DNA from: Methanosarcina horonobensis HB-1 = JCM 15518
Lineage (GTDB): Archaea > Halobacteriota > Methanosarcinia > Methanosarcinales > Methanosarcinaceae
Direction of reading: 5' to 3'
NCBI RefSeq assembly: GCF_000970285.1
Contig: NZ_CP009516.1
Span: forward strand, 1,343,036 to 1,407,035
DNA length: 64,000 nucleotides
Positions 1 to 64,000 of the stretch are shown here, piece by piece (within the stretch, counting starts at the first letter, position 1; the number at the start of each line of letters is the position of its first letter). A model generated the notes under the pieces. The model did no database searches and was not told where the DNA came from. It was given only the letters and a program-made list of their open reading frames with translations. Both the position numbers and the translations under genes were made by a program.

Positions 1-141
1 TCATAAGATGCCTGCTTTAATCTCGGCTTCGGCTTCGGTTAGTAACTCATCAGGAGATTTATTTACCCAATCATTATAATCTTGCATACCTTGGAGATAG
101 ATTTTCTTTGTGTTATCAGACCGGTTTAACTTTAAGGCGGG
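1..141 (-). pseudogene. Integrase-like N-terminal fragment
   Basis: Read on the minus strand, this stretch encodes an open frame with the segment SDNTKKIYLQGMQDYNDW followed by SPDELLTEAEAEIKAG and a stop at bases 1-3. From memory this resembles the N-terminal SAM-like DNA-binding region of Methanosarcina tyrosine recombinases. Such proteins normally continue for about 300 residues past the point where this one stops, so it is probably frameshifted or truncated. No start codon is visible on the upstream side; the frame runs straight into the left hairpin of the tnpB element, as expected if that element interrupted the gene. The family assignment is recollection, so confidence is low. Confidence 0.35.
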
Positions 142-207
142 AAGTCCCCTTCCTCGGAGCGAAGCGACAGTTGGGGGATGAAAGCCGTCAACTTCACTAT
201 ATTAAGT
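130..207. repeat. Left end of tnpB element, hairpin and TTCAC repeat
   Basis: A C-rich/G-rich imperfect hairpin (CCCCTTCC around 146-153, GTTGGGGGAT around 171-180) is followed by TTCACTATATTAAGT at 193-207. A near copy, TTCACTGTATTAAGT, lies at the right end of the element at 1470-1484 and is likewise preceded by a pyrimidine-rich/purine-rich hairpin. Subterminal hairpins are usual in IS200/IS605-type elements. The exact boundary cannot be fixed from one copy. Confidence 0.5.
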
Positions 208-241
208 TTAACAAAACCTATATATTTCTTTAAAACGCATA

Positions 242-1366
242 ATGTATAGTATGTTAAAAGCCTACAAATATCGAATCTACCCTAGCAAAAAACAAAAGGA
301 AATGATACAAGTTCATTTTGGTGCATGTAGATTTGTCTATAACTGGGCTTTAGAACAAAAGATAAAAACTTATGAACAAACTGGGAAATCAATATCGAGG
401 TTTGATTTACAGCACATTTTAGTCCATGAAGTAAAACCTTCTAACGAATGGTTAAAAGAAGCTAATTCACAGGCTCTACTTGCCTCTTTAGTAAATGTAG
501 AATCAGCATTTACTAAATTCTTTAGAGAGAAATCCGGATTTCCCAAGTTCAAGTCTAAGAAAAATCCGGTTCAATCATATCAAATGCCTCAACATTATGC
601 GGTAGATTTTGAGAAGCAGATAATTAAGCTTCCTAAAATAGGTGAAGTTAAAACCATACTTCATAGAAGGTTTGAAGGCAAACTTAAAACCGCAACAATT
701 TCAAGATCAAGTACAGGAAAATATTATATCAGTATCCTTGTAGATAACGAAAAAGATATTCCTGAAAAGCAGAACTTTTCAGAATCAACTACAATAGGTA
801 TTGATGCAGGCATCAAAGATTTTGCAGTTCTATCAAATGGAGAAAAGGTTGAAAATCCAAAATACCTTAAAAATTCTCTAAAAAGAATGAAAGCTCTCCA
901 AAAAAGAGTATCGAGAAAAGTTAAAGGCTCTAAGAATAGGAATAAGGCTAGACAGCATCTTTCAAAAATCCATGAAACTATTAGCAATCAGAGAAATAAT
1001 TTCCAGCATCAACTCTCTTTTAGACTGATTAGCGAGAACCAAGCTATTGCGCTGGAAACTCTGAATGTTAAAGGTATGGTAAAAAATCATTGTCTGGCTC
1101 AATCTATTTCAGATGCTTCGTTGAGTAGTTTTGTAACAAAATTAGAGTATAAAGCTGAATGGTTGGGAAAAACCATTTTACGAATAGGAAGATTTGAGCC
1201 ATCTTCTAAATTATGCAATGTTTGTGGGCATCACAATTCCAATCTAACTCTTGATGTTAGAGAGTGGACGTGTCCTGGTTGCAAAACAAAGCATGACAGA
1301 GACGTAAATGCTGCAATCAATATCAAAAAGTTCTCTCTTCAAGATCAAAATCTTATAGTTATCTGA
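242..1366 (+). CDS. tnpB: TnpB, RNA-guided nuclease of an IS1341-type element
   Basis: A 374-residue TnpB/OrfB protein, the compact RuvC nuclease related to Cas12. The N-terminal part (AYKYRIYPSKKQ) matches the usual start of the family. The RuvC catalytic residues look intact: D188 in GIDAGIKDFAVLS, E272 in ALETLNVKGM, and D354 in HDRDVNAAINI. A zinc ribbon is present (C325, C328, C344, C347). ATG at 251, giving MLKAYKYR, is an equally likely start and is the usual family beginning. No tnpA transposase lies next to it, so the element is of the IS1341 type and would need a TnpA from elsewhere to move. In this family TnpB cuts DNA guided by an RNA from the element's right end, which helps retain the element. 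Length is normal and no frameshift is seen. Confidence 0.93.
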   Translation: MYSMLKAYKYRIYPSKKQKEMIQVHFGACRFVYNWALEQKIKTYEQTGKSISRFDLQHILVHEVKPSNEWLKEANSQALLASLVNVESAFTKFFREKSGFPKFKSKKNPVQSYQMPQHYAVDFEKQIIKLPKIGEVKTILHRRFEGKLKTATISRSSTGKYYISILVDNEKDIPEKQNFSESTTIGIDAGIKDFAVLSNGEKVENPKYLKNSLKRMKALQKRVSRKVKGSKNRNKARQHLSKIHETISNQRNNFQHQLSFRLISENQAIALETLNVKGMVKNHCLAQSISDASLSSFVTKLEYKAEWLGKTILRIGRFEPSSKLCNVCGHHNSNLTLDVREWTCPGCKTKHDRDVNAAINIKKFSLQDQNLIVI

Positions 1367-1484
1367 CACCTACGGAACGCAGGGGATGAGCTTGTGGACT
1401 TGCGAACGGTAGTTCGAGGGATGAAGCAAGAAGCCACTTCCTCGCTTTCATCAGAAAGCAGGGAGGGGTAGTTCACTGTATTAA
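1367..1484 (+). ncRNA. Right-end (omega) RNA region of the tnpB element
   Basis: After the tnpB stop comes a structured segment. It contains GCGAACGGTAGTTCGAGG (a GAAC/GTTC stem near 1404-1417) and a long hairpin pairing CTTCCTCGCTTTC with GAAAGCAGGGAGG, followed by TTCAC. In TnpB systems the guide RNA scaffold overlaps the 3' end of tnpB and ends at the element's right end, with the guide taken from the flanking DNA. Archaeal IS1341 genes are also known to give such sense-overlapping transcripts. The 5' end of the RNA, probably inside tnpB, cannot be placed by eye. Confidence 0.6.
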
Positions 1485-1679
1485 GTCACTCGATTATGAA
1501 CGGATCGTTACTAAGGTCTCGGGCTCTCATGAAATTCATCAATTGATAGATATATGCCGTTAGACATAATAGACATTTCATTATAGTGAGTTCTGAAACC
1601 TTAATTTCTTCACAATACTCATTCATTATTATTTGGTTATCGTAAATTATCATTTGATTATCGGAAAGGAGGTTTACTT

Positions 1680-2921
1680 TTGGGAACAATAAGCGAAAAA
1701 ATCTTTTCCCGGGCAGCAGGAAAAGAGGCAAAAGCTAATGATTTTGTGCTGGCAGATGTAGATTACGCAATGGCGCATGACGGCACGTCAGTACTTGCAG
1801 TAAATGCTTTTAAGGAAATGGAGATGGAAAAGGTCTGGGATCCTTCAAAGATTGTAATTCCTTTTGACCATATTGCCCCCGCAAACACCGAGACTTCAGC
1901 TATCCTGCAAAAAGAGATCAGGGAATGGGTGCAGGAGCAGGGAATACCCAACTTTTATGAGGTTGGAGAAGGGATCTGCCACCAGGTGCTTCCGGAAAAC
2001 GGCTTTGCACTTCCAGGAAAGCTGGTTGTCGGGGCTGATTCGCATTCCTGCACATACGGGGCTTTCGGAGCTTTTGCAACAGGGGTTGGAGCAACCGACA
2101 TGGCTGAAATCTTTGCTACGGGAAAGCTCTGGTTTAAAGTGCCCGAAAGCTTCAGGATGACGGTCGAAGGCAGCCTTGAAAAAAACGTCTATGCAAAGGA
2201 CCTTACCCTTTACCTGATAGGAAAAACCGGAATTGCCGGTGCAACCTATAAAGCAGTTGAATTTTACGGACAGGCTATCAGCGAACTTTCGGTTTCTGGA
2301 AGGATGACGCTCTGCAACATGGCAATCGAGATGGGCGCAAAAACCGGAATTGTCCCTCCTGACGAAAAGACCTTTGATTTCCTGAAAAACAGAGCAGTTG
2401 CTCCTTACGAACCAGTGTATACGGATCCTGACGCAACTTATGCGGGTGAGTTCACCTATGATGCAGGAGATATCGAACCTCAGGTCGCCTGCCCGCATCA
2501 GGTGGATAACGTAAAGCCTGTAGGAGAGGTTGAAGGGACTCATGTAGACCAGGTCTTTATAGGGACATGTACAAACGGAAGGCTCGAAGACCTCGAAGTA
2601 GCAGCAGAAGTTCTTAAAGGAAAGAAGGTTGCAGTCAGAACGTTAGTGATCCCTGCATCCCGAACCACTCTCCTTGCAGCAATCGAGAATGGAACAATGG
2701 AAACCCTTCTTAAAGCCGGTGTAACTCTTACAACTCCCGGCTGCGGTCCCTGCCTTGGCGCCCATCAGGGCGTGATCGGGGAAGGCGAAGTATGTATTTC
2801 AACCGCGAATAGAAACTTCAAAGGCAGAATGGGAAAAGGCGGCTTTATTTATCTTGCATCCCCTGTAACCGCAGCAGCCTCTGCACTGACAGGCGAAATC
2901 ACCGACCCGAGGACAATCTGA
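1680..2921 (+). CDS. leuC: Aconitase-family dehydratase large subunit (isopropylmalate or homoaconitate type)
   Basis: A 413-residue [4Fe-4S] hydro-lyase large subunit of the archaeal LeuC/HacA group, which isomerises 3-isopropylmalate (leucine pathway) or a homoaconitate-type substrate together with a separate small subunit. Cluster ligands are visible: C297 in GTCTNGR, and C355 and C358 in [11 protein letters not shown]. The substrate-site segment [15 protein letters not shown] is present. Length is normal for the archaeal enzyme. The start is TTG at 1680, placed by a strong GGAGG (1668-1672) seven bases upstream. No small subunit (leuD) is in the window, and because the small subunit largely sets specificity, leucine versus homocitrate-type pathways cannot be told apart here. 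Family assignment is certain; the exact substrate is open. Confidence 0.9.
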
Positions 2922-3049
2922 ACCGGCAGTCTTTATGGTTTCTTTCCAAAATATCCCCAAAAGCCGATTTTGACAGTATGAAAATTCATCTTAAATCCGG
3001 CTAAAATTTATACCATGAATTCTATATTCTTTAACAGGAGGGAATAGCT

Positions 3050-3277
3050 ATAACTGAAGAACTTAGTCACGATAACCTTTCCCATTTAATTGAGCACTGG
3101 ATCGAACATAACGAAACCCATATACAGAGTTTTAAAGAATGGGCTCAGAAAGCCAAAAAAGACGGTTTTCTCGAAGCCTCCGAAGATATTCTTGAGGCTG
3201 CCAGCAAAGTTGAGGAAGCAAATAAGCTCCTTGACAAAGCAAGGGAAGGGCTTTTCCATCTCCACAGCCACAAATAA
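3050..3277 (+). CDS. Small His-rich helical protein with an apparent ATA start
   Basis: A 75-residue frame that contains no ATG, GTG or TTG codon at all, so start-codon-based searches miss it. An in-frame stop lies at 3032-3034 and an AGGAGG box at 3036-3041. Eight bases after that box is ATA (3050), giving (M)TEELSHDNLSHLIEHWIE. The sequence looks like a real protein: it is amphipathic and helical, with histidines clustered at the front (HLIEHWIEHNETH) and at the end (FHLHSHK) and a Glu/Ala/Lys-rich middle. It resembles small uncharacterised helical proteins of methanogens (possibly the DUF8180 type, from memory). The histidines could bind metal; this is inference. It follows the dehydratase gene by 128 bases on the same strand and may be cotranscribed. 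Confidence 0.6.
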   Translation: MTEELSHDNLSHLIEHWIEHNETHIQSFKEWAQKAKKDGFLEASEDILEAASKVEEANKLLDKAREGLFHLHSHK

Positions 3278-3405
3278 CTGTAATGGCTAAATGTACATAA
3301 CTTTTTCTTAATTATTTGTGTGCCGGGCCTATGCACGCCATCTTTTTCCTTTTCCTTTTATTTCTTGTTTGCCTCTTTCCTTACCTGCTTTATTTTCTCA
3401 CGGTC

Positions 3406-4272
3406 TCACCCTGCGTGTTCTATCCGAACAAGAAGTGCCTTTACACTTTTTAAATCAGTAATCAGCTCTCCCACCTCCGGTTCTTCCAGATATTTCATAA
3501 AGCCCTGCTCTTCTTCAGAGTTCAGGTCATCACTGTTCAGAAGCTCTTCAATCAGGTCATTTCCAAAAAGATTCACTGAGGGGTTGTTTTTGTTTTCGTT
3601 TCTTCCTTTATCAGTAAGAATTGAGCTGGAATTTCCGCTGGAAACTGTGTTTTCATTCACCCTCCCCGCTGAGAAAGGATAAACATTTTTTATTTTTTCT
3701 TCCTTCTCCTGAAGAGTCTTATCTTCCCTCTGTTCTTCTGCTTTACTTTTCGAGTCTTTTTCTTCTTTTTTTTCTGTTTCACTTCTTATAGTCATTTCTT
3801 TAGAATTGTCTATTTTCTCTATCATATCTTCAGGTTTTTTATCTTCAGGTTTTTTATCTTCAGATTTTTCGATTATTCCTCTGATCACTATTTCCAGTCC
3901 CCCAACTTTTACTTCTGAAACTTCAGATTCTATCATATTCAAAGACTCATGCTTGAATTCAGGAGCTTCGGACATTTTTAAACGTACTTTTTCGGGAAGC
4001 GGTGAGGAAATTTCTTCCCGCCAGGGGAATTCTGAAATTTCTTCGGTTTTTTCGGTCTCTGATTTCCGTGCCTTCTCAATGCGAGCCTCTATCTCCTTTT
4101 TTTCTTTCAACAGCTTTCGGATTTTTTTCCTGATCTCTTCTCTGCTTTTTGTCAAGTCCTTCATGTCTTTGGTATTTATATTAGCTGTTTTCGGCTTGAA
4201 TATTAAGCCCTTCAAGTCGCTTGCTTTCAGTTCTTTTAACCCCTTAACTCCCAGTTCCTTTAAACTGTTCAT
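3406..4272 (-). CDS. Charged coiled-coil protein after flaJ, function unknown
   Basis: Last gene of the first archaellum locus, 106 bases after flaJ. The start is taken as ATG 4272, with GGAGGT six bases upstream, giving 288 residues; a GTG at 4287 would add five. There is no signal peptide or membrane segment. The N-terminal third is Lys/Leu-rich (LKELGVKGLKEL) and leads into a strongly predicted coiled coil (REEIRKKIRKLLKEKKEIEA). The middle is very acidic and low in complexity, with a KKPED repeat. The C-terminal 60 residues (LFGNDLIEELLNSDDL, then GELITDLKSVKALL) look folded. A gene of similar size, charge and position follows flaJ in the second locus (41176-42147), suggesting an archaellum-associated role. 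No known family was recognised. Confidence 0.75.
   Translation of the reverse strand: MNSLKELGVKGLKELKASDLKGLIFKPKTANINTKDMKDLTKSREEIRKKIRKLLKEKKEIEARIEKARKSETEKTEEISEFPWREEISSPLPEKVRLKMSEAPEFKHESLNMIESEVSEVKVGGLEIVIRGIIEKSEDKKPEDKKPEDMIEKIDNSKEMTIRSETEKKEEKDSKSKAEEQREDKTLQEKEEKIKNVYPFSAGRVNENTVSSGNSSSILTDKGRNENKNNPSVNLFGNDLIEELLNSDDLNSEEEQGFMKYLEEPEVGELITDLKSVKALLVRIEHAG
3826..3870. repeat. Three tandem 15-base units inside the post-flaJ gene
   Basis: ATCTTCAGGTTTTTT occurs at 3826-3840 and 3841-3855, and a variant at 3856-3870. On the coding strand this gives the repeated KKPED-type pentapeptide. A short in-frame repeat like this can gain or lose units by slippage without breaking the frame. 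Confidence 0.85.
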
Positions 4273-4378
4273 TCCGTTACCTCCCACAAAGTTAGATTTA
4301 TTCTAGATTCAATCCTTTTTCAGAAACTTTTTTAGAGTTTTTTCTGACGTTTTTCTTTCTGCCTCAAATGAAAGCATT

Positions 4379-5941
4379 TCATATCTGGAACGTAAACACC
4401 TTCGATACAACCGGTGGGATAAGAATCATACAGAGCCCTGAAATTCCAGACATCAAGCCCCCATAGAAAAAAAGTTTGTAATTCCCTCCGCCTTCAACTA
4501 TCTTTACCACGAGTGTGTTTGAAATTGTCAGGATAATTATTACTGAGAAGGTTAACCTATATAGTATGGGTACACTTTCAGCTAAATTGAACATACTCAT
4601 CCCAATTTCAGACATCCCGCTCATTCCCCCTTCTGCGGACATATACGATTCGCTCAACCTGGAGACAAGCCCGCTGAATTTGGAGATTATCTCCATTACA
4701 AAGATCAGGAGCCCTACCATAACAGTATGAAGGGTTATGGCAAGCCCCTTGAAGCCTGAACTGACCAGCTGCCGTTTCATTCTCAGGAGGACAATTGCCA
4801 GGCTTGAGGTCGAGACTATGTTCCCTATCTCCGCCGGGTCGCCGCCCAGTTCTACTGCATCGGTAAAGATCCTTGAGCACCTGTTAATCAGTTCGGAGCC
4901 TGTTTCCCCTATGAATTTTTCCCAGCAGAGCTTTGACTTAAATCCCATTGAAAGGCCAGAATGCAGCTCTTCAACTCCGGGCTTGAGACAACCTATGGTT
5001 TCCCTATCAAGGTTTTCCATCGCACTCCTGATGGTGATTCCTGTTGTCCCGGCAAGGGTTCCGAGAGTCTTTACAAAAGCAGGAAAACTGCTGTCCCTTT
5101 CGTTGATTTTCCGGTCATCTGCCATAGCAAGAATGCCTATCGGAAGTGTAAAAGCGGTCACTCCGAGCAGAATAAATTTCAGTTCTGTCCCATACAGAGT
5201 GAGAGTGGCTAGAGAAATCACTCCGAGAGGAAGCAAAGTCCGGCTCAATAGCCTTATTTGCTCCTGCTCCTTTGATTTGTGGCGGAGGGCATGTACTTTT
5301 TTTTCGGCAGGAGCTGCTTTATATATAATGTAAAGGGCAAGCCCGCATATGAAAAGAGTTAGAATCTCTATAAGAAAAGCAATGGTTTCCATATTCGTTA
5401 TATTATAGATCATAACAGAAACAAGAGTTATGGTAATAACCAGGGTTACGGATACCATAAGGGCAGTATAGCCGTCAGTCCACTTTTTCAGGGATTCAAC
5501 GCTTCTCTCGTACTCATTGGAGTAAATCTCTTCCCTTGTGATTTTCTCCTGTTTCAGAAAGTTTTTTTCCGGCTCTCCGGAAGAAAGGACATTTGCTATT
5601 TTTTCAAAAAATTTTGAAAGATAAACATCCTTTAATCTCTGAGAAGTATACTTGCAGGCTTTTGCATATTCGTACCCCCATTTTGAGGCAAGGATGTGTA
5701 TCTGTCTGAAATACTTCGAAGCATCATATTCTTTCTGCCGTCCCGCATAATCGAAGATCCTGTCCCTTTCGATATCTGCAGTTGAAATCGCAGCCATGTA
5801 TATTAGCAGAAAGAGCATATCATCATTGACTCTTTCAACAAATTTAGTATTTTTAAGTTTTCTGGCGAGATTAAAGTAGCCTTCAACTTCCCGTTTTGCA
5901 GCATTTAGAGTTAAGTTCGGAATTGCTTGCACAAAAGTCAT
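4379..5941 (-). CDS. flaJ: FlaJ/ArlJ, archaellum membrane platform protein
   Basis: A 520-residue polytopic membrane protein of the FlaJ/TadC family, the platform on which the FlaI ATPase works to assemble and rotate the archaellum. The N-terminal 150 residues are soluble, followed by hydrophobic helices near residues 160-220 and 235-275, a second cytoplasmic region carrying FVKTLGTLAGTTG and the family-typical LAIVLLRMKRQLVSSGFKGL, and C-terminal helices. ATG 5941 overlaps the flaI stop by four bases (ATGA), so the two genes are probably translationally coupled. The paralogue at 39549-41174 has the same layout. Length fits the family. Confidence 0.93.
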   Translation of the reverse strand: MTFVQAIPNLTLNAAKREVEGYFNLARKLKNTKFVERVNDDMLFLLIYMAAISTADIERDRIFDYAGRQKEYDASKYFRQIHILASKWGYEYAKACKYTSQRLKDVYLSKFFEKIANVLSSGEPEKNFLKQEKITREEIYSNEYERSVESLKKWTDGYTALMVSVTLVITITLVSVMIYNITNMETIAFLIEILTLFICGLALYIIYKAAPAEKKVHALRHKSKEQEQIRLLSRTLLPLGVISLATLTLYGTELKFILLGVTAFTLPIGILAMADDRKINERDSSFPAFVKTLGTLAGTTGITIRSAMENLDRETIGCLKPGVEELHSGLSMGFKSKLCWEKFIGETGSELINRCSRIFTDAVELGGDPAEIGNIVSTSSLAIVLLRMKRQLVSSGFKGLAITLHTVMVGLLIFVMEIISKFSGLVSRLSESYMSAEGGMSGMSEIGMSMFNLAESVPILYRLTFSVIIILTISNTLVVKIVEGGGNYKLFFYGGLMSGISGLCMILIPPVVSKVFTFQI

Positions 5942-7773
5942 GATGTTAACCCCGCCTCCTCAAGCCGGATCAGGGTATTGAACAGGTCGTAGAAATTGGT
6001 AATATTTGCCTGGTGAATCTTCCGGAGGATTTTTGCTCTTTTGTCAAGTTCGGAGTAAATTTTTCGTACCTGGTTTTCAGGAATTCCCAGGCGAGGGGCG
6101 ATTTTATGTTCCAGCATGTATGAGTTGTTTTTCCCGATAAACTTGAAGGTATCCGTAGCAGGATCCCATTTGAAGATATCCATGAAATTAAAAGACTGGC
6201 TCTCGGAATCGTAGGCTACGATTTCGTTTATGCTCAGGACTCTTCTCCCAAGCCCTTTTCCCGGAACATTTACGGCACTCTGGATAAGAACGACGTTCAG
6301 GTTATCCACATAATTTCTGGGAATATTAATGGGATCTCCTGTCAGTCTCTGGATAAGTTTCTCAACAGAGGCGGCATGGAAGGTGGACATTACAGGGTGT
6401 CCTGTCTGCATTGCCTGAAAAGCGATATTCCCTTCAACCCCACGGATCTCTCCTATCATAATCTCATTCGGACGCTGGCGCAGGGCGGCCTTTAATAGGT
6501 CAAACATGGAGACATCCGAACCGCTATCATCCCTTGTAGTCCTTGTAACCTCCCGGGTCCAGTTCTTATGTGGAACTTGCAGCTCCGGAGTGTCTTCGAT
6601 AGAGACGATTTTGGATTCGGGAGGAAGAAAAGTAGTCACTGCATTCATCGTTGTGGTTTTTCCGGAAGCTGTTTCACCTGAAACGAAGCAGTTCATCCCT
6701 GCCCTGAGCATCATCCACATGTATGCAGCCATTGTGTAGTCAATTGTTCCGAATTCAATAAGTTCGAGGATTGAAATAGGGACCTCCATAAATTTCCTGA
6801 TGGTAAAATTGCTTCCGCGCTTTGACACATCTTCTCCGAACACGATATTAATTCTTGAGCCGTCCGGTAGAGCGGTATCTACTATCGGGTCCCTGTAGGT
6901 AATCGGTTTTCCTACTTTTTCGGAGATCTGTATGACAAAAGAATTGAGTTCTTCAATTTCTTCAAAAGAGATTGTTGTTTTAAGGGAGGAGAACACCTTA
7001 TGCTCAACAAAGATCCTGCCAAGCCCACTGCAGCTGATATCTTCTATGTTTGAGTCCCGCAGTAAAGGTTCGAGCAGTCCCATCCCCACTTTGTCCCTGA
7101 TCATCAGGTATTTGATTGCATCGAATTCCTCAGGCGTTACGGAAATTTTCTGCAGTTTTCTAGTTTTGAATATTTTGCCTGCTTCCTTCAGGTTCCCAAA
7201 AATTTCGGGTTTTTCGCTATTAATTCCTTCTCCGGATGAATTTTTTTCCTTCCCTGAAAAGTCCTTCTTTCCTCTGCGTTTTCCGTCCGATGTCCCGGAG
7301 CTTTCCTTTAATTCCTTTCTCACTTTACAGGTTTTTTCCAGAGCTTTTTCGAGGAGTTTCTTTTTTTCTTCTGGATCTTTTGTAGTAATATCCTGATCGT
7401 GTATTACGTCAATAAGTAACTTTTCTACTTCCTCAAGTTTACTGTCCAGCTTCTGAAAAAGGCAGGGCTCTATGGGAATGTAATAATTTCTTACATCCTC
7501 TTTATCCGGATATATATGGACGGCAAGCCCTTTCCCTGCAGGATAAATCAGGTTGGGATGTTTGATGCTTCTCATGGCTCTCGAGATTCTCGGATAGAAC
7601 TCCGGAAACCCTATTTCCTCTGTCGGAAGCCTGCAGATATAATCAAGGATGTGATGATTTTCTTCTCTACTGACGAACTCCTGCATTTCTGAAGAAAGGC
7701 TGGAGTATATTTCTTCTCTGGAACACCCTCCATTCTCCGGTGCAGGCAACGGGTCAAAAGGCAGAGCTTCCAT
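5938..7773 (-). CDS. flaI: FlaI/ArlI, archaellum motor ATPase
   Basis: A 611-residue type II/IV secretion-family ATPase that powers both assembly and rotation of the archaellum. The Walker A motif GETASGKTT starts at about residue 366. It is followed by the Asp box IVSIEDTPELQVPHKNW, Walker B-region IMIGEIRG, and the His box QTGHPVMSTFHAAS. The N-terminal domain (about 1-130) resembles that of the second-locus FlaI, then comes a Ser/Lys/Gly-rich linker (about residues 155-195) that looks disordered. ATG 7773 has GAGGAG six bases upstream. It sits between flaH and flaJ, the standard order. All catalytic motifs look intact. Confidence 0.95.
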   Translation of the reverse strand: MEALPFDPLPAPENGGCSREEIYSSLSSEMQEFVSREENHHILDYICRLPTEEIGFPEFYPRISRAMRSIKHPNLIYPAGKGLAVHIYPDKEDVRNYYIPIEPCLFQKLDSKLEEVEKLLIDVIHDQDITTKDPEEKKKLLEKALEKTCKVRKELKESSGTSDGKRRGKKDFSGKEKNSSGEGINSEKPEIFGNLKEAGKIFKTRKLQKISVTPEEFDAIKYLMIRDKVGMGLLEPLLRDSNIEDISCSGLGRIFVEHKVFSSLKTTISFEEIEELNSFVIQISEKVGKPITYRDPIVDTALPDGSRINIVFGEDVSKRGSNFTIRKFMEVPISILELIEFGTIDYTMAAYMWMMLRAGMNCFVSGETASGKTTTMNAVTTFLPPESKIVSIEDTPELQVPHKNWTREVTRTTRDDSGSDVSMFDLLKAALRQRPNEIMIGEIRGVEGNIAFQAMQTGHPVMSTFHAASVEKLIQRLTGDPINIPRNYVDNLNVVLIQSAVNVPGKGLGRRVLSINEIVAYDSESQSFNFMDIFKWDPATDTFKFIGKNNSYMLEHKIAPRLGIPENQVRKIYSELDKRAKILRKIHQANITNFYDLFNTLIRLEEAGLTS

Positions 7774-7825
7774 TTCAACTCCTCATTTGGGTTTTTTCTC
7801 CGATTGCCATTTTTCCGAATTTCTT

Positions 7826-8614
7826 TCAGGCTTTTACCTTTGAAACAGGAATAATTTTCAATCCGAACTCACTATCCACATCAAAACTCAGTAAATTTCC
7901 GCTAATTTTCCTGGCACCCCTCAGTTTCTGAATTTCCATAGTTTTTATCCATTGATCCCCAACCTGCTCTATCCGGAGTTCAAGATAGGCACTACAAACT
8001 GACCTCAGCCTGTAAAGCAGAGCCTGGGAAAAAGCATATCCATGCACGCTGATGAAAATAGTTTTTCCATTATCGCATAACTTTACACATTCGGTAAAGA
8101 AGTTTAACACTGCATTTTCCGAAGCATTTACTGCAAAGATCGTCAGAGAATCTATAAGGATCAGTTCTTCTTCGCACCTTTTTATCGATTCCAGAAGCAC
8201 CTGAAGCAGGCACTCACTTAACATGGGATTTTCTTCAACGTAGACCGCATTAATTTCAAATATTTTTGCCCTGCCTATTATGAAGTAATCCGAAATCCCG
8301 TGCTTCAGGCTCTCCATCTGGTTCAAAAGTTCTTTTGAGGTTTTTTCCGTTGTTAAAGCAAGTACCTTTTTGTCCTGGTTCAGAGCTCCCCACATTATCT
8401 GCTGCAGAAAAATAGACTTTCCACTATCGTTTCCTCCCTCAAGCAGGCAGAGTGAACCTACGGGCACGCCTCCCTCCAGCTTCCTGTCTATTTCCAGGTT
8501 TCCGGAAGATATAAACTCCAGTGATTCTTTTTCTTCCTCTTTCAGGTCACTGAATACCTCTTCGTAGAACGAATCATTCTCAAACAGTGTTCCTTCGCCC
8601 TTCCTTCCTTCCAT
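7826..8614 (-). CDS. flaH: FlaH/ArlH, archaellum motor ATP-binding protein
   Basis: RecA-like ATP-binding protein that forms a ring with FlaI at the base of the archaellum. From ATG 8614 it has 262 residues; this start has GGAGAG close upstream. Walker A is GGNDSGKS and the Walker B-like strand is EELILIDSL. An upstream GTG at 8740 would add 42 very basic residues with no match in the second-locus FlaH, so the shorter form is preferred; even so, about 20 residues (FYEEVFSDLKEEEKESLEFI) precede the conserved core. FlaH usually binds ATP but hydrolyses it poorly. It lies between flaF and flaI as in other euryarchaea. Confidence 0.88.
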   Translation of the reverse strand: MEGRKGEGTLFENDSFYEEVFSDLKEEEKESLEFISSGNLEIDRKLEGGVPVGSLCLLEGGNDSGKSIFLQQIMWGALNQDKKVLALTTEKTSKELLNQMESLKHGISDYFIIGRAKIFEINAVYVEENPMLSECLLQVLLESIKRCEEELILIDSLTIFAVNASENAVLNFFTECVKLCDNGKTIFISVHGYAFSQALLYRLRSVCSAYLELRIEQVGDQWIKTMEIQKLRGARKISGNLLSFDVDSEFGLKIIPVSKVKA

Positions 8615-8754
8615 TTCTCTCTCCGCCCTTCTCCGGGATTCCAACGCAAATCCCTTTGTTCTTTTAGCCAGCCGGATCCGTCTGTTCCGGTTTACCTGCC
8701 TCTCAGGATCTCCTTGATGCCGAATTATCTGCTGAAACACTATTCACTGAAATA

Positions 8755-9270
8755 TTATTCACTGAAATACCGTGAAGCCTTTGCGCCGTTGGGGGCAGTT
8801 ACCAGAAGCCAGTTTACACTGGAATTCCCAATAGGGTTTGAAGAATCCAGCCTGACCTGCAATTTCATTTTCTCTCCCGGGTCAAAGACTCCCGGGTTTA
8901 TCAGGTCAGGAACAATCTCCATTTTTGTCCACCTGTTATTAGAAGGAATTTCGCCTTCCTGGTAGGGAATCCAGACAGTTTTCATGTCACATGATTCATT
9001 TTGATAGGTCACGATTATGTCCATGTAAGTGAAGTCCCCGATTTTTGTCGAGCCCGTGTTCTGCAGGTATACCAGAATACCCACACTGTCAGTAGTGATG
9101 TTTGTAATATTTATTTCCGTTTTTACCATGTCGTTTTTGTTTTCCTGCATCTCAATGACCGAATCTGCAAGCACGTCTGCCATGTAGAACCCTCCTTTCG
9201 AGCAGACATACGATACCAGGAGGATGGTTGCAACCGAGATCATTGCTGCAATTATTGACCCGAAACCCAT
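8755..9270 (-). CDS. flaF: FlaF/ArlF-like archaellum stator protein
   Basis: A 171-residue protein with one N-terminal membrane helix (MGFGSIIAAMISVATILLVS) and a beta-rich extracytoplasmic domain (NITNITTDSVGILVYLQNTG, then INPGVFDPGEKMKLQVRLD). That is the layout of FlaF/FlaG proteins, which form the static collar that anchors the archaellum to the S-layer. The MGF start and the domain pattern favour FlaF. ATG 9270 shares one base with the preceding flaG stop (TAATG), showing tight coupling. The counterpart is at 36454-36927. The F versus G assignment is by pattern and order, not by search. Confidence 0.8.
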   Translation of the reverse strand: MGFGSIIAAMISVATILLVSYVCSKGGFYMADVLADSVIEMQENKNDMVKTEINITNITTDSVGILVYLQNTGSTKIGDFTYMDIIVTYQNESCDMKTVWIPYQEGEIPSNNRWTKMEIVPDLINPGVFDPGEKMKLQVRLDSSNPIGNSSVNWLLVTAPNGAKASRYFSE

Positions 9271-9764
9271 TATGACACCGTGAAATAGGTCTCTTCGGAA
9301 ACCCCGTTGTATGTACTGAACTTGATAAAGTATTTCTTCCCGCTCACAGGCAAGTCTACAGGTTTTATTCTTATAAGCAGGGTCTCTCCTTTGTTCCAGT
9401 TCTCGTCTCCGTTCTGTTCAATCCGATAGTTCCAGCCCGGGCCTGAACTTCCGTTTTCGTCATAGGGTATGCGCTCAAAGTTTCCTGCCTCTCCGAAAAA
9501 TAGGTCGGAATCAGTGATCATGCCTGACGATATTTCCTTGCATCCTACATTCTTTATCCATACATGAATCTCGGTACCTTCGGCCCCGGTTGTTTCGTGC
9601 AGGATTTCAATATCTGTCAGGATCTGGTCTCCCATAGCGTCCGAACGGCTCATTATCGGGTCTCCTGCCGAGATAACAGAGGGGTACACAGCTGAAACAA
9701 ATCCAAACGCACAGATTACGGATGCTATTGTCAGAATTGCAGAGCTTATCGATTCCCCACTCAA
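9270..9764 (-). CDS. flaG: FlaG/ArlG-like archaellum stator protein
   Basis: A membrane-anchored beta-domain protein of the FlaG/FlaF group: one N-terminal helix (SSAILTIASVICAFGFVSAV), then TDIEI and the HVWIKNVG strand typical of these domains. The frame is open further upstream to 9842, but those residues (IIRNQQQFIRFEKLESK) do not match the family. TTG at 9764 has GGGGGT six bases upstream and aligns with the MSKEVISSAIL start of the second-locus copy, so 164 residues is the likely size. It precedes flaF with a one-base overlap. FlaG forms a filament capped by FlaF in the periplasm-like space. Confidence 0.78.
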   Translation of the reverse strand: MSGESISSAILTIASVICAFGFVSAVYPSVISAGDPIMSRSDAMGDQILTDIEILHETTGAEGTEIHVWIKNVGCKEISSGMITDSDLFFGEAGNFERIPYDENGSSGPGWNYRIEQNGDENWNKGETLLIRIKPVDLPVSGKKYFIKFSTYNGVSEETYFTVS

Positions 9765-10004
9765 TTTTCGACCCCCGCTTTTGCTTTCCAGTTTTTCAAA
9801 CCGGATAAATTGCTGCTGATTTCTGATTATACAATTTATCAAATTGGTTAATGTATGATCTATATGATCCTGATTTGTATCAAATGAGATGATATCAGAT
9901 AATGCTGCTAATGAAGGTGATATTCCTCAGTAAAATGATCTTGATTCATGAAAATGACACTGATTTATCCCAAATTTATCGCTTACTGCTGGAAGCAGTT
10001 AGTT

Positions 10005-10739
10005 TCAACCTCTCAGTTCCTTCTGAGCTTCAAATTCGATTGAGACGTGCCCTGTTCTCTTCTCTTTTTCTTTATCTTTCCAGCCTGAAGAATTTTCATA
10101 AAGCGGCTGGATATTTTTCCGGAAGCCTTCAGGACTCAGGATTGCACTCAGTTGAGAAAGCACCATGATATTGTCTTTCATACTGACACTTTCTTCTTCC
10201 GCAGGCTCTTCAATTGAAAGGTTTGCAATGTTTTCTATAATCCTTTTAGTTTCTTCAGGGAGATGTCCGGTAAGAGTATAGAGACTCAGCAGTTCTTCGA
10301 GGTTGCTGTGTCCTATTGTTCTGACAGCATAATCCACCCAGCGCATTAATTCAACCAGCGTAAATGTATCCATTTTTCGAAAATCTTCAGGTTCAGGCCC
10401 GTACATTACCTGTTTCTGGACGTTCTGTACAGAGTTTTCTTCGGATCTGGCTAATCTCTGGGAATGCTCATTGTTTTTTACTATTTGATTCACAGGTTCC
10501 AGAATCTTTGCAGAAGGATTGCATTCTATTTCTCCATTTCCTGTTACAGCTGGCTGGTTACATGCAGCTTCCTCTTTTTCCTGTATCGGATTCTTCAATG
10601 TTTCAGGGTATGGGATACCGAGGAAAGGATTTTCGTTTTTGTTCACCAGGTCTCTTATATCCACAAGTAACTCTTTGATCTCCCCTTTCATAATTTTTAG
10701 TTCGGTTTCAATTTCGTTTACCCTTTTGTCCAGTTCCAT
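10005..10739 (-). CDS. FlaC/D/E-type (ArlCDE) archaellum switch protein
   Basis: A 244-residue soluble protein from ATG 10739, which has GGTGGT four bases upstream. The N-terminal segment is a short coiled coil (VNEIETELKIMKGEIKELL). A Pro/Asn/Glu-rich linker follows, then a C-terminal FlaD/E domain with TLVELMRWVDYAVRTIG and NLEELLSLYTLTGHLPEE. Such proteins form the cytoplasmic ring below the motor and receive the chemotaxis signal through CheF. Methanosarcina appears to carry one fused or merged protein here rather than separate C, D and E. The second locus carries a matching gene at 35298-35954. Confidence 0.85.
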   Translation of the reverse strand: MELDKRVNEIETELKIMKGEIKELLVDIRDLVNKNENPFLGIPYPETLKNPIQEKEEAACNQPAVTGNGEIECNPSAKILEPVNQIVKNNEHSQRLARSEENSVQNVQKQVMYGPEPEDFRKMDTFTLVELMRWVDYAVRTIGHSNLEELLSLYTLTGHLPEETKRIIENIANLSIEEPAEEESVSMKDNIMVLSQLSAILSPEGFRKNIQPLYENSSGWKDKEKEKRTGHVSIEFEAQKELRG

Positions 10740-10784
10740 ACTGACCACCCGAAAATGAAAATTAAACTTTCCGTTTTTGTGCCC

Positions 10785-10808
10785 GTAAAAGGGGAAGTAT
10801 CCCCTTAC
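10785..10808 (-). terminator. Hairpin between flaB and the flaC/D/E gene
   Basis: Nine bases after the flaB stop on the minus strand is GTAAGGGGA-TACT-TCCCCTTTTAC, a GC-rich stem closed by a small loop and followed by a short T-rich stretch. It occupies the same position as the much stronger hairpin after the second flaB of the other locus (35236-35275). A partial terminator or 3'-end processing site here would let flaB mRNA exceed motor mRNA. Confidence 0.55.
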
Positions 10809-10817
10809 AGCATGGGA

Positions 10818-11411
10818 TTACCTTAGGTTCATCACAGCGTCAATCTGCGGAGGTGTAACTCTGGTAACGGGCACAATTGCACCTATCTTCGGTTTTACCT
10901 CAAGCCTGAACTCTCTATTGACTACCTGTGTCGGAGTTCCCTGTAGCATTGAGGGTTCAGGGACAGTAATTGTTAGTTCAACTTTTTCATGCCGTTCCAG
11001 CACACTATCTCCATCATCGTCTCCGATGAATTCTTTTGTCCAGCTTACATCTGGAACATAGGTTGAGTTGTCAGTGTAAGATACAATCATCAGTCCTGAA
11101 GTATTATCGGTCCCTATATCCACCGGGGACTGGCCTGCTGTGAGTTGAAGAGTAACAATTATGGTATCCACCGAGGGGGTTGCAGGAGTGCCTTTTGCGA
11201 TCACATCCCCTGCAAGCTCAACGGAAGAAGTAGTTTGTTTGACACCCTCATCAATTGTTTTCTTGGCGGTATCTGAGGTCGTAAAACCAGCCCCGAGGAC
11301 TACATAAGAGAAAACTGCTGCCACCACTACGAAAGCAGTCAGCACTATTGCAGACTCAAGCCCTGTAAAAGCTTTCTCGTCTTTTCTAAAGATGTTAAAA
11401 ATCCCTTTCAT
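10818..11411 (-). CDS. flaB: FlaB archaellin (locus 1)
   Basis: A 197-residue archaellin, the filament subunit. It has a class III (type IV pilin-like) signal: a charged leader ending FRKDEKAFTG, cleavage expected between G17 and L18, then the hydrophobic polymerising helix LESAIVLTAFVVVAAVFSYV. The rest is beta-rich. Sequons such as DNTS and DNST could carry N-glycans. It is the first gene of the locus, with GGAGTGA eight bases before ATG 11411. It differs clearly from the two archaellins of the other locus beyond the shared N-terminal helix, so the two filaments would be distinct. Confidence 0.95.
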   Translation of the reverse strand: MKGIFNIFRKDEKAFTGLESAIVLTAFVVVAAVFSYVVLGAGFTTSDTAKKTIDEGVKQTTSSVELAGDVIAKGTPATPSVDTIIVTLQLTAGQSPVDIGTDNTSGLMIVSYTDNSTYVPDVSWTKEFIGDDDGDSVLERHEKVELTITVPEPSMLQGTPTQVVNREFRLEVKPKIGAIVPVTRVTPPQIDAVMNLR

Positions 11412-11802
11412 TCTGTTTTCACTCCATAATTTATTTTACAATTAATGTATATAGAAAAGTCAACGGGCTCCATTTACCAGCGCCTGATTTTTCTATGTTT
11501 TCTGGATTGCAGTTTGTTATAGGGATATCTGTTCAGGAGCTGATGCTTGTGGTTCCTAGTGTAATGACCCCCTGATATACATGCCAATAAATTTACAACA
11601 GATAGTACCCCTTTCTAATTTATTAACTTTTGCCAAAAAATTATAAAGTTTTTATATTAGTAATTTTTTAAATTTTTAAGTTTATTTAAAAAAACAAAGA
11701 TTTTCAGGCAAAATATTTCGAGAAAAAAGAACTTTAGATCTTTAGAGAATGAGCATAAACAATAAATGAAACATATATCTAAGTGATAGATAAAAAAATA
11801 TG
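11412..11802. other. Intergenic region upstream of locus-1 flaB
   Basis: Nearly 400 bases with no convincing gene. The part next to flaB holds its ribosome binding site and a candidate TATA box. The part from 11580 to 11800 is extremely AT-rich, with A and T runs. The region separates the end of the ferredoxin oxidoreductase operon from the archaellum operon, both on the minus strand. Confidence 0.6.
11419..11460 (-). promoter_or_regulatory. flaB: Candidate flaB promoter and ribosome binding site
   Basis: On the minus strand, CTATATAC (11447-11454) resembles an archaeal TATA box and GGAGTGA (11419-11425) is the ribosome binding site. The TATA-to-start distance of about 36 bases implies a very short leader. 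No transcript data are available, and the box could lie elsewhere in the AT-rich upstream region. Confidence 0.35.
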
Positions 11803-11827
11803 TGAGAAATTTTAATAAAATTTCTCA
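11803..11827. terminator. Perfect 12-base inverted repeat at the end of the oxidoreductase operon
   Basis: TGAGAAATTTTA and TAAAATTTCTCA form a perfect 12-base palindrome around a single base. It contains the stop codon of the beta subunit. On the minus strand it is followed by a run of seven T, so it probably ends transcription before the flaB promoter. Confidence 0.6.
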
Positions 11828-12663
11828 ATTTCGTGCTTAATATCCTCAAGTGAGAACTTTTTCCTCACAAGAGGGGTTTCATGGATTGTCGGCATCATTT
11901 CTTCCAGGGTTTCCTTATCGCTTTTGTAAAATATGCCATTGGGAATTCTATCTCCCCATTCAAGAGCTTTTTCGAATGCTTTTATCTGGTTGTAAGGGTC
12001 ATGGTCATCCTCAAGTTTGTAAACCCTTTCCCGATACCATTTAAAAGTATTCACTTTATTAAAAGTGACACAGGGCTGAAGAATATCAATCAGGGAAAAA
12101 CCTCTGTGTGTTATTGCAGCTTTCATGAGCTCTTTCAGATGCTCCTGGTCTCCTGCAAAACCCCTGGCAACAAAACTGCAGTCCTGAGAGATTGCCAGAG
12201 AAAGCGGGTTAAACGGGTGCGCAAGGTACCCAAAAGGCTGAGCCGGTGTATGTGTCCCTTTAGCTGTTGTGGGAGATGCCTGTCCTTTGGTCAGCCCGTA
12301 GATCTGGTTATTGTGCACGAAAAGACTGATATTCGGGTTCCTGCGGATCGCATGAAGGAAATGGTTTCCACCTTCGGCATAACAATCTCCGTCCCCGGCA
12401 ACCGCAATGACATGCAGGGAGTTGTTTGCAAGCTTTGCAGCTGTGGCAACAGGGAGTGTCCTTCCGTGAAGCCCATTGAAGGTGTGACACTTTATGTAAT
12501 GGGGAAGCTTCCCGGCCTGTCCTATTCCCGAAACCACCAGGACTTCCCAGGGCTCGATGTCAAGTTCGACAAGTGCTTGTTTAATGGTCGAAAGAATCTG
12601 GAAGTTTCCACATCCAGGGCACCATGCAGGGACCTGGCCTTCATAGTCCTCAGAGGTAGGCAT
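11812..12663 (-). CDS. 2-oxoacid:ferredoxin oxidoreductase beta subunit
   Basis: A 283-residue thiamine-diphosphate subunit that oxidatively decarboxylates a 2-oxoacid to an acyl-CoA and reduces ferredoxin. The TPP site is GDGDCYAEGGNHFLHAIRR followed by HNNQIYGLTKGQ. Cysteines for the [4Fe-4S] cluster are visible: C15 and C18 in WCPGCGN, one in YIKCHTF and one in QPCVTF. It overlaps the alpha gene by 14 bases. The two-subunit form with no separate delta (ferredoxin) subunit resembles the broad-specificity archaeal enzymes; 2-oxoglutarate, pyruvate or branched-chain oxoacids cannot be told apart here. Confidence 0.92.
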   Translation of the reverse strand: MPTSEDYEGQVPAWCPGCGNFQILSTIKQALVELDIEPWEVLVVSGIGQAGKLPHYIKCHTFNGLHGRTLPVATAAKLANNSLHVIAVAGDGDCYAEGGNHFLHAIRRNPNISLFVHNNQIYGLTKGQASPTTAKGTHTPAQPFGYLAHPFNPLSLAISQDCSFVARGFAGDQEHLKELMKAAITHRGFSLIDILQPCVTFNKVNTFKWYRERVYKLEDDHDPYNQIKAFEKALEWGDRIPNGIFYKSDKETLEEMMPTIHETPLVRKKFSLEDIKHEIEKFY

Positions 12664-14377
12664 TCAATTCCTCCTTCAGATTTTCAATGGTAAACGGTCT
12701 TCCATCGTACTTTAAGATCTGATGGGTAATTTCAAAGCCTGTTTCGGTTCGCATGAGCTTCGCAAACTGCCCGGTGGCGTTATTTTCTACAGAAATGACA
12801 AGATCCGCATTCTTAAGAAGTTCTGTATAATCGAACCTATCCCGTTCGGAAAACGGATAGATCTGGCTGAAATGCATCATTGCGATCTTTCTATCCTTTG
12901 AATAGATATCCACTATCTCTCTTATCACACCATAGGTCGAACCGTGCCCAACAAGCACTACCTCCGGAGAAGGATCCCCGTATAGTAGCGGAGCTTCGAT
13001 TTCTTTTTTTATCAAAGGCAGTTTTTTCAGCAGTCTTTTCTGAACCATCTTTATGCGCGTTTCAGAGTCTTCTATGATATGCCCTTCTTCGTCATGCTCG
13101 TCGCTATCTGCCACAACAAGATGCTTTCCTGCTTCTCCGGGGATTGCAAGAGGAGAGACTCCTGTATCCGTGTATCTATAGCGTTTATACTCTTCTGTTG
13201 TCCCTTCCAGGTCTTTTTCCCTGATGCGGTAATCATTGTATATCAGGCGTCCTAAGTCGAAGTTTTCGAAGGTCCATTCGGACTCTCCAAGGTACTGGTC
13301 AGACTGGATAAAAACAGGAATCTGGTACTTTTCTGCAAGTTCAAAAGCCTTATTGGTAAGGTAAAAAGCCTGCTCCGGGGTTCCCGGCTCAAAAATTACT
13401 CTTGGAAATTCCCCGTGTCCTGCGTGCAGGACAAAAAGCAGGTCACCCTGTTCGGTACGTGTGGGCAAACCCGTAGCAGGCCCGGGACGCTGCATTTCTG
13501 CGAGCACCAGCGGGGTTTCGGTAATCCCTGCAAGGGAAAGACCTTCTACCATTAGGGAAAAACCTCCTCCCGAAGTGCCGGTCATGGATCTCACACCGGT
13601 AAAAGAGGCTCCTATTGCCATATTAATTGCCGATATCTCATCTTCAGCCTGCTCAATTACCAGCCCGTATTCTTCTGCTCTAGAAGCCAGATAATTCAGA
13701 ATTCCTGTGGAAGGGGACATAGGATATGCCGAATAGAACTTGCAGCCTGACGCAAGAGCTCCCATCCCTATCGCCTGGACCCCGTCTATGAGCAGGAGTT
13801 TTCTGGCTTCCGGTTCAGGAGCTCCGAAAGCTTCGCAGCGGGGACAGTTTGAACGGGCATAATTGTACCCCGCTTCTGCGCAGGCTATGTTTTTTTCAAT
13901 TATTTCTTCTCCTTTTCCTTTGAAAGTCATTCTCAAAATATTGTTCAGGACATCGAGCCCCAGGTCAAGCAGCCCAAGCACTGCCCCTGTTGCTACGGTG
14001 TTCGCCATGACGCTGTTCTTCCCAACATCAAGCGCTATTTTCCTGAAAGGGATATCTATAAACTGAGGGCCTTCAAATTTCTTTTTCATGCTCTCAGAAT
14101 CGTAGAGGATAAACCCTTCCTCTTTAACGCTATTTTTATGGATCTCTACCGTATTCAGATCAAGAGCGAGAAGAATGTCAACAATTTCTCTTGAAGCCAT
14201 CACTTTACGGTCAGAAAAACGGACCTGATAAAAATTATGCCCGCCGCGTATCCTGGACATATAGTCCTGGTGCGTAAATACATAATATCCTTTTCTGGAA
14301 AAGATTTTTGCAAGAGCTCCTCCTATTGTTTGCAGCCCCTGCCCGGCTTCTCCTCCTACCCGAAGTGTATAGTCCAG
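12650..14377 (-). CDS. 2-oxoacid:ferredoxin oxidoreductase alpha subunit (gamma-alpha fusion)
   Basis: Fused subunit with an N-terminal gamma-type domain (VGGEAGQGLQTIGGALAKIF, THQDYMSRIRGGHNFYQVRF) followed by the alpha pyrimidine-binding domain (AYPMSPSTGILNYLA, the equivalent of YPITPSS). The first ATG in frame (14260) would cut off the conserved glycine-rich motif. The frame upstream is open only to a TAG at 14381-14383 and contains no ATG, GTG or TTG. CTG at 14377, eight bases after GGGGG, is therefore the best start and gives 575 residues, a normal size for this fused class. It is cotranscribed with the beta gene downstream. Confidence 0.9.
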   Translation of the reverse strand: MDYTLRVGGEAGQGLQTIGGALAKIFSRKGYYVFTHQDYMSRIRGGHNFYQVRFSDRKVMASREIVDILLALDLNTVEIHKNSVKEEGFILYDSESMKKKFEGPQFIDIPFRKIALDVGKNSVMANTVATGAVLGLLDLGLDVLNNILRMTFKGKGEEIIEKNIACAEAGYNYARSNCPRCEAFGAPEPEARKLLLIDGVQAIGMGALASGCKFYSAYPMSPSTGILNYLASRAEEYGLVIEQAEDEISAINMAIGASFTGVRSMTGTSGGGFSLMVEGLSLAGITETPLVLAEMQRPGPATGLPTRTEQGDLLFVLHAGHGEFPRVIFEPGTPEQAFYLTNKAFELAEKYQIPVFIQSDQYLGESEWTFENFDLGRLIYNDYRIREKDLEGTTEEYKRYRYTDTGVSPLAIPGEAGKHLVVADSDEHDEEGHIIEDSETRIKMVQKRLLKKLPLIKKEIEAPLLYGDPSPEVVLVGHGSTYGVIREIVDIYSKDRKIAMMHFSQIYPFSERDRFDYTELLKNADLVISVENNATGQFAKLMRTETGFEITHQILKYDGRPFTIENLKEELNAYL

Positions 14378-14901
14378 AAGCTAAACCCCCTAATTTTCTT
14401 TCATTTTCTATCTGATCAGGCAATTCCCAGATTTTCCAAAATTTCTGTACATTTCCTGGATTTGAGTTTAAGACTCTATAAGAGTCACAGGAATATAAAT
14501 AAGAGCACAACCTGTCTGAAATAATTAGCAAAATAGAAACTCTTCTTACTTTGTATTCTTTCTTTTTCTATTCTCCCCTGTCTTTTTCAGGCCTTTGTCC
14601 CCTTTAGCTAAGAAGTATTAATATTAAACCTTAAATAATCTTGCTTCTGAAGCCGATCCGGAAAATAAGTGAAATACTGGTAATAGAACGTGACATTAAA
14701 GTATTAGTAAAATAAGTTCACATATGAGTACAAAAAGATAAGCAGGTTGTGGAATAGGAAGCCAGATAGACGTATTTTGGAAGTAACGTCTAAAAATATT
14801 CTGCTTGTCTGGAAACCAGGTCTATTAAGAGTAAACTCTCATGAATATGGTCTCTATCAGTGAATCGTTTTAAGAATATTTGCACAGGAGAATGAATCAA
14901 A
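14378..14901. other. Intergenic region, oxidoreductase promoter side
   Basis: About 520 bases between the divergent alpha-subunit gene and the small membrane-protein gene. It is AT-rich and pyrimidine-rich near 14540-14600. It must hold promoters for both genes, but no clear conserved operator or RNA was recognised. Confidence 0.5.
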
Positions 14902-15135
14902 GTGTTATCTAAAGATTCTGTAAAGGACTTTTTTACAAAAGGTCGGGGTGTTTTGATAGGTTTTTCCCTCATACTTATTGGAGCCCTTTTGATTACGGTC
15001 AACAAAATTCTTGGCTCAATTGCAGTCCTCATTGGAATTATTTTCCTTACTCTTAGTGACTATATTAGTGAAAGTGAAGAGGAGGAACCTGCCTGGGGTG
15101 AGGAAAACGATGATGAGCCGAAAAACGAGAAATGA
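14902..15135 (+). CDS. Small two-helix membrane protein, unknown
   Basis: A 77-residue protein with a basic N-terminus (VKDFFTKGRG), two hydrophobic segments that may form a helical hairpin (VLIGFSLILIGALLI and ILGSIAVLIGIIFLTL), and a strongly acidic tail (SESEEEEPAWGEENDDE). The start is GTG 14902; the nearby ATG at 14892 is in another frame and soon stops. An AGGAG lies about 11 bases upstream. It stands alone between the oxidoreductase genes and hmgA. No family was recognised. Confidence 0.7.
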   Translation: MLSKDSVKDFFTKGRGVLIGFSLILIGALLITVNKILGSIAVLIGIIFLTLSDYISESEEEEPAWGEENDDEPKNEK

Positions 15136-15351
15136 TGTTCAAAACAGATAAAGTACCTTCCCGAAAAGAACACAGCCTATCAAAACAATTCCCAGTAACA
15201 CTTCAAAAATATAATGCCCCCTCCTACTCTTTTCCAAAGGAAGGAGCTTCTTGTTTTTGTGCAAATTCGGTATGTGTTTTTAAATAAATATTGTGTTTTT
15301 GTTTCTAATATGGATTAGACTGAGTCCTCTCTATGTTTTTACTGTAGAATT

Positions 15352-16608
15352 TCAGAACTTTCCGCGGCCGAGCTGTGCGTGCGCGCGTGCCAGATGTCCT
15401 GCAGCCTGTGCTCCTATAAGGGAAATCTCTCCTGCAAGCACTGCAGAGGCTACGATTTCTGCAAACTTGCGCGAGTTTATGCCAGGAGTGTCTCCTGCTC
15501 CTGCCACCCCAAGGATATTGAGGCAGTCTCTCTGGGTTCCAAGACCGGTCCCTCCTCCTACCGTACCTGCAGGAAGGGCTGGCAGGGTGACCGAACAGTG
15601 AATTTCTTCATACCTGGTAAGTTCCATACTCGTAATTGCGGTACTGCCTTCGACAACATGAGCCGCGTCCTGTCCGCAGGCAAGATAGATAGCCGCGATA
15701 ATGTTTGCAGCATGCGCATTAAACCCCATGGCTCCTGCTCTTGCTGAACCAAGCATGTTTTTACTGTAATTCACTTCAAACATTGACTCCGGGGTGCACT
15801 TGAGCCTCTCCTTGACTATTTCTTCAGGGATAGTTACTTCGGCAACCACAGTCTTTCCTCTGCCAAGAATAGTACTTATGGATGCAGGTTTTTTGTCAGT
15901 GCACATATTGCTTGAAAGGGTAACAGGCTGTGCTCCAAATTCGTCTTCTATAAGGTGCATCACCGCATCTGTGGCTATTGTCACCATATTCATGCCCATT
16001 GCGTCTTTTGTATCATAGGAAAACCTGAGATACACGTATGTTCCGGTTACAAAGGGCTTTACAGAGAGCAGTTTTCCAAACCTGGTCGTCTTTTCAGCAA
16101 CCTGCTTCATCTGCTCGAAAATTTCAGGGCTCTTTACCCAATCATAAAACTTTTTGGCTCTATCAAGGTTTTCTAGCTTAAAGACCGGGGCTCTGGTCAT
16201 CTCATCTTCGAAAACTCTGACGTTTGCTCCGCCCGATCTGGTAATTACCGAGCAGCCGCGGTTTACACTGGCAACGAGAGCTCCTTCCGTTGTAGCCAGA
16301 GGAACATAGTATTCAGCATCTGCATATTCTCCGTTTACCTTCAGAAGCCCGGCAACCCCTAAAGGAATCTGGACTGCTCCAATCATGTTTTCGATATTTC
16401 TCTTTGTTACGGTTTCCACATCTAAAGAGAAATTCTGTATATGTTCGAACTCAAGTTTTGCATACTCCTGGATAGCAAGTCTTCGGATTTTTACTGCTGT
16501 TAACGGGTCTGCAAACTCTTCAATCTTACGAAATGCTATATTCCCATCGAGAACCTTTTGCAAAAGAAGTTTCTCTTCCTCAGTAAGTTCATAGTCTTCT
16601 AAAAACAT
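15352..16608 (-). CDS. hmgA: HMG-CoA reductase, class I
   Basis: A 418-residue enzyme that reduces 3-hydroxy-3-methylglutaryl-CoA to mevalonate with NADPH, the committed step to the isoprenoid chains of archaeal lipids. The catalytic residues of class I enzymes are in place: E73 in ENMIGAVQIPLG, K239 in CTDKKPASIS, D314 in CGQDAAHVVEGS and H405 in AAGHLARAH. The NADP-binding segment DAMGMNMV is at 202-209, and GTVGGGTGLGTQ is also present. There is no membrane anchor, as usual in archaea. It is transcribed alone, convergent with the small membrane-protein gene. Confidence 0.97.
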   Translation of the reverse strand: MFLEDYELTEEEKLLLQKVLDGNIAFRKIEEFADPLTAVKIRRLAIQEYAKLEFEHIQNFSLDVETVTKRNIENMIGAVQIPLGVAGLLKVNGEYADAEYYVPLATTEGALVASVNRGCSVITRSGGANVRVFEDEMTRAPVFKLENLDRAKKFYDWVKSPEIFEQMKQVAEKTTRFGKLLSVKPFVTGTYVYLRFSYDTKDAMGMNMVTIATDAVMHLIEDEFGAQPVTLSSNMCTDKKPASISTILGRGKTVVAEVTIPEEIVKERLKCTPESMFEVNYSKNMLGSARAGAMGFNAHAANIIAAIYLACGQDAAHVVEGSTAITSMELTRYEEIHCSVTLPALPAGTVGGGTGLGTQRDCLNILGVAGAGDTPGINSRKFAEIVASAVLAGEISLIGAQAAGHLARAHAQLGRGKF

Positions 16609-17179
16609 GAAATCACCAGTTGATCTTTTTATTTTATACTAAAAATTAAAACCCTGTAGTCCTGAAGTAAGGAAAGCTAATTCAAGTGTCTTCCTCGTTT
16701 GGATATGGCGCCTTTGTATTAAGATAATACTCCTTTTATCCTAAATATCTGCATATTAACATATAATTCATTTCTCTAAAACAGTTTTTTAGACTATCTT
16801 ACATAGTCCTCAAGGATATTGTTGGAAAGTATAATAACTGTTGCCTTTTTTGTAATAGTTGTTTATAATAACTTAAGAATATTTTCCCTATCTGGTTTGG
16901 TTTCCGCAAATATATCTTGGATGGTAAATCAGGCTTGCAGTCTTGAATTGAGTTCTTGAGAAGAAGATTAGCAGGATAAAGAAGATATCCTGGATAAAGA
17001 AGAAAATGCTACAGGACAATAATGAATTTAAAATCAACTTTGAAACCTTTCATAAAAACAATGCAGGAAATCTTTAGAAAAATAGTTATTGAATAATAAC
17101 TATTAAGTAATTATTTTAAAAGAGATTTTAAAATAACTTTAAATATCCTTTAAAGTTGACCTCGAATAAGCTGTCATAT
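16609..17179. other. Intergenic region upstream of hmgA
   Basis: 570 bases without a supported gene. It is very AT-rich, with repeated TTTAAAATAA-like strings at 17090-17160. It holds the hmgA promoter on the minus strand and the 3' side of the DsrE-like gene. No RNA or operator was recognised. Confidence 0.5.
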
Positions 17180-17548
17180 TCAGAAGTTTATAATCAACTG
17201 GTTTTCCTCTCTGTATGTCAGAAAAAGTTCAGCCACATCTTTTGAGCAAATAAACTCAATTCCCGGGATTAGTTCTTCCTTCTTAAGCCCAATCATATCT
17301 GAGGCAAGCTGACAGCATCTGAACTCTACTCCCATCTCGATGCATTCCTGAACTGAGGCATCGTACTTGGGTGACCCTCTCGTTTTATCTTTCTTTGCAA
17401 GCAACACTCCCATAGGTCCCCACAGAATAACCAGAACATCGAGCCCTTTACTCCTATAATACTTAGCAAACTTGAGAGTTTCCTGCGGGCTGGTGCTTTC
17501 ATACACCATATTTTTGAGTAGCAGTAATACCTTTTCGACTTTTGTCAT
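17180..17548 (-). CDS. DsrE/DsrF-like protein
   Basis: A 122-residue alpha/beta protein of the DsrE/TusD-like fold: KVLLLLKNMVYESTSPQETL, then GLDVLVILWGPMGVLLAKK, and a Cys-containing segment VEFRCCQLASDMIG. Family members move sulfur on a conserved cysteine or act as small redox partners. Here the double cysteine is a plausible reactive site, though its position is not proven to match the sulfur-carrying residue. It stands alone between hmgA and the chemotaxis block. A second, more distant DsrE-like gene lies at 45793-46188. Confidence 0.7.
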   Translation of the reverse strand: MTKVEKVLLLLKNMVYESTSPQETLKFAKYYRSKGLDVLVILWGPMGVLLAKKDKTRGSPKYDASVQECIEMGVEFRCCQLASDMIGLKKEELIPGIEFICSKDVAELFLTYREENQLIINF

Positions 17549-18115
17549 AAGAACCCCAGGTCTGAATAATACTTTTCTGAAACAGATTACCTGGATGTAT
17601 ATAAAGTTTCACATTGAAACTGAGGATATATACATTTTTTCACTCCAATTATATAAATTTGTTAACTCTCCTGGAAACTTGCAAAGTCTGTACATATACC
17701 TAATTTAGTCAATTCTACTGCGTCATGAAACTATACGAGTGATCTTTTACCTCCAAAACGTCTGAACTCTTTGACTCAAAAAAATTTATAAAGTATGGGG
17801 CTAATTATAGAGTCATATTTTGAAAATTTATTTAACTGATATTGTCACATCCGATGCAATCTTTTTCATCTTATTTTTATATAGTTGCTACTCTTGAGTA
17901 TGAAAATTAATAATCGGCTCAAAAATGGATTTAATAAGAAACTTTGAGTGCACAAGACATAATTAAAACTATGAAAATTGCATTTATCTGGTTGAATGTT
18001 TTATGGACAACTTGAAACCTAATTTTTATAACTGTTTATTTTTACCTATATCTTTATATACTTTACCAAATTATATTTATAGTGAATATATAAACTATTG
18101 GGAGAGTATTGCATT
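17549..18115. other. Intergenic region upstream of the chemotaxis block
   Basis: About 570 AT-rich bases between the divergent DsrE-like gene and the first receptor gene. The last 65 bases hold the receptor's promoter. No coding frame, RNA or clear operator was recognised in the remainder. Confidence 0.5.
18053..18104 (+). promoter_or_regulatory. Promoter of the first receptor gene
   Basis: TTTATATA at 18053-18060 is a good archaeal TATA box, about 55 bases before ATG 18116. GGGAG at 18100-18104 is the ribosome binding site. The second receptor gene has a similar arrangement at 20476-20529, and much of the intervening sequence can be aligned, so the two promoters look duplicated. Confidence 0.55.
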
Positions 18116-20134
18116 ATGGTTTCGTTAGATTACGATTCAAACCTTATGCCACAAAAACATCTTACAAAAAAAATTACTGAAGACATAGATTCAAATGCAA
18201 AAGAATTAAGCTGGCTAATAGATAACCTTCCATTAACTGTTTTCAGGTTATCGAGCGAGTCTGCCTGGACGATACATTACATAAACAAAAATGTAGAACA
18301 GCTTACCGGTTATTCTCAAACAGATTTCATTTCCCAAAAATTGTCGTGGTCTGACATTATCCTTCCAGAGGATCGTTCCATTATAAATACAGTTGTACAG
18401 AAAGCAATAAAAAACAGAACTCCCTATCAGGTTGAGTACAGAATCAAAAAATCCAACGGTAATACTGTGTTTGTTCAGGAGCAGGCTCATCCTGTAAAAG
18501 ATGATAAAGGAAATATCGCTTATTTTGATGGGGTATTCCTGGACTTAACTCTACAGGTAAATAGGCAAGAAGAGTCCCAGAGAGCGATTGTTAACAGCAT
18601 TCCAAAGCCGTCTCTTGCATATTTAGTAGACTCTTCTCGAAAAATAAAGTTTATTAATGACTACTTTGTCGAAATTTGCAATCAGAAAAGTGCAAATGAG
18701 CTGATAGGGCTGACCCCTTCTGACATAGTGGAAAGCAGTACTCTGGTCCATGGTACCGGGAAAACCAAATCGGTTGCTGAAACAGTGCTGGATACTGGAC
18801 AAGGGGTCTATAACATTGACGGGTTCATTAAACTCAGGGGTGCAGACCGAGCGATATATGTAATAACTTCTGCCACGCCGATAAGAGATGATACTGATTC
18901 CATTATTGGCAGCCTCATGGTCATGACCGATATGACCGAAATGAAAGACAAAGAGAAAGAAGTTGAGGACCTTTTAAATTATACCAACACCTGTCTGAAG
19001 GACCTTGGAGAGGGTATCAGAAGAATCGGTGAAGGTGATCTTGAAGCTCATCTGGAGAAGATTAAGGACGACGATTTTGGCAAGACCTTTGACGAGTTCA
19101 ACAGGCTTGTTGCCAATCTGAAGTCGGTTATTGAAATCATTCTGGAAGACATGCTTACTACCCTGGAAGAAGCCCGGCAGTCCGAAGAAGCTGTTGGCCA
19201 GATGAACACGGGCATGCAACAGATTTCAACTGCTGCGGAACAGATTGCAACCGGTTCTGAGAACCTTTCCAGGCATGCAGGTACAGCAGCTTCTGATATA
19301 AAATCTTCCCAGGAAATCTTCAGAAAGTTGAGTGATTCTTCCACCAAATCCTCAAGTTATGCTTCCCAGGCAGGTAAAACCAGCGACGAATCCCAGGGCC
19401 TCAGCAATATGGCTCTGGAAGAAGTGGAGCAGCTTGTTGCAGAAATTTCTAAACTTGGAGATATTGTCCACTCTCTCGATGATGCTGTGAATAATATCGG
19501 TGCCGTTACAGGGAAAATCAAATCCATTGCTGATCAGACTAACCTTCTTGCCCTGAATGCAGCCATCGAAGCTGCAAGAGCTGGCGAGTACGGCAGGGGA
19601 TTTGCCGTTGTTGCTGATGAGGTTAGAAAACTTGCTGCCGATTCGAGAAAGAGCACTGATGAAATTAATGAGATCGTCACAAACGTCCAGAAAGAGACCA
19701 AGAAAGTGACAGAAGCTATTAACACCGCAGACGGTCAGGCTAAAACCGGAAGCAAGAACATTAAACAGGCTTTAGGCAAGGGACAGGAGATTGCTACAGC
19801 AGTTGCCACTATAAACTCCATGCTTGCCGAACTTGACAGGCTTGCAGAAGAAGGCCTGGATAGAATTGAGAATATCGAAAAAAGCATCAGTGAGACCGCA
19901 TCTACAGCCGAAGAAAATGCAGCAAGCAGTGAAGAAACCTCGGCTGCAATTGAAGAGCAGACAGCTGCAATGCAGCAGGTAAGCAATTCTGTGCAGAATG
20001 TTAGTGAGCTTGCTCAGAAAACGGTCAATACTCTCTTAGAAAATTTCCAGGTATCGGGAGAACAGAAAAACAGTCAGCCATCTTCTGGAAAACCACAAAG
20101 TTTTGACAGAAAGAAAAACCCAAAAATATACTGA
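18116..20134 (+). CDS. Soluble PAS-domain chemoreceptor 1
   Basis: A 672-residue methyl-accepting receptor from ATG 18116; a TTG at 18098 is less likely because the ribosome binding site covers it. It has no membrane segments, so it senses in the cytoplasm. Two PAS domains (about 20-145 and 150-275) are followed by a HAMP-like stretch ([18 protein letters not shown]) and a long coiled-coil signalling domain whose tip contains [23 protein letters not shown] domains often hold redox- or ligand-sensing groups; none can be assigned. Its last 390 residues are almost identical to receptor 2. It lies directly upstream of receptor 2 and the che genes and probably feeds the same CheA. Confidence 0.93.
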
Positions 20135-20160
20135 ATACCAACCTCAGGTTTTTTGAGCTC

Positions 20161-20194
20161 AGGGCTAATGAAACCAGGAGTTTCTATTAGCCCT
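20161..20194 (+). terminator. Strong hairpin after receptor 1
   Basis: AGGGCTAATGAAAC and GTTTCTATTAGCCCT form a 14-base-pair stem with a five-base loop and one bulge, followed by ATTTTAG. It lies 27 bases after the receptor 1 stop and should end that transcript. A decayed copy of the same sequence follows receptor 2 (22545-22616). Confidence 0.75.
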
Positions 20195-20532
20195 ATTTTA
20201 GTACAGCATGAAAATGAGCCTCGTTCCTGTTTTTTTTTCGCCACTTTTTAAAGTACATTGCATAATGTGGAATTACCAGAGTAATTTATTTTTGCAGTCT
20301 TTATATTCTATTTATAATCCCATACTTGAATAATTTGATCTAAATTTTTTTATCTAGGCTAATGAAAAAAAAAATAAACTCTAAAGTCTCTTTCTAGTCA
20401 AATATTCTCAAAATTAGATTAAACAGTCTACTGGGCGCTAGCCAGATAGAAGTTTTTCTTTTTCTCACCTATACATTTAAATACTTCCTCCAATTATAAA
20501 CATAGTTATTATATAAATCATTAGGGGATTGA
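20195..20532. other. Intergenic region between the two receptor genes
   Basis: About 340 AT-rich bases. TTTAAATA at 20476-20483 is a likely TATA box 57-63 bases before the receptor 2 start, in the same arrangement as at receptor 1. A short homopolymer-rich tract (AAAAAAAAATAAA) lies near 20364. No gene was seen. Confidence 0.5.
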
Positions 20533-22536
20533 TTGGACATGTCGTCAATAGTTTCTGATTTAGGAAAGACAAAACAAAAAAACTTATCAAAAAATTTAGT
20601 TGAAAACATTGATTCCAAAGAAAAAGAAATAAGCTTGTTAATAGATAGTCTTCCAGTAACTGTTTTCAGAGTTTCGAATGAGTCTTCCTGGGCGATACAT
20701 TATATCGGTAAAAGTGTGGAACAACTAACCGGTTACTCCAAGATGGATTTTATTACCCGGAAACTGTCCTGGTCTGATCTTGTTTATCCAGAGGACCTTC
20801 CGGTAATCGACAAGATTGTAGAGAAAGCGATGAAAAACAGAACTCCCTATCAGGTCGAATACAGAATCAAAAACGCAGATGGCAGTACAATATTCATTCA
20901 GGAACAGGCTCATCTGGTGAACGATGATAAGGGAAACCTGGCTTACATTGACGGTGTGTTTCTGGATGTAACTCCTCAAATAAAAAGGAGAGAAGAGTCC
21001 CAGAGAGCAATTGTTAGCAGCATACCCCAGCCGTCACTTGCACTTTACGTGGATTCTTCTGGAAAAATAAAGTACATCAACGATTACTTTGTGAAAGCTT
21101 GCAAATTTAAAAGTGCAACTGAAGCAATAGGTCTTTCTCCTTCTGATTTAATGGAGAGCAGTACCAAAAAATCACTTGCCGAAAAAGTCCTGGAAACTGG
21201 AGAAGGGGTTTACAACCTTGAGCGGACACTTAAACTTAAGGCTCAGGATAAACCTCTGCACACAGTGACTTCTTCCGTACCTATAAAAGACGATACCGGA
21301 GCAATCATCGGAAATCTTACGATCATAACTGATATGACCGAAATGAAAGAGAAGGAGAAAGAAGTTGAGGATCTTTTAAATTATACCAACACCTGTCTGA
21401 AGGACCTTGGAGAGGGTATCAGAAGAATCGGTGAAGGTGATCTTGAAGCTCATCTCGAAAAGATTAAGGACGACGATTTTGGCAAGACCTTTGACGAGTT
21501 CAACAGGCTTGTTGCCAATCTGAAGTCGGTTATTGAAATCATTCTGGAAGACATGCTTACTACCCTGGAAGAAGCCCGGCAGTCCGAAGAAGCTGTTGGC
21601 CAGATGAACACGGGCATGCAACAGATTTCAACTGCTGCGGAACAGATTGCAACCGGTTCTGAGAACCTTTCCAGGCATGCAGGTACAGCAGCTTCTGATA
21701 TAAAATCTTCCCAGGAAATCTTCAGAAAGTTAAGTGATTCTTCCACCAAATCCTCAAGTTATGCTTCCCAGGCAGGTAAAACCAGCGACGAAGCCCAGGG
21801 CCTCAGCAACATGGCTCTGGAAGAAGTGGAGCAGCTTGTTGCAGAAATTTCCAAACTTGGAGATATCGTCCACTCTCTCGACGATGCGGTGAATAATATC
21901 GGTGCCGTTACAGGGAAAATCAAGTCCATTGCTGACCAGACTAACCTTCTTGCCCTGAATGCAGCCATCGAAGCTGCAAGAGCTGGCGAGTACGGCAGGG
22001 GATTTGCCGTTGTTGCTGATGAGGTTAGAAAACTTGCTGCCGATTCGAGAAAGAGCACTGATGAAATTAATGAGATCGTCACAAACGTCCAGAAAGAGAC
22101 CAAGAAAGTGACAGAAGCTATTAACACCGCAGACGGTCAGGCTAAAACCGGAAGCAAGAACATTAAACAGGCTTTAGGCAAGGGACAGGAGATTGCTACA
22201 GCAGTTGCCACTATAAACTCCATGCTTGCCGAACTTGACAGGCTTGCAGAAGAAGGCCTGGATAGAATTGAGAATATCGAAAAAAGCATCAGTGAGACCG
22301 CATCTACAGCCGAAGAAAATGCAGCAAGCAGTGAAGAAACCTCGGCTGCAATTGAAGAGCAGACAGCTGCAATGCAGCAGGTAAGCAATTCTGTGCAGAA
22401 TGTTAGTGAGCTTGCTCAGAAAACGGTCAATACTCTCTTAGAAAATTTCCAGGTATCGGGAGAACAGAAAAACAGTCAGCCATCTTCTGGAAAACCACAA
22501 AGTTTTGACAGAAAGAAAAACCCAAAAATATACTGA
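20533..22536 (+). CDS. Soluble PAS-domain chemoreceptor 2
   Basis: A 667-residue receptor (TTG 20533, or ATG 20539 giving 665). It has the same design as receptor 1: two PAS domains, a HAMP-like stretch and a coiled-coil signalling domain, with no membrane helix. The PAS half is clearly diverged from receptor 1 (for example the second PAS lacks a short insertion), whereas from about base 21353 to the stop the DNA is nearly identical to 18951-20134. The two receptors therefore probably detect different cues and send an identical signal. No terminator as good as that of receptor 1 follows, so transcription can continue into cheW. Confidence 0.93.
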
Positions 22537-22621
22537 ATGTTGAATCCGTTTGAGTTGGGGGCTAATGAGATGCAGTAGTTTGGATCATGCAGTTTCTATA
22601 AACCCTCTTTTAGGTGGTAAA

Positions 22622-23101
22622 ATGAGTTATCATAGTCAAATCGTAAACGTGGATAATACAATTCAGGTGATTGTTTTCAGTCTTGGAGAAGAGCGATATG
22701 GAGTCGAAATCTCTCAGGTAAAAGAGATTATCCTGCCAACTCAGATCACCCGAATTCCAAATGTGCCTGGCTTTGTAGAGGGAGTCCTGAACCTTAGAGG
22801 ACAGATTGCAACAATTATCAATCTCAGAAAAAGATTGGGTAAAGAATCGAAGAAGAATGATGAGAATACCCGAATTATTGTTGTCGAATACAATAATGCT
22901 ACTATAGGGATGATGGTTGACAGTGTAAGTGAAGTCAAGTACCTATCTTCTCAGAATATCGAAGAAATCCCCAGATTCCTGGCTTTGAGAGATGATTCTA
23001 AGTTTTTGAAAGGAGTTGGTAAACTTGAGGACGGGCTTCTCACATTAATGGACCTTAAAGAGTTGTTCAGTGAAGACGAGTTGAAGGAGATAAAGGGATG
23101 A
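22622..23101 (+). CDS. cheW: CheW, receptor-kinase coupling protein
   Basis: A 159-residue CheW domain protein that links receptors to CheA. The family pattern is clear: VIVFSLGEERYGVEISQVKEI, RIPNVPGFVEGVLNLRGQI, and GMMVDSVSEV. ATG 22622 is chosen because GGTGGT lies just upstream and family proteins begin here; the frame is open further upstream but that part matches nothing. Its end overlaps cheF by four bases (ATGA), the first of several tight junctions in the operon. Confidence 0.95.
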   Translation: MSYHSQIVNVDNTIQVIVFSLGEERYGVEISQVKEIILPTQITRIPNVPGFVEGVLNLRGQIATIINLRKRLGKESKKNDENTRIIVVEYNNATIGMMVDSVSEVKYLSSQNIEEIPRFLALRDDSKFLKGVGKLEDGLLTLMDLKELFSEDELKEIKG

Positions 23102-23901
23102 CCGACAAAGTCCACCTTAGAACTCCTGTTAAAACTTATGATAATGGTGGATGGGTGGATGTTGAACTGATTATAACTGACAGTGACCTTGTTATAGGTA
23201 AAAAAAGCATCTCCCTCAAGGAAATAGAAGACCTGGAAGATATTGATATAGAAGGTGTTAGTTGCATCAAGATTAAAAAAGATGGCAAGTTCATAATTAA
23301 ACTGCCTCTGAATCTTCATCAACAGGTTTTCAAATACATTGCGTTTAATCTCAAAGCAGATAAATTTGCAGTGTTTTTCCTATCGTCCGCTACTGTTGGG
23401 GGTGTTGTTTCATCGGGTGCACAGTGGGAAAAAGGATATTTCAGTGTAACCGATGAGGGTTTCTGGTTTTTGTCCGCCAAAAATCAGAAAAGAATCCCAA
23501 TTGAGAATCTCGGATCTGTCAAAACAGATCTTAGAGATGTGGGAGGGAAACAAAGAAAGGTTCTGGTCCTTTCTCACGTTGAAAAAAGTAATGTAGTAAC
23601 AAGCCTGGTCCTTTGCCCGGAAAGTACGCTGGAAATGCTTGAAGGCTACCTTCAGAGGCTCTTCGAAAAACACAAACCTGCAATTAAACTGTCCGATAAC
23701 GAAATGGAAATTCTTACTCTGATCTATTCCGGGCTGGACTTTGCATCAATTGAAAATATAGCTGGAATGTCAACAGATGAATTAAACAGTTATTATGATC
23801 GCCTTGTCGATTCTGGCCTGGCTAAAGTCGTAAAAATTAGAAAAGAAATTGAATTGACTCCTCACGGGGTAAGTATGGTTGATAAAATATCTAAGAGATA
23901 A
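23098..23901 (+). CDS. cheF: CheF, adaptor between CheY and the archaellum
   Basis: A 267-residue archaea-specific taxis protein (CheF family, formerly DUF439). It has a beta-rich N-terminal part (VDVELIITDSDLVIGKKSIS, GYFSVTDEGFWFLSAKNQKR) and a C-terminal winged-helix-like part (LSDNEMEILTLIYSGLDF, then IENIAGMSTDELNSYYDRL). In haloarchaea CheF binds CheY and FlaC/D/E and is needed for switching. Its place between cheW and cheY supports the same role. ATG 23098 overlaps the cheW stop by four bases. Confidence 0.88.
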   Translation: MTDKVHLRTPVKTYDNGGWVDVELIITDSDLVIGKKSISLKEIEDLEDIDIEGVSCIKIKKDGKFIIKLPLNLHQQVFKYIAFNLKADKFAVFFLSSATVGGVVSSGAQWEKGYFSVTDEGFWFLSAKNQKRIPIENLGSVKTDLRDVGGKQRKVLVLSHVEKSNVVTSLVLCPESTLEMLEGYLQRLFEKHKPAIKLSDNEMEILTLIYSGLDFASIENIAGMSTDELNSYYDRLVDSGLAKVVKIRKEIELTPHGVSMVDKISKR

Positions 23902-23915
23902 TTCGGGGGATACAT

Positions 23916-24278
23916 ATGGCAAAAGTATTAATTGTCGATGATACAGCTTTCATGAGAAAACTTCTGAAAAACATTCTTTTCGGTGCCGGATTTGATATCG
24001 CAGGGGAAGCCGAAAATGGAAAGCAGGCTGTGGAAATGTACCGCACACTCAAGCCAGACGTTGTTACAATGGATGTTGTCATGCCTGAAATGACAGGAAT
24101 TGACGCATTAAAGCAAATAAAGACCACTGATAAAGACGCTAAAGTTGTGATGTGCACTGCCATAGGGCAGGAAAATATCGTAAAGACAGCCATAAAATTG
24201 GGAGCAAGAGGCTACATTATAAAGCCTTTCCAGGCTCCCAAAGTCATTGAAGAGATTAAAAAAGTAGTCGGTGAATGA
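23916..24278 (+). CDS. cheY: CheY response regulator
   Basis: A 120-residue single-domain receiver. The acidic pocket is VDD (residues 7-9), the phosphorylation site is D53 in TMDVVMPEMTG, and the conserved T and K are in VMCTAIG and YIIKPF. CheA phosphorylates it, and CheY-P then acts on the archaellum switch through CheF. It lies between cheF and cheB with short gaps and GGGG-type ribosome binding sites. A second CheY without che neighbours is at 46541-46903. Confidence 0.95.
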   Translation: MAKVLIVDDTAFMRKLLKNILFGAGFDIAGEAENGKQAVEMYRTLKPDVVTMDVVMPEMTGIDALKQIKTTDKDAKVVMCTAIGQENIVKTAIKLGARGYIIKPFQAPKVIEEIKKVVGE

Positions 24279-24290
24279 GTAGGGGATAGC

Positions 24291-25343
24291 ATGATTCGTA
24301 CTCTTATTGTTGATGATTCTGCCTTCATGCGGATGGCAATAAGAAGCATGCTTGCCAGCAGCCCTGACATAAAGATAGTCGGAGATGCGTGTAATGGAAA
24401 AGAAGCTGTAGAAAAGTCAAAAGCATTACACCCTGACATAATCATAATGGACGTTAACATGCCAGTCATGGACGGGCTGACGGCTGTTAAAACCATTATG
24501 AGTACGGACCCTGTCCCCATAATCATGTTTAGCACCCTGACTACAGAGGGCTCAAAAGAGGCATTAGAAGCTCTGCAGCTTGGAGCAATAGATTTTACTG
24601 CAAAATCCGAATCTCACCATGATGTGAATAAGGCTGAGAGAGAGCTTGTTGATAAAATAAGAAACATTCACAGCTCAAACCCTAACATATTAAGACTAAT
24701 TAATATGAGGAAATTTAAGGGTGAGGTTGTCAGGGGGAAATGGAAATGTACCGGAAATTTTGGGGTTCTGGTTGGGTCATCTACCGGAGGCCCTTCATCT
24801 CTTGAACAGGTGATTCCAAGGCTTCCAGCCGATTTGCCTGCACCGGTTTTTGTGGTCCAGCACATGCCTGAAGGCGGTTTTTGCAGGCAACTGGCAGAAA
24901 GACTGAATTTTCTGTCAGAACTGGAAGTAAAGGAAGCCAGGAATAATGAAAAAGTAAATGCAGGTGTTGTTTACATAGCCCCTGGCGGCTACCATATGAC
25001 CGTTAGAAAGGCTCTGGACATCGTCAGAATAAAACTCGTAAAAGGTCAGCCGGTTCATGCTGTAATGCCTGCAGTTGATGTGACAGCTGAAAGCGTGTTA
25101 GATGTATATGGAAAGAACATAGTCGCCGCTATCCTTACAGGTATGGGGGTTGACGGAGCTGCCGGGTTTAAAAAGATACGGGATGCAGGCGGTTCCACAA
25201 TCGCATGCAGTGAAGATACCTGCGTTATTTTCGGAATGCCAAAAGCTGCGATAGAAGCTGGAGGTATTGATATTGTGAAACCCCTTTTTGAGATCCCTGA
25301 AGAAATAGTGAGGATGTCGGAGGTGAAATGCAGTGGAAAGTGA
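24291..25343 (+). CDS. cheB: CheB, receptor methylesterase/deamidase
   Basis: A 350-residue two-domain protein. The N-terminal receiver has D54 in IIMDVNMPVMDG. The C-terminal esterase has S164 in VGSSTGGPSS, H191 in VVQHMPEGG, and the third triad Asp in LTGMGVDGAAG. Phosphorylation by CheA activates removal of receptor methyl groups, giving adaptation. All catalytic residues are visible and length is normal. Its end overlaps cheA. Confidence 0.96.
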   Translation: MIRTLIVDDSAFMRMAIRSMLASSPDIKIVGDACNGKEAVEKSKALHPDIIIMDVNMPVMDGLTAVKTIMSTDPVPIIMFSTLTTEGSKEALEALQLGAIDFTAKSESHHDVNKAERELVDKIRNIHSSNPNILRLINMRKFKGEVVRGKWKCTGNFGVLVGSSTGGPSSLEQVIPRLPADLPAPVFVVQHMPEGGFCRQLAERLNFLSELEVKEARNNEKVNAGVVYIAPGGYHMTVRKALDIVRIKLVKGQPVHAVMPAVDVTAESVLDVYGKNIVAAILTGMGVDGAAGFKKIRDAGGSTIACSEDTCVIFGMPKAAIEAGGIDIVKPLFEIPEEIVRMSEVKCSGK

Positions 25344-28242
25344 TATGGCAGCCTATAAAAACGATTTCCTTCAAGAAACATACGAGTGTCTGGATATATA
25401 CAATCAATCTTTTGTGGACCTGGAAAACGGAGATGCTGCTGCAATTGATGAAATCTTCAGAATAACCCATACAATAAAAGGGATGGCTGGATTTCTCGGA
25501 TATTCATCACTCGAGCACCTGTGCCATAATATGGAAGAAGTCCTCTGCGGCATAAAAAACGGAGATATAGAGATCGACGGCGAACTGGTTGATATTTTAC
25601 TTTCAACAGTCGACCGAATAACAGACATTGTCAAACAAATAGAGAGTGCAGATAATGATAATGTAAAAATAGACGATCTGATTGAAGCTTTTAAAAACTA
25701 CGATAAATCGAAGAATGAAGAACATACATCTCTTTGCACTTTATCTGCAGAAAAGGAAGTCTCATCTCCGACAACAATGTCTACACGGCAGCCAGAGGAA
25801 AATGTCTTTTCAATCTCTGAATGTCAGGAGAAACCTGAAAATGAAAAGACCTGCAGTCTGGATAACTGTAATCTTATTCTGGATATAATCCTTGTTAAAG
25901 ACTGCGTTATGAAAGGTTTGAGAGCGTCATTGATCATAGAGTCTCTCAAAGACATAAGCAAACTGGCTAAAACAGAGCCTGATGAAAACGAAATGGACAA
26001 TAGCTTTGATGGCCATTTTAAAGTGTTTCTTTCAGGAGACCGGGACAAAGTTGAAGGTCTGATGGATCGAATTCCGGAGATTGAACAGTTTGATATTTCT
26101 GAAATCGAGCCCTCTAATTCCGAATGCTTTGATGTCATGGAACAAAGGAGTACTTGCAGCCCGTATGATTGCAATCTTGTTCTGGATGTAACCATTGTTA
26201 AAGACTGCGTTATGAAGGGTTTAAGAGCGTCTCTGATCATAGAATCACTGAGGGATGTCTGCAGCATAGCCAGCACGGATCCGGATGAAAATGAGCTGGA
26301 TAACAATTTTGACGGTCACTTAAAAGTGTTTCTTTCAGGAGACCGCAGCAAAATTGAAGGTTTGATGGATCGAATTTCCGAGATAGAATGTTTCGATATT
26401 TCTGAAGTTAAACCGCTTAATGCTGCCTGCAATGAAGAAATCAAATGTAATATCCCCGTAGAGGAAGAAACGCTCTCCGATGCCTCTTCAACTTCATCCT
26501 TTATCCGTGAAGATCCAGCTGCATCAGCCGCAAACAATCCGAGTTCATTTCACTCCTGTATATGCAGTTTGGCAGCAAGATTGCGTTATATTCTGGACAG
26601 AATAGGCAGGTCCATAAACTGTTTCAGAACTACCGAATCCGCTGGAATACTTCCAAAGAAAAAATGCAAGGAATCTTCCCCTGAAGTTCCGAAGTCTCAG
26701 GAAGTACGGGTTTTGGAAGAAGCTTCAGAGGTAAGTTCTGCGGTTCCTGATCAGGAGTTGCAACTGGACGAAATCGGGGTTTCCGAACAAATTTCTGAGC
26801 CGGCTTTTGACGAGCCCATTCTTGATAGGAGTGTTCCTGATAAAAATGCTACTGATGACAGTGTTCCTGAAAACAATGTTCCTGATAAAAATGTTTCTGA
26901 TAAGGGTATTTTCTATCAAGAGCTAAAGCTGAATAAAGCCCAACCTCCGATTGAAAAGTCTGAAGTAACTCATATCTCGGAACCAAAGTTACATGAGGTC
27001 CGGAAAAATGAGGAGTCGGAAATTGACTCAAGCAATCACTTCTCTGAAACATCAGCTTCAACAAAAGCGCCTCTTGAAACACAAAGACAGGAAACTATCC
27101 GCGTCAGGACCTCCAATCTGGATAATATAATGAATCTTGTCGGCGAGCTTGTCATAAACAAAGGGCGTCTGCTTCAGATATCTCAGCAATATAACCTGCC
27201 TGAACTGGGAGAAGCAACCGGAACTCTGGATAAATCAATTTCAAGCCTGCAAGATGAAGTGATGAGAATACGGATGGTAAAAATTGAGAGAGTATTCAGC
27301 AAGTTTCCACGTATGGTAAGAGACTTAAGCAGGAAATTTAACAAAAATATTGAATTTGAAATCGAAGGCCAGGATACGGAGTTAGACAGAACGATTCTGG
27401 ATGAAATTAGTGATCCTCTGGTCCATCTTGTGAGAAACTCCGTTGATCACGGTATCGAACTTCCTGATGAGCGGGAAAAAACCGGAAAAAGTGAAGCCGG
27501 ACATATAAAACTCTCAGCCAGAAGAGAGAAAAACAACGTAATAATCGAGATCGAAGATGACGGCAAAGGCATAGACGTTGAAGTAATAAAAAGGAAAGCA
27601 ATTGAGAAAGGAGTATTGTCATCATTCGATGCAGAGAATCTAAGCGAAGAAGAAATAAGGATGCTTATTTTTGCCCCGGGCTTTTCGACAAAAGACTCCC
27701 CTACAGAAATCTCCGGCAGGGGAGTGGGCATGGATGCAGTAAAAACTGCTGTCGAGAAACTGGGGGGAAAGGTCAGGGTATATTCGAAGAAAGGGGAATT
27801 TACGAGAATCAGAATTGACCTGCCTCCCACGGTTGCTATAATAAAATCCCTTTTAGTAGATGTCGGTCCTGAGACGTATGCGATCCCGATTTCTAATGTT
27901 GTGAAAGCTTTGAGTGTCGGTAGTAACGATTATAAAATCGTTAAAGAAACTCCTCTGCTCTATATCCGGGATAAACTAATACCGATTATCGAATTGAAAG
28001 AAATTTTTGGTATAGAATGTGAGAAACTTGATCAACAAATTGCTATAATTGTTGAAAAAGAAAATGAAGAAGTTGGCCTGATTGTTGATTCGATCATTGA
28101 CCAGCAGGAAATTGTTATTAAACCACTTGGAAACGTTTTATCAAACTCAAAAGGATTTATCGGTGCCACAATACTGGGGGATGGACGTGTGATACCGATC
28201 ATAGATGTTTCAATGCTTATAAAAGGTGATAATGATGACTGA
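25333..28242 (+). CDS. cheA: CheA histidine kinase with duplicated P2-like domain
   Basis: A 969-residue kinase, longer than the usual 650-750. The P1 domain holds phospho-acceptor H46 in RITHTIKGMAGF. Two tandem P2-like, CheY-binding-type domains follow (residues about 178-262 and 279-363), each with VKDCVMKGLRASLIIESL. Next comes a long low-complexity linker with VPDKN/VSDK repeats (about 495-530). From residue 590 there are the dimerisation domain (NLDNIMNLVGELVINKGRL), the ATPase (LVHLVRNSVDHGIELPDE, DDGKGID, SGRGVGMDAVK) and a CheW-like P5. GTG 25333 is chosen for GGAGGTGA six bases upstream; it overlaps cheB by 11 bases. Confidence 0.96.
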   Translation: MESDMAAYKNDFLQETYECLDIYNQSFVDLENGDAAAIDEIFRITHTIKGMAGFLGYSSLEHLCHNMEEVLCGIKNGDIEIDGELVDILLSTVDRITDIVKQIESADNDNVKIDDLIEAFKNYDKSKNEEHTSLCTLSAEKEVSSPTTMSTRQPEENVFSISECQEKPENEKTCSLDNCNLILDIILVKDCVMKGLRASLIIESLKDISKLAKTEPDENEMDNSFDGHFKVFLSGDRDKVEGLMDRIPEIEQFDISEIEPSNSECFDVMEQRSTCSPYDCNLVLDVTIVKDCVMKGLRASLIIESLRDVCSIASTDPDENELDNNFDGHLKVFLSGDRSKIEGLMDRISEIECFDISEVKPLNAACNEEIKCNIPVEEETLSDASSTSSFIREDPAASAANNPSSFHSCICSLAARLRYILDRIGRSINCFRTTESAGILPKKKCKESSPEVPKSQEVRVLEEASEVSSAVPDQELQLDEIGVSEQISEPAFDEPILDRSVPDKNATDDSVPENNVPDKNVSDKGIFYQELKLNKAQPPIEKSEVTHISEPKLHEVRKNEESEIDSSNHFSETSASTKAPLETQRQETIRVRTSNLDNIMNLVGELVINKGRLLQISQQYNLPELGEATGTLDKSISSLQDEVMRIRMVKIERVFSKFPRMVRDLSRKFNKNIEFEIEGQDTELDRTILDEISDPLVHLVRNSVDHGIELPDEREKTGKSEAGHIKLSARREKNNVIIEIEDDGKGIDVEVIKRKAIEKGVLSSFDAENLSEEEIRMLIFAPGFSTKDSPTEISGRGVGMDAVKTAVEKLGGKVRVYSKKGEFTRIRIDLPPTVAIIKSLLVDVGPETYAIPISNVVKALSVGSNDYKIVKETPLLYIRDKLIPIIELKEIFGIECEKLDQQIAIIVEKENEEVGLIVDSIIDQQEIVIKPLGNVLSNSKGFIGATILGDGRVIPIIDVSMLIKGDNDD
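25864..26421 (+). repeat. cheA: Tandem duplication of an 85-codon P2-like domain in cheA
   Basis: Bases 25864-26118 and 26167-26421 encode two very similar 85-residue segments, offset by 303 bases. Both share VKDCVMKGLRASLIIESL, then DENE, FDGH, VFLSGD and GLMDRI. DNA identity is still high, so the duplication is fairly recent or kept alike by conversion. Confidence 0.9.
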
Positions 28243-28837
28243 TTTGGAAAATCTTAGCGAAGTGGAACTTGATGTTCTGAAGGAACTGGGGAATATTGGG
28301 ACAGGTCATGCTGCAACATCTCTTTCCAAGTTACTTAATAAAGATGTTTATCTCTCGGTTCCGAGGGTCAAGATAGGAGAAATAAAAAATCTCTCCAGAG
28401 AATTCATCGGCGACATTGTTGCAGGAGTTATTATAGCACTTCAGGATCTCGAAGAAAAAAAATCCGGGTATCTGTACATTATGTTCCCGGAAGAGTCGGC
28501 AAGGAAAATCGCAGGCGATCTATTTGGCATGGACGAACTGGATGAGGAGATGTATGCGTCAACAATTATGGAGGTCGGGAATATATTGTCTTCATCTTTT
28601 TGTGACGCATCAGCTGATTTTATGGAAATAATCCTGCTCCCGTCTCCTCCAAGTTTCGCAGTAGATGTACCTACGGCAGTCATTGACTCAGTAGTTTCAC
28701 AGATGGCTAAGAACAGCAACCATATTATCCTGTTTGAGACATCTCTAAGCTCTGAATCCAATATACAGATTTATTTAGCCCTGCTTCCGGAAACCTGCCT
28801 GCTTGATGATATGATGAAGATATTGGGACAACTATGA
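28235..28837 (+). CDS. cheC: CheC, CheY-P phosphatase
   Basis: A 200-residue CheC. Two phosphatase signatures with the catalytic E-x-x-N pair are visible: KELGNIGTGHAATSLSKLL (E17, N20) and MEVGNILSSSFCDASADF. Both active helices therefore seem competent. CheC removes phosphate from CheY and is stimulated by CheD. ATG 28235 is chosen because GGTGAT lies four bases upstream; the gene overlaps the end of cheA by eight bases. It ends in an ATGA overlap with cheD. Confidence 0.93.
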   Translation: MTDLENLSEVELDVLKELGNIGTGHAATSLSKLLNKDVYLSVPRVKIGEIKNLSREFIGDIVAGVIIALQDLEEKKSGYLYIMFPEESARKIAGDLFGMDELDEEMYASTIMEVGNILSSSFCDASADFMEIILLPSPPSFAVDVPTAVIDSVVSQMAKNSNHIILFETSLSSESNIQIYLALLPETCLLDDMMKILGQL

Positions 28838-29496
28838 GCGGGGATATTTTATTTGTCTCGAACGGAAGTGGAAAAGCGATTTTTTTAACCAGCAGGGACG
28901 TGCTGGTTAAATCTTTTTGTTCGCTTTCAAGTACCTGCTCATTTCAGGACTCTTGCCGGTCATGTGACATTGTCAGTGCCGCAAAAAATCATCTGGCTGG
29001 CAATAAGTCTAATTTGAACATTAAAAATCTGGACGGAGAATTGTCTGCCGGTATAGGAGAGTACAAGATCGGAAAGAATGTCCTGTTAAAAGTTATGGGG
29101 CTGGGTTCCTGTATTGGCGTCATTCTTTCCGACGCTTCAACCGGTATATGCGGAATAGCCCACGTGCTGCTTCCCGGGGCTTCAGATAAGGGAGAAACCA
29201 AGTATGCAGAAACAGCCATAGAAAAAATGTTAGAAGAAATGGTAAAAATGGGAGCAAGAAAAAGCAGGATTACTGCAAAATTTGCAGGCGGAGCCCAGGT
29301 TTTTAAACATATGAACCTGGATATCCTCAAAATCGGTGACAGAAACGCAATATCTGTTGAGGAAGTCCTGAACAGGAAAAATATCCCTATCCTGGCAAAA
29401 GATGTGGGTGGGGATACTGGCAGAAATGTTATTTTCAATCCTGCGGACGGAAGTATGATCGTTAAGTATACTAAAGGGGATGTACTGTGGTTGTAA
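28834..29496 (+). CDS. cheD: CheD with a cysteine-rich N-terminal extension
   Basis: A 220-residue protein whose CheD domain starts near residue 67 (DGELSAGIGEYKIGKN). The domain has catalytic C93 in GLGSCIGVILSD and H110 in GIAHVLLPG, the same 17-residue spacing as in known CheD deamidases. CheD modifies receptor glutamines and regulates CheC. The first 65 residues are not part of the usual domain and contain C29, C35, C41 and C44 in SFCSLSSTCSFQDSCRSC. ATG 28834 overlaps the cheC stop by four bases, which supports this long start; family members usually have about 160 residues. Confidence 0.92.
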   Translation: MSGDILFVSNGSGKAIFLTSRDVLVKSFCSLSSTCSFQDSCRSCDIVSAAKNHLAGNKSNLNIKNLDGELSAGIGEYKIGKNVLLKVMGLGSCIGVILSDASTGICGIAHVLLPGASDKGETKYAETAIEKMLEEMVKMGARKSRITAKFAGGAQVFKHMNLDILKIGDRNAISVEEVLNRKNIPILAKDVGGDTGRNVIFNPADGSMIVKYTKGDVLWL

Positions 29497-30299
29497 ATCT
29501 TGATGATGATTTTAACTTTCTTATTCGAAAGATTTCCAAATCTTCGGGCATTGTTCTCTCCGGGTACAGGGATAGTTATCTCAGAAGGAGAATTGACCTG
29601 AGAATGAAAGCTGTAGGTACGAATAACTATACAGCATATATGGGACTTCTGGAAAAGGATAAAAATGAGATGAAGGAAGTCATAAACACGCTTACAGTAA
29701 ACGTTACCGAGTTTATGCGGGACAAAACTCCGTTTATATTTTTCCGGGAAGAAATTCTGCCGGATATAATGGAAAGGAAAAAGCAGTGTAAAAGTAATAT
29801 GGTCAGGTTCTGGAGCGCTGCCTGCTCTTACGGGGAGGAGCCCTATTCTATCGGCATCTGCTCAAAAGAGGTTCTGCCTGACGACTGGACCGTGTCAATT
29901 TATGCAACCGATATTGACGAGAAATGCCTGGAAGGCGCTTCACAGGGAGTATACAGTAAAGAACAATTAAAAAACATGGACCCTTCCATTGTACGAAAGT
30001 ATTTTGAACCTGTCGGAGAAGAGTTAAAAGTAAGAAGAATTCCCAAAATCTCTATTCGTTTCAAGAAGCATGACCTGACCAGCGAACCTCCTATATCCAA
30101 ACATTTTGATGTCGTATTCTGCAGAAACGTCATGATATATTTTAATGAAAATCAAAAAGTAAAAATGTTGAATGACTTCTATAATTCTCTTTCAGACAAC
30201 GGTTATCTTATTATTGGAAAGTCCGAAACTCTGCCGGTTGAAATAAGAGAACTGTTTGCTCCTGTAAGTGTGAAGGAGAAAGTTTTCAAAAAAATATAA
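29487..30299 (+). CDS. cheR: CheR, receptor methyltransferase
   Basis: A 270-residue S-adenosylmethionine-dependent methyltransferase that methylates receptor glutamates. Visible motifs are LTVNVTEFMRDK, WSAACSYGEEPYSIGI (the SAM-binding loop) and DVVFCRNVMIYFN. The start is GTG 29487 (or TTG 29490), overlapping the cheD stop. It is the last gene of the operon. Length is typical. Confidence 0.95.
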   Translation: MVVNLDDDFNFLIRKISKSSGIVLSGYRDSYLRRRIDLRMKAVGTNNYTAYMGLLEKDKNEMKEVINTLTVNVTEFMRDKTPFIFFREEILPDIMERKKQCKSNMVRFWSAACSYGEEPYSIGICSKEVLPDDWTVSIYATDIDEKCLEGASQGVYSKEQLKNMDPSIVRKYFEPVGEELKVRRIPKISIRFKKHDLTSEPPISKHFDVVFCRNVMIYFNENQKVKMLNDFYNSLSDNGYLIIGKSETLPVEIRELFAPVSVKEKVFKKI

Positions 30300-30428
30300 T
30301 TGTTTAATTAAGTACCATGTTTTAATATCTTTATATAGATCTTTTTCGCCAGACTATTATCTCTATTTTTTCTTACTAGATGGAGAAGAAAACTGTAAAG
30401 ATATTTCTTCTTTTCTTTTCAATTAAAT

Positions 30429-31753
30429 GACTCTTCGCTGTTTTGTATGAGTGATTTATTATAAAATATTTAGTATATCTTATAGTAATCACTTATTTCG
30501 TTCATATAATTGCAGGAGTTTGATCTACCATTTACAAAGAACTTTTTTCAGAAAGCTTTGAATATCGAAGATCCCTGGTACATTAAAGATATCGATTTTA
30601 ATCCAGAATTAAAGCAACTTGATATTTGGATCGATTTTAAAAAGGATCTAACTTTCCTTGCCCTAAATGTAGCGGTGCAAACTGTTCCGTCTATGATACG
30701 GTTGAAAAAGTATGGCGTCACCTTAACTTCTTTGAATATAAGACCTATCTGCATTGCAGAGTTCCAAGAGTTAAATGCGATGACTGTGGAATTCATCAAA
30801 TTGAAGTTCCTTGGGCTCGTAAACAAAGTGGGTTTACTCTCCTTATGGACGCAATGATCTTAATGCTGGCACAAAGCATGCCGATATTAAAAGTTGTCAT
30901 GTTACTTGATGAACATGACACAAGGATTTGGCGAGTCATAATCTACTATGTTAAAAAATCAAGAGCAAAAGGGACTTTTCAAAAGTTTCGAAAATTGGTA
31001 TTGATGAAACTTCATTTAAAAAAGGACATAAATACATCACTATATAGCCGACATCGAAAATTCAAAGGTTGTATATGTTTGTGAAGGAAAGAACTCTTCG
31101 ACTCTTACCAGATTTAATGAGGACTTAACAAATCATGGTGGATTTTCCACCATGATTCAATCCATTAGTTGTGATATGTCACCAGCATTCATCAATGGAA
31201 TTTTAAGTGAATTTCCAAATGCAAAAATTACGTTTGATAAGTTCCATGTAATAAAAATAATGAGTGAAGCAGTCGACGACATCAGAAAACAGGAACAATC
31301 ATCGATAAAAGAACTGAAGAATAGTAAGTACTTATGGCTCAAAAATGAAGGGAATTTGAGTGAAAAGCAAAAAGAAAGGTTTCTAGATCTTAAGAATCAA
31401 AACCTGAAAACGGTAAGAGCATATAATGTAAAGTTAAGTCTTCAAGAATTTTGGAATTCAAAAAATAGGAAAGAAGCTACACAATATCTCAAAAAATGGT
31501 ATTTCTGGGCAACTAATAATAGGTTAACTCCAATAACTGAAGCAGCAAATACTGTTAAGAAGCATTGGGATGGAATGCTGAATTATTTTGATTCAAAGAT
31601 AAACAATGGAATCCTGGAAGGAATTAACAGTATTGTACAGTTGCAAAAAAGAAATGCAAGAAGCTTCAAAAACGTACAATGTTTTATTAATATTATCTAT
31701 CTAAAATTAGGGAAACTTAAGTTTGAGTTACCCACATGAAATAGCGAAGAGCC
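30429..31753 (+). mobile_element. Decayed ISL3-type insertion sequence
   Basis: About 1.3 kb bounded by imperfect 23-base inverted repeats: GACTCTTCGCTGTTTTGTAT at 30429 and, on the other strand at the right end, GGCTCTTCGCTATTTCATGT ending at 31753. They match at 17 of 23 positions. The transposase inside is broken into several frames. No clear target-site duplication is visible next to the repeats. It lies between cheR and the second archaellum locus. Confidence 0.75.
30510..31739 (+). pseudogene. ISL3-family transposase, frameshifted
   Basis: Pieces of one DDE transposase appear in at least three frames. 30510-30857 carries the N-terminal ALNIEDPWYIKDIDFNPE and, after a frameshift, residues of the zinc-binding region. 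30845-31084 carries the helix-turn-helix part (LDEHDTRIWRVIIYYVKKSR). A further frame carries IGIDETSFKKGHKYI, and 31152-31739 carries the catalytic and C-terminal part (SISCDMSPAFINGI, FDKFHVIKIM, NNGILEGINSIVQLQKRNAR). Placed end to end they cover a whole ISL3-type protein, so the gene was complete and has decayed by small indels. It is not expected to be active. Confidence 0.85.
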
Positions 31754-32071
31754 AAAAAATATTAATAAAAATAGAAAAAGATTATATAAAAGAAAAAGCT
31801 ATAAAATAAAAACAAACTAGTTTATTAAGTAATAAAGATAAAAAATGATGAGAATAAACCATATGTTTTGGCTAGTCAGTTATCATATAAAGAATAACTT
31901 TGCTTTAATTGTCAAGTCTATAATTTATAACTCCCAGAAACTCAATTTATATCAGCGGCTTTATTTTTATGCATCAAACGGAAAGTCAAATCATGAGTAT
32001 AAAGGAAAGCCAGTTAAGGAAAGCCAGTTCGAGGTATAAAAGAAATTGAAATAATATTGGAGAACTTAAAA
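31754..32071. other. AT-rich intergenic region with a 14-base tandem repeat
   Basis: No supported gene. AAGGAAAGCCAGTT occurs twice in direct tandem at 32002-32015 and 32016-32029. GGTATAAAAG at 32034-32043 is a possible TATA box and GGAGAA near 32060 a ribosome binding site for the PKD protein gene that follows. Confidence 0.55.
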
Positions 32072-32860
32072 ATGGTAAATAAAAAAATGTTCATATTAAT
32101 GTTTATAGCGATAATGTGTTGTGTACAGACAGCATCAGCTTTATTGTATTGTAATGATGTATTGTACCCCGGAAATCAAGGAGTAACTGGTTATGCTCCA
32201 CTCATAATAGATTTTTATTATGCAGGACTTTCTAATTCTACTACAATTGCTTGGAAATATAGTGACACCCCTTGGGATTATGGTGCAACTTCAACGCACA
32301 CATTTAATGCTTCAACAGGATTTTTTGTTGAAACATGGGCACCAGGTTCACATGGAACTGCTTATATAAAAGTCAATGTACTTCCTCAATCGGTTGCTAA
32401 TTTCACTGCTAGTCCTGAAATTGGTTGTGCACCATTAAATGTTAGTTTCACTGATTGTTCAACTAATGCAACATATCGTGAATGGGACTTCGGAGATGGA
32501 AGTCCAAAAATGATAAATGTGCTTAATCCAGTTCATACTTATGCACAGCCAGGAAATTACACAGTCAGTTTAATGGTGCATGGTTCAACAAAAGGTACAT
32601 TCGGATGGGATAATAATACTGCTACAAAAGTGATAAGTGTGTATGGAGTACCTGTATCTGGATTCTCTAAATCTATAACTGTAACATTTACTGATCAATC
32701 ACAGTACGCAGATACAGTTCTTTGGGACTTTGGAGATGGATCTACTTCAACAGAAAGAAACCCAACACATACGTATGCGGCATCAGGTACATACAATATA
32801 ACACAAACAACAAGTAATCCAGCTGGTTCAAGTGTTTCGTCCAGTGTAATTACAATTTAA
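32072..32860 (+). CDS. Secreted PKD-domain protein
   Basis: A 262-residue exported protein. ATG 32072 is preferred over the upstream TTG because it is followed at once by a clean signal peptide (MVNKKMFILMFIAIMCCVQT, cleavage near TASA). After about 90 residues come two PKD domains with the typical REWDFGDGSP...NPVHTYAQPGNY and VLWDFGDGSTSTERNPTHTY patterns. PKD domains are beta-sandwiches common in Methanosarcina surface proteins. There is no membrane anchor or sorting signal at the C-terminus, so it is either released or held by partners. It lies among insertion-sequence remnants and is followed by a strong terminator. Confidence 0.88.
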   Translation: MVNKKMFILMFIAIMCCVQTASALLYCNDVLYPGNQGVTGYAPLIIDFYYAGLSNSTTIAWKYSDTPWDYGATSTHTFNASTGFFVETWAPGSHGTAYIKVNVLPQSVANFTASPEIGCAPLNVSFTDCSTNATYREWDFGDGSPKMINVLNPVHTYAQPGNYTVSLMVHGSTKGTFGWDNNTATKVISVYGVPVSGFSKSITVTFTDQSQYADTVLWDFGDGSTSTERNPTHTYAASGTYNITQTTSNPAGSSVSSSVITI

Positions 32861-32887
32861 ACGAACTTACTTTCGTTTAAATTTTTT
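32856..32887 (+). terminator. Perfect 10-base-pair hairpin after the PKD gene
   Basis: TTTAAACGAA and TTCGTTTAAA form a perfect 10-base stem around a six-base loop, followed directly by TTTTTT. The stop codon lies inside the left arm. This is a classic terminator shape. Confidence 0.8.
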
Positions 32888-32899
32888 AGGACTTACGCG

Positions 32900-32925
32900 G
32901 TTGCCTGCTTTGCAGGCAACTTTTT
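32900..32925 (+). terminator. Second hairpin downstream of the PKD gene
   Basis: GTTGCCTGC-TTT-GCAGGCAAC is a perfect nine-base stem followed by TTTTT. It is either a back-up terminator or the end of an old insertion sequence, since the preceding GGACTTACGCGG resembles some IS termini. Confidence 0.65.
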
Positions 32926-33037
32926 AATTTTCTTATTTTTTATCCTAATGCATATTTTGGATTACTTAAAAATTGATTAACAGCATTTCTTGTAATGCTT
33001 CACTTTGTTTCAAACCAAGTAATACCTGTTTTTATTC

Positions 33038-33285
33038 GGCTCTTCACTGTTTCTTTCTGCATGAATTGCCCAAGATGTAAGAGTTCCATTCACAAAAAGA
33101 ATGGCATAGTTAATGGACGTCAACGCTATAAATGCCATGATTGTGGATATAACAGCATACTGAGGCACTTTCTGGCAAGGTTGAGACGAAAGACAAAGTG
33201 TTATACTAAGAGTATTGAAATGCTAAAGTACTCTGTTCTTCTATTGATAAAATACAGAAATAGAGAGTTAGCTATACTTAATTAA
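33038..33285 (+). pseudogene. IS1-like element remnant
   Basis: GGCTCTTCACTGTTTCTTTC at 33038 looks like an insertion-sequence end. It is followed by an ATG at 33061 and a zinc ribbon MNCPRCKSSIHKKNGIVNGR then RYKCHDCGY, typical of the InsA part of IS1-type transposases. After about 35 residues the similarity fades into degenerate sequence, so only the left end survives. The terminal sequence closely resembles the ends of the ISL3-type element at 30429 and 31753. Confidence 0.6.
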
Positions 33286-33982
33286 CAATACCAATTATAG
33301 ATATCTTGTAAAACACTTTGAGGACTGCTCTATTCTAACTATTCTTTGCACGCTTACCATAACAAGAAACTAATTTTCTATTTGATCTTTTATAAAATGT
33401 GTAAGGAGATCTGTAAAATAAATCAGGTATTTCTATGGTTGTTCTTTATCTGTCTATGGACTACATCATTATAAAATATATGTAAAAGCATCCTTCGATT
33501 AATCGAATCTCGTGTGACTAAATACTTTTATCTTTTTATAATTCTCAAATCAATGACTATATGTCGCGGCAATAACGAAAATATAGTATTCCAAGCCTTT
33601 AAATTTTCATAAAAGAGATTTTAATTAATTTAAAAAGTGTTTTTTCGGCAAACTTAATAAATTAATTTGTAAAAGACAGTACTAATTATATATCTAAGAT
33701 ATTCCCCTTTTTTACGTGTATGTGGTAACTGGATGAAATAAATATTTCTTGAATTATGTTTGAAATCATTTTAATAAACGATATCGATAAATTATTTTTA
33801 TTTTTAATGTCCTTCCAATAATTTATCAAAAAATCTTTTTTTCTATATCTGGATGTATTCAAAATACTTCTTATCTGTACCAAACTTTATATAAAGTTAA
33901 CCCTCTAACAGCCGAAACATTTATAATATCATTTGATATTCTAATTACTGTTATAATAATCACAATATTAAGGTGATTTATT
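33286..33982. other. Long AT-rich leader region of the second archaellum locus
   Basis: About 700 bases with no supported gene. It holds decaying IS sequence at the left and the archaellin promoter at the right. AT content is very high. It could contain binding sites for archaellum regulators, but no repeated operator was recognised. Confidence 0.5.
33912..33976 (+). promoter_or_regulatory. flaB: Promoter and ribosome binding site of flaB (locus 2)
   Basis: CCGAAACATTTATAATATC (33912-33930) combines a purine-rich BRE-like stretch with a TATA box about 55 bases before ATG 33983, the same spacing as at receptor 1. AAGGTGAT at 33970-33977 is the ribosome binding site. Confidence 0.55.
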
Positions 33983-34573
33983 ATGTGGAATCGATTAATC
34001 AAAAATGAAAAAGGGTTTACCGGGCTTGAAGCTGCAATAGTGCTGATAGCCTTTGTTGTCGTAGCAGCAGTTTTTAGCTACGTCATGTTGGGAGCGGGGT
34101 TCTATACGACCCAGAAAAGCCAGGAAGTCGTGCACACTGGTGTAGCACAGGCAAGTAGCAGTCTTGCACCTTCCGGAGATGTAATCGTTAAAGCAACTAA
34201 TGCCGGCGACACAGCAGAGTCCATTACATTTTATGTGACGAACACGGCCGGTGGAACCGATGTTGACCTGGATAAGACCATAATTACCTACACTGATAAG
34301 GATGAAGCTGAAACACAGGAGTATGGCGCTGGAGCAAATGGATGGGTATATACTGGTGTCATATCCAACACAGCAGTTGCAGACAATCTGCTTTCAAAAG
34401 GTGAAAAGTATAAGATAGTAATGACTCTTGGTACAACATTCGGTGCTGATTCTTTACCTGGTATAAATGAACAGATTAAGGTCGAGGTAAAACCGCCAGA
34501 GGGTGCAGTTCTCTCTATCACAAGAACATTACCAGCTGCACTTACTTCAGATAATTATTATCCGGTTTACTGA
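33983..34573 (+). CDS. flaB: FlaB archaellin 1 (locus 2)
   Basis: A 196-residue archaellin with leader KNEKGFTG, expected cleavage after G14, and the polymerising helix LEAAIVLIAFVVVAAVFSYV. The N-terminal 60 residues are nearly identical to those of the next gene, including FYTTQKSQEVVHTGVAQASS, while the surface domains diverge. It is separated from archaellin 2 by 11 bases and shares its mRNA. Filaments with two alternating or sequential archaellins are known in other archaea. Confidence 0.95.
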   Translation: MWNRLIKNEKGFTGLEAAIVLIAFVVVAAVFSYVMLGAGFYTTQKSQEVVHTGVAQASSSLAPSGDVIVKATNAGDTAESITFYVTNTAGGTDVDLDKTIITYTDKDEAETQEYGAGANGWVYTGVISNTAVADNLLSKGEKYKIVMTLGTTFGADSLPGINEQIKVEVKPPEGAVLSITRTLPAALTSDNYYPVY

Positions 34574-34584
34574 GGTGATTTGTA

Positions 34585-35214
34585 ATGTGGAAAATTTTCT
34601 CTAAAGACGAAAAAGGTTTTACTGGGCTTGAAGCTGCAATCGTTCTCGTGGCTTTTGTAGTCGTGGCTGCAGTTTTCAGCTACGTCATGCTCGGAGCAGG
34701 TTTCTATACAACCCAGAAGAGTCAGGAAGTTGTGCACACCGGTGTTGCGCAGGCAAGCAGCAGTGTTGAACTGAGTGGAGATTTAGTTGCCACTGGCGAT
34801 CTCACCGCTGGTAGTGAATGCCTGGACATTGTCACACTGTGCTTACAACCTACTGCAGGTGGTTCAGCAGTCGATATGGCTACAACTCTTATTACCGTTA
34901 CGACTCCAAACCATGCCCCAACTGATTTGAAACTGCCAGCTGGAGCAACTTACGCAGCTGCAACTGCTGGACCCAGTACTGTCGTTCCATCTGCCACAGA
35001 GTTTGGGATAGCAAACATCTACAACGACAACGGCAATTCAAACTTACTCTTGGAAAGGGGCGAGAAGTTTGAAGTAACCGTTGATATGAACTTAGTGGAT
35101 ACGGTAGGAGCTAATGAGGGTTTCCAGCTTGAAATCAAGCCACCTCAGGGCGCTTCCTACACCATCCACAGGACTGCACCGCCGGCAATCAGTGCTCTAA
35201 TGACACTCGTCTAA
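34585..35214 (+). CDS. flaB: FlaB archaellin 2 (locus 2)
   Basis: A 209-residue archaellin, leader KDEKGFTG with cleavage after G14 and helix LEAAIVLVAFVVVAAVFSYV. It has a larger, Thr/Pro/Ala-rich outer domain than archaellin 1 and contains one pair of cysteines (ECLDIVTLCLQPTAGG) that could form a disulfide. GAGGTGAT precedes the ATG. It follows archaellin 1 in the same unit and is followed by a very strong hairpin. Confidence 0.95.
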   Translation: MWKIFSKDEKGFTGLEAAIVLVAFVVVAAVFSYVMLGAGFYTTQKSQEVVHTGVAQASSSVELSGDLVATGDLTAGSECLDIVTLCLQPTAGGSAVDMATTLITVTTPNHAPTDLKLPAGATYAAATAGPSTVVPSATEFGIANIYNDNGNSNLLLERGEKFEVTVDMNLVDTVGANEGFQLEIKPPQGASYTIHRTAPPAISALMTLV

Positions 35215-35235
35215 ACTCGAAACAAAAATTCAAGC

Positions 35236-35275
35236 AATAATGACACTCTCCGGAGTGCCATTATTTTTATTTTTT
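35236..35275 (+). terminator. Very strong hairpin between the archaellins and the motor genes
   Basis: AATAATGACACTC and GAGTGCCATTATT pair at 12 of 13 positions around a TCCG loop and are followed by TTTATTTTTT. It starts 22 bases after the archaellin 2 stop and ends just before the flaC/D/E gene. As a leaky terminator or processing site it would make archaellin mRNA far more abundant than motor mRNA. Confidence 0.8.
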
Positions 35276-35297
35276 AATGCTACAGTTGGGTGATATG

Positions 35298-35954
35298 ATG
35301 AATAGTGGGGAAACCTTTGACCAGTCCATGATTGATAGTATTGTAGCTTCGGCTGAGAGCGACACTATAGAGTCCAAGGTTGCAAACCTTGAAGAAGAGG
35401 TTGCAGAGATCAAAGGCTCCATAAAGACTCTTCTCATGGATATAAGGGAAACGATGGGGGTCCTGGAAAATCCTTTCCAGAATATTCAGGGTATTGCTAA
35501 TATTTCCAGTGCCATAGTAAATCCCAAGGCAATAGAAGACCAGCTTCCTAAGGATGAAGAAATCGAAGAAGAGGATGAGCCTGATGATATGGAAATGGAG
35601 CAGGTTCCAAAAAATCTCTTTGAAGATCTGAGAAAAGCTGCTAAAAAACAGGCTAAAAGGGCTGACTCAAAACTGATTGATCCCATTTCCTTCTACAGGA
35701 CTATTGTCTGGAGTAAGGATATGGTGGAAAAATATGACCAGGACGCCATAAAGGAGTTAATCGAAGTATTCTCTCTCTTAGGATATATTCCCGGCGAAAT
35801 TAAGGAAATTATTATTAAAGTCATTGAGATCCTGATTAAAAATAACAACCTTGATGATGCAGTTATAGACCTGTACAGACTTTATCACATACTTTATCCG
35901 GAAGACATGTCTCTTGACTCCAAAGTGCTGGATCACATCCTGAATGAAAGATAA
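35298..35954 (+). CDS. FlaC/D/E-type (ArlCDE) switch protein (locus 2)
   Basis: A 218-residue soluble protein from ATG 35298; GGTGAT lies three bases upstream, as at several starts in this window, and an alternative ATG at 35277 has no ribosome binding site. It has a short coiled coil (ESKVANLEEEVAEIKGSIKT), an acidic linker (DEEIEEEDEPDDMEMEQ) and a C-terminal FlaD/E-like domain (PISFYRTIVWSKDMVEKY, IEVFSLLGYIPGEIKE). It is the counterpart of 10005-10739 but only moderately similar, so CheF could discriminate between the two motors. Confidence 0.82.
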   Translation: MNSGETFDQSMIDSIVASAESDTIESKVANLEEEVAEIKGSIKTLLMDIRETMGVLENPFQNIQGIANISSAIVNPKAIEDQLPKDEEIEEEDEPDDMEMEQVPKNLFEDLRKAAKKQAKRADSKLIDPISFYRTIVWSKDMVEKYDQDAIKELIEVFSLLGYIPGEIKEIIIKVIEILIKNNNLDDAVIDLYRLYHILYPEDMSLDSKVLDHILNER

Positions 35955-35969
35955 AACGGTGAATAATAC

Positions 35970-36449
35970 ATGTCAAAGGAAGTGATATCGTCAGCAATAC
36001 TCGTAATAGTGAGTGTTATAGCTGCAGTGGCTTTTGTTAATGCCGTACTTCCTTCCGTATATGGTCTATCCGAGTCTTACAGTTCCGTTGCTCGCAGCAT
36101 GGAAGACCAGTTCAAAACAGATATCGATATCATCTTTATTTATCCTGACGGGGACAACGTGTATGTCTGGATAAAAAATGTAGGGTCCTCAAATATACCC
36201 CTGTCGCAGCTACAATTCAGTGATGTCTTCGTTATGTCTTCTTCAGGCTACTGGAACCCCGCGTTTGAAGCTGCTTCAAATCCTTCATGGGATTATACTC
36301 TTGAAAACGGGGACGGAGATACCTGGAACCGCGGAGAAACCATTAAAGTATCTATAAAATTTGATGTTGATGAGCTGTCAAGTGGTATTTATAAAGTTAC
36401 CTTCTTCCTTTACAACGGGGTATCAGCATCAGACACATTCTCAAGGTGA
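35970..36449 (+). CDS. flaG: FlaG/ArlG-like stator protein (locus 2)
   Basis: A 159-residue protein with an N-terminal helix (SSAILVIVSVIAAVAFVNAV) and a beta-rich outer domain (FKTDIDIIFIYPDGDNVYVW, then IKNVGSSNIPLSQLQFSD). It matches the locus-1 gene at 9270-9764 over its whole length, including the C-terminal TFFLYNGVSASDTFS. It forms part of the S-layer-anchored stator together with FlaF. Its stop is four bases before the flaF ATG. Confidence 0.8.
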   Translation: MSKEVISSAILVIVSVIAAVAFVNAVLPSVYGLSESYSSVARSMEDQFKTDIDIIFIYPDGDNVYVWIKNVGSSNIPLSQLQFSDVFVMSSSGYWNPAFEAASNPSWDYTLENGDGDTWNRGETIKVSIKFDVDELSSGIYKVTFFLYNGVSASDTFSR

Positions 36450-36453
36450 TGCA

Positions 36454-36927
36454 ATGGGCCTTGACACGGTAATCGTAGCGTTCTTCGTAGTCGGAACGAT
36501 TCTGGTTGTTGCAGGTACTCTGACAATGGGGACCAATAATCTTGTTGAGTCGTCTTTCCACGGATACGTCTCAGCTCATCAAACCATGATGGACAGGCTT
36601 CAAACCAGGATTGAAATCCGGAACATAGCCTTCAATGTCTCAACAAATCATGCCAGCTTTACAGTTGCCAATACAGGTGAGACCAAATTATACAACTTCG
36701 ATCACTGGGATGTTCTCCTGGTAAAAAACGGTCAGGTATCCTATCTGGATAACTCTCAGTACACCATTACACCTGATGTTGATATCATAAATCCGGGTAT
36801 TCTGGACCCCCATGAAAGTGTTAAAATGGAATTACTGGTTGATCTCGAATCTAATGAGAGTTTCATTGTAAAAATTATTACCGAAAACGGTATCGTCTCT
36901 TCCGCAGAGCACGAGGCAGGTGAATAA
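36454..36927 (+). CDS. flaF: FlaF/ArlF-like stator protein (locus 2)
   Basis: A 157-residue protein from ATG 36454, with GGTGAT three bases upstream; longer frames upstream only overlap flaG. It has an N-terminal helix (MGLDTVIVAFFVVGTILVV) and a beta domain with FTVANTGETKLYNFDHWDVL and INPGILDPHESVKMELLVDL, matching the locus-1 FlaF (INPGVFDPGEKMKLQVRLD). The gene order flaG-flaF-flaH is the same in both loci. Confidence 0.8.
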   Translation: MGLDTVIVAFFVVGTILVVAGTLTMGTNNLVESSFHGYVSAHQTMMDRLQTRIEIRNIAFNVSTNHASFTVANTGETKLYNFDHWDVLLVKNGQVSYLDNSQYTITPDVDIINPGILDPHESVKMELLVDLESNESFIVKIITENGIVSSAEHEAGE

Positions 36928-36928
36928 A

Positions 36929-37645
36929 ATGGGAGAAAGTGAAGACAAGAAAAACATTATCTCAAGCGGCAATGATGAAATTGATAAAAAGCTGGGTGAG
37001 GGCATCCCATTGGGTTCCCTTGTGCTCATTGAAGGTGAAAACGATACGGGAAAGAGTGTATTCTGCCAGCAAATGACATATGGCGGATTGAACCAGCTTC
37101 ACAGGATAGCTTACTATTCAACCGAGAACACCGTTAAAAGCATGCTGGCTCAGATGGATAGCCTGAGCCTCGATATCTCGGATTTTTACAGCTGGGGCTA
37201 TTTCAGGATTTTTCCTGTCCATCTCGAAGGTGTCGAATGGACTTCCGAGCAGATGAAAGGTACCCTGCATCTCGTTACAACTCACATTAAAAGTATCAGA
37301 GAAAAAGTCATTTTTATCGACTCTCTTACAATGTTTACCACTTATTCTGATGAGGATAATATCCTTGAATTCCTTACAAGTTTGAAAAATTTGTGTGACA
37401 AAGGATATACTATTTTCATTACTTTACATCAACATGCTTTCAAAGAAGACACTCTTGTCAGAATACGGTCTTCATGTGATTGTCACCTGTTCCTCAGGAA
37501 GGAACAGCTCACTGACCGCTATATTAGCGTTATGGAAGTCTCAAAAATAAGGGGCGCCAAGAAGAGTACAGGTAATATAGTGAGTTTTGAAGTCCAGCCT
37601 GGGTTCGGTTTGAAAATAATTCCGATATCACAGGCTAAAGTCTAA
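36929..37645 (+). CDS. flaH: FlaH/ArlH, motor ATP-binding protein (locus 2)
   Basis: A 238-residue RecA-like protein, the usual FlaH length. Walker A GENDTGKS is at residues 36-43 and the Walker B-like strand KVIFIDSLTMF is present. ATG 36929 has AGGTGA five bases upstream; the GTG at 36920 would add three residues. It lacks the extra N-terminal residues of the locus-1 FlaH. It binds FlaI and probably regulates it through ATP binding. Confidence 0.92.
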   Translation: MGESEDKKNIISSGNDEIDKKLGEGIPLGSLVLIEGENDTGKSVFCQQMTYGGLNQLHRIAYYSTENTVKSMLAQMDSLSLDISDFYSWGYFRIFPVHLEGVEWTSEQMKGTLHLVTTHIKSIREKVIFIDSLTMFTTYSDEDNILEFLTSLKNLCDKGYTIFITLHQHAFKEDTLVRIRSSCDCHLFLRKEQLTDRYISVMEVSKIRGAKKSTGNIVSFEVQPGFGLKIIPISQAKV

Positions 37646-37682
37646 ATAAATTTAAACACTATTAGCCACGCATGGGGTTGAC

Positions 37683-39536
37683 ATGGATAGCATTGAGGAA
37701 AAGCTGGGTACTGAAGACGGTCATGTACTTAATGCAGGAGTATACACAAATTTTCCGTTTAAGCCAAAAAAATACGACGGACATGACCATTCAAACCTGA
37801 AAACGTGTAACCTTTACAAACTCCTCCCTCCGGAAATGAAATCCGAAGTTGAAAAAAATCTTCATCTTCTGGAGTACCTGCATATCCTGCCCATAGATAC
37901 AATGGGCATACCCAGATATGTTCCCAAGCTTGAGTCAAAACACGGTGATATAGAGGATCCCAATCTGATATACAGGGTCAATGACCAGATATACGTCCAT
38001 ATTTATCCAAACAAAAACGATGTAAGGAACTTCTATATTCCTATTGAGCCCATACTTCTTACCGGAGTTGGAGGTCTTATTAAAGAACTGGAAATCAAGC
38101 TTGTAGACCACCTTACAGGGATTGAATTTGATCCTGAAAATTTAGAGGAAAAAGAAAGGATACTTAGAGAATCCCTGGATGCTATCTGCGTAATCGGCAA
38201 TAAAAAAGAGATTGACAGTTCTGCTGCTGGTGCTGGTTCCGGGATCAAAAAATTGGGGTCAAAGTTTTTTCCAGCAAAAGAAGACCCGGAGAAGAATCAC
38301 ATTTACGTAACAAAGGAACAGTATGAAGCCCTGAAATACTCGATTATAAGGGACAAAATCGGAGTCGGTTTTCTTGACCCTTACATAAATGATAATAAAA
38401 TTGAAGATATTACCTGCAATGGTCTCGGGCCCATCTTTATTGAACACAAGGTGTTCAAGGGGCTCCGAAGTGTCATAGAATTCAATGACAATGATGCCCT
38501 CAACCATTTCATAGTCAGGCTTGCAGAGAGGATAGGAAAGCCAATTACTTTCAAAAACCCTATAGTTGACTCCACACTCCCTGACGGATCAAGGATTAAC
38601 ATTGTTTTTGGGGACGATATCAGTAAAAACGGGAGTAATTTCACTATACGTAAATTCGCTGACATTCCTTTCAGTATTCTTCAGGTCATAAAAGGAGGAA
38701 CTCTGGATTACAGGATGGCAGCCTATCTCTGGATCCTGATCGGTGAAGGCATGAGCGGTTTCATATGCGGAGAAACTGCCAGTGGTAAGACAACCACATT
38801 GAACGGAATCACAGCATTTGTAAATCCCGAGTCAAAACTGGTTTCAATCGAAGACACTCCAGAACTTCAGATTCCTCACAAAAACTGGACCCGGGAAACA
38901 ACCAGAGGCAGTACAAGAGGTGCAGGAACCGGAGAAGGCAGCGGTTCGGATGTTACAATGTTCGACCTTCTCAAAGCAGCATTGAGGCAGAGGCCAAACT
39001 ACATCCTTGTAGGAGAAATTCGAGGAGTTGAAGGTAATGTCGCATTCCAGGCCATGCAGACCGGCCACCCTGTCATGTCAACGTTCCACGCTGCAACCGT
39101 TGAGAAACTTATCCAGAGGCTTACTGCTGATCCTATAAACATTCCCAAAACGTATGTGGATAACCTCAACTTTGTCATCATTCAGTCTGCGGTACGGAGA
39201 CCGGACGGCAAGCTTGTGAGGAGAGTTCTCAGTATAAATGAGGTTCTCGGGTACAATCCGGACAAAGGCGGAATTTCTTTCATTGAAGCCTTTTCCTGGG
39301 ATCCTGTTACTGATACACATGTTTTCAGTGCTATGGGAAGTTCGTATATCCTTGAGAACAAAATCGCCACAAGGCTTGGAATTCCAGGTAAGAAAAAGAA
39401 AGCAATTTATGATGAGATTGAAAAACGGGCAAAAATCCTGGAAAGACTGAACGATGAAGGAATTGTAAACTACTGGGACTTTTTTAACACAATCGCAAAG
39501 ATTACGAAGTCCGGTATGCTGAGGATTCAGTTCTAA
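37683..39536 (+). CDS. flaI: FlaI/ArlI, archaellum motor ATPase (locus 2)
   Basis: A 617-residue ATPase with Walker A GETASGKTT at residue 363, Asp box LVSIEDTPELQIPHKNW, Walker B-region ILVGEIRG and His box QTGHPVMSTFHAAT. A Gly/Ser-rich insertion (RGSTRGAGTGEGSGSD) sits between the Asp box and the Walker B region and is a few residues longer than in locus 1. The rest aligns along the whole length with the locus-1 enzyme, including the N-terminal domain. All catalytic residues look intact. Confidence 0.95.
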   Translation: MDSIEEKLGTEDGHVLNAGVYTNFPFKPKKYDGHDHSNLKTCNLYKLLPPEMKSEVEKNLHLLEYLHILPIDTMGIPRYVPKLESKHGDIEDPNLIYRVNDQIYVHIYPNKNDVRNFYIPIEPILLTGVGGLIKELEIKLVDHLTGIEFDPENLEEKERILRESLDAICVIGNKKEIDSSAAGAGSGIKKLGSKFFPAKEDPEKNHIYVTKEQYEALKYSIIRDKIGVGFLDPYINDNKIEDITCNGLGPIFIEHKVFKGLRSVIEFNDNDALNHFIVRLAERIGKPITFKNPIVDSTLPDGSRINIVFGDDISKNGSNFTIRKFADIPFSILQVIKGGTLDYRMAAYLWILIGEGMSGFICGETASGKTTTLNGITAFVNPESKLVSIEDTPELQIPHKNWTRETTRGSTRGAGTGEGSGSDVTMFDLLKAALRQRPNYILVGEIRGVEGNVAFQAMQTGHPVMSTFHAATVEKLIQRLTADPINIPKTYVDNLNFVIIQSAVRRPDGKLVRRVLSINEVLGYNPDKGGISFIEAFSWDPVTDTHVFSAMGSSYILENKIATRLGIPGKKKKAIYDEIEKRAKILERLNDEGIVNYWDFFNTIAKITKSGMLRIQF

Positions 39537-39548
39537 ATGGTGGTTTAG

Positions 39549-41174
39549 ATGGGTGTCAATAAGATAAAAAACATTTTTAGCAAAAAGTCTAATTCAGGAT
39601 CCATTTTAGACCAGCTTTATGTTAAATATCAAGGCTACCAGAGAGAACTCTATATGAGCAATGATATGCTTTTTGCTCTTACTTATATGGCTTCAATCTC
39701 GACTGCCAATCTTACAAGGGACAAAATATTCTCAAGCATATCTGGGAAGAAAGAGTACTGCCCAAGTAAATATTTTAATCTGATTAGAGAACTGGCTCAA
39801 CACTGGCATTATGATTATGCCAATGCCTGTGAGCTAATATCCACAAAAGTAAAGAATGACAGAATGAGGTCACTTCTCAACAGGCTGTCAAACGCCATAG
39901 CGGCAGGAGAACCTGACAGTGAATTCCTCACCAAGGAATGGAGATTATTCAAGACAAAAAGAAAAGATGAGTTCGAAAGAGACCTTGATACCACGAAAGA
40001 ATGGTCAAACGCATACACAGCATTGCTTGTCTCCACATCGCTTGTAGCTATAATTATATTGCTTTCAGTGATTTTATACAATATCGGAGATCCGGCTGAT
40101 ACGCTTTATTCCACAATGTTTATCATATTTTTTATGGCCTTCTTTGGGGTAGGCCTGCTTTTTAGATGTTCTCCAAAAGACACTAAAGTCCATAATTTAA
40201 GTGTAAAATCAAAAGAACAGACTTACATTTATAAGTGGACTCCTCTTACGCTTGTTATCGCAGCCCTGGCTGTTTTATTGCTAACTGTTCTGCCGGCTTT
40301 CACCGGCTCAGCTGCTGATTTCTTTATTGATATTAAAGGAGTCGGGATGATTGTTGCAGGAGTTACCATGATTCCTGTAGGGATTGCGGCAAAAAAAGAT
40401 ATTGAAAAAATTAACAAAAGGGATGAAAGTTATACAACTTTCATAAGAAGCCTCGGGTCTATTATAAGCGGGTCCGGTCTGACTGTTCCAAAAGCTCTTT
40501 TAAAGATTGACCCCAAGAATCTTGGAGAGCTTAAAGATATGAGCCAGGAGCTCTATAAGAAATTGGCATCCGGGCTGGACCCTGCCCTTTGCTGGGGGAG
40601 GTTTGTCGGAGAAACGGGCAGCTATTTGATCTACAAATTTACAAGCGTTTTTGTAGACGCTGTCAATTTCGGGGGTAATGCAGAAGTGGTAGGTGAGCTC
40701 GTGAGCTCGTCAAACCTTGAACTGGTCCTTTTGAGAATGAAAAGAGAACGCATAGCCAAGGGATTTTCCAGTCTTGTTATACCTCTCCATGTATCGATGG
40801 TTGGCCTTCTCCTTTTCATAGGGCAGATCCTTACAATCTTTTCAACCATTATAAACTCCCTTTTTACCCAGTTTGATATAAACGAGTCCGAACTCGGGGG
40901 TATACCCGGCGGTATGGGCGGTATGAATATGGGGATATTCGGAGGCGTCCCTCTCGAATTGCTGGGGCAATTTGTTGTAATAGTCACTATTATTCTAACG
41001 ATTGCCAACCTACTTGCGATCGTTGCCGTAAAAGGAGGGCCGATGTACCTGGCGATCTACTATGGTACATTTATGTTCATACTTTCGGGAATACTGATGA
41101 TTATAGTCCCTCCGTTAGTGGAAATGGCTTTTTCATTTAATGGAGTACTCGATAGTCTAGCAGAAGGTATGTGA
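39549..41174 (+). CDS. flaJ: FlaJ/ArlJ, archaellum membrane platform (locus 2)
   Basis: A 541-residue polytopic membrane protein matching the locus-1 FlaJ over its length (NDMLFALTYMASISTA, KSKEQTYIYKWTPLTLV, LELVLLRMKRERIAKGFSSL). Hydrophobic segments lie near residues 157-177, 187-206, 226-246, 255-275, 420-440, 475-497 and 500-525. A Gly/Met-rich loop (GGIPGGMGGMNMGIFGG) near 455-471 is not shared with locus 1. One base separates its stop from the next gene. Confidence 0.93.
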   Translation: MGVNKIKNIFSKKSNSGSILDQLYVKYQGYQRELYMSNDMLFALTYMASISTANLTRDKIFSSISGKKEYCPSKYFNLIRELAQHWHYDYANACELISTKVKNDRMRSLLNRLSNAIAAGEPDSEFLTKEWRLFKTKRKDEFERDLDTTKEWSNAYTALLVSTSLVAIIILLSVILYNIGDPADTLYSTMFIIFFMAFFGVGLLFRCSPKDTKVHNLSVKSKEQTYIYKWTPLTLVIAALAVLLLTVLPAFTGSAADFFIDIKGVGMIVAGVTMIPVGIAAKKDIEKINKRDESYTTFIRSLGSIISGSGLTVPKALLKIDPKNLGELKDMSQELYKKLASGLDPALCWGRFVGETGSYLIYKFTSVFVDAVNFGGNAEVVGELVSSSNLELVLLRMKRERIAKGFSSLVIPLHVSMVGLLLFIGQILTIFSTIINSLFTQFDINESELGGIPGGMGGMNMGIFGGVPLELLGQFVVIVTIILTIANLLAIVAVKGGPMYLAIYYGTFMFILSGILMIIVPPLVEMAFSFNGVLDSLAEGM

Positions 41175-41175
41175 T

Positions 41176-42147
41176 ATGGATTTAATAACGATATACGAAA
41201 CAAATTTTACAATATTCATAGGTATTTTTGTAACTCTGGCTGTAATGGGAACAACAACTCTATACGATAAATATAAAAGTAAAGGCGGAGCCTCATTCGA
41301 TCTCGATAATTTTAAGTTTTTTTCGGATCTGAACCAGAAAATAACAGCTTTTGGCTCCAAGGGCTTGAAACAGTTTTCTAAATACAGCAAAAAACTTAGC
41401 AGTTTAATCCTGAATAAGTCCAGCTCAGGTCCGAAAAAGTCCAGTTCGATGAGGAAAAAACCCGCCTCAACCCGGAGTAACTCTAATAAAAATTCCTTTG
41501 AAAGAGTGGAAACAATACTCTTTAAAGTAAAAGGTGCTGTTCAGGATCTTTTTGTTAATCTCCGCAGTAAAACTTTATCCCTTTCGTCAGCTTTACCCCG
41601 CAGAAGCAATAAAGATAAGGAAAAATTTGCTTCTTTATCTGATAACCAGAAAGCAGATCTAAACTACAGTGCTGCTGACAAAGCTAACACTCTTGATAAA
41701 GTAGTCGAATCCAAAAAAGACGAATTAGATTTTGATGACGACCTTCTAACTGAAATGTCTACTTCAGACACTTTAACAGTCAGCAGTCCTGAACTTAAGA
41801 CTGCAGAGCCATCTCTTGGTGGTATGTCTCTGGATTTAGATACGTCATTTAATAACGATTTTAAGTTAGATGAAAATGAATTTGCGATTAAAGTTGATGG
41901 ACTGGATGATGAACCTGATGAAAATAACTTCAAATTTAGCGAGAACACTGAAGAGATAAAGTTTGGTGACGAAAGTGATAATTTCTTAGCTTCACTAAAG
42001 AAAGATATCATAGTTAAGAAAGAGAAAACGATCAATTTCATGGATAATATGCAGGACGAAAATCTGGATTTGAAGTTGATGAAATCCGACCTTGAAGGTG
42101 TTCTCAAGAATCTTAAAAAGTACAGACGGTATTCACATAGAAACTGA
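41176..42147 (+). CDS. Membrane-anchored charged protein after flaJ, unknown
   Basis: A 323-residue protein with one N-terminal membrane helix (FTIFIGIFVTLAVMGTTTLY), then a long Lys/Ser-rich stretch (about 70-115), an acidic low-complexity middle, and a short C-terminal conserved-looking piece (LKLMKSDLEGVLKNLKKYRR). It starts one base after the flaJ stop, so it belongs to the archaellum operon. The locus-1 gene in the same place (3406-4272) lacks the membrane helix but shares the charged middle and the C-terminal type of helix. It might serve as a motor-associated scaffold; that is inference from position only. Confidence 0.78.
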   Translation: MDLITIYETNFTIFIGIFVTLAVMGTTTLYDKYKSKGGASFDLDNFKFFSDLNQKITAFGSKGLKQFSKYSKKLSSLILNKSSSGPKKSSSMRKKPASTRSNSNKNSFERVETILFKVKGAVQDLFVNLRSKTLSLSSALPRRSNKDKEKFASLSDNQKADLNYSAADKANTLDKVVESKKDELDFDDDLLTEMSTSDTLTVSSPELKTAEPSLGGMSLDLDTSFNNDFKLDENEFAIKVDGLDDEPDENNFKFSENTEEIKFGDESDNFLASLKKDIIVKKEKTINFMDNMQDENLDLKLMKSDLEGVLKNLKKYRRYSHRN

Positions 42148-42250
42148 TCAATCGTTTATTCTGAAACAGAATAAATTGCAGTACTTCTAGCTAATATTCT
42201 AACTTTAAAAACAAAAATAATTTGTAGAAAAACAAAGTGAGTGACGAAAA

Positions 42251-42430
42251 ATGATAGAAGCAAAATATATCGGACTTATAGTTTTAGCAGTGTTTTCTGG
42301 GTCAATGCTGGTATACACCTGGCTGTCCCTGTATAACAGGTTTGATCCCAGTGTAATGTTCTATGCAGCGCTTTTGATCCTTTCTTTCTCTCTGATGCTA
42401 GTAAAAGGTAAAACATCAGAACCAAACTAA
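42251..42430 (+). CDS. 59-residue two-helix membrane protein
   Basis: A short gene (ATG 42251, TAA 42428-42430). It encodes two hydrophobic helices (YIGLIVLAVFSGSMLVYTWL and MFYAALLILSFSLMLV) joined by a short loop with YNRFDPS, so both ends face the same side. A GTGAG stretch lies about 10 bases upstream. It is 103 bases after the post-flaJ gene on the same strand and is probably the last gene of the operon. The first archaellum locus has no counterpart. No family was recognised. Confidence 0.65.
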   Translation: MIEAKYIGLIVLAVFSGSMLVYTWLSLYNRFDPSVMFYAALLILSFSLMLVKGKTSEPN

Positions 42431-42600
42431 AAATATGTTATGAGGATTTCGAAATACCTGTAAAACCACACACAGTAGAGTAAGTTCCATTGAAAACTTG
42501 TCGGAACTGCAGGTCAATTGAAATCCTACTCATTTATATTTTTTAACATTTACTCTGCATCTTTGTGAGCACACCGGAAGCAGGGAAAAATAGTAAAAAG

Positions 42601-42650
42601 AAGGAAAAGAAGTCGCAGGTTATTCTTTGCCTGTTCTCTTCTTTTTCCTT
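42601..42650. terminator. Two-way terminator between archaellum locus 2 and valS
   Basis: AAGGAAAAGAAG (42601-42612) pairs with CTTCTTTTTCCTT (42638-42650), and an inner CAGG/CCTG pair extends the structure. Because the arms are A-rich and T-rich, each strand ends in a T-rich tail, so the hairpin can stop transcription arriving from both convergent sides. Confidence 0.65.
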
Positions 42651-42656
42651 TTAAGC

Positions 42657-45266
42657 TTACCTGACAATTACAACTACTGCACCTTTTATGTCCAGAACAT
42701 CGACCTCACGGCCTCCGGAAATTACTTCTTTCCGGATTTCGACTGCTTCGGGTTCGAGTTCTATTTTTTCTCCGTTTACGGTAACGGTTATCTTACCTGA
42801 AGCTGCCTGAGCCTCGACTGAAGTGGGGTCTTCTGCCTTGAGGGCTTTCACAATGGCCCCTGCCTCTTTTCTGAAGCGTGGCCCGAGAACGCCCATATTG
42901 GGTTTAACTTCCACGGGCACGTACTCAAACGAAGGAGCTCCTTCCATAAGCTCAACCTCGGAGTTTGTAGCCCCTGCAATATCCCCTGTATCGATCTTTG
43001 CATTATAGATCTCTATTTTCTTCAGGGGAGCATTCAGTGCCATTCCCAGGTCTGACTTATATCTGCGGACCTCACCTGTGATATCTTTGATCATTTCGCC
43101 TGCAGCTTCGGCTTCTTCGCTTATCAGGCTTTCATTGACCACAGGCCAGGCACGGGTGTGCACGCTTTCGTTGTCGAACCTCGAATACATTTCTTCTGCA
43201 AAGAAAGGTATGAACGGTGCCAGCAGAAGGGACAGAGTCCTGGTTGTTGTATAAAGGATATACTGGGCTGCTTTCCTGCCTTCGGTATCTTCGCCATAGA
43301 GTCTGCCTTTCACAAGTTCAAGGTAGTTGTCTGCAAGAATCTCCCAGGCAAAGCCCCGAATAGCCTTGAATGTGGAATCAAACTGGTATCCGTCAAGCTC
43401 CTTTGTGGTCGTTTCAACAAGCCTGTTAAGCTTGCTCAGAAGCCACCTGTCAATGGTATAGAGGGAGTCCAGAGAGAAGCTTTCGGCATCTTCAGGCTCA
43501 AAGTCCTTCAGGTGGGACATAGAGAACCTGTAGATGCTCCACATTTTCTGCAGGAAACGAGAGGCTGAGACTACGTCTTTCCAGCGGAACATTACGTCCG
43601 AACCTGTGGAACCTCCAACTGCCCCCCACTGCCTGAAAGCGTCGGCACTGTACTGTGTGGTCACTTCTTCTGGAGAGATGACGTTTCCAAGGGATTTGCT
43701 CATCTTGTGCCCGTCTGGCCCGAGCACCATTCCGTTGATCACTATAGAGTCCCAGGGTCTCTTTCCTTCGAGAGCCAGGCTCCTCAGGATAGTGTAGAAA
43801 GCCCAGGTCCTTATGATGTCATGCCCCTGAGGGCGGATCTGTGCAGGCAAGCGGAGGTCGTGCTCGCTTTCCCAGCCAGAGACATGCAATGCGGTAATTG
43901 AAGAGTCCATCCAGGTATCCAGAACATCGGTTTCGGGTTCAAATTCTGTTGAGCCGCAGGCACATGCTTTCTTTGGTGCATTTTCGTTCGGGTCAATGGG
44001 AAGCCAGCTTTCTTCGGCGATCATGACTTCGCCGCACTTTTTGCAGTACCAGATGGGAATCGGGGTTGCAAAGATCCTCTGCCTGGAAATGCACCAGTCC
44101 CATTCCATAGTGCCTGTCCAGTTCTGGAGCCTGACTTTCATGTACTCAGGGTACCAGCTAATCTCGTCTGCAGCTTTCAGGATACCTTCATGGTTGATTT
44201 TTACAAACCACTGCGGCTCGGAAAGGATTTCTATAGGGGTATCGCAGCGCCAGCAGAGCCCGACATTCTGCTCGAGGGGTTTCTGGTCATAGAGGAAACC
44301 TGCAGCTTTCAGGTCGGAAATGACAGCCTGTCTGCATTCGGGAATGCTCATGCCTTCGTACTTGCCTGCAGCTTTTGTCATTTTTCCCTGCTTGTCAATA
44401 GCTTTTACGAGAGGCAACCCGTATTTTACCCACCAGCGCACGTCCTGCTTGTCTCCGAAAGTACAGATCATCACAGCACCTGTACCGAATTCGGTCTCGA
44501 CAGCTTCGTCGGCAATCAGAGTCACTTTCTGCCCGAAGATCGGCACTGTAATTTCCTTGCCGATATACTGGCTGTAACGCTCATCTTTGGGGTTAACTGC
44601 AACTGCAACGCATGCTGCCATCAGTTCCGGCCTGGTGGTTGCAATGTTTACCTTGTCGAAGTGGACAAAATTAAGCTTTGTTTGCCCTTCGTCGTACTCT
44701 ACTTCCGCAAAGGCAATGGCGGTCTCACAGCGGGGGCACCAGTTGACAGGGTGGTCTTCGTGATAAATGTGCCCGTCGTTATACATCCTGACAAAGGACT
44801 TCTGTGTCTTTACGAAGTACGAGGGTTCCATGGTGACGAATTCGTTGCTCCAGTCCACGGAGAAGCCCAGGCGCAGCATTGTCTGGCGCATTTTGTCGAT
44901 ATTTCCTGCAGTAAGCTCTCTGCACATCCTGCGGAATTCAGCCCTGGGGACCTGGTTCTTAGTAATACCGTGGATTTCTTCAACCTTGACTTCAGTCGGC
45001 AGGCCATGGCAGTCCCAGCCCTGGGGGAACATTACGTTATATCCGCGCATGCGTTTGTACCTGGCTATGAAGTCGATATAACACCAGTTAAGCGCGTTTC
45101 CGATATGGAAATTGCCTGTAGGATATGGAGGTGGGGTATCAATGATATACTGGGGGCGGGTATCTTCTCCCCAGTTAAAGTGGTACATGGAGAGGTTCCA
45201 CTTCTCCATCCACTTTTTCTCAACCTCATTTGCATTATATTCTTTTGGAATTTCTGATTCTGTCAT
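42657..45266 (-). CDS. valS: Valyl-tRNA synthetase
   Basis: An 869-residue class I aminoacyl-tRNA synthetase that charges tRNA-Val. The HIGH motif is FHIGN (residues 53-57) in [17 protein letters not shown] and the KMSKS motif is at 521-525. Zinc-binding-type cysteine pairs are visible ([33 protein letters not shown]). The editing domain lies in between. The C-terminal anticodon-binding region is followed by a short beta domain. Length fits the archaeal type. It is a single gene with a long AT-rich upstream region. Confidence 0.97.
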
Positions 45267-45792
45267 AAAGACACTCCGTAATGAGAAATGAGTGTAAGAA
45301 TTTCTTTGGTTTTAGAGTGCTTGCGATTATTTAAATATATCTGGTTTCGAACAAAATGTTAATTCTTACTGCCCAATGATTCTCAGGAATATAAATCGGT
45401 TTTCGTTGATTACGTTTTTATCCGGAAATTGGCTTCAGGTGATAGGTAAGGAACCGGCTAGTCTCATTCCTCGGCAAACTGGCTAATATTTACTGTGTTT
45501 CTGTCCTGCTGTCCTGCGCGGCCGGAACCGCTGGCTTCGAGCAACAAAAACAAATCTTCAGCACTACCGAATAAGTTAAGTCTCAAGTCTCAAAAGAGGC
45601 TTTTCAGTAGTCGGATGCCTGAGTGAAGGAAAGAAAATATTTTGAGTTGGCATATATAGGTCATATCGGATCCAGTGCAGGAACATTAAAAGTGAATTGC
45701 AGTTTTTCTTTTTCTTAAAAACACCATAACTTGCCAATAAATCTTATTTTCAGGGATTATTTCTAACTTCAGAGATAATTTTTCATGAGTAG
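45267..45792. other. Intergenic region upstream of valS
   Basis: About 525 bases with no convincing gene on either strand. It has mixed composition, including a GC-rich patch (CCTGCGCGGCCGGAACCGCTG near 45515-45535) that stands out from the AT-rich surroundings. It holds the valS promoter. A regulatory RNA is possible, but no known fold was recognised. Confidence 0.45.
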
Positions 45793-46188
45793 TTAAAATC
45801 CGCTGATAACTTTCTTTGCCTCTAGCAAAAAGTTTGTTATATCTGATTCTTCCATCAGTTCTATCTCCTGAGGTATTTTTTCCTTGATACCACAGATTGC
45901 TGCCTCCACGGCACAACCGTATAAAGGTATCCCGTCAGCCTTAGCCCCTTCCAGAAATTTCATGGGATCGATTGGAAGTCCCATCTTTTCTGCATTTTTG
46001 TTGATTTTAGTAGCATATCTTGCTACTGATGGCGAAAACTCGAAGTGCCCCTCTGCAAAAGCAATCAGAGCCCTCCACTGAAAAGATACAGATACATCTG
46101 CTCCTTCGTTCTTGAGCCTGGTAGCCATGATCAAACCGGGTATAATTGTATCCAGGTTTCCAGAGTTGATTTGAATAAGTATATCCAT
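45793..46188 (-). CDS. DsrE-family protein
   Basis: A 131-residue protein of the DsrE/DsrF-like fold (MDILIQINSGNLDTIIPGLI, then GADVSVSFQWRALIAFAEGH). A conserved-looking cysteine lies in IPLYGCAVEAAICGIKEK, the place where DsrE-like sulfur carriers have their reactive residue. ATG 46188 has AGGGG about seven bases upstream; GTG 46209 would add seven residues. Such proteins take part in sulfur transfer or redox reactions. It stands alone. Confidence 0.72.
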   Translation of the reverse strand: MDILIQINSGNLDTIIPGLIMATRLKNEGADVSVSFQWRALIAFAEGHFEFSPSVARYATKINKNAEKMGLPIDPMKFLEGAKADGIPLYGCAVEAAICGIKEKIPQEIELMEESDITNFLLEAKKVISGF

Positions 46189-46540
46189 ACTCGTTCCCCT
46201 CTTTTTCACTCCTTTCTGCTATAGAAGCAGGGAAAATAGGCATATGTTTAACTGAACAAAGGTTTCGATTACTCCCTTTTCCCAGTCAATAATGTGACAT
46301 TCTATCTTTAATAAGCTTTCTATTATAATATTTCAAAAATATTTCTGTAAATTGTCCGAAAAGTAGATTTCTGAAAGGAATATGTTTACCTGCGTATCAG
46401 CAGTATTGAGTTAGATAACAGGCTCAGCGCTAAGTAAGAAGGTTGTCAATAAGAAACGAATTATTATGATCAATACGAGAATCAATTTATGGATAATATG
46501 ATCAGGAAACTAGGAAAAAAATTATGTAGTTTTTAAATAA
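46189..46540. other. Intergenic region before the orphan cheY
   Basis: About 350 AT-rich bases holding the promoter of the DsrE-like gene. No gene, repeat or RNA was recognised. Confidence 0.45.
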
Positions 46541-46903
46541 TTACTTTGCAGTAATTTTTCTCATTACAGCCACCATTTCATCAGGTTCAAAAGGTTTTAC
46601 TATAAAACCCACAGCACCTATTTTCAGCGACTCTGTTATCACGGCCTGCTGTCCAAGAGAAGAACACATTAACACTTTTGCTTTCGGGTCCATAAAAAGA
46701 AGTTTTTTCAATGCTTCTTCTCCACTCATATTTGGCATGGTTATATCCATTAACACAAGATCAGGTTTTATCTTAAGATATGTTTGTATTGCTTCCTCTC
46801 CGTCAGCCGCTTCAGCAACCACTTCGTATCCATGCTTTATAAGAGTATCTCTGATCACCATTCTCATAAATTCGGTGTCGTCCACAATCATAACTCTTGT
46901 CAT
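46541..46903 (-). CDS. Orphan CheY-like response regulator
   Basis: A 120-residue stand-alone receiver with acidic residues VDD (7-9), phospho-acceptor D53 in VLMDITMPNMSG, a Ser in place of the usual Thr (LMCSSLGQQ) and the conserved Lys in FIVKPFEPDEM. It is a true CheY-like domain with no output domain. It lies 16 kb from the che operon, next to a HAD hydrolase gene with no other signalling gene nearby. It could compete for CheA phosphate, as a sink, or serve an unrelated histidine kinase. Confidence 0.9.
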   Translation of the reverse strand: MTRVMIVDDTEFMRMVIRDTLIKHGYEVVAEAADGEEAIQTYLKIKPDLVLMDITMPNMSGEEALKKLLFMDPKAKVLMCSSLGQQAVITESLKIGAVGFIVKPFEPDEMVAVMRKITAK

Positions 46904-46932
46904 TTATTTGCCTTCTTTTGTTTTATACTTCT

Positions 46933-47586
46933 TTACGCATATCTCCATGCATCCCGGATATGCATGGCATTCATTCCAAGGCTCTGAGGTGGATAGATAT
47001 CATTTTCGGGTGTATCTCCGATAGATAGCACTTCCCAGGGTTCAAGTCCAAGACCATCGAGAGCCATCCTGAAGAGCCGGGTGTCAGGTTTCTTGAAATA
47101 GTGGTCCGAAGACATAATTGTAAAATTGAAACGGTCATACAGGCCTAAAAAGCGCAGTTCCTGCTCAGTAAACACTCTCTGAGCATTGGACACAATGCAT
47201 TTCGGAACATTTCTGTATTTCTCAAGCAGACGGAGGCTCTGTGGGTAAGCTTCGAGTTTTCTTACAGATGAAGTTCTGAATACCTTGGCTGTTTCAATTC
47301 CAAGCCAGAAGGGATCGATCTCTCTAAAAGCGTTTTCTGCACAGATCTCTGCAAAGATCTCCTCTATGCGGATATCCGGGTGCTGCTGGCCTGAATTACC
47401 AAGCCTGCCTATTACTTTCCACCTGTATTCTTCTCTGAGCCGGTCGGGTTCTATCTTTACCCCCTGATAGAGTAGCCATTTGCTTACTCTTTCATTTGTT
47501 TCTCGGCTTCCTTCATCTGTTTTTATATCTATAAGAGTTTTATAACAATCAAAGATTAAACCTTTTATTTTTCCTTTCTGGAGCAT
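46933..47586 (-). CDS. HAD-family hydrolase (haloacid dehalogenase type), copy 1
   Basis: A 217-residue HAD hydrolase. Motif I is LIFDCYKTLID: the nucleophile Asp is present, but the second Asp of ordinary HAD phosphatases is Tyr, as in 2-haloacid-dehalogenase-like members. Motif II is CIVSNAQ, and motifs III/IV are YFKKPDTRLF and LSIGDTPENDI. GGAGAG lies just upstream of ATG 47586. The substrate is unknown. A clear paralogue lies at 55345-56109, on the other side of the transporter block. Confidence 0.87.
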   Translation of the reverse strand: MLQKGKIKGLIFDCYKTLIDIKTDEGSRETNERVSKWLLYQGVKIEPDRLREEYRWKVIGRLGNSGQQHPDIRIEEIFAEICAENAFREIDPFWLGIETAKVFRTSSVRKLEAYPQSLRLLEKYRNVPKCIVSNAQRVFTEQELRFLGLYDRFNFTIMSSDHYFKKPDTRLFRMALDGLGLEPWEVLSIGDTPENDIYPPQSLGMNAMHIRDAWRYA

Positions 47587-47995
47587 AGGGACTCTCCGTT
47601 TAGTTTTTTGGATTTTTATATGGTTTGGATCTTTCTATCTCTATCTTCTATCACTCTAGATATTATCCTTTGAATATATAGATATTTCGTAAATACTCCT
47701 CTTATTTATAGACTTCAATATATAGTTCTATATAACTATATACTATCTCTTTGGTATCGACTCGGAGATGAAATTAAAAGTGATAGGTTTAAACTGATCT
47801 GGTGGTGCCATAGTCGTTGTGGCTACTTAGTAATAGAAAAGTCCATTTGTAGGAGTGTATGTCTTTCATCGATGAGTTTTCAAACGGCTTGAAGCTGACA
47901 GCAGATCAAGGGGAAATTTCCATTAGGTGAAAGGCTTCTACTCAATAGGAAATGCCCCAAAAAGTGAAATCACAGTGCTGCTCTCTGATTGCCAG
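47587..47995. other. Intergenic region between HAD copy 1 and the ABC operon
   Basis: About 410 bases, AT-rich near 47640-47760 where the HAD promoter must lie. No gene, RNA or clear terminator was recognised for the end of the ABC operon. Confidence 0.45.
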
Positions 47996-48874
47996 TTAAA
48001 GCTCTATTAAATCAGACCTGGGATCGGTGATGGACCTCAATTCTGAGCCAATGAGATTTGTCGCAAGCACAAACAGCATGATCATGCCTCCCGCAGATAA
48101 AGCCATCATAGGGGCGGTCTGAAGGTATACCAGCCCGTCCTTCAGGATCGCCCCCAGTTCAGGTGTGGGAGGCTGAACCCCGAGCCCAAGGAACCCAAGC
48201 CCCGATATTGCAATAATCCTGGACCCCAGTCCGAGAGTTGCAATCTCAATAATAGGTCCGAAGCTGTTAGGGAGAATATGGCGGAAGAGAATATATCTGT
48301 CAGATGCCCCGAGAGCCCTGGCTGCCTCGACAAATCCGCTATTTTTTAACGAAAGGGTAGATCCCCGTATCATCCGTGCATACTTTGCCCAGCCTGAAAC
48401 GGAGAAGGAAAGAATGATACCTGCAGGACTGGGACCGACAACACCAACAATAGCAATTGCAAGGACAATGTTGGGAAAAGAAAGCAGGATATCAGTTATT
48501 CGCATCAGGAACGCATCATACCTGCTGAAATAACCCGCATACATACCTATGATGATCCCTGCGGTTACTACGATGAGAGTTGAGATGATCGCAATTGAGA
48601 GCGATGTCTGCGCCCCGTATACTATGCGGCTGAAGATACACCTGCCGAACTGGTCGGTCCCCAGGGGAAAGGATGCTGATGGTGTAGATAATCTTTCTTC
48701 AAAGTGCATTTCTGCAGGGTCGTGCGGAGAAATTGTAGGAGCAGCTATGGCCATGATGGAGATAATGACAAACAGCAGAATCCCGATTGTGAGCGTTGCA
48801 TTTCCTCGCAGAAGTGACAATGCCCGGTTTATGCCGGACACAGCCCATTTTTCGTCCAGGTACGGATATTCCAT
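47996..48874 (-). CDS. ABC importer permease, DppC/NikC type
   Basis: A 292-residue membrane permease of the peptide/nickel importer class. It has an N-terminal helix (ATLTIGILLFVIISIMAIAA), the family-typical FPLGTDQFGRCIFSRIVYGA segment, and the EAA loop AARALGASDRYILFRHILPN that contacts the ATPases. About six membrane segments are expected. It is the last gene of a five-gene operon; its start is one base from the end of the neighbouring permease gene. Confidence 0.92.
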   Translation of the reverse strand: MEYPYLDEKWAVSGINRALSLLRGNATLTIGILLFVIISIMAIAAPTISPHDPAEMHFEERLSTPSASFPLGTDQFGRCIFSRIVYGAQTSLSIAIISTLIVVTAGIIIGMYAGYFSRYDAFLMRITDILLSFPNIVLAIAIVGVVGPSPAGIILSFSVSGWAKYARMIRGSTLSLKNSGFVEAARALGASDRYILFRHILPNSFGPIIEIATLGLGSRIIAISGLGFLGLGVQPPTPELGAILKDGLVYLQTAPMMALSAGGMIMLFVLATNLIGSELRSITDPRSDLIEL

Positions 48875-48875
48875 C

Positions 48876-49814
48876 TTACTGCCCCCTTATTGAAGGATCA
48901 AGATAAAAGTGGACGAGGTCGACACCGAGATTGATAAGGACAATAATCACTGCAAAAGTGAGCATACACCCCTGGACCACCATAATGTCCATCGAGGAAA
49001 CCGAATTTACAAGAAGCCTCCCAAGCCCTGGCAGTGCAAACATGCTTTCGATAACGACCACACCTCCAAAGAGCCAACCAAACTGGGTGCCCATGTATAT
49101 CAGAACAGGGACCAGAGCGTTCCTGAGAGCATGCCTCTGAATAACGTTTCTGCGGCTGAGCCCTTTTGCGCGGGCTGTCCTGATATAATCCTGCTCAAGC
49201 GTTTCTATCATGCTCGTTCGCATAATGCGCATTGTTACTGCGGTAAGGCCGACCGAGAGAGTCAGGGAGGGAAGGATAAAATACTCTATACCGCCAGTTC
49301 CTGCGATCGGAAAAATTCCCAGGTAAACGCCTCCAACCAGCATAAAAATTATCGCAACGAAAAAGTCAGGGCTTGAGAGACTGATAACGGAAGTAAGCCT
49401 GCAGAGATGGTCCACAGGCCCGTTCTGTCTCAGCGCAGAGACAATTCCGAGAGGAATGGCTGTGGCAGCTGAGAAAAGCATTGCAAGGACGGAGAGAGAG
49501 ATAGTTGTGGGTAGAGCATGTGTAATTTCCTCGAAAGTGCTTCGTTTTGTCTGGTAGGAATACCCCAGATCTCCGTGCACAACCCTTGATGCCCATTTCA
49601 GATAACTGATATGCCAGGGATCGTCAAGTCCCATTTCCTCGTGAAGTCTGGCTACCGCCTCTTTCGGTGGGCTTTCAGTGCCAAGTGTAGCTCTCAGCGT
49701 GATTTCAGCCGGGTCTCCGGGAGAGAGGGAGACTACAGCAAAGGTAATGAGTGAGACTCCGACCATTACATATGTCAATTGAAACAGGCGATTCAGTACG
49801 ATTTTGCGTGTCAT
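48876..49814 (-). CDS. ABC importer permease, DppB/NikB type
   Basis: A 312-residue permease with the typical N-terminal segment (LFQLTYVMVGVSLITFAVVS), SPGDPAEITLRATLG, and the EAA loop RTARAKGLSRRNVIQRHALR. It pairs with the DppC-type permease to form the channel. Gene order after it is DppC-type, and before it the binding protein, as in many peptide or nickel importers. Confidence 0.92.
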   Translation of the reverse strand: MTRKIVLNRLFQLTYVMVGVSLITFAVVSLSPGDPAEITLRATLGTESPPKEAVARLHEEMGLDDPWHISYLKWASRVVHGDLGYSYQTKRSTFEEITHALPTTISLSVLAMLFSAATAIPLGIVSALRQNGPVDHLCRLTSVISLSSPDFFVAIIFMLVGGVYLGIFPIAGTGGIEYFILPSLTLSVGLTAVTMRIMRTSMIETLEQDYIRTARAKGLSRRNVIQRHALRNALVPVLIYMGTQFGWLFGGVVVIESMFALPGLGRLLVNSVSSMDIMVVQGCMLTFAVIIVLINLGVDLVHFYLDPSIRGQ

Positions 49815-49867
49815 TCTTACTCAAACCTGTTATTAATTACAGCAGGATGCGGGTGGCTTATCCCGCA

Positions 49868-51418
49868 TCAGGCGATTGAGACATTCTCAAGGTTGAGAGA
49901 GTACTCCGTAGGATGGAGGCGGTATCCTTCTATATTCGAGGTGGTGACGTCGATATTGACATAATAGTTCAGATATGCAACAGGTGCTTCTTCAACTACT
50001 ATTGCCTGAACCTCATCATAGAGTTCTTTTCTGGCAGCCGTGTCGGACGTGGTTCTGGCCTGTTCGATCAGCTCGTCCACACGGTCGCTGTGCCAGTGAT
50101 AAGCTCCCCAGCCGTCTATTGACGTACCGTTCGAGTGATAATCAGTCATCATGATCTCGTCGGGGTCGGGTACGAAGAGTAGCCCTCTTCCAACCAGGAA
50201 GATATCGAACTCGCCTTTATTTCGAAGGGAATTTGCGGCATCGGTGTTGAGAACCTTAAGTTCGGTCTCAAACCCTACTTTCCTGAGCTGCTGCTCGATC
50301 ACCTCGGCTATCGGCGGCAGTTCTGCCCGCTCCGGGTAAGTAACGAGCGTAATCTTCAGAGGTCTGCCGTCTTTATCCAGGGTTCCGTCTCCGTCCGTGT
50401 CGGTCCACCCTGCCTCTTCAAGAAGCGACTTCGCTTTCTCCGTATCATATGTGTAAGGAGCAATCCTCTGGTTAGCCCAGTAAAAGTTCGGAGGGAAGAG
50501 CCCTGCTGCCGTGGTCCCGTATCCGTGAAGGATATACGTCACTATTGCTTCCCTGTCAATGGCATAGTTGACTGCCTGGCGCACCCTCTTGTCGTCAAAA
50601 GGCTCCTTCTCCGTGTTGAACCCTATCATCCTTACGCGAGCGATCGGCTGCTGCAGGACGGTATAACCATCCTTTTCCGTATATTCTTCCGCAATCTCGG
50701 GAGGAAGGATCATTGCGATCTGAATTTCCTTACTGTCAAGGAGCATCTTTCTCGTAAGTGCTTCAGGGATTACCCGGTATATCACTTTATCAACTGAAGC
50801 AGCCTGCCCCCAGTAATCGGGGTTTTTGACGACAACAATCTCTTCTTCCGGTTTCCATGACTCGAAAATAAAAGGTCCTGTACCGATAGGTTTTGTTACA
50901 TTTCCGCCTGCATCATAAGACCCTGGGGCAAGGGCCGCACTTTCCGCTCTGGAAAGATAGGCAGGCAGTGCAGGAAAAGGTGAATCAAGGCTTATTGTCA
51001 GGGTAAGGTTATCAGGAGTTTCAATGGCTGATACCGGGATTTTCCCGAAAACCGAGTCCGACTTGACAAAGGACCTTTCGAGTGAGTCCTTCATGGTCAC
51101 GGCTGTAAACCGTGTCCCGTCATGGAACCGGACACCTTCTCTCAATATAAATGTCCAGTTTTTACCATCGCTGGAAACCTCCCATGATTTTGCAAGGTTA
51201 GGGATGATCTTCCCCTCATAATCGACCCCTACAAGAGTTTCTACATACCCGAGCCTTTGAGATATGTAACCTGACAGGTGAGGATCAATGGTATTGGGGC
51301 TCCACTGACCCGAGATAGATAACGTCCGAATGCTTTCCTTCTGTTCCTGGTCTGCACAGCCCGCTCCCATGACAACGAGAGCCAGCAGAACCAAAATAAC
51401 CTCTTCTTTTCTTTTCAT
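49868..51418 (-). CDS. ABC importer substrate-binding lipoprotein (peptide/nickel family 5)
   Basis: A 516-residue solute-binding protein. The N-terminus is a lipoprotein signal with the lipobox GAGC (C21). The body shows the family 5 pattern: LSGYISQRLGYVETLVGVDY, LREGVRFHDGTRFTAVTMKD, GTGPFIFESWKPEEEIVVVK and RQAVNYAIDREAIVTYILHG. These proteins bind peptides, nickel, opine-type metal chelators or similar; the ligand cannot be read from sequence. It lies between the ATPase and permease genes. Confidence 0.92.
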   Translation of the reverse strand: MKRKEEVILVLLALVVMGAGCADQEQKESIRTLSISGQWSPNTIDPHLSGYISQRLGYVETLVGVDYEGKIIPNLAKSWEVSSDGKNWTFILREGVRFHDGTRFTAVTMKDSLERSFVKSDSVFGKIPVSAIETPDNLTLTISLDSPFPALPAYLSRAESAALAPGSYDAGGNVTKPIGTGPFIFESWKPEEEIVVVKNPDYWGQAASVDKVIYRVIPEALTRKMLLDSKEIQIAMILPPEIAEEYTEKDGYTVLQQPIARVRMIGFNTEKEPFDDKRVRQAVNYAIDREAIVTYILHGYGTTAAGLFPPNFYWANQRIAPYTYDTEKAKSLLEEAGWTDTDGDGTLDKDGRPLKITLVTYPERAELPPIAEVIEQQLRKVGFETELKVLNTDAANSLRNKGEFDIFLVGRGLLFVPDPDEIMMTDYHSNGTSIDGWGAYHWHSDRVDELIEQARTTSDTAARKELYDEVQAIVVEEAPVAYLNYYVNIDVTTSNIEGYRLHPTEYSLNLENVSIA

Positions 51419-51555
51419 TTAACTCATCACACCCAATTTATGTGTCAATATCAGTGCTGCAAAATCAGTATGCAGTAAATGTATGGAATAATCTGGAGTA
51501 ATCCAGCTGTTTTCTGCCCCTTCCTGCCTCCGGCTGTTGCAGGCCAGCGCTGCTG

Positions 51556-52467
51556 TCAGGCGTATGAAAAATTATGGCAGCGTACCCTCCTTCCTTTGTA
51601 TTCCAACATATCGGGGCTGTGAAGACATTTTTCTGTTTTTTCCGGGCAGAACTGGTAGTATACGCATGAGCCTGGGACCCGTGTCCCTTCAGGCTCAGTG
51701 CATTGTAAGGAACCCGTGCCCGGGAATGATGTGATCCTGCGGGTAAACGGGTGGAACGGCTTGTCCAGGATTTCACGACCCTCTTCTACAATTTGCCCCC
51801 CGAACATTACGGCGGTCCGGTCTCCTATAGCATGAGCCAGTCCCTGGTCGTGGGTAATAAAGAGAAGAGCACACCCAAGCCTGCTCTGTAGTGTCCGGAG
51901 AAGGCGGACAATAGCTGCCTGGGTGGATACGTCCAGCATTGACGTTGGTTCATCACAGATAATAAGGGCCGGTTCCAGTGCGATAGCGCGGGCAATGACC
52001 GCACGCTGCAGTTCTCCGCCGCTTAGCTGGTGTGGATATCGGAATGCCTGTTCAGGCTCAAGCCCGACAAGCTCCAGAAGCTTTTCCAGCTTTTCTCCCA
52101 TATGACTTCCTGGGGGTAGTGAGTCCGGGTGGATGCGAAAGGGCTCACAGATGGAGTCAGCTATCTTCCACCTGGGGTTCAGCGCACTTTCCGGCTGCTG
52201 GGACACGATCTGGATTTTTCGCCGGATCAATCGGAGTTCTTTTTCTTTCAGACCTGTCAGTGCCTGTCCTTCAAAGAATACCTCTCCCCGGGTCGGAGGG
52301 ATGAGCAGAAGGAGCAATCTCGAGAGGGTTGACTTTCCGCATCCGCTTTCCCCTACGAGAGCAAGTGTTTCTCCGGCATCGATCCGGATATCCACATTGT
52401 CAACAGCAATAATCCGGTTCTTTCCGGGAGGATTGAATACTTTTGTCAATCCTCTTCCTTCAATCAT
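51556..52467 (-). CDS. ABC importer ATPase, OppF/DppF type
   Basis: A 303-residue ATPase with Walker A GESGCGKS, the signature LSGGELQRAVIARAIAL, Walker B LIICDEPTSMLD and H-loop LFITHDQ. The C-terminal extension has the Cys-containing oligopeptide-transporter tail (GSCVYYQFCPEKTEKC) that binds an iron-sulfur cluster in some relatives. It overlaps the preceding ATPase gene by eight bases. Confidence 0.93.
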   Translation of the reverse strand: MIEGRGLTKVFNPPGKNRIIAVDNVDIRIDAGETLALVGESGCGKSTLSRLLLLLIPPTRGEVFFEGQALTGLKEKELRLIRRKIQIVSQQPESALNPRWKIADSICEPFRIHPDSLPPGSHMGEKLEKLLELVGLEPEQAFRYPHQLSGGELQRAVIARAIALEPALIICDEPTSMLDVSTQAAIVRLLRTLQSRLGCALLFITHDQGLAHAIGDRTAVMFGGQIVEEGREILDKPFHPFTRRITSFPGTGSLQCTEPEGTRVPGSCVYYQFCPEKTEKCLHSPDMLEYKGRRVRCHNFSYA

Positions 52468-53404
52468 ACAACCAGCACCTTACTGCCGATCCATCAGGAA
52501 GGGCAATTAGCGGCGGTTCGGCTCTACACCGCTCCATTGTGTATGTGCAGCGGAATCGGAATCTGCAGCCTCCGTCATATTTATCTGACTCTCTTGTCTT
52601 CCCTGATATTGGGTGAAGGCCGTTCTCAGGGAGTGAGAGGAGCATCCCCTTTGCATAGGGGTGCAGAGGGCCATCAAAAAAACTCTTTCTTTCCCTGATT
52701 TCCATGATTCTTCCGGAATACATGACCGCGACTCTATCGGCAAGGTTTTGGGCAAATGAGAGGTCGTGAGTGATAATTAGCAGGGTGATTCCTTTCTCGC
52801 GTAAAACCCGGAGAAGGGCAGAGACCGCCTGCCTGTTTATTATGTCTATACCTTTCGTCGGCTCGTCAGCTATGAGCACTTCCGGGAGACCTGCAATCCC
52901 CATTGCAACAAGCGATCTCTGGAGCATTCCGCCGCTGAAGGAGTAAGGGTATGAGCCGATTCTCTCCTCGGGAGGAGTTATGCGAATGAATTGGAGCAGT
53001 TCAAGAACTTTTTTTCGAACTATAGATCTGTTCTTTTCCACATGGAGAGCAATCGGCTCTCCTATCTGGTATCCCACGGTCATCGAAGGGTTCATGGATC
53101 CAGCAGGGTTCTGCGGAACCCAGGCAATCTTTCTGCCGCGGATCTTTTCAAGTTCACTCTCAGGGAGAGTTAGAAGGTCAGCGCCACGATAACGTACAGA
53201 TCCGGTAACGGTACAGTTTACAGGCAGCAGTCCGAGGACTGCAAGGCCCAGTACCGATTTTCCACTTCCACTTTCCCCAATGACTGCAAGTGTTTCGGAC
53301 CGAGCGATACCGATATCAATTCCGTCAACAGCCCTGACAGTCCTGTCTGACGTGGGAAAGTGTATATGCAGCTGTTGAACCTCAAGAATCGTGGTCATGC
53401 TCAA
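52460..53404 (-). CDS. ABC importer ATPase, OppD/DppD type
   Basis: A 314-residue ATPase and first gene of the importer operon. Walker A is GESGSGKS, the signature FSGGMLQRSLVAMG, Walker B VLIADEPTKGID and H-loop LLIITHD. The C-terminal Cys cluster (CRFRFRCTYTMERCRAEPP) matches the OppD-type tail. Together the two ATPases form a heterodimer. It is divergent from the methyltransferase pair across a 156-base gap. Confidence 0.93.
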   Translation of the reverse strand: MSMTTILEVQQLHIHFPTSDRTVRAVDGIDIGIARSETLAVIGESGSGKSVLGLAVLGLLPVNCTVTGSVRYRGADLLTLPESELEKIRGRKIAWVPQNPAGSMNPSMTVGYQIGEPIALHVEKNRSIVRKKVLELLQFIRITPPEERIGSYPYSFSGGMLQRSLVAMGIAGLPEVLIADEPTKGIDIINRQAVSALLRVLREKGITLLIITHDLSFAQNLADRVAVMYSGRIMEIRERKSFFDGPLHPYAKGMLLSLPENGLHPISGKTRESDKYDGGCRFRFRCTYTMERCRAEPPLIALPDGSAVRCWLYD

Positions 53405-53560
53405 TTTTTCCCATTTTTTTTGCTAACTTTTATTACGAAAATTGCAGAGTGTATGTTATTACTATTTATATTTGTTTTCATATATTCTATGACAATTGAA
53501 AAATAAATTGCTATAAATTCACACATATTAGCAGAAACGTATCATGAAGAAGGAGATAGC
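53405..53560. promoter_or_regulatory. Divergent promoter region, importer and methyltransferases
   Basis: 156 AT-rich bases serve both directions. TATTTATATTTG near 53462-53473 and CTATAAATTC near 53512-53521 are TATA-like. GGAGAT at 53552-53557 is the ribosome binding site of the first methyltransferase. A shared operator for co-regulation is likely but not identified. Confidence 0.45.
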
Positions 53561-54367
53561 ATGACTGTACAGATCGATTGGGAGACAGCATGGGCAGCAG
53601 GTATAGAGGAAATGAACCGTCTTTCCACCACAGGCTACTGGAACCGGCGGGCAGAGGATTACTCAGATATGGTTCTGGCAAGCGATTGTAATCATGGACG
53701 GAACATCTTCAACCTGTTTGAACGGGAAGGATTGCTGCAGAAAGAGTGGCATGTTCTCGATATTGCGTCGGGGCCTGGAGCGGTAACGGTTCCGTTTGCG
53801 GAAAAGGTATGCAGGGTGACCGCGGTTGAACCTGCAGAGAAAATGGCAGCGGCCCTGATGTCATATGCGCAGACAAGAAGGCTTTCCAATATCGATATAA
53901 TACCGCAGACCTGGCAGGCTGTGGATATTGCAACGTATGCAAAGAACTACGATTTAACCATCTGCTGCCATGCCCTGTGGCAATTTCCGGACATTCTCCC
54001 GCAGATCCGGCGCATGGAGGCAGTTTCCAGGGGGTACTGCTGCCTCGCTCACGGATTTGAAGCCTCTCCTGAAGGACGTGAACTGACGGATACCCTCGGG
54101 ATTGATACCGGTAGCTTTGACCAGTTCATTGCTATATTCAACCTTCTTAATAATACTGGAATATGCCCGAATATTGATGTGATAGATTACACACTTACCA
54201 GGTCGGTTGCCTCGGCAGTTGCCTCGGTCGAGAATCTCGTTTGGAAATACCGGCCGCTGGATGCCAGTGATAGTGCGTTTATTCGGGAGTATGTGCAGAA
54301 TCGTGCTGTGGAAGGTATGTATCAGGTTAACGGGAGGATGGGTGTTTTATGGTGGAAAGTAGCGTAA
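53561..54367 (+). CDS. SAM-dependent methyltransferase 1
   Basis: A 268-residue class I methyltransferase. Motif I is VLDIASGPGAVTVPFA (about 63-78), the acidic loop is TAVEPAEKMAA, and motif IV is YDLTICCHALWQFPD. It has an N-terminal helical segment (WETAWAAGIEEMNR). The substrate is unknown. The next gene is a tandem paralogue that overlaps it by one base, and both are divergent from the ABC importer, which suggests a common substrate or a product handled by the importer. Confidence 0.9.
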   Translation: MTVQIDWETAWAAGIEEMNRLSTTGYWNRRAEDYSDMVLASDCNHGRNIFNLFEREGLLQKEWHVLDIASGPGAVTVPFAEKVCRVTAVEPAEKMAAALMSYAQTRRLSNIDIIPQTWQAVDIATYAKNYDLTICCHALWQFPDILPQIRRMEAVSRGYCCLAHGFEASPEGRELTDTLGIDTGSFDQFIAIFNLLNNTGICPNIDVIDYTLTRSVASAVASVENLVWKYRPLDASDSAFIREYVQNRAVEGMYQVNGRMGVLWWKVA

Positions 54368-55236
54368 TGGACAGCTCTCTTATACCCGGTATCGACTGGG
54401 TCAGATCCTGGGAAGACAGCTATGATGCCCGTTCAAGGATAATGCGCAGGGACTACGGGCTCGATGACTGGAGTGAACGGGCAGAAGACTACTCGGAATC
54501 AAGGCGGACAAACCAGTATGAGTTCGGAGAGTCAGTATACTCTACACTCGACCTTCACGGAGTCATCCCTCCTCATGCCAGGGTCCTTGAAGTCGGCTCG
54601 GGTCCAGGGACTTTTGTAATACCGTTTGCACGGCATGTTGACCATATAACTGCTGTCGAACCTGCGGAAGGTATGATCCGTATGATTCGCAGGAACGCTG
54701 CGGAAGCAGGAGTGAAAAACTATGAGATTATCCAGAAGATCTGGCAGGACGTGAACAGCACAGAGTTCCGGGGTCAGTATGATCTAACCATTACTTCAAC
54801 CGTTATCTGGATGTTCCGTGATATCATGACCCAGATCAGCCGGATGGAAGAGGTAACACGGGGGCACTGCTGTGTGGTCGGTGGTGTCAGTACCGGGCAG
54901 ACTTTTGAAACAGAACTCTGGCGGAAGATTATGGGCAATGTGCCGTACCCGCAGTATCCGGAGTACCCGTTGATATATAACCTTCTCTATATGCGTGGCA
55001 GGGTGCCGCATGTGCGGGTTATTGATTATACAAGCACGAGAACACCTGAGAATATGCTAAGGATGTACAGGGTTTTCTACTCGATCTATACGGAGTTCAC
55101 ACCTGAGGTCGAAGAAAAGATTCAAGATGCCCTGTACAGTGATTCGGGTAAAGGGCCGTGCGTCAGAAAATACCGGTCTGCTGTAGTCTGGTGGGACCCG
55201 ACTGTTCGACGGAAGGAGTTAAAAGGCATAGCCTGA
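54367..55236 (+). CDS. SAM-dependent methyltransferase 2
   Basis: A 289-residue paralogue of the preceding methyltransferase. Motif I is VLEVGSGPGTFVIPFA, the acidic loop ITAVEPAEGMI, and motif IV YDLTITSTVIWMF. ATG 54367 shares one base with the previous stop (TAATG); GTG 54349 in the same frame would add six residues. Both enzymes share the N-terminal pattern IDWxxxW and a C-terminal VxWW ending, so they arose by tandem duplication and probably act on related substrates or successive sites. Confidence 0.9.
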   Translation: MDSSLIPGIDWVRSWEDSYDARSRIMRRDYGLDDWSERAEDYSESRRTNQYEFGESVYSTLDLHGVIPPHARVLEVGSGPGTFVIPFARHVDHITAVEPAEGMIRMIRRNAAEAGVKNYEIIQKIWQDVNSTEFRGQYDLTITSTVIWMFRDIMTQISRMEEVTRGHCCVVGGVSTGQTFETELWRKIMGNVPYPQYPEYPLIYNLLYMRGRVPHVRVIDYTSTRTPENMLRMYRVFYSIYTEFTPEVEEKIQDALYSDSGKGPCVRKYRSAVVWWDPTVRRKELKGIA

Positions 55237-55344
55237 AAACTCCGACAGGAGCTTTGTGGAAAATTTATGGAAAAAAACGGTACGCTGGAGTACCAATGGG
55301 AAGGTGAAGTACCCACAAATGTACCCACCTTCATAATTTAAAAA

Positions 55345-56109
55345 TCAGTCAATTATCCCGTAATGTTTCCAGGCTTCTTCAATGGTCATTGCCCGCATCC
55401 CGAGCTTTCTTGCCGGAAGTATCTCGTTTTCGTAAGAGTCACCAAGGGATAGAACACATTTGGGTTCAAGTTCAAGTTCCATCCTCTTGAGTGCGGTCAT
55501 AAAGAGTCTGAGGTCAGGTTTCTTGTACCCTACGTCGGAAGAGAAAATTACAAAGTCAAAATAGTCATAGAGCCCCAGGAACCGGAGTTCCAGTTCGGAA
55601 AAAACCCTTTGCCCGTTGGAAATTATGCACTTGGGTGTGTTAATGCAGTGTTCTATTAACTTTATGCTCTCAGGAAAGGGACGAAGTTTCCTGATGGAGG
55701 CTGCCCTGAAAACTCTTGAAGTCTCAATTCCGAGGCTTTTTTCGTCGATTTTCCAGATAGAGTTTTCCCTGCAGATCTCTGCAAAGATATCTTCTACCTT
55801 TACTTCAGGGTATATCTCTCTTGATTCCTCCATCCTTTCCTGCACCTTGAGTATGTAAGTATCCCACAGCTTTTCAGGCTTTATTTTTACCCCGTGGTAG
55901 GCAAGCCATGCGCTTACGGTTTTATAAGTCTCGATCTCGTGTTCTTCGGTATGGATGTCAATAAGCGTCTGGTAGCAGTCAAAAATGACCCCTTTTATCT
56001 TGCAGCTCTCAAATGTATCTTCCCCTGCTATGATAGGATCGGCGGGAACGATTATAGTGCTCTCATCTGTTTCCAGTTCATTGTTTCTTGAAATGTTCTT
56101 GCCTCCCAT
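55345..56109 (-). CDS. HAD-family hydrolase, copy 2
   Basis: A 254-residue paralogue of the HAD protein at 46933-47586, with about 35 extra N-terminal residues (MGGKNISRNNELETDES). Motif I VIFDCYQTLIDIH has Tyr in place of the second Asp. Motif II is CIISNGQ, and motifs III/IV are GYKKPDLRLF and LSLGDSYENEI. Shared segments outside the motifs (for example WLAYHGVKIKPEKL versus WLLYQGVKIEPDRL) show true paralogy. The substrate is unknown. Confidence 0.87.
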   Translation of the reverse strand: MGGKNISRNNELETDESTIIVPADPIIAGEDTFESCKIKGVIFDCYQTLIDIHTEEHEIETYKTVSAWLAYHGVKIKPEKLWDTYILKVQERMEESREIYPEVKVEDIFAEICRENSIWKIDEKSLGIETSRVFRAASIRKLRPFPESIKLIEHCINTPKCIISNGQRVFSELELRFLGLYDYFDFVIFSSDVGYKKPDLRLFMTALKRMELELEPKCVLSLGDSYENEILPARKLGMRAMTIEEAWKHYGIID

Positions 56110-56179
56110 ATCCCCTTAATAATTGTTTTTAATCTCCTTAGTTTTACCCTCGGTTCCTAGCTTAAAGTTTTCTCTTTCC

Positions 56180-57130
56180 TTAATTTCCTCTATTAATCGC
56201 CTTTAAACACTCACGAGCTTCTCTTATCAAATAATTCCTGTACTCACTCTGGTGAAGCCTTGCTGAACGGAGCAGCCCTATACTCATGAAAAAAGGCAAA
56301 ACTCTGGTAGTATGGTAAAAGTCTTTCTCTCCGCGGCTGTATTCCCAGAGAAAATTCCCTATATAAGGCTCGGCTTTCCAGCCTCCCCCTTTGTGTGATT
56401 CAAACTCGTTCTTAAGTTCTGCAGTAAGAATTCCGAGATCCCTTACAGGATGTGCCTCAAACCAGGAACTCTCAAAATCAAGAGCATAGGGCTTGCCTTT
56501 GCAAAAAATGTAATTGGAAGGATTAACATCCCTGTGGACCATACAGCCGTGCTCTCGGTCTAGCCAGGAACTGTACCACCACTCTCCAAGGAGTTTATTG
56601 AAAGTCTCTCTCGTGCTGTGGTCAAGTTTAAGGTGGTCCATGACTTCTTGATAGTTCCTGAACTCATTTTCTTTATTATAAGAAGACTGTGTATTTTCAT
56701 GCAGCTGCCTTAGCATATGGGCTACTGCAGCGAGTTTCTCATAAAGGTTCTCTTCGCGTTTAAGGTACCAGCCAAGAGATTTTCCGGGTATGTGTTCGGT
56801 TACGAGAACGCAGTTAAAATCTTTCCTGACTGCGAGGGGCTTTGCAACATTTATTAGCGAAGCTGCTTTTTTCAGGTTCCTGTACTCGTTCATCATGCCT
56901 TTATAAGGATTGTAAGCCTTCAGCTTCCCTGTGGGTTCGGCAAAAAACTTTGCCATTACACTGAAGTGTTCTCCTTTGAACTGATACCTGCAAACGGTAT
57001 GTGAGGAATTATATTTAAAAACGTTTACACAGCACTGTTTGTTGTGAATTCGATTTCCTACAACTTCTTCTACAAGCCAGTCCCTGAACGGGTCTCCAGA
57101 GCTTAAAGTATTAACATGGCGATTTGCCAC
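56180..57130 (-). CDS. APH-like (aminoglycoside phosphotransferase fold) kinase
   Basis: A 316-residue protein with the small-molecule kinase fold. The catalytic loop is MVHRDVNPSNYIF (H-x-D-x4-N) and the metal-binding segment is YALDFESSWF. The N-lobe includes LVTEHIPGKSLGWYLKREEN. Such enzymes phosphorylate sugars, choline or homoserine-like substrates, or act as Ser/Thr kinases; nothing here decides. The start is GTG 57130 with GGGGGT about nine bases upstream. It follows HAD copy 2 in position (same strand, upstream) and may be cotranscribed with it. Confidence 0.8.
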   Translation of the reverse strand: MANRHVNTLSSGDPFRDWLVEEVVGNRIHNKQCCVNVFKYNSSHTVCRYQFKGEHFSVMAKFFAEPTGKLKAYNPYKGMMNEYRNLKKAASLINVAKPLAVRKDFNCVLVTEHIPGKSLGWYLKREENLYEKLAAVAHMLRQLHENTQSSYNKENEFRNYQEVMDHLKLDHSTRETFNKLLGEWWYSSWLDREHGCMVHRDVNPSNYIFCKGKPYALDFESSWFEAHPVRDLGILTAELKNEFESHKGGGWKAEPYIGNFLWEYSRGEKDFYHTTRVLPFFMSIGLLRSARLHQSEYRNYLIREARECLKAINRGN

Positions 57131-57434
57131 TTCAAATTACCCCCATTTTTCCAAAAACAATCTCAACAATGCTTTGCCTCTCAGTTTCTCTTCCTTTAAA
57201 CAGTGCTGCAATGAGATGCAGACCGTGAAATACGTCGATGATGAAACGCGGCTCTTAAGAATCATATAAATAATGAAGTATATTGTAAATAAAAGGCAGA
57301 AATAATCGAATCCTATAATAACTAAACATAGCCAGTGACAGGATTTTGATTCCTTTTTTTGAATCTTCATTACTGGTAAGAGTATAGTATAGTTCGGGTA
57401 TCTTATATTATTATTGGTGTTTCAATACGGATTT
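57131..57434. other. Intergenic region upstream of the APH-like kinase
   Basis: About 300 AT-rich bases. It holds the kinase promoter and the 3' side of the molybdopterin-domain gene. No gene or RNA was recognised. Confidence 0.45.
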
Positions 57435-58112
57435 TTATCCTCTCCTCTCAAAAGCAGGCCCACCGACATTGGCCGTATTATTATACCCGCGCTCCTCCCA
57501 GAAACCTCTATAAGGTGAATCGGTGAGTTCGATCCTTACTACCCATTTAGCCCATTTATACCCATACTTATCTTCAGCCACAAGCTGCAGGGGGAACCCT
57601 CTTTCGGGCGGCAGGGTCACATCATTAAGTCTATACGCAAGTATTATGTCATTTTCCAGTAGATAGTCCTTATCAAGGGATGTGGAGTATCCGTCAGCGC
57701 TGTAAAATATAACCGTTGTTGCATTTTCCATAGCTTCTGTCTCTTCAAAAATCTCAGCTACCTTTACTCCTGTCCATTTTGCAGTAAAGCTCCAGCCTTC
57801 TACGCAGTTAAGGTCAACAACTTTCGAGGTTTGAGGTAACTCGATTATTTCTTCATACGTAAAATTTCGGGGATTTTCCACAAGCCCGTCAATCTGCAGC
57901 CTGTAACTCTCTCTGTCAATATATTGAGTACCTTTGATCGCATTGTTACGCTGCTGTGCAATTGGGGTTAACTGCTCGCCCTGATAAGAGAGAGTTTCAG
58001 TCTCGTTATCATAAACTCCCGGACTTCCTCTATCGGATACGCAGCCTGAAAAGGCTATAAAAAGTACTGCGAAAGCAGCTGAAAAAAACAGAAGTAAATG
58101 GATTTGCTTCAT
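57435..58112 (-). CDS. Molybdopterin-domain (sulfite-oxidase fold) lipoprotein
   Basis: A 225-residue protein with a lipoprotein signal (FIAFSGC, C24) and one oxidoreductase molybdopterin-binding domain. The domain shows YRLQIDGLVENPRNFTYEEI, the conserved metal-ligand cysteine C103 in DLNCVEGWSFTAKWTGV, and PERGFPLQLVAEDKYGYKWA. In sulfite-oxidase and YedY enzymes this cysteine binds molybdenum. The signal has no twin-arginine motif, so export would be by Sec. The protein has only the single domain and no partner subunit nearby. The redox substrate is unknown. Confidence 0.83.
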   Translation of the reverse strand: MKQIHLLLFFSAAFAVLFIAFSGCVSDRGSPGVYDNETETLSYQGEQLTPIAQQRNNAIKGTQYIDRESYRLQIDGLVENPRNFTYEEIIELPQTSKVVDLNCVEGWSFTAKWTGVKVAEIFEETEAMENATTVIFYSADGYSTSLDKDYLLENDIILAYRLNDVTLPPERGFPLQLVAEDKYGYKWAKWVVRIELTDSPYRGFWEERGYNNTANVGGPAFERRG

Positions 58113-58213
58113 ATATTTGCCCTGCCTCCCTTAACTCTTTTTCTTACTTTTCTTCTCTAAAAATATGCATTCAACATGAATAAATGGTTATTTATAAAAG
58201 AAATTTTCGACGT

Positions 58214-58269
58214 CCCGAGTTTCGCTTCCCGAGTTTCGCTTCCCGAGCTTCGCTTCCCGAGTTTCGCTT
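58214..58269. repeat. Four tandem copies of CCCGAGTTTCGCTT
   Basis: Units at 58214-58227, 58228-58241, 58242-58255 (one base different, GAGCTTCG) and 58256-58269. The array is followed by CGGGAGCACGAAG, which partly complements a unit. Confidence 0.92.
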
Positions 58270-58279
58270 CGGGAGCACG

Positions 58280-58316
58280 AAGTCCTTTTCGCTCGCTTCG
58301 CTCGCTCAAGAGGACT
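58280..58316. repeat. Stem-loop with GCTCGCTTCGCTCGCT loop
   Basis: AGTCCTTTT pairs with AAGAGGACT at eight of nine positions, enclosing CGCTCGCTTCGCTCGCTC. It could act as a terminator or as part of a mobile repeat; it is not next to the end of any gene. Confidence 0.6.
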
Positions 58317-58795
58317 AATTTATGGATTTTAAGAGTGAACCGAATTTAAAGGACTAGAGATATTGAATTAATTGAATTACAAACGTCTTGCCTGTACAAC
58401 CTTATTCGCTTTACTGAACCATTCTTGTCACGCTGACGAAGGAGAGCGGCCTGGCAGACGAAAAAAAAGAAACAGAAGAAAACAGATAATAAACTACTTC
58501 TGCCCTTATCATATTTTCAAGTTTTTTTCTGCCTTTACTCTTTCTATTTGTCCCTACCTTTACATTCTTTCTTCTCTTTGGCAGAGCCGCCAGGCAAGCT
58601 GGTGGGGGCATTTATGCTTACCTGTGGATTAAAACTCGGTTCTGGAAGTAAACAGAAGTATCTCTCTGGCTAAATGGGATATTTTCTCTCTAATATTCAA
58701 TGCAATATGGGATATCAAGGAAGTTAGAAAGTAAAGAAGAATCAGAAAAAGCTAAATATAGAAGAGATAAGCTAAAAAATAAGCCTGAATTCTTT

Positions 58796-60064
58796 TCAGG
58801 CTTCATCGTATCCTATTTCTTCGTTTGTGAGATAGCAGGCAGGGTCATCTGCCCAGACGTCTCCGTATACGGCTTCGGCTCTTACTCTGAAGTTTCCGTT
58901 GCAGACATCGAACCATTTGCATTTTGCACATCGGTCTCCGTGAGCCTGGATAAGGGGCTTTCTGTTCTTGAGCCCTGCCATAAGTTCGTCACTCTGGTCG
59001 GTCCAGATCTCGCTGAAGGGTCTTTCCCGCACATTTCCGAAAGAGTAATGCCTCCAGAACTGGTCAGCGTGCACCGAACCGTCCCAGGATACGCACCCGA
59101 TCCCTATTCCTGAGGAATTTCCCTGGTTCATGGAAAGAAGCTCAAAAATCTCGGCAGCCCTTTCCGGGTTTTCTTTCAGCATTTTCAGGTAGAGGTAGGG
59201 TCCGTCGCAGTGGTTGTCCACTGTAAGGACTTCTGCTGGAAAGCCTTTTTCGTGCAGTTTTCTTGTCCTTTCCATAATCAGGTCCACAGCCTGCCTGGAC
59301 TCTTCAAGGGAGAGGTCTTCGTCCACCATTTTTGAGCCTCTGCCTGCATAGACCAGATGGTAGAAGCAGATCCTCGGGATTTTTTCTTTCTCAAGCAGGT
59401 CAAAGATAGCAGGAATATCCTTTACGTTTTGCTTGTTAATGGTAAAACGGAGGCCTACCTTTATGCCTTCTTCCTGGCAGTTGTGCAGGCCTCTGAGAGC
59501 TGCATCAAAAGCCCCGGGCATGCCTCTGAATTTGTCGTTTGTCTCTCTTATGCCATCAAGAGAGATTCCAACGTAAGAAAGCCCTACCTCCTTTAGCTTT
59601 TTCGCAAGGGGTTTGTCTATAAGGGTCCCGTTTGTTGAGATTACGGCCCTCATCCCCTTTTCCCGTGCATAGGCTGCAAGTTCGGGCAGATCTTTTCGCA
59701 TTGTTGGCTCACCTCCGGAGAAGAGCATAACCGGAGAGCCAAAGGCTGCAAGGTCATCAATAAGGGCTTTTCCTTCTTCTGTCGAAAGCTCATTTTTGAA
59801 CTCGATATCCTTTGCCTGAGCATAACAGTGGACACATTTCAGGTTGCATCGGCGGGTCATATTCCAGACTACAACCGGTTTTTTATCTTTTGAAAACTGC
59901 AGCAGGTGAGAGGGAAGTCTCTTTGAGTCCCTTCCATAGCGAAGGGCGTCAGAAGGTTCCACGGTTCCGCAGTAAAGTTTTGAAATGCCTATCATATCGA
60001 TCGTCAAAAGTGGAATTGTTTTCTGCAATTTTAAGTATTGTTTTTTGAGTTGATTTTTTTTCAA
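58796..60064 (-). CDS. ahbC: AhbC, radical SAM enzyme of the siroheme-to-heme pathway
   Basis: A 422-residue radical SAM protein. The cluster motif is RRCNLKCVHCYA (C73, C77, C80), and a C-terminal Cys-rich region (DRCAKCKWFDVCNGNFR, then DDPACYL) suggests further iron-sulfur clusters. The segment MIGISKLYCGTVEPSDALRY is typical, from memory, of 12,18-didecarboxysiroheme deacetylase (AhbC), which yields Fe-coproporphyrin. AhbD is the main alternative. ATG 59995 (at MIGISKL) would give 399 residues and may be the true start; TTG 60064 follows directly on the hemD stop. The operon with cobA and hemD supports tetrapyrrole synthesis. Confidence 0.88.
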   Translation of the reverse strand: MKKNQLKKQYLKLQKTIPLLTIDMIGISKLYCGTVEPSDALRYGRDSKRLPSHLLQFSKDKKPVVVWNMTRRCNLKCVHCYAQAKDIEFKNELSTEEGKALIDDLAAFGSPVMLFSGGEPTMRKDLPELAAYAREKGMRAVISTNGTLIDKPLAKKLKEVGLSYVGISLDGIRETNDKFRGMPGAFDAALRGLHNCQEEGIKVGLRFTINKQNVKDIPAIFDLLEKEKIPRICFYHLVYAGRGSKMVDEDLSLEESRQAVDLIMERTRKLHEKGFPAEVLTVDNHCDGPYLYLKMLKENPERAAEIFELLSMNQGNSSGIGIGCVSWDGSVHADQFWRHYSFGNVRERPFSEIWTDQSDELMAGLKNRKPLIQAHGDRCAKCKWFDVCNGNFRVRAEAVYGDVWADDPACYLTNEEIGYDEA

Positions 60065-60856
60065 TCACAGCTCTTTCTTCATAGCTCTTATGAGTGCTTC
60101 GAAAGTGAACTCATCAGGAATTACATTCGCATTGACCCCGTGTTTTTTCAGGGTATTTCCAGTCGGGGTTCCGATTGCGCCTACAACAGCCCTGCTGAGA
60201 GTTTCTTTTATGGCCTCTCCTGCTCCCAGCTGCTCCGCATGCCTCATGAAACCTTTAACCATCATCGAGCTTGTAAAGGCAAAGGCGTCAACCTCTCCTG
60301 CAAGGGTACGCTCTATGAGCTCTTTCTGGGCTGAACCTTCAGGGATGCTGAGGGTATATACATGAGTCTCGTAAACAGTTGCTCCGCACTTCTCAAGGCC
60401 TTCTACTAAGACTTTTGCCCCGAAAGCGCTTCTTGCAAGGTCAACTGTTTTTCCTTTTACTTCGGGGCAGAGAGCTTCTACGATTCCTTCGGAACTGTAG
60501 TCCGCAGGGAGGAAAGAGTTTTCAATTCCTATTTTTACGAGCTCTTTTTCCGTATTAGGACCGATTGCTATTACTTTGCTTTTTTTCAGGGCTGTTATAA
60601 AGTTCTCCTTTTCAACATCAGAGAGCTTATCCAGTGTGAAGGTTATTCCGTTTGCACTTGTGAAAACAACATAATCCGAAGTTCCGTCAATGACTCTCTG
60701 CACAAAAGGCTCAAATCCGTCATCTTTTACGCCTTCAAGCTTTATCATTGGGGCATATATGGGCTCAAAACCGCACTCTCTGGCGATTGCCTCGGATTTT
60801 TCGCGGTAACTTTCCGGCCTCATTATAGCAAGCACTGGGATCTTTTCTTCTGCCAT
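60065..60856 (-). CDS. hemD: Uroporphyrinogen-III synthase
   Basis: A 263-residue two-lobed protein of the HemD family: VLAIMRPESYREKSEAIARE, YVVFTSANGITFTLDKL, VIAIGPNTEKELVKIG and AVVGAIGTPTGNTLKKHGV. It cyclises hydroxymethylbilane to uroporphyrinogen III. It is the second gene of the cobA-hemD-ahbC operon. Length and pattern are normal; HemD sequences vary a lot, but the context is strong. Confidence 0.93.
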   Translation of the reverse strand: MAEEKIPVLAIMRPESYREKSEAIARECGFEPIYAPMIKLEGVKDDGFEPFVQRVIDGTSDYVVFTSANGITFTLDKLSDVEKENFITALKKSKVIAIGPNTEKELVKIGIENSFLPADYSSEGIVEALCPEVKGKTVDLARSAFGAKVLVEGLEKCGATVYETHVYTLSIPEGSAQKELIERTLAGEVDAFAFTSSMMVKGFMRHAEQLGAGEAIKETLSRAVVGAIGTPTGNTLKKHGVNANVIPDEFTFEALIRAMKKEL

Positions 60857-60881
60857 ATTCCCTTCTCCTATTTTCGGCGAA

Positions 60882-61649
60882 TTAAAACTCCGCTCCAGTC
60901 AGCTGTTCTCCGAGGATACCGTGCAGATTAACGACATCTCCTACAACCGTAATGGCAGGAGCTTTTACTTTTCTTTCTTCTGCCAGGTCAGCAATGCTTT
61001 CAAGGGTGCCCACGGTTACCCTCTGGTCAGGCCGGGTTCCCCTCTCTATGACTGCAACAGGGGTTTTCGGGTCTTTGCCGTACTTCATAAGTTCTTCAGT
61101 GTTTCGCCTGAGCATCTTTACGCCCATAAAGATTACAATGGTCCCGTTGAACTTTGCCAGGGTCTTCCAGTCAAGTCCACTTTCTTCCTTTGTGGGGTCT
61201 TCGTGTCCGGTTATGAAGGTTACCATCGAAGTGCTTTCCCTGTGGGTTACAGGAATTCCGGCATAGGCGGGCACTGCGATTGCAGAGGTGATTCCGGGCA
61301 CGACTTCAAATTCTATACCTTCTGCTACAAGCACCTCAGCTTCTTCTCCACCTCTTCCGAAAACGTATGGGTCTCCTCCTTTCAGGCGGACTACCATCTT
61401 GCCTTCCTTTGCTTTCCGAACAAGCACTTCGTTGATCTCGGACTGGGTCATGGTGTGGTTGCCCGCATATTTTCCCACATCAATCTTCTCTGCACTTTCC
61501 GGCATTGAGTCCAGAATTGCTTTTCCCGGAAGCTGGTCATAAATAACGACTTCAGCACTGTCAATCAGCCGGCGGGCTTTCAGGGTAAGGAGTTCAGGGT
61601 CGCCCGGACCAGAACCCACAAGATAGACTTTTCCGTAATTTCCTGACAT
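60882..61649 (-). CDS. cobA: Uroporphyrinogen-III C-methyltransferase (SUMT)
   Basis: A 255-residue SAM-dependent enzyme that methylates uroporphyrinogen III twice to precorrin-2, the branch point to siroheme, cobalamin, F430 and Ahb-route heme. Motifs are VYLVGSGPGDPELLTLKA, VVRLKGGDPYVFGRGGEE, VVPGITSAIAVPAYAGIP and TVVGDVVNLH. It is the first gene of the operon, 25 bases before hemD. There is no fused siroheme synthase part. Confidence 0.96.
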   Translation of the reverse strand: MSGNYGKVYLVGSGPGDPELLTLKARRLIDSAEVVIYDQLPGKAILDSMPESAEKIDVGKYAGNHTMTQSEINEVLVRKAKEGKMVVRLKGGDPYVFGRGGEEAEVLVAEGIEFEVVPGITSAIAVPAYAGIPVTHRESTSMVTFITGHEDPTKEESGLDWKTLAKFNGTIVIFMGVKMLRRNTEELMKYGKDPKTPVAVIERGTRPDQRVTVGTLESIADLAEERKVKAPAITVVGDVVNLHGILGEQLTGAEF

Positions 61650-62062
61650 GTGACGACGGTTCCTTTTTTTCCTTTACATTGCTGCTTTACAATTGGAGAT
61701 AAATAGTCCTCTTCCTTCGTATCCTGAGAGATGACCTTACACCTGGATGGGAGTTCCATAACAGAATAGTTTCTTCTGAGGGGAGAGCCATCTTCTGAGA
61801 AGGAGAGGTTTGATAGAAGTGTAAATCTGTAGGGTTTAAAGAGCTTTTATAATAAATAATATACCATCTTTATGCAATTTTATTGCATAACTTCTATATA
61901 TTTAATCATATATTTTTCTTCTACTTGAATCTTCTGACTAACACTTGCTTGCCTTCCTGTTCTTAATGAGGTGCGGACAGAGCGAGTAGTAACCAATAAA
62001 TACTCATAATGTAATTAGTGAGTTCTTTATAATCATAGTTCATCATAATCAGTGAGTTAATT
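61650..62062. other. Divergent intergenic region, tetrapyrrole operon and rnz
   Basis: About 410 bases between divergent genes. It includes an AT-rich core with the perfect palindrome at 61870-61890. Repeated AATCATAGTTCATCATAATCAGTG-like short repeats lie just before rnz (about 62030-62055). No gene was seen. Confidence 0.5.
61870..61890. promoter_or_regulatory. Perfect palindrome, candidate operator
   Basis: TTATGCAAT-TTT-ATTGCATAA is a perfect nine-base inverted repeat, 220 bases before cobA and 173 before rnz. Its symmetry and position suit a dimeric regulator. The regulator is unknown. Confidence 0.4.
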
Positions 62063-62980
62063 ATGCTTCGTATTATTTTTCTTGGCACTGGAGGCTCTCT
62101 CCCGACCCGCAATAGAAATCCGTCTGCAGTAATTGTTAACCTTAAAGGGGAACTTCTCCTTTTTGACTGCGGAGAAGGTACCCAGCAGCAGATGATGCGG
62201 GCAAAGACAGGAATGATGAGCCTATCTTCCATTTTTGTCAGCCACTTTCATGCTGACCATTTCCTTGGGATTCCAGGCCTTATTCAAACCATGTCTTTTC
62301 TGGGCAGGAAAGAGCCGCTAATAATCTATGGGCCTGAAGGGACAAGAGAGTTTACCGAGTTTTTTAAGGTCCTTGGCTATTGTAACCTTAAATATGAAGT
62401 CCGGGGTGTGGAACTGAGCCCCGGAGACACAGTAGAAGGGAAAGATTATGTGGTTCGAGCCCTGAAGACCGAGCACAGCACTCCGAGTCTTGGCTATGCT
62501 CTTATTGAAAATGCCAGACCCGGACGTTTCAACAGGGAAAGGGCAGTCAAACTTGGAGTCCCTCCCGGCCCCCTTTTTGCAAAACTGCAGAAAGGCAACC
62601 CTGTAGAGGTGAATGAAAAGCTCGTAAAACCCGAAGAAGTCATGGGAGCCCCGAGGCCTGGAAGGACAGTTGTTTATACCGGGGATACCAGACCCTGTAA
62701 AGCAGTACTTGAAGCCAGCAGGGATGCTGACGTCTTAATCCATGACGGCAGCTTTGCCGATGAGATGGCAGACTGGGCTGAAGAGTCCATGCATTCAACA
62801 GCAGGCGAGGTTGCAGCTCTTGCAAAAGAAGCTGGGGTCAGGAAACTGGTTCTTACCCATATCAGTTCGCGTTATACTGATGATGTGGAACCTATCCTGA
62901 AAGATTCGAAAAAAGTATTTGAAAATGTTATTGTAGCCGAAGACCTGATGGAAATTGAGGTGCCTTATCGACCTGAGTGA
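62063..62980 (+). CDS. rnz: Ribonuclease Z
   Basis: A 305-residue metallo-beta-lactamase-fold endonuclease that trims tRNA 3' ends. The zinc motif is VSHFHADHFLGIPGL (H61, H63, D65, H66). FDCGEGTQQQMM near residue 35, VVYTGDTRPC with its Asp ligand, and VLTHISSRY with the final His are also present. The short form of normal length, as in other archaea. It is a single gene. Confidence 0.96.
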   Translation: MLRIIFLGTGGSLPTRNRNPSAVIVNLKGELLLFDCGEGTQQQMMRAKTGMMSLSSIFVSHFHADHFLGIPGLIQTMSFLGRKEPLIIYGPEGTREFTEFFKVLGYCNLKYEVRGVELSPGDTVEGKDYVVRALKTEHSTPSLGYALIENARPGRFNRERAVKLGVPPGPLFAKLQKGNPVEVNEKLVKPEEVMGAPRPGRTVVYTGDTRPCKAVLEASRDADVLIHDGSFADEMADWAEESMHSTAGEVAALAKEAGVRKLVLTHISSRYTDDVEPILKDSKKVFENVIVAEDLMEIEVPYRPE

Positions 62981-63098
62981 GCCTTCGGGTACTGGCTTTA
63001 TAAATAGTTTAATTTTTAAAAAACAGGTTAAAAAAGTAGATTAAATCTTTCTTCAGAAAACAAGTCCGTAGAAAGGATCTTTGTCCGGTGTTCTAAGG

Positions 63099-63359
63099 TC
63101 AGACAAGTGTCCAATCCAGTTTTTTGTCCTCAGCGTCGTAAAGTGTAACTCTCATGGTCTTATCTTCTATTTCATAAATCGGTTTTACTCCAAGATAGAA
63201 TGTGTCTCCAGGGTTAATTTCAATTTCCCCGTTAACCCTGCTAAAGTACACCCTCCCTTTGGTATCTTTCTCTTCAACTGTCACGCCTTTCCAGGCTAAG
63301 TTTTTGATTACACTTATAACCCTGCACTCAAAACGGTCAACTTCACGTATTTCATTCAT
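63099..63359 (-). CDS. Small predicted beta-rich protein, unknown
   Basis: An 86-residue protein with alternating hydrophobic and charged residues (FECRVISVIKNLAWKGVTVE, INPGDTFYLGVKPIYEIEDK) that suggests a small beta barrel. There is no signal or membrane segment. It lies alone between rnz and the ATPase gene. No family was recognised. Confidence 0.7.
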   Translation of the reverse strand: MNEIREVDRFECRVISVIKNLAWKGVTVEEKDTKGRVYFSRVNGEIEINPGDTFYLGVKPIYEIEDKTMRVTLYDAEDKKLDWTLV

Positions 63360-63691
63360 GGGGATCCCTTTTAAATATTGTTTCGGGTATTGTTGAGACT
63401 CACTTGAATATGGTTTCTGATAGAGAATAACGATTTCTATACATAAAACTATCCCAGAGGCTTTAACAGCAAAAAATTCTTTAACTTTTTAACATCTTTT
63501 TATAAATGCAAGTCCAAAAAGAAGCTTTCTTGACTGAAAAAGTTATCTACAATATGGACTACAGGAGATTAATTCTGAAACCAGTGAAATGAAATGACCA
63601 ATAACAAAATAATGCATAAGAGATGTGCCTGGAGTATTTAATAGAAAGAAAGTAATGAGGCACTTTCTCTTTTAATTCTTCGTTTTCTACT
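63360..63691. other. Intergenic region between the small protein and the AAA+ gene
   Basis: About 330 AT-rich bases, holding the small protein's promoter and the 3' side of the AAA+ gene. No gene or RNA was recognised. Confidence 0.45.
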
Positions 63692-64000
63692 TTATACGTA
63701 CAGATGAGTCGGGTCCGGAGTGAAATCTTTCCTGCCCAATCTTGCAAGAGCCTTTTCAAAATCTTTGCCGGTGACAACTTCCCTGTCTTCGATAATAGCC
63801 TGGTGCAGGGCAGTTTTAAGGATCTTCTCGACAATATCCCTTCCAGAAAGCCCTTTGGCCTTCTTTGCAAGTGCCTGAAAATCACATTTCTCTACACTCA
63901 GAGGGAAAGTTCTTACATTTGATTCCAGTATGTGAACGATTTCTTCTTCCCCTGGAAGGACAAACTCGATCTCTTCTTCGAACCTGCTTCTTACGGCAGA
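63692..64000 (-). CDS. AAA+ ATPase, C-terminal part (cut by window edge)
   Basis: The last 102 residues of an ATPase; the N-terminal part lies beyond the window. SAVRSRFEEEIEFVLPGEEE matches the sensor/arginine-finger region of Cdc48/katanin-type AAA ATPases (R..RFE). It is followed by the helical lid LAKKAKGLSGRDIVEKILKT and a final VVTGKDFEKALARLG. Such enzymes unfold or remodel proteins. The specific type cannot be set without the ATP-binding part. Confidence 0.8.
   Translation of the reverse strand, partial: SAVRSRFEEEIEFVLPGEEEIVHILESNVRTFPLSVEKCDFQALAKKAKGLSGRDIVEKILKTALHQAIIEDREVVTGKDFEKALARLGRKDFTPDPTHLYV

Follow-up and report, generated by a model that had tools for sequence, protein, structure and literature searches.

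Gene content of the locus

The window, that is, the whole stretch of 64,000 nucleotides analysed from Methanosarcina horonobensis HB-1, contains a seven-gene cassette at 47746..55337 with genes on both strands, whose approximate outer limits were placed by blastn of the flanks and by conserved gene order. Five genes on the minus strand encode an importer: permease C (OppC/NikC-like; 47996..48874; NCBIfam NF045473 and TIGR02790, PF00528), permease B (OppB/NikB-like; 48876..49814; NF045470, PF00528), the substrate-binding protein SBP (SBP_5 family, NikA-like by PF00496 at E 2.8e-104, NCBIfam and its model; 49868..51418), ATPase F (51556..52467; PF00005) and ATPase D (52460..53404; PF00005, with an oligo_HPY tail, PF08352), the two ATPase genes overlapping by 8 bases. 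On the plus strand lie the genes for MT1, a class I SAM-dependent methyltransferase by domain, model and fold matches (53561..54367; PF13649, E 9.3e-9), and its paralogue MT2 (54349..55236; PF13649, E 8.4e-10; 32% identity to MT1, E 8e-47), which overlap by 19 bases. The sequence-only reading had described a five-gene peptide/nickel-type importer and two divergent tandem methyltransferases, and both descriptions were confirmed: all five importer genes match Opp/Nik families, and the methyltransferase genes are read in the direction leading away from the importer, from which 156 bases separate them. Likewise, no peptide-synthesis gene was found among the ten proteins at 46.9-57.1 kb scanned in Pfam, the remaining ORFs of the window being read by eye.

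The cassette is bracketed by two flanking genes on the minus strand, HAD-A (46933..47586) and HAD-B (55345..56109), which are indeed paralogues in the same orientation, as first proposed (55% identity over 217 residues, E 8e-84). Both are widespread across the genus Methanosarcina. In blastn comparisons with 11 cassette-free sites, similarity to the HAD-B/HAD-A intergenic region ended 0-8 bases past HAD-B and ~20-160 bases short of HAD-A, depending on the genome compared. GC content is 46-52% over the cassette versus 37-43% for most of the flanks (1-kb bins), a contrast that proves nothing because the adjacent valS gene has 51% GC.

The divergent promoter region contains a conserved 37-base block near the start of the ATPase D gene (53448..53484, plus strand), presumably a promoter or operator element. 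The block is retained with 0-5 mismatches in all 11 cassette-bearing Methanosarcina genomes, and its only occurrences among the loci searched, at a tolerance of up to 9 mismatches, were at such cassettes; it was absent from the Methanoregula and Methanocalculus loci described below. A NikR operator was considered: GTATG and CATAT half-sites are present, but the block occurred only at these cassettes and could not be linked to NikR.

Conservation of the importer-methyltransferase unit

Of 30 Methanosarcina genomes, 11 contain an SBP orthologue, the same 11 contain MT1 and MT2, and the order of the seven genes is repeated in the 10 other cassette-bearing genomes. In a sample of 392 genomes from the phylum, 9 of the 10 genomes with SBP also carried MT1 (7 of these 10 being Methanosarcina genomes already counted), and in the tenth a different methyltransferase adjoins SBP. 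The sequence-only reading would have been contradicted by an importer that lacks the methyltransferases in most relatives; instead, the two were found together in 11/11 genomes of the genus and 9/10 of the phylum sample. The unit is also present in a Methanoregula genome and, as far as its partial contig reaches, in a Methanocalculus genome. None of the labelled neighbours at either locus is a HAD gene, in surveys that passed over unlabelled ORFs shorter than 80-90 residues. The importer and the two methyltransferases are one conserved unit, and their association goes beyond chance because the gene order recurs in 10 genomes and the proximity of such genes lies far above rotation controls (see below).

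The HAD genes had been included in the proposed module, and a single functional module of HAD, importer and methyltransferase genes might be argued from the position of HAD-B next to the cassette in 9/11 genomes. The distribution refutes this. HAD-A and HAD-B are direct neighbours in 13 relatives without the cassette, the cassette is located elsewhere, without HAD genes, in 2/11 genomes, and an intact HAD-A flanks it in only 3/11. The HAD genes are therefore placed outside the system, and we regard their membership in one module as extremely improbable. The further suggestion that the system entered between duplicated HAD genes fared better in part, since the cassette fills the gap between two HAD genes that are neighbours in other genomes. 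It may have been inserted there, or it may be ancestral and repeatedly lost: the cassette falls in separate groups of the HAD-B tree, and a similar split is seen in the trees of SBP and MT2, all three trees being built from hits with at least 70% query coverage and above identity floors. Inspection by eye showed no target-site repeat at the cassette ends. That the seven genes form a movable unit is part of our preferred explanation, which as a whole is held tentatively.

Pairing of importers with methyltransferases

We examined the pairing across the M. horonobensis genome. A PF13649 methyltransferase was found within 6 kb of 13 of the 15 SBP_5 or Peripla_BP_2 importer loci in this one genome, or 12/15 without one hit (3357586) that is below the Pfam cut-off. 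Rotation controls, with two tandem SBP_5 genes merged to one locus, gave a mean of 2.1 expected loci and a maximum of 7 in 5000 rotations, versus the 13 observed; the SBP_5 genes came from a similarity search with the window SBP, which may have missed more distant members. Among other ABC importers, 1/9 loci had such a methyltransferase within 5 kb and 2/9 within 6 kb. The gene of hit 3357586 resembles an O-methyltransferase. None of the 5 NikR_C hits examined (of 6 in this genome) lay within 6 kb of a PF13649 methyltransferase, and two of the six closest members of the methyltransferase family in this genome stand alone. Molybdate transport genes adjoin one SBP_5 locus (L195) and lie ~7 kb from another (L014), which leaves room for a metal other than nickel.

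The methyltransferase family was then surveyed in public loci. The best 80 of 122 relatives among the pattern matches were kept, corresponding to 79 distinct loci, and 7 ORFs below 100 bits, the sole family hits in 5 of these loci, were dropped to give 74 loci. Among the matches listed, 39/74 loci had an importer belonging to one of two unrelated types within 5 kb, and 35/74 had none. One MT1 relative (48%; genome G010) is the last gene of a Fec-type operon, and others lie within Fec/Btu-type operons (L042, L144 and others); in a Methanolobus locus (L104) the order is NikR-MT-SBP5-permeases-ATPases. NikR-like genes occurred within 10 kb in 4/74 of the listed loci (one HMM-confirmed, the rest by similarity to it) and TonB receptors beside or near the methyltransferase in 3/74 of them (one HMM-confirmed), all three in Desulfobacula/Desulfobacteraceae genomes; these NikR and TonB neighbours are few and come without a measured base rate. 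A recurrent P-loop ATPase was present in 12/74 loci among the matches listed. Its identification as CooC had been made by eye; two scanned copies were only MinD/ParA-like, below NCBIfam cut-offs, and the gene was therefore not counted as nickel evidence.

Some of these neighbours would suit a system in which the methyltransferases make or finish a chelator, by transferring a methyl or aminocarboxypropyl group from SAM, and the importer recovers the secreted chelator once loaded. CntL, the SAM-using enzyme of the staphylopine operon, is a precedent for chelator building. The pairing with an importer and the three TonB-receptor loci are consistent with such a cycle, as are possible exporters near relatives, namely DrrB-like ABC-2 permeases in 6/74 loci among the matches listed and MFS genes in L014 and L042. 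Against it, no exporter, ligase or opine dehydrogenase was present among the ten window proteins scanned, neither MT1 nor MT2 gave an NCBIfam hit to a staphylopine-synthesis model, and methylation alone seldom produces a chelator. We consider chelator building rather unlikely.

Importer scores and predicted fold

Nickel models gave the top NCBIfam scores for SBP and both permeases, all below their cut-offs. SBP scored 304 bits with NF045468 (cut-off 600) and 261 with TIGR02294, NikA (cut-off 393); permease B scored 330 with NF045470, a nickel permease model (cut-off 350), and 270 with the NikB model (cut-off 447); and permease C scored 276 with NF045473 (cut-off 350) and 271 with TIGR02790, NikC (cut-off 358). 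Both ATPases scored best with peptide-importer models, reaching 231 of 333 bits with NikE and 178 of 319 with NikD. The predicted SBP structure (pLDDT 90.8) was closest in Foldseek to the solved fold 5u4o, followed by a NikA structure. In a pairwise alignment with a gapped loop, H416 of E. coli NikA (printed numbering) aligns to a glycine of SBP; a histidine three residues from this position, in the same gapped loop, is conserved across the 7 close relatives that were aligned. H416 is called essential in the title of structure 3qim.

Among the SBP_5 relatives of solved structure are proteins that bind peptides, opines, glutathione, heme and nickel. The importer might accordingly take up a plain peptide or an opine-like or methylated organic nutrient, with the methyltransferases acting in its catabolism or repair, and the nickel-model scores below cut-off and the peptide-like ATPases fit such a role. 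The MT1 family, however, also pairs with Fec-type importers, the known examples of which carry siderophores, heme or corrinoids, and no peptidase or other catabolic enzyme is among the seven conserved genes. Nutrient uptake thus appears unlikely.

Methyltransferase scores and predicted fold

MT1 and MT2 match PF13649 (Methyltransf_25) with 36.3 and 39.7 bits (cut-off 27). The MT1 model (pLDDT 95.2) has a Rossmann-type fold, and MT1 is predicted to be an ordinary class I methyltransferase. Its best structural Z scores were with the S-methyltransferases TmtA and GtmA (20.4 and 20.3; rmsd 3.3 over 244 residues, 12% identity in the structural alignment); the rows that follow have Z 19.3, and Foldseek placed other methyltransferases ahead of these two. 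Fold likeness by itself reveals no function. Both proteins were below the cut-off of 180 bits for CpaM, the corrinoid-protein-associated methyltransferase (NF043040; 27.9 and 34.1 bits for MT1 and MT2). CntL- or nicotianamine-synthase-like structures were not found among the 50 MT1 matches listed, which excludes nothing.

The TmtA/GtmA resemblance, a M. tuberculosis heterocyclic toxin methyltransferase among the structural neighbours of MT1, and weak hits of MT2 to TehB models (27 of 218 bits) could indicate that the methyltransferases inactivate a thiol, metalloid or inhibitor entering through the importer. Detoxification of this kind leaves unexplained why almost every SBP_5/Peripla_BP_2 locus of this genome has its own methyltransferase, and it does not account for the TonB receptors either; we judge it quite improbable.

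Proposed function

We propose, at somewhat less than even confidence, that the cassette encodes a NikA/Opp-type importer of a small metal chelate, with nickel as the likeliest metal, together with two dedicated SAM methyltransferases that unload it. SBP would capture the chelate on the outside, and the remaining four importer subunits would pump it into the cell. In the cytoplasm, MT1 and MT2 would methylate the imported chelator, weakening its grip, freeing the metal and preventing the ligand from carrying it out again. What the analysis shows directly is the gene content, the conservation of the pairing, its repeated occurrence with importers of two unrelated types, and predicted folds like those of NikA and of methyltransferases. 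We infer a metal chelate as the ligand, nickel as the metal and methylation as the unloading step. Uptake and methylation of a metal-binding compound had been raised from the sequence at the outset; the NikA-like scores, together with the gene neighbours seen in some relatives, favour a chelate.

In M. barkeri, oligopeptide-type and Fe-dicitrate-type binding proteins were higher on Fe(II)/sulfide or pyrite than on Fe(II)/cysteine (PMC10846266), as expected for metal-starvation genes; the authors of that paper connect the OppA group with cell-cell recognition. The overall pattern suggests an undescribed enzymatic step in methanogen metal uptake. It could be, though we lean slightly against it, that methanogens and some sulfate reducers and other anaerobes generally couple metal-chelate uptake to private class I SAM enzymes acting on the chelator, which would either methylate donor atoms to unload the metal or make the chelator from SAM.

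If this is true, methylation joins the known ways of freeing metal from imported chelates, as a chelator-processing step that is common to two unrelated importer families and that serves non-redox metals such as nickel in a role like that of siderophore reductases and esterases for iron. The near-universal importer-methyltransferase rule in one Methanosarcina genome offers a direct handle, with enzymes that can be deleted and binding proteins that can serve as ligand bait.

Comparison with known systems

No description of the importer-methyltransferase pairing was found in the parts of the literature available, and earlier mention in subscription journals is possible; the accessible text of PMC11267899 contained nothing relevant to the cassette. 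One close likeness is to NikABCDE of the E. coli type, which has the same five-subunit SBP_5/BPD_transp/ABC set, and SBP scores highest with nickel models and has NikA as its second Foldseek match. The cassette differs in that all its subunits are below the curated Nik cut-offs, two divergent methyltransferases are added, and no NikR is among the window genes scanned.

The staphylopine Cnt operon likewise links an Opp-type importer genetically to SAM-using enzymes. All Cnt models were below cut-off (CntA 202 of 800 and CntC 212 of 440 bits; for the better of the two ATPases, CntD 192 of 380 and CntF 194 of 385), and no opine dehydrogenase, nicotianamine-synthase family or MFS protein was found among the ten window proteins at 46.9-57.1 kb (E<=0.001). 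A further difference is that MT1 is predicted, from its model, to be an ordinary class I methyltransferase.

GtmA and TmtA, which are fungal enzymes and are not known to be linked to an importer, give the top structural Z with MT1 over nearly its full length, but identity is 12% and the resemblance is one of predicted fold only. Finally, MT1 relatives lie in Fec/Btu-type importer operons at the position of a helper enzyme. In other bacteria, esterases or reductases at that operon position free the metal; here, the helper is a methyltransferase.

Results

The cassette lies in the window between two paralogous HAD hydrolase genes with 55% identity, HAD-A (46933-47586, minus strand) and HAD-B (55345-56109, minus strand). 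Between them are five minus-strand importer genes, encoding permeases C and B, a NikA-like SBP_5 binding protein (SBP) and ATPases F and D, and genes for two class I SAM methyltransferases, MT1 and MT2 (32% identity), on the plus strand, confirming the layout described in the sequence-only reading. MT1 and MT2 overlap by 19 bases and the ATPase genes by 8, and the permease genes are 1 base apart; from the sequence, such tight spacing points to transcription as two divergent units. The importer is of the Opp/Nik family. Its top NCBIfam models were nickel models for SBP and the permeases and peptide models for the ATPases, and all of them, the Nik models included, fell below the curated cut-offs. 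By eye, the window also contains two archaellum-type gene clusters of opposite orientation (3406-11411 and 33983-42147) that enclose chemotaxis genes, as well as a pair of near-identical chemoreceptor-like proteins (18098-20134 and 20533-22536).

The order of the seven genes was the same in 10 other Methanosarcina loci, in one of which, from draft genome G002, the ATPase genes were fragmented. Across 392 sampled genomes of the phylum, SBP (E<=1e-120) occurred in 10, MT1 (E<=1e-32) in 11 and both in 9, seven of the latter from the genus; the proposal that importer and methyltransferases belong together was thus borne out, with both present in 9 of the 10 SBP-bearing genomes. The SBP (45%) of G126 was adjoined by a different methyltransferase, an MT1 relative (48%) in G010 was the last gene of a Peripla_BP_2/FecCD/ATPase operon, and G214 had a 31% relative and no SBP at E<=1e-120. 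Outside the genus, the unit was found in Methanoregula (L081) and, up to the end of a contig that cuts SBP and stops short of the ATPases, in Methanocalculus (L080), in a different order. Close to where the importer operon begins, a 37-base block was kept in all 11 Methanosarcina genomes with the cassette, even where the gap to MT1 had grown; elsewhere among the loci compared, it was found only at a further such cassette, L077.

The HAD genes had been read as part of the module or, alternatively, as duplicates between which it had entered. Among 30 genomes of the genus, HAD-A/HAD-B relatives were present in 29, the SBP orthologue in 11 and MT1 in 12. HAD-A and HAD-B were neighbours, 0.3-1.4 kb apart, in 13 cassette-free genomes, and 9 of the 11 cassettes adjoined HAD-B, the other two being located elsewhere; membership of the HADs in the module was therefore rejected. 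On the far side of the nine HAD-B-adjoining cassettes, HAD-A was intact in three and decayed in one (G027), and in the remaining five it was not found. The decayed copy (G027:C479:22382-22960) has four internal stops, and an intact copy lies elsewhere in that genome. The match to cassette-free sites ends within 0-8 bases of HAD-B on its downstream side; before HAD-A it ends at a distance that varies with the site compared, ~20-160 bases. These breakpoints at the cassette edges, together with the cassette-free pairs, indicate that the unit lies between HADs that already formed a pair, as the second reading had it; its history could be either insertion or ancestral presence followed by losses.

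We compared the positions of 12 SBP_5 loci and seven Peripla_BP_2 genes (15 loci together) with those of 65 Methyltransf_25 (PF13649) matches in the window's own genome (5.02 Mb, single contig), to which the rotation test applies. A Methyltransf_25 match lay within 5 kb of 9/12 SBP_5 loci (rotation mean 1.3, maximum 5 in 20000 rotations) and 6/7 Peripla_BP_2 genes, and within 6 kb of 13/15 combined loci (expected 2.1, maximum 7 in 5000 rotations). For the 11 remaining BPD_transp_1 permease genes of other ABC importers (nine loci), this was so at one locus within 5 kb and at two within 6 kb, one of these cases adjoining an SBP_5 locus. The importer-adjacent methyltransferases match different query subfamilies, so the proximity is not merely due to copies of one operon. 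These results strongly support an importer-methyltransferase link wider than was originally reported. In one island of this genome (L193, 2925000-2942000), three methyltransferases and a MinD-like ATPase are clustered with an SBP_5 importer and genes of a Fec-type importer.

Public genomes were scanned with 13 aligned family members, yielding 79 named loci among the matches listed; the family was clear in 74 of these, where 88 ORFs scored 100 bits or more. Among the matches listed, an importer gene lay within 5 kb of the methyltransferase in 39/74 loci (SBP_5/Opp in 19, Fec in 24, both in 4). In Methanolobus vulcani (L104) the genes were arranged as NikR-MT-SBP5-permeases-ATPases-O-methyltransferase, and Desulfobacula (L089) and Desulfobacteraceae (L140) shared the layout TonB receptor-MT-SBP5-permeases-ATPase; HMMs confirmed the NikR of L082 and the TonB receptor of L140, and other such labels rest on similarity to them. 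The L140 receptor (L140:7818-9956; NCBIfam type FCYXU, 687 bits, cut-off 825) directly precedes the methyltransferase and SBP_5 importer, and a similar receptor in L089 is split into two ORFs. The other 35 of the 74 listed loci had no importer within 5 kb. Nine of them (L108, L119, L133, L137, L139, L151, L153, L154 and L155), eight from Methanomicrobiales, had instead a nearby MacB/FtsX-like gene, a label given to a sequence cluster of which one copy was scanned. In 6/74 loci among the matches listed, FmdE-like genes lay no more than 10 kb from the methyltransferase, and an FmdE-like protein adjoins an SBP_5 importer at L202:3282-3935 and L106:7930-8580, the latter confirmed as PF02663.

Discussion

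We favour the cassette as a chelate importer with chelator-modifying enzymes, on the basis of the TonB receptors and of one methyltransferase type occurring with two importer families. The latter argues that the family methyltransferase acts on the imported compound. TonB receptors serve scarce or bulky ligands, such as chelates, and those in the Desulfobacula and Desulfobacteraceae loci argue for a ligand of this kind here. The importer would bring in a metal chelate and the methyltransferases would modify the chelator, more probably for unloading than for biosynthesis.

Nickel is the likeliest metal of the proposed chelate. Against this, the Nik models scored below cut-off and none of the NikR matches tested in the window's genome lay near a methyltransferase. 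Two loci of that genome, L195 (811000-826000) and L014 (1160000-1176000), contain SBP_5 importers and methyltransferases near molybdate transporter genes. ModB scored above cut-off in both, and L195 also has ModA and a nitrogenase-like (NifK/NifN-like) gene below cut-off. Some SBP_5 importers of this genome may thus concern molybdenum, and the metal may differ between systems.

Foldseek ranked 5u4o and NikA structures nearest to the SBP model (pLDDT 90.8), and the MT1 model (pLDDT 95.2) was that of a class I methyltransferase. A second-look alignment of MT1 placed the thiol methyltransferases TmtA and GtmA at the top, but Foldseek put others first, so this modelled likeness provides only a lead. 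In a proteome study of M. barkeri, oligopeptide-type and iron-dicitrate-type binding proteins were low in Fe(II)/cysteine medium, with higher levels when the medium held Fe(II)/sulfide or pyrite, and the authors tie the oligopeptide-type proteins to cell-cell recognition (PMC10846266). The pattern of these proteins, which were not matched to this cassette, fits metal starvation.
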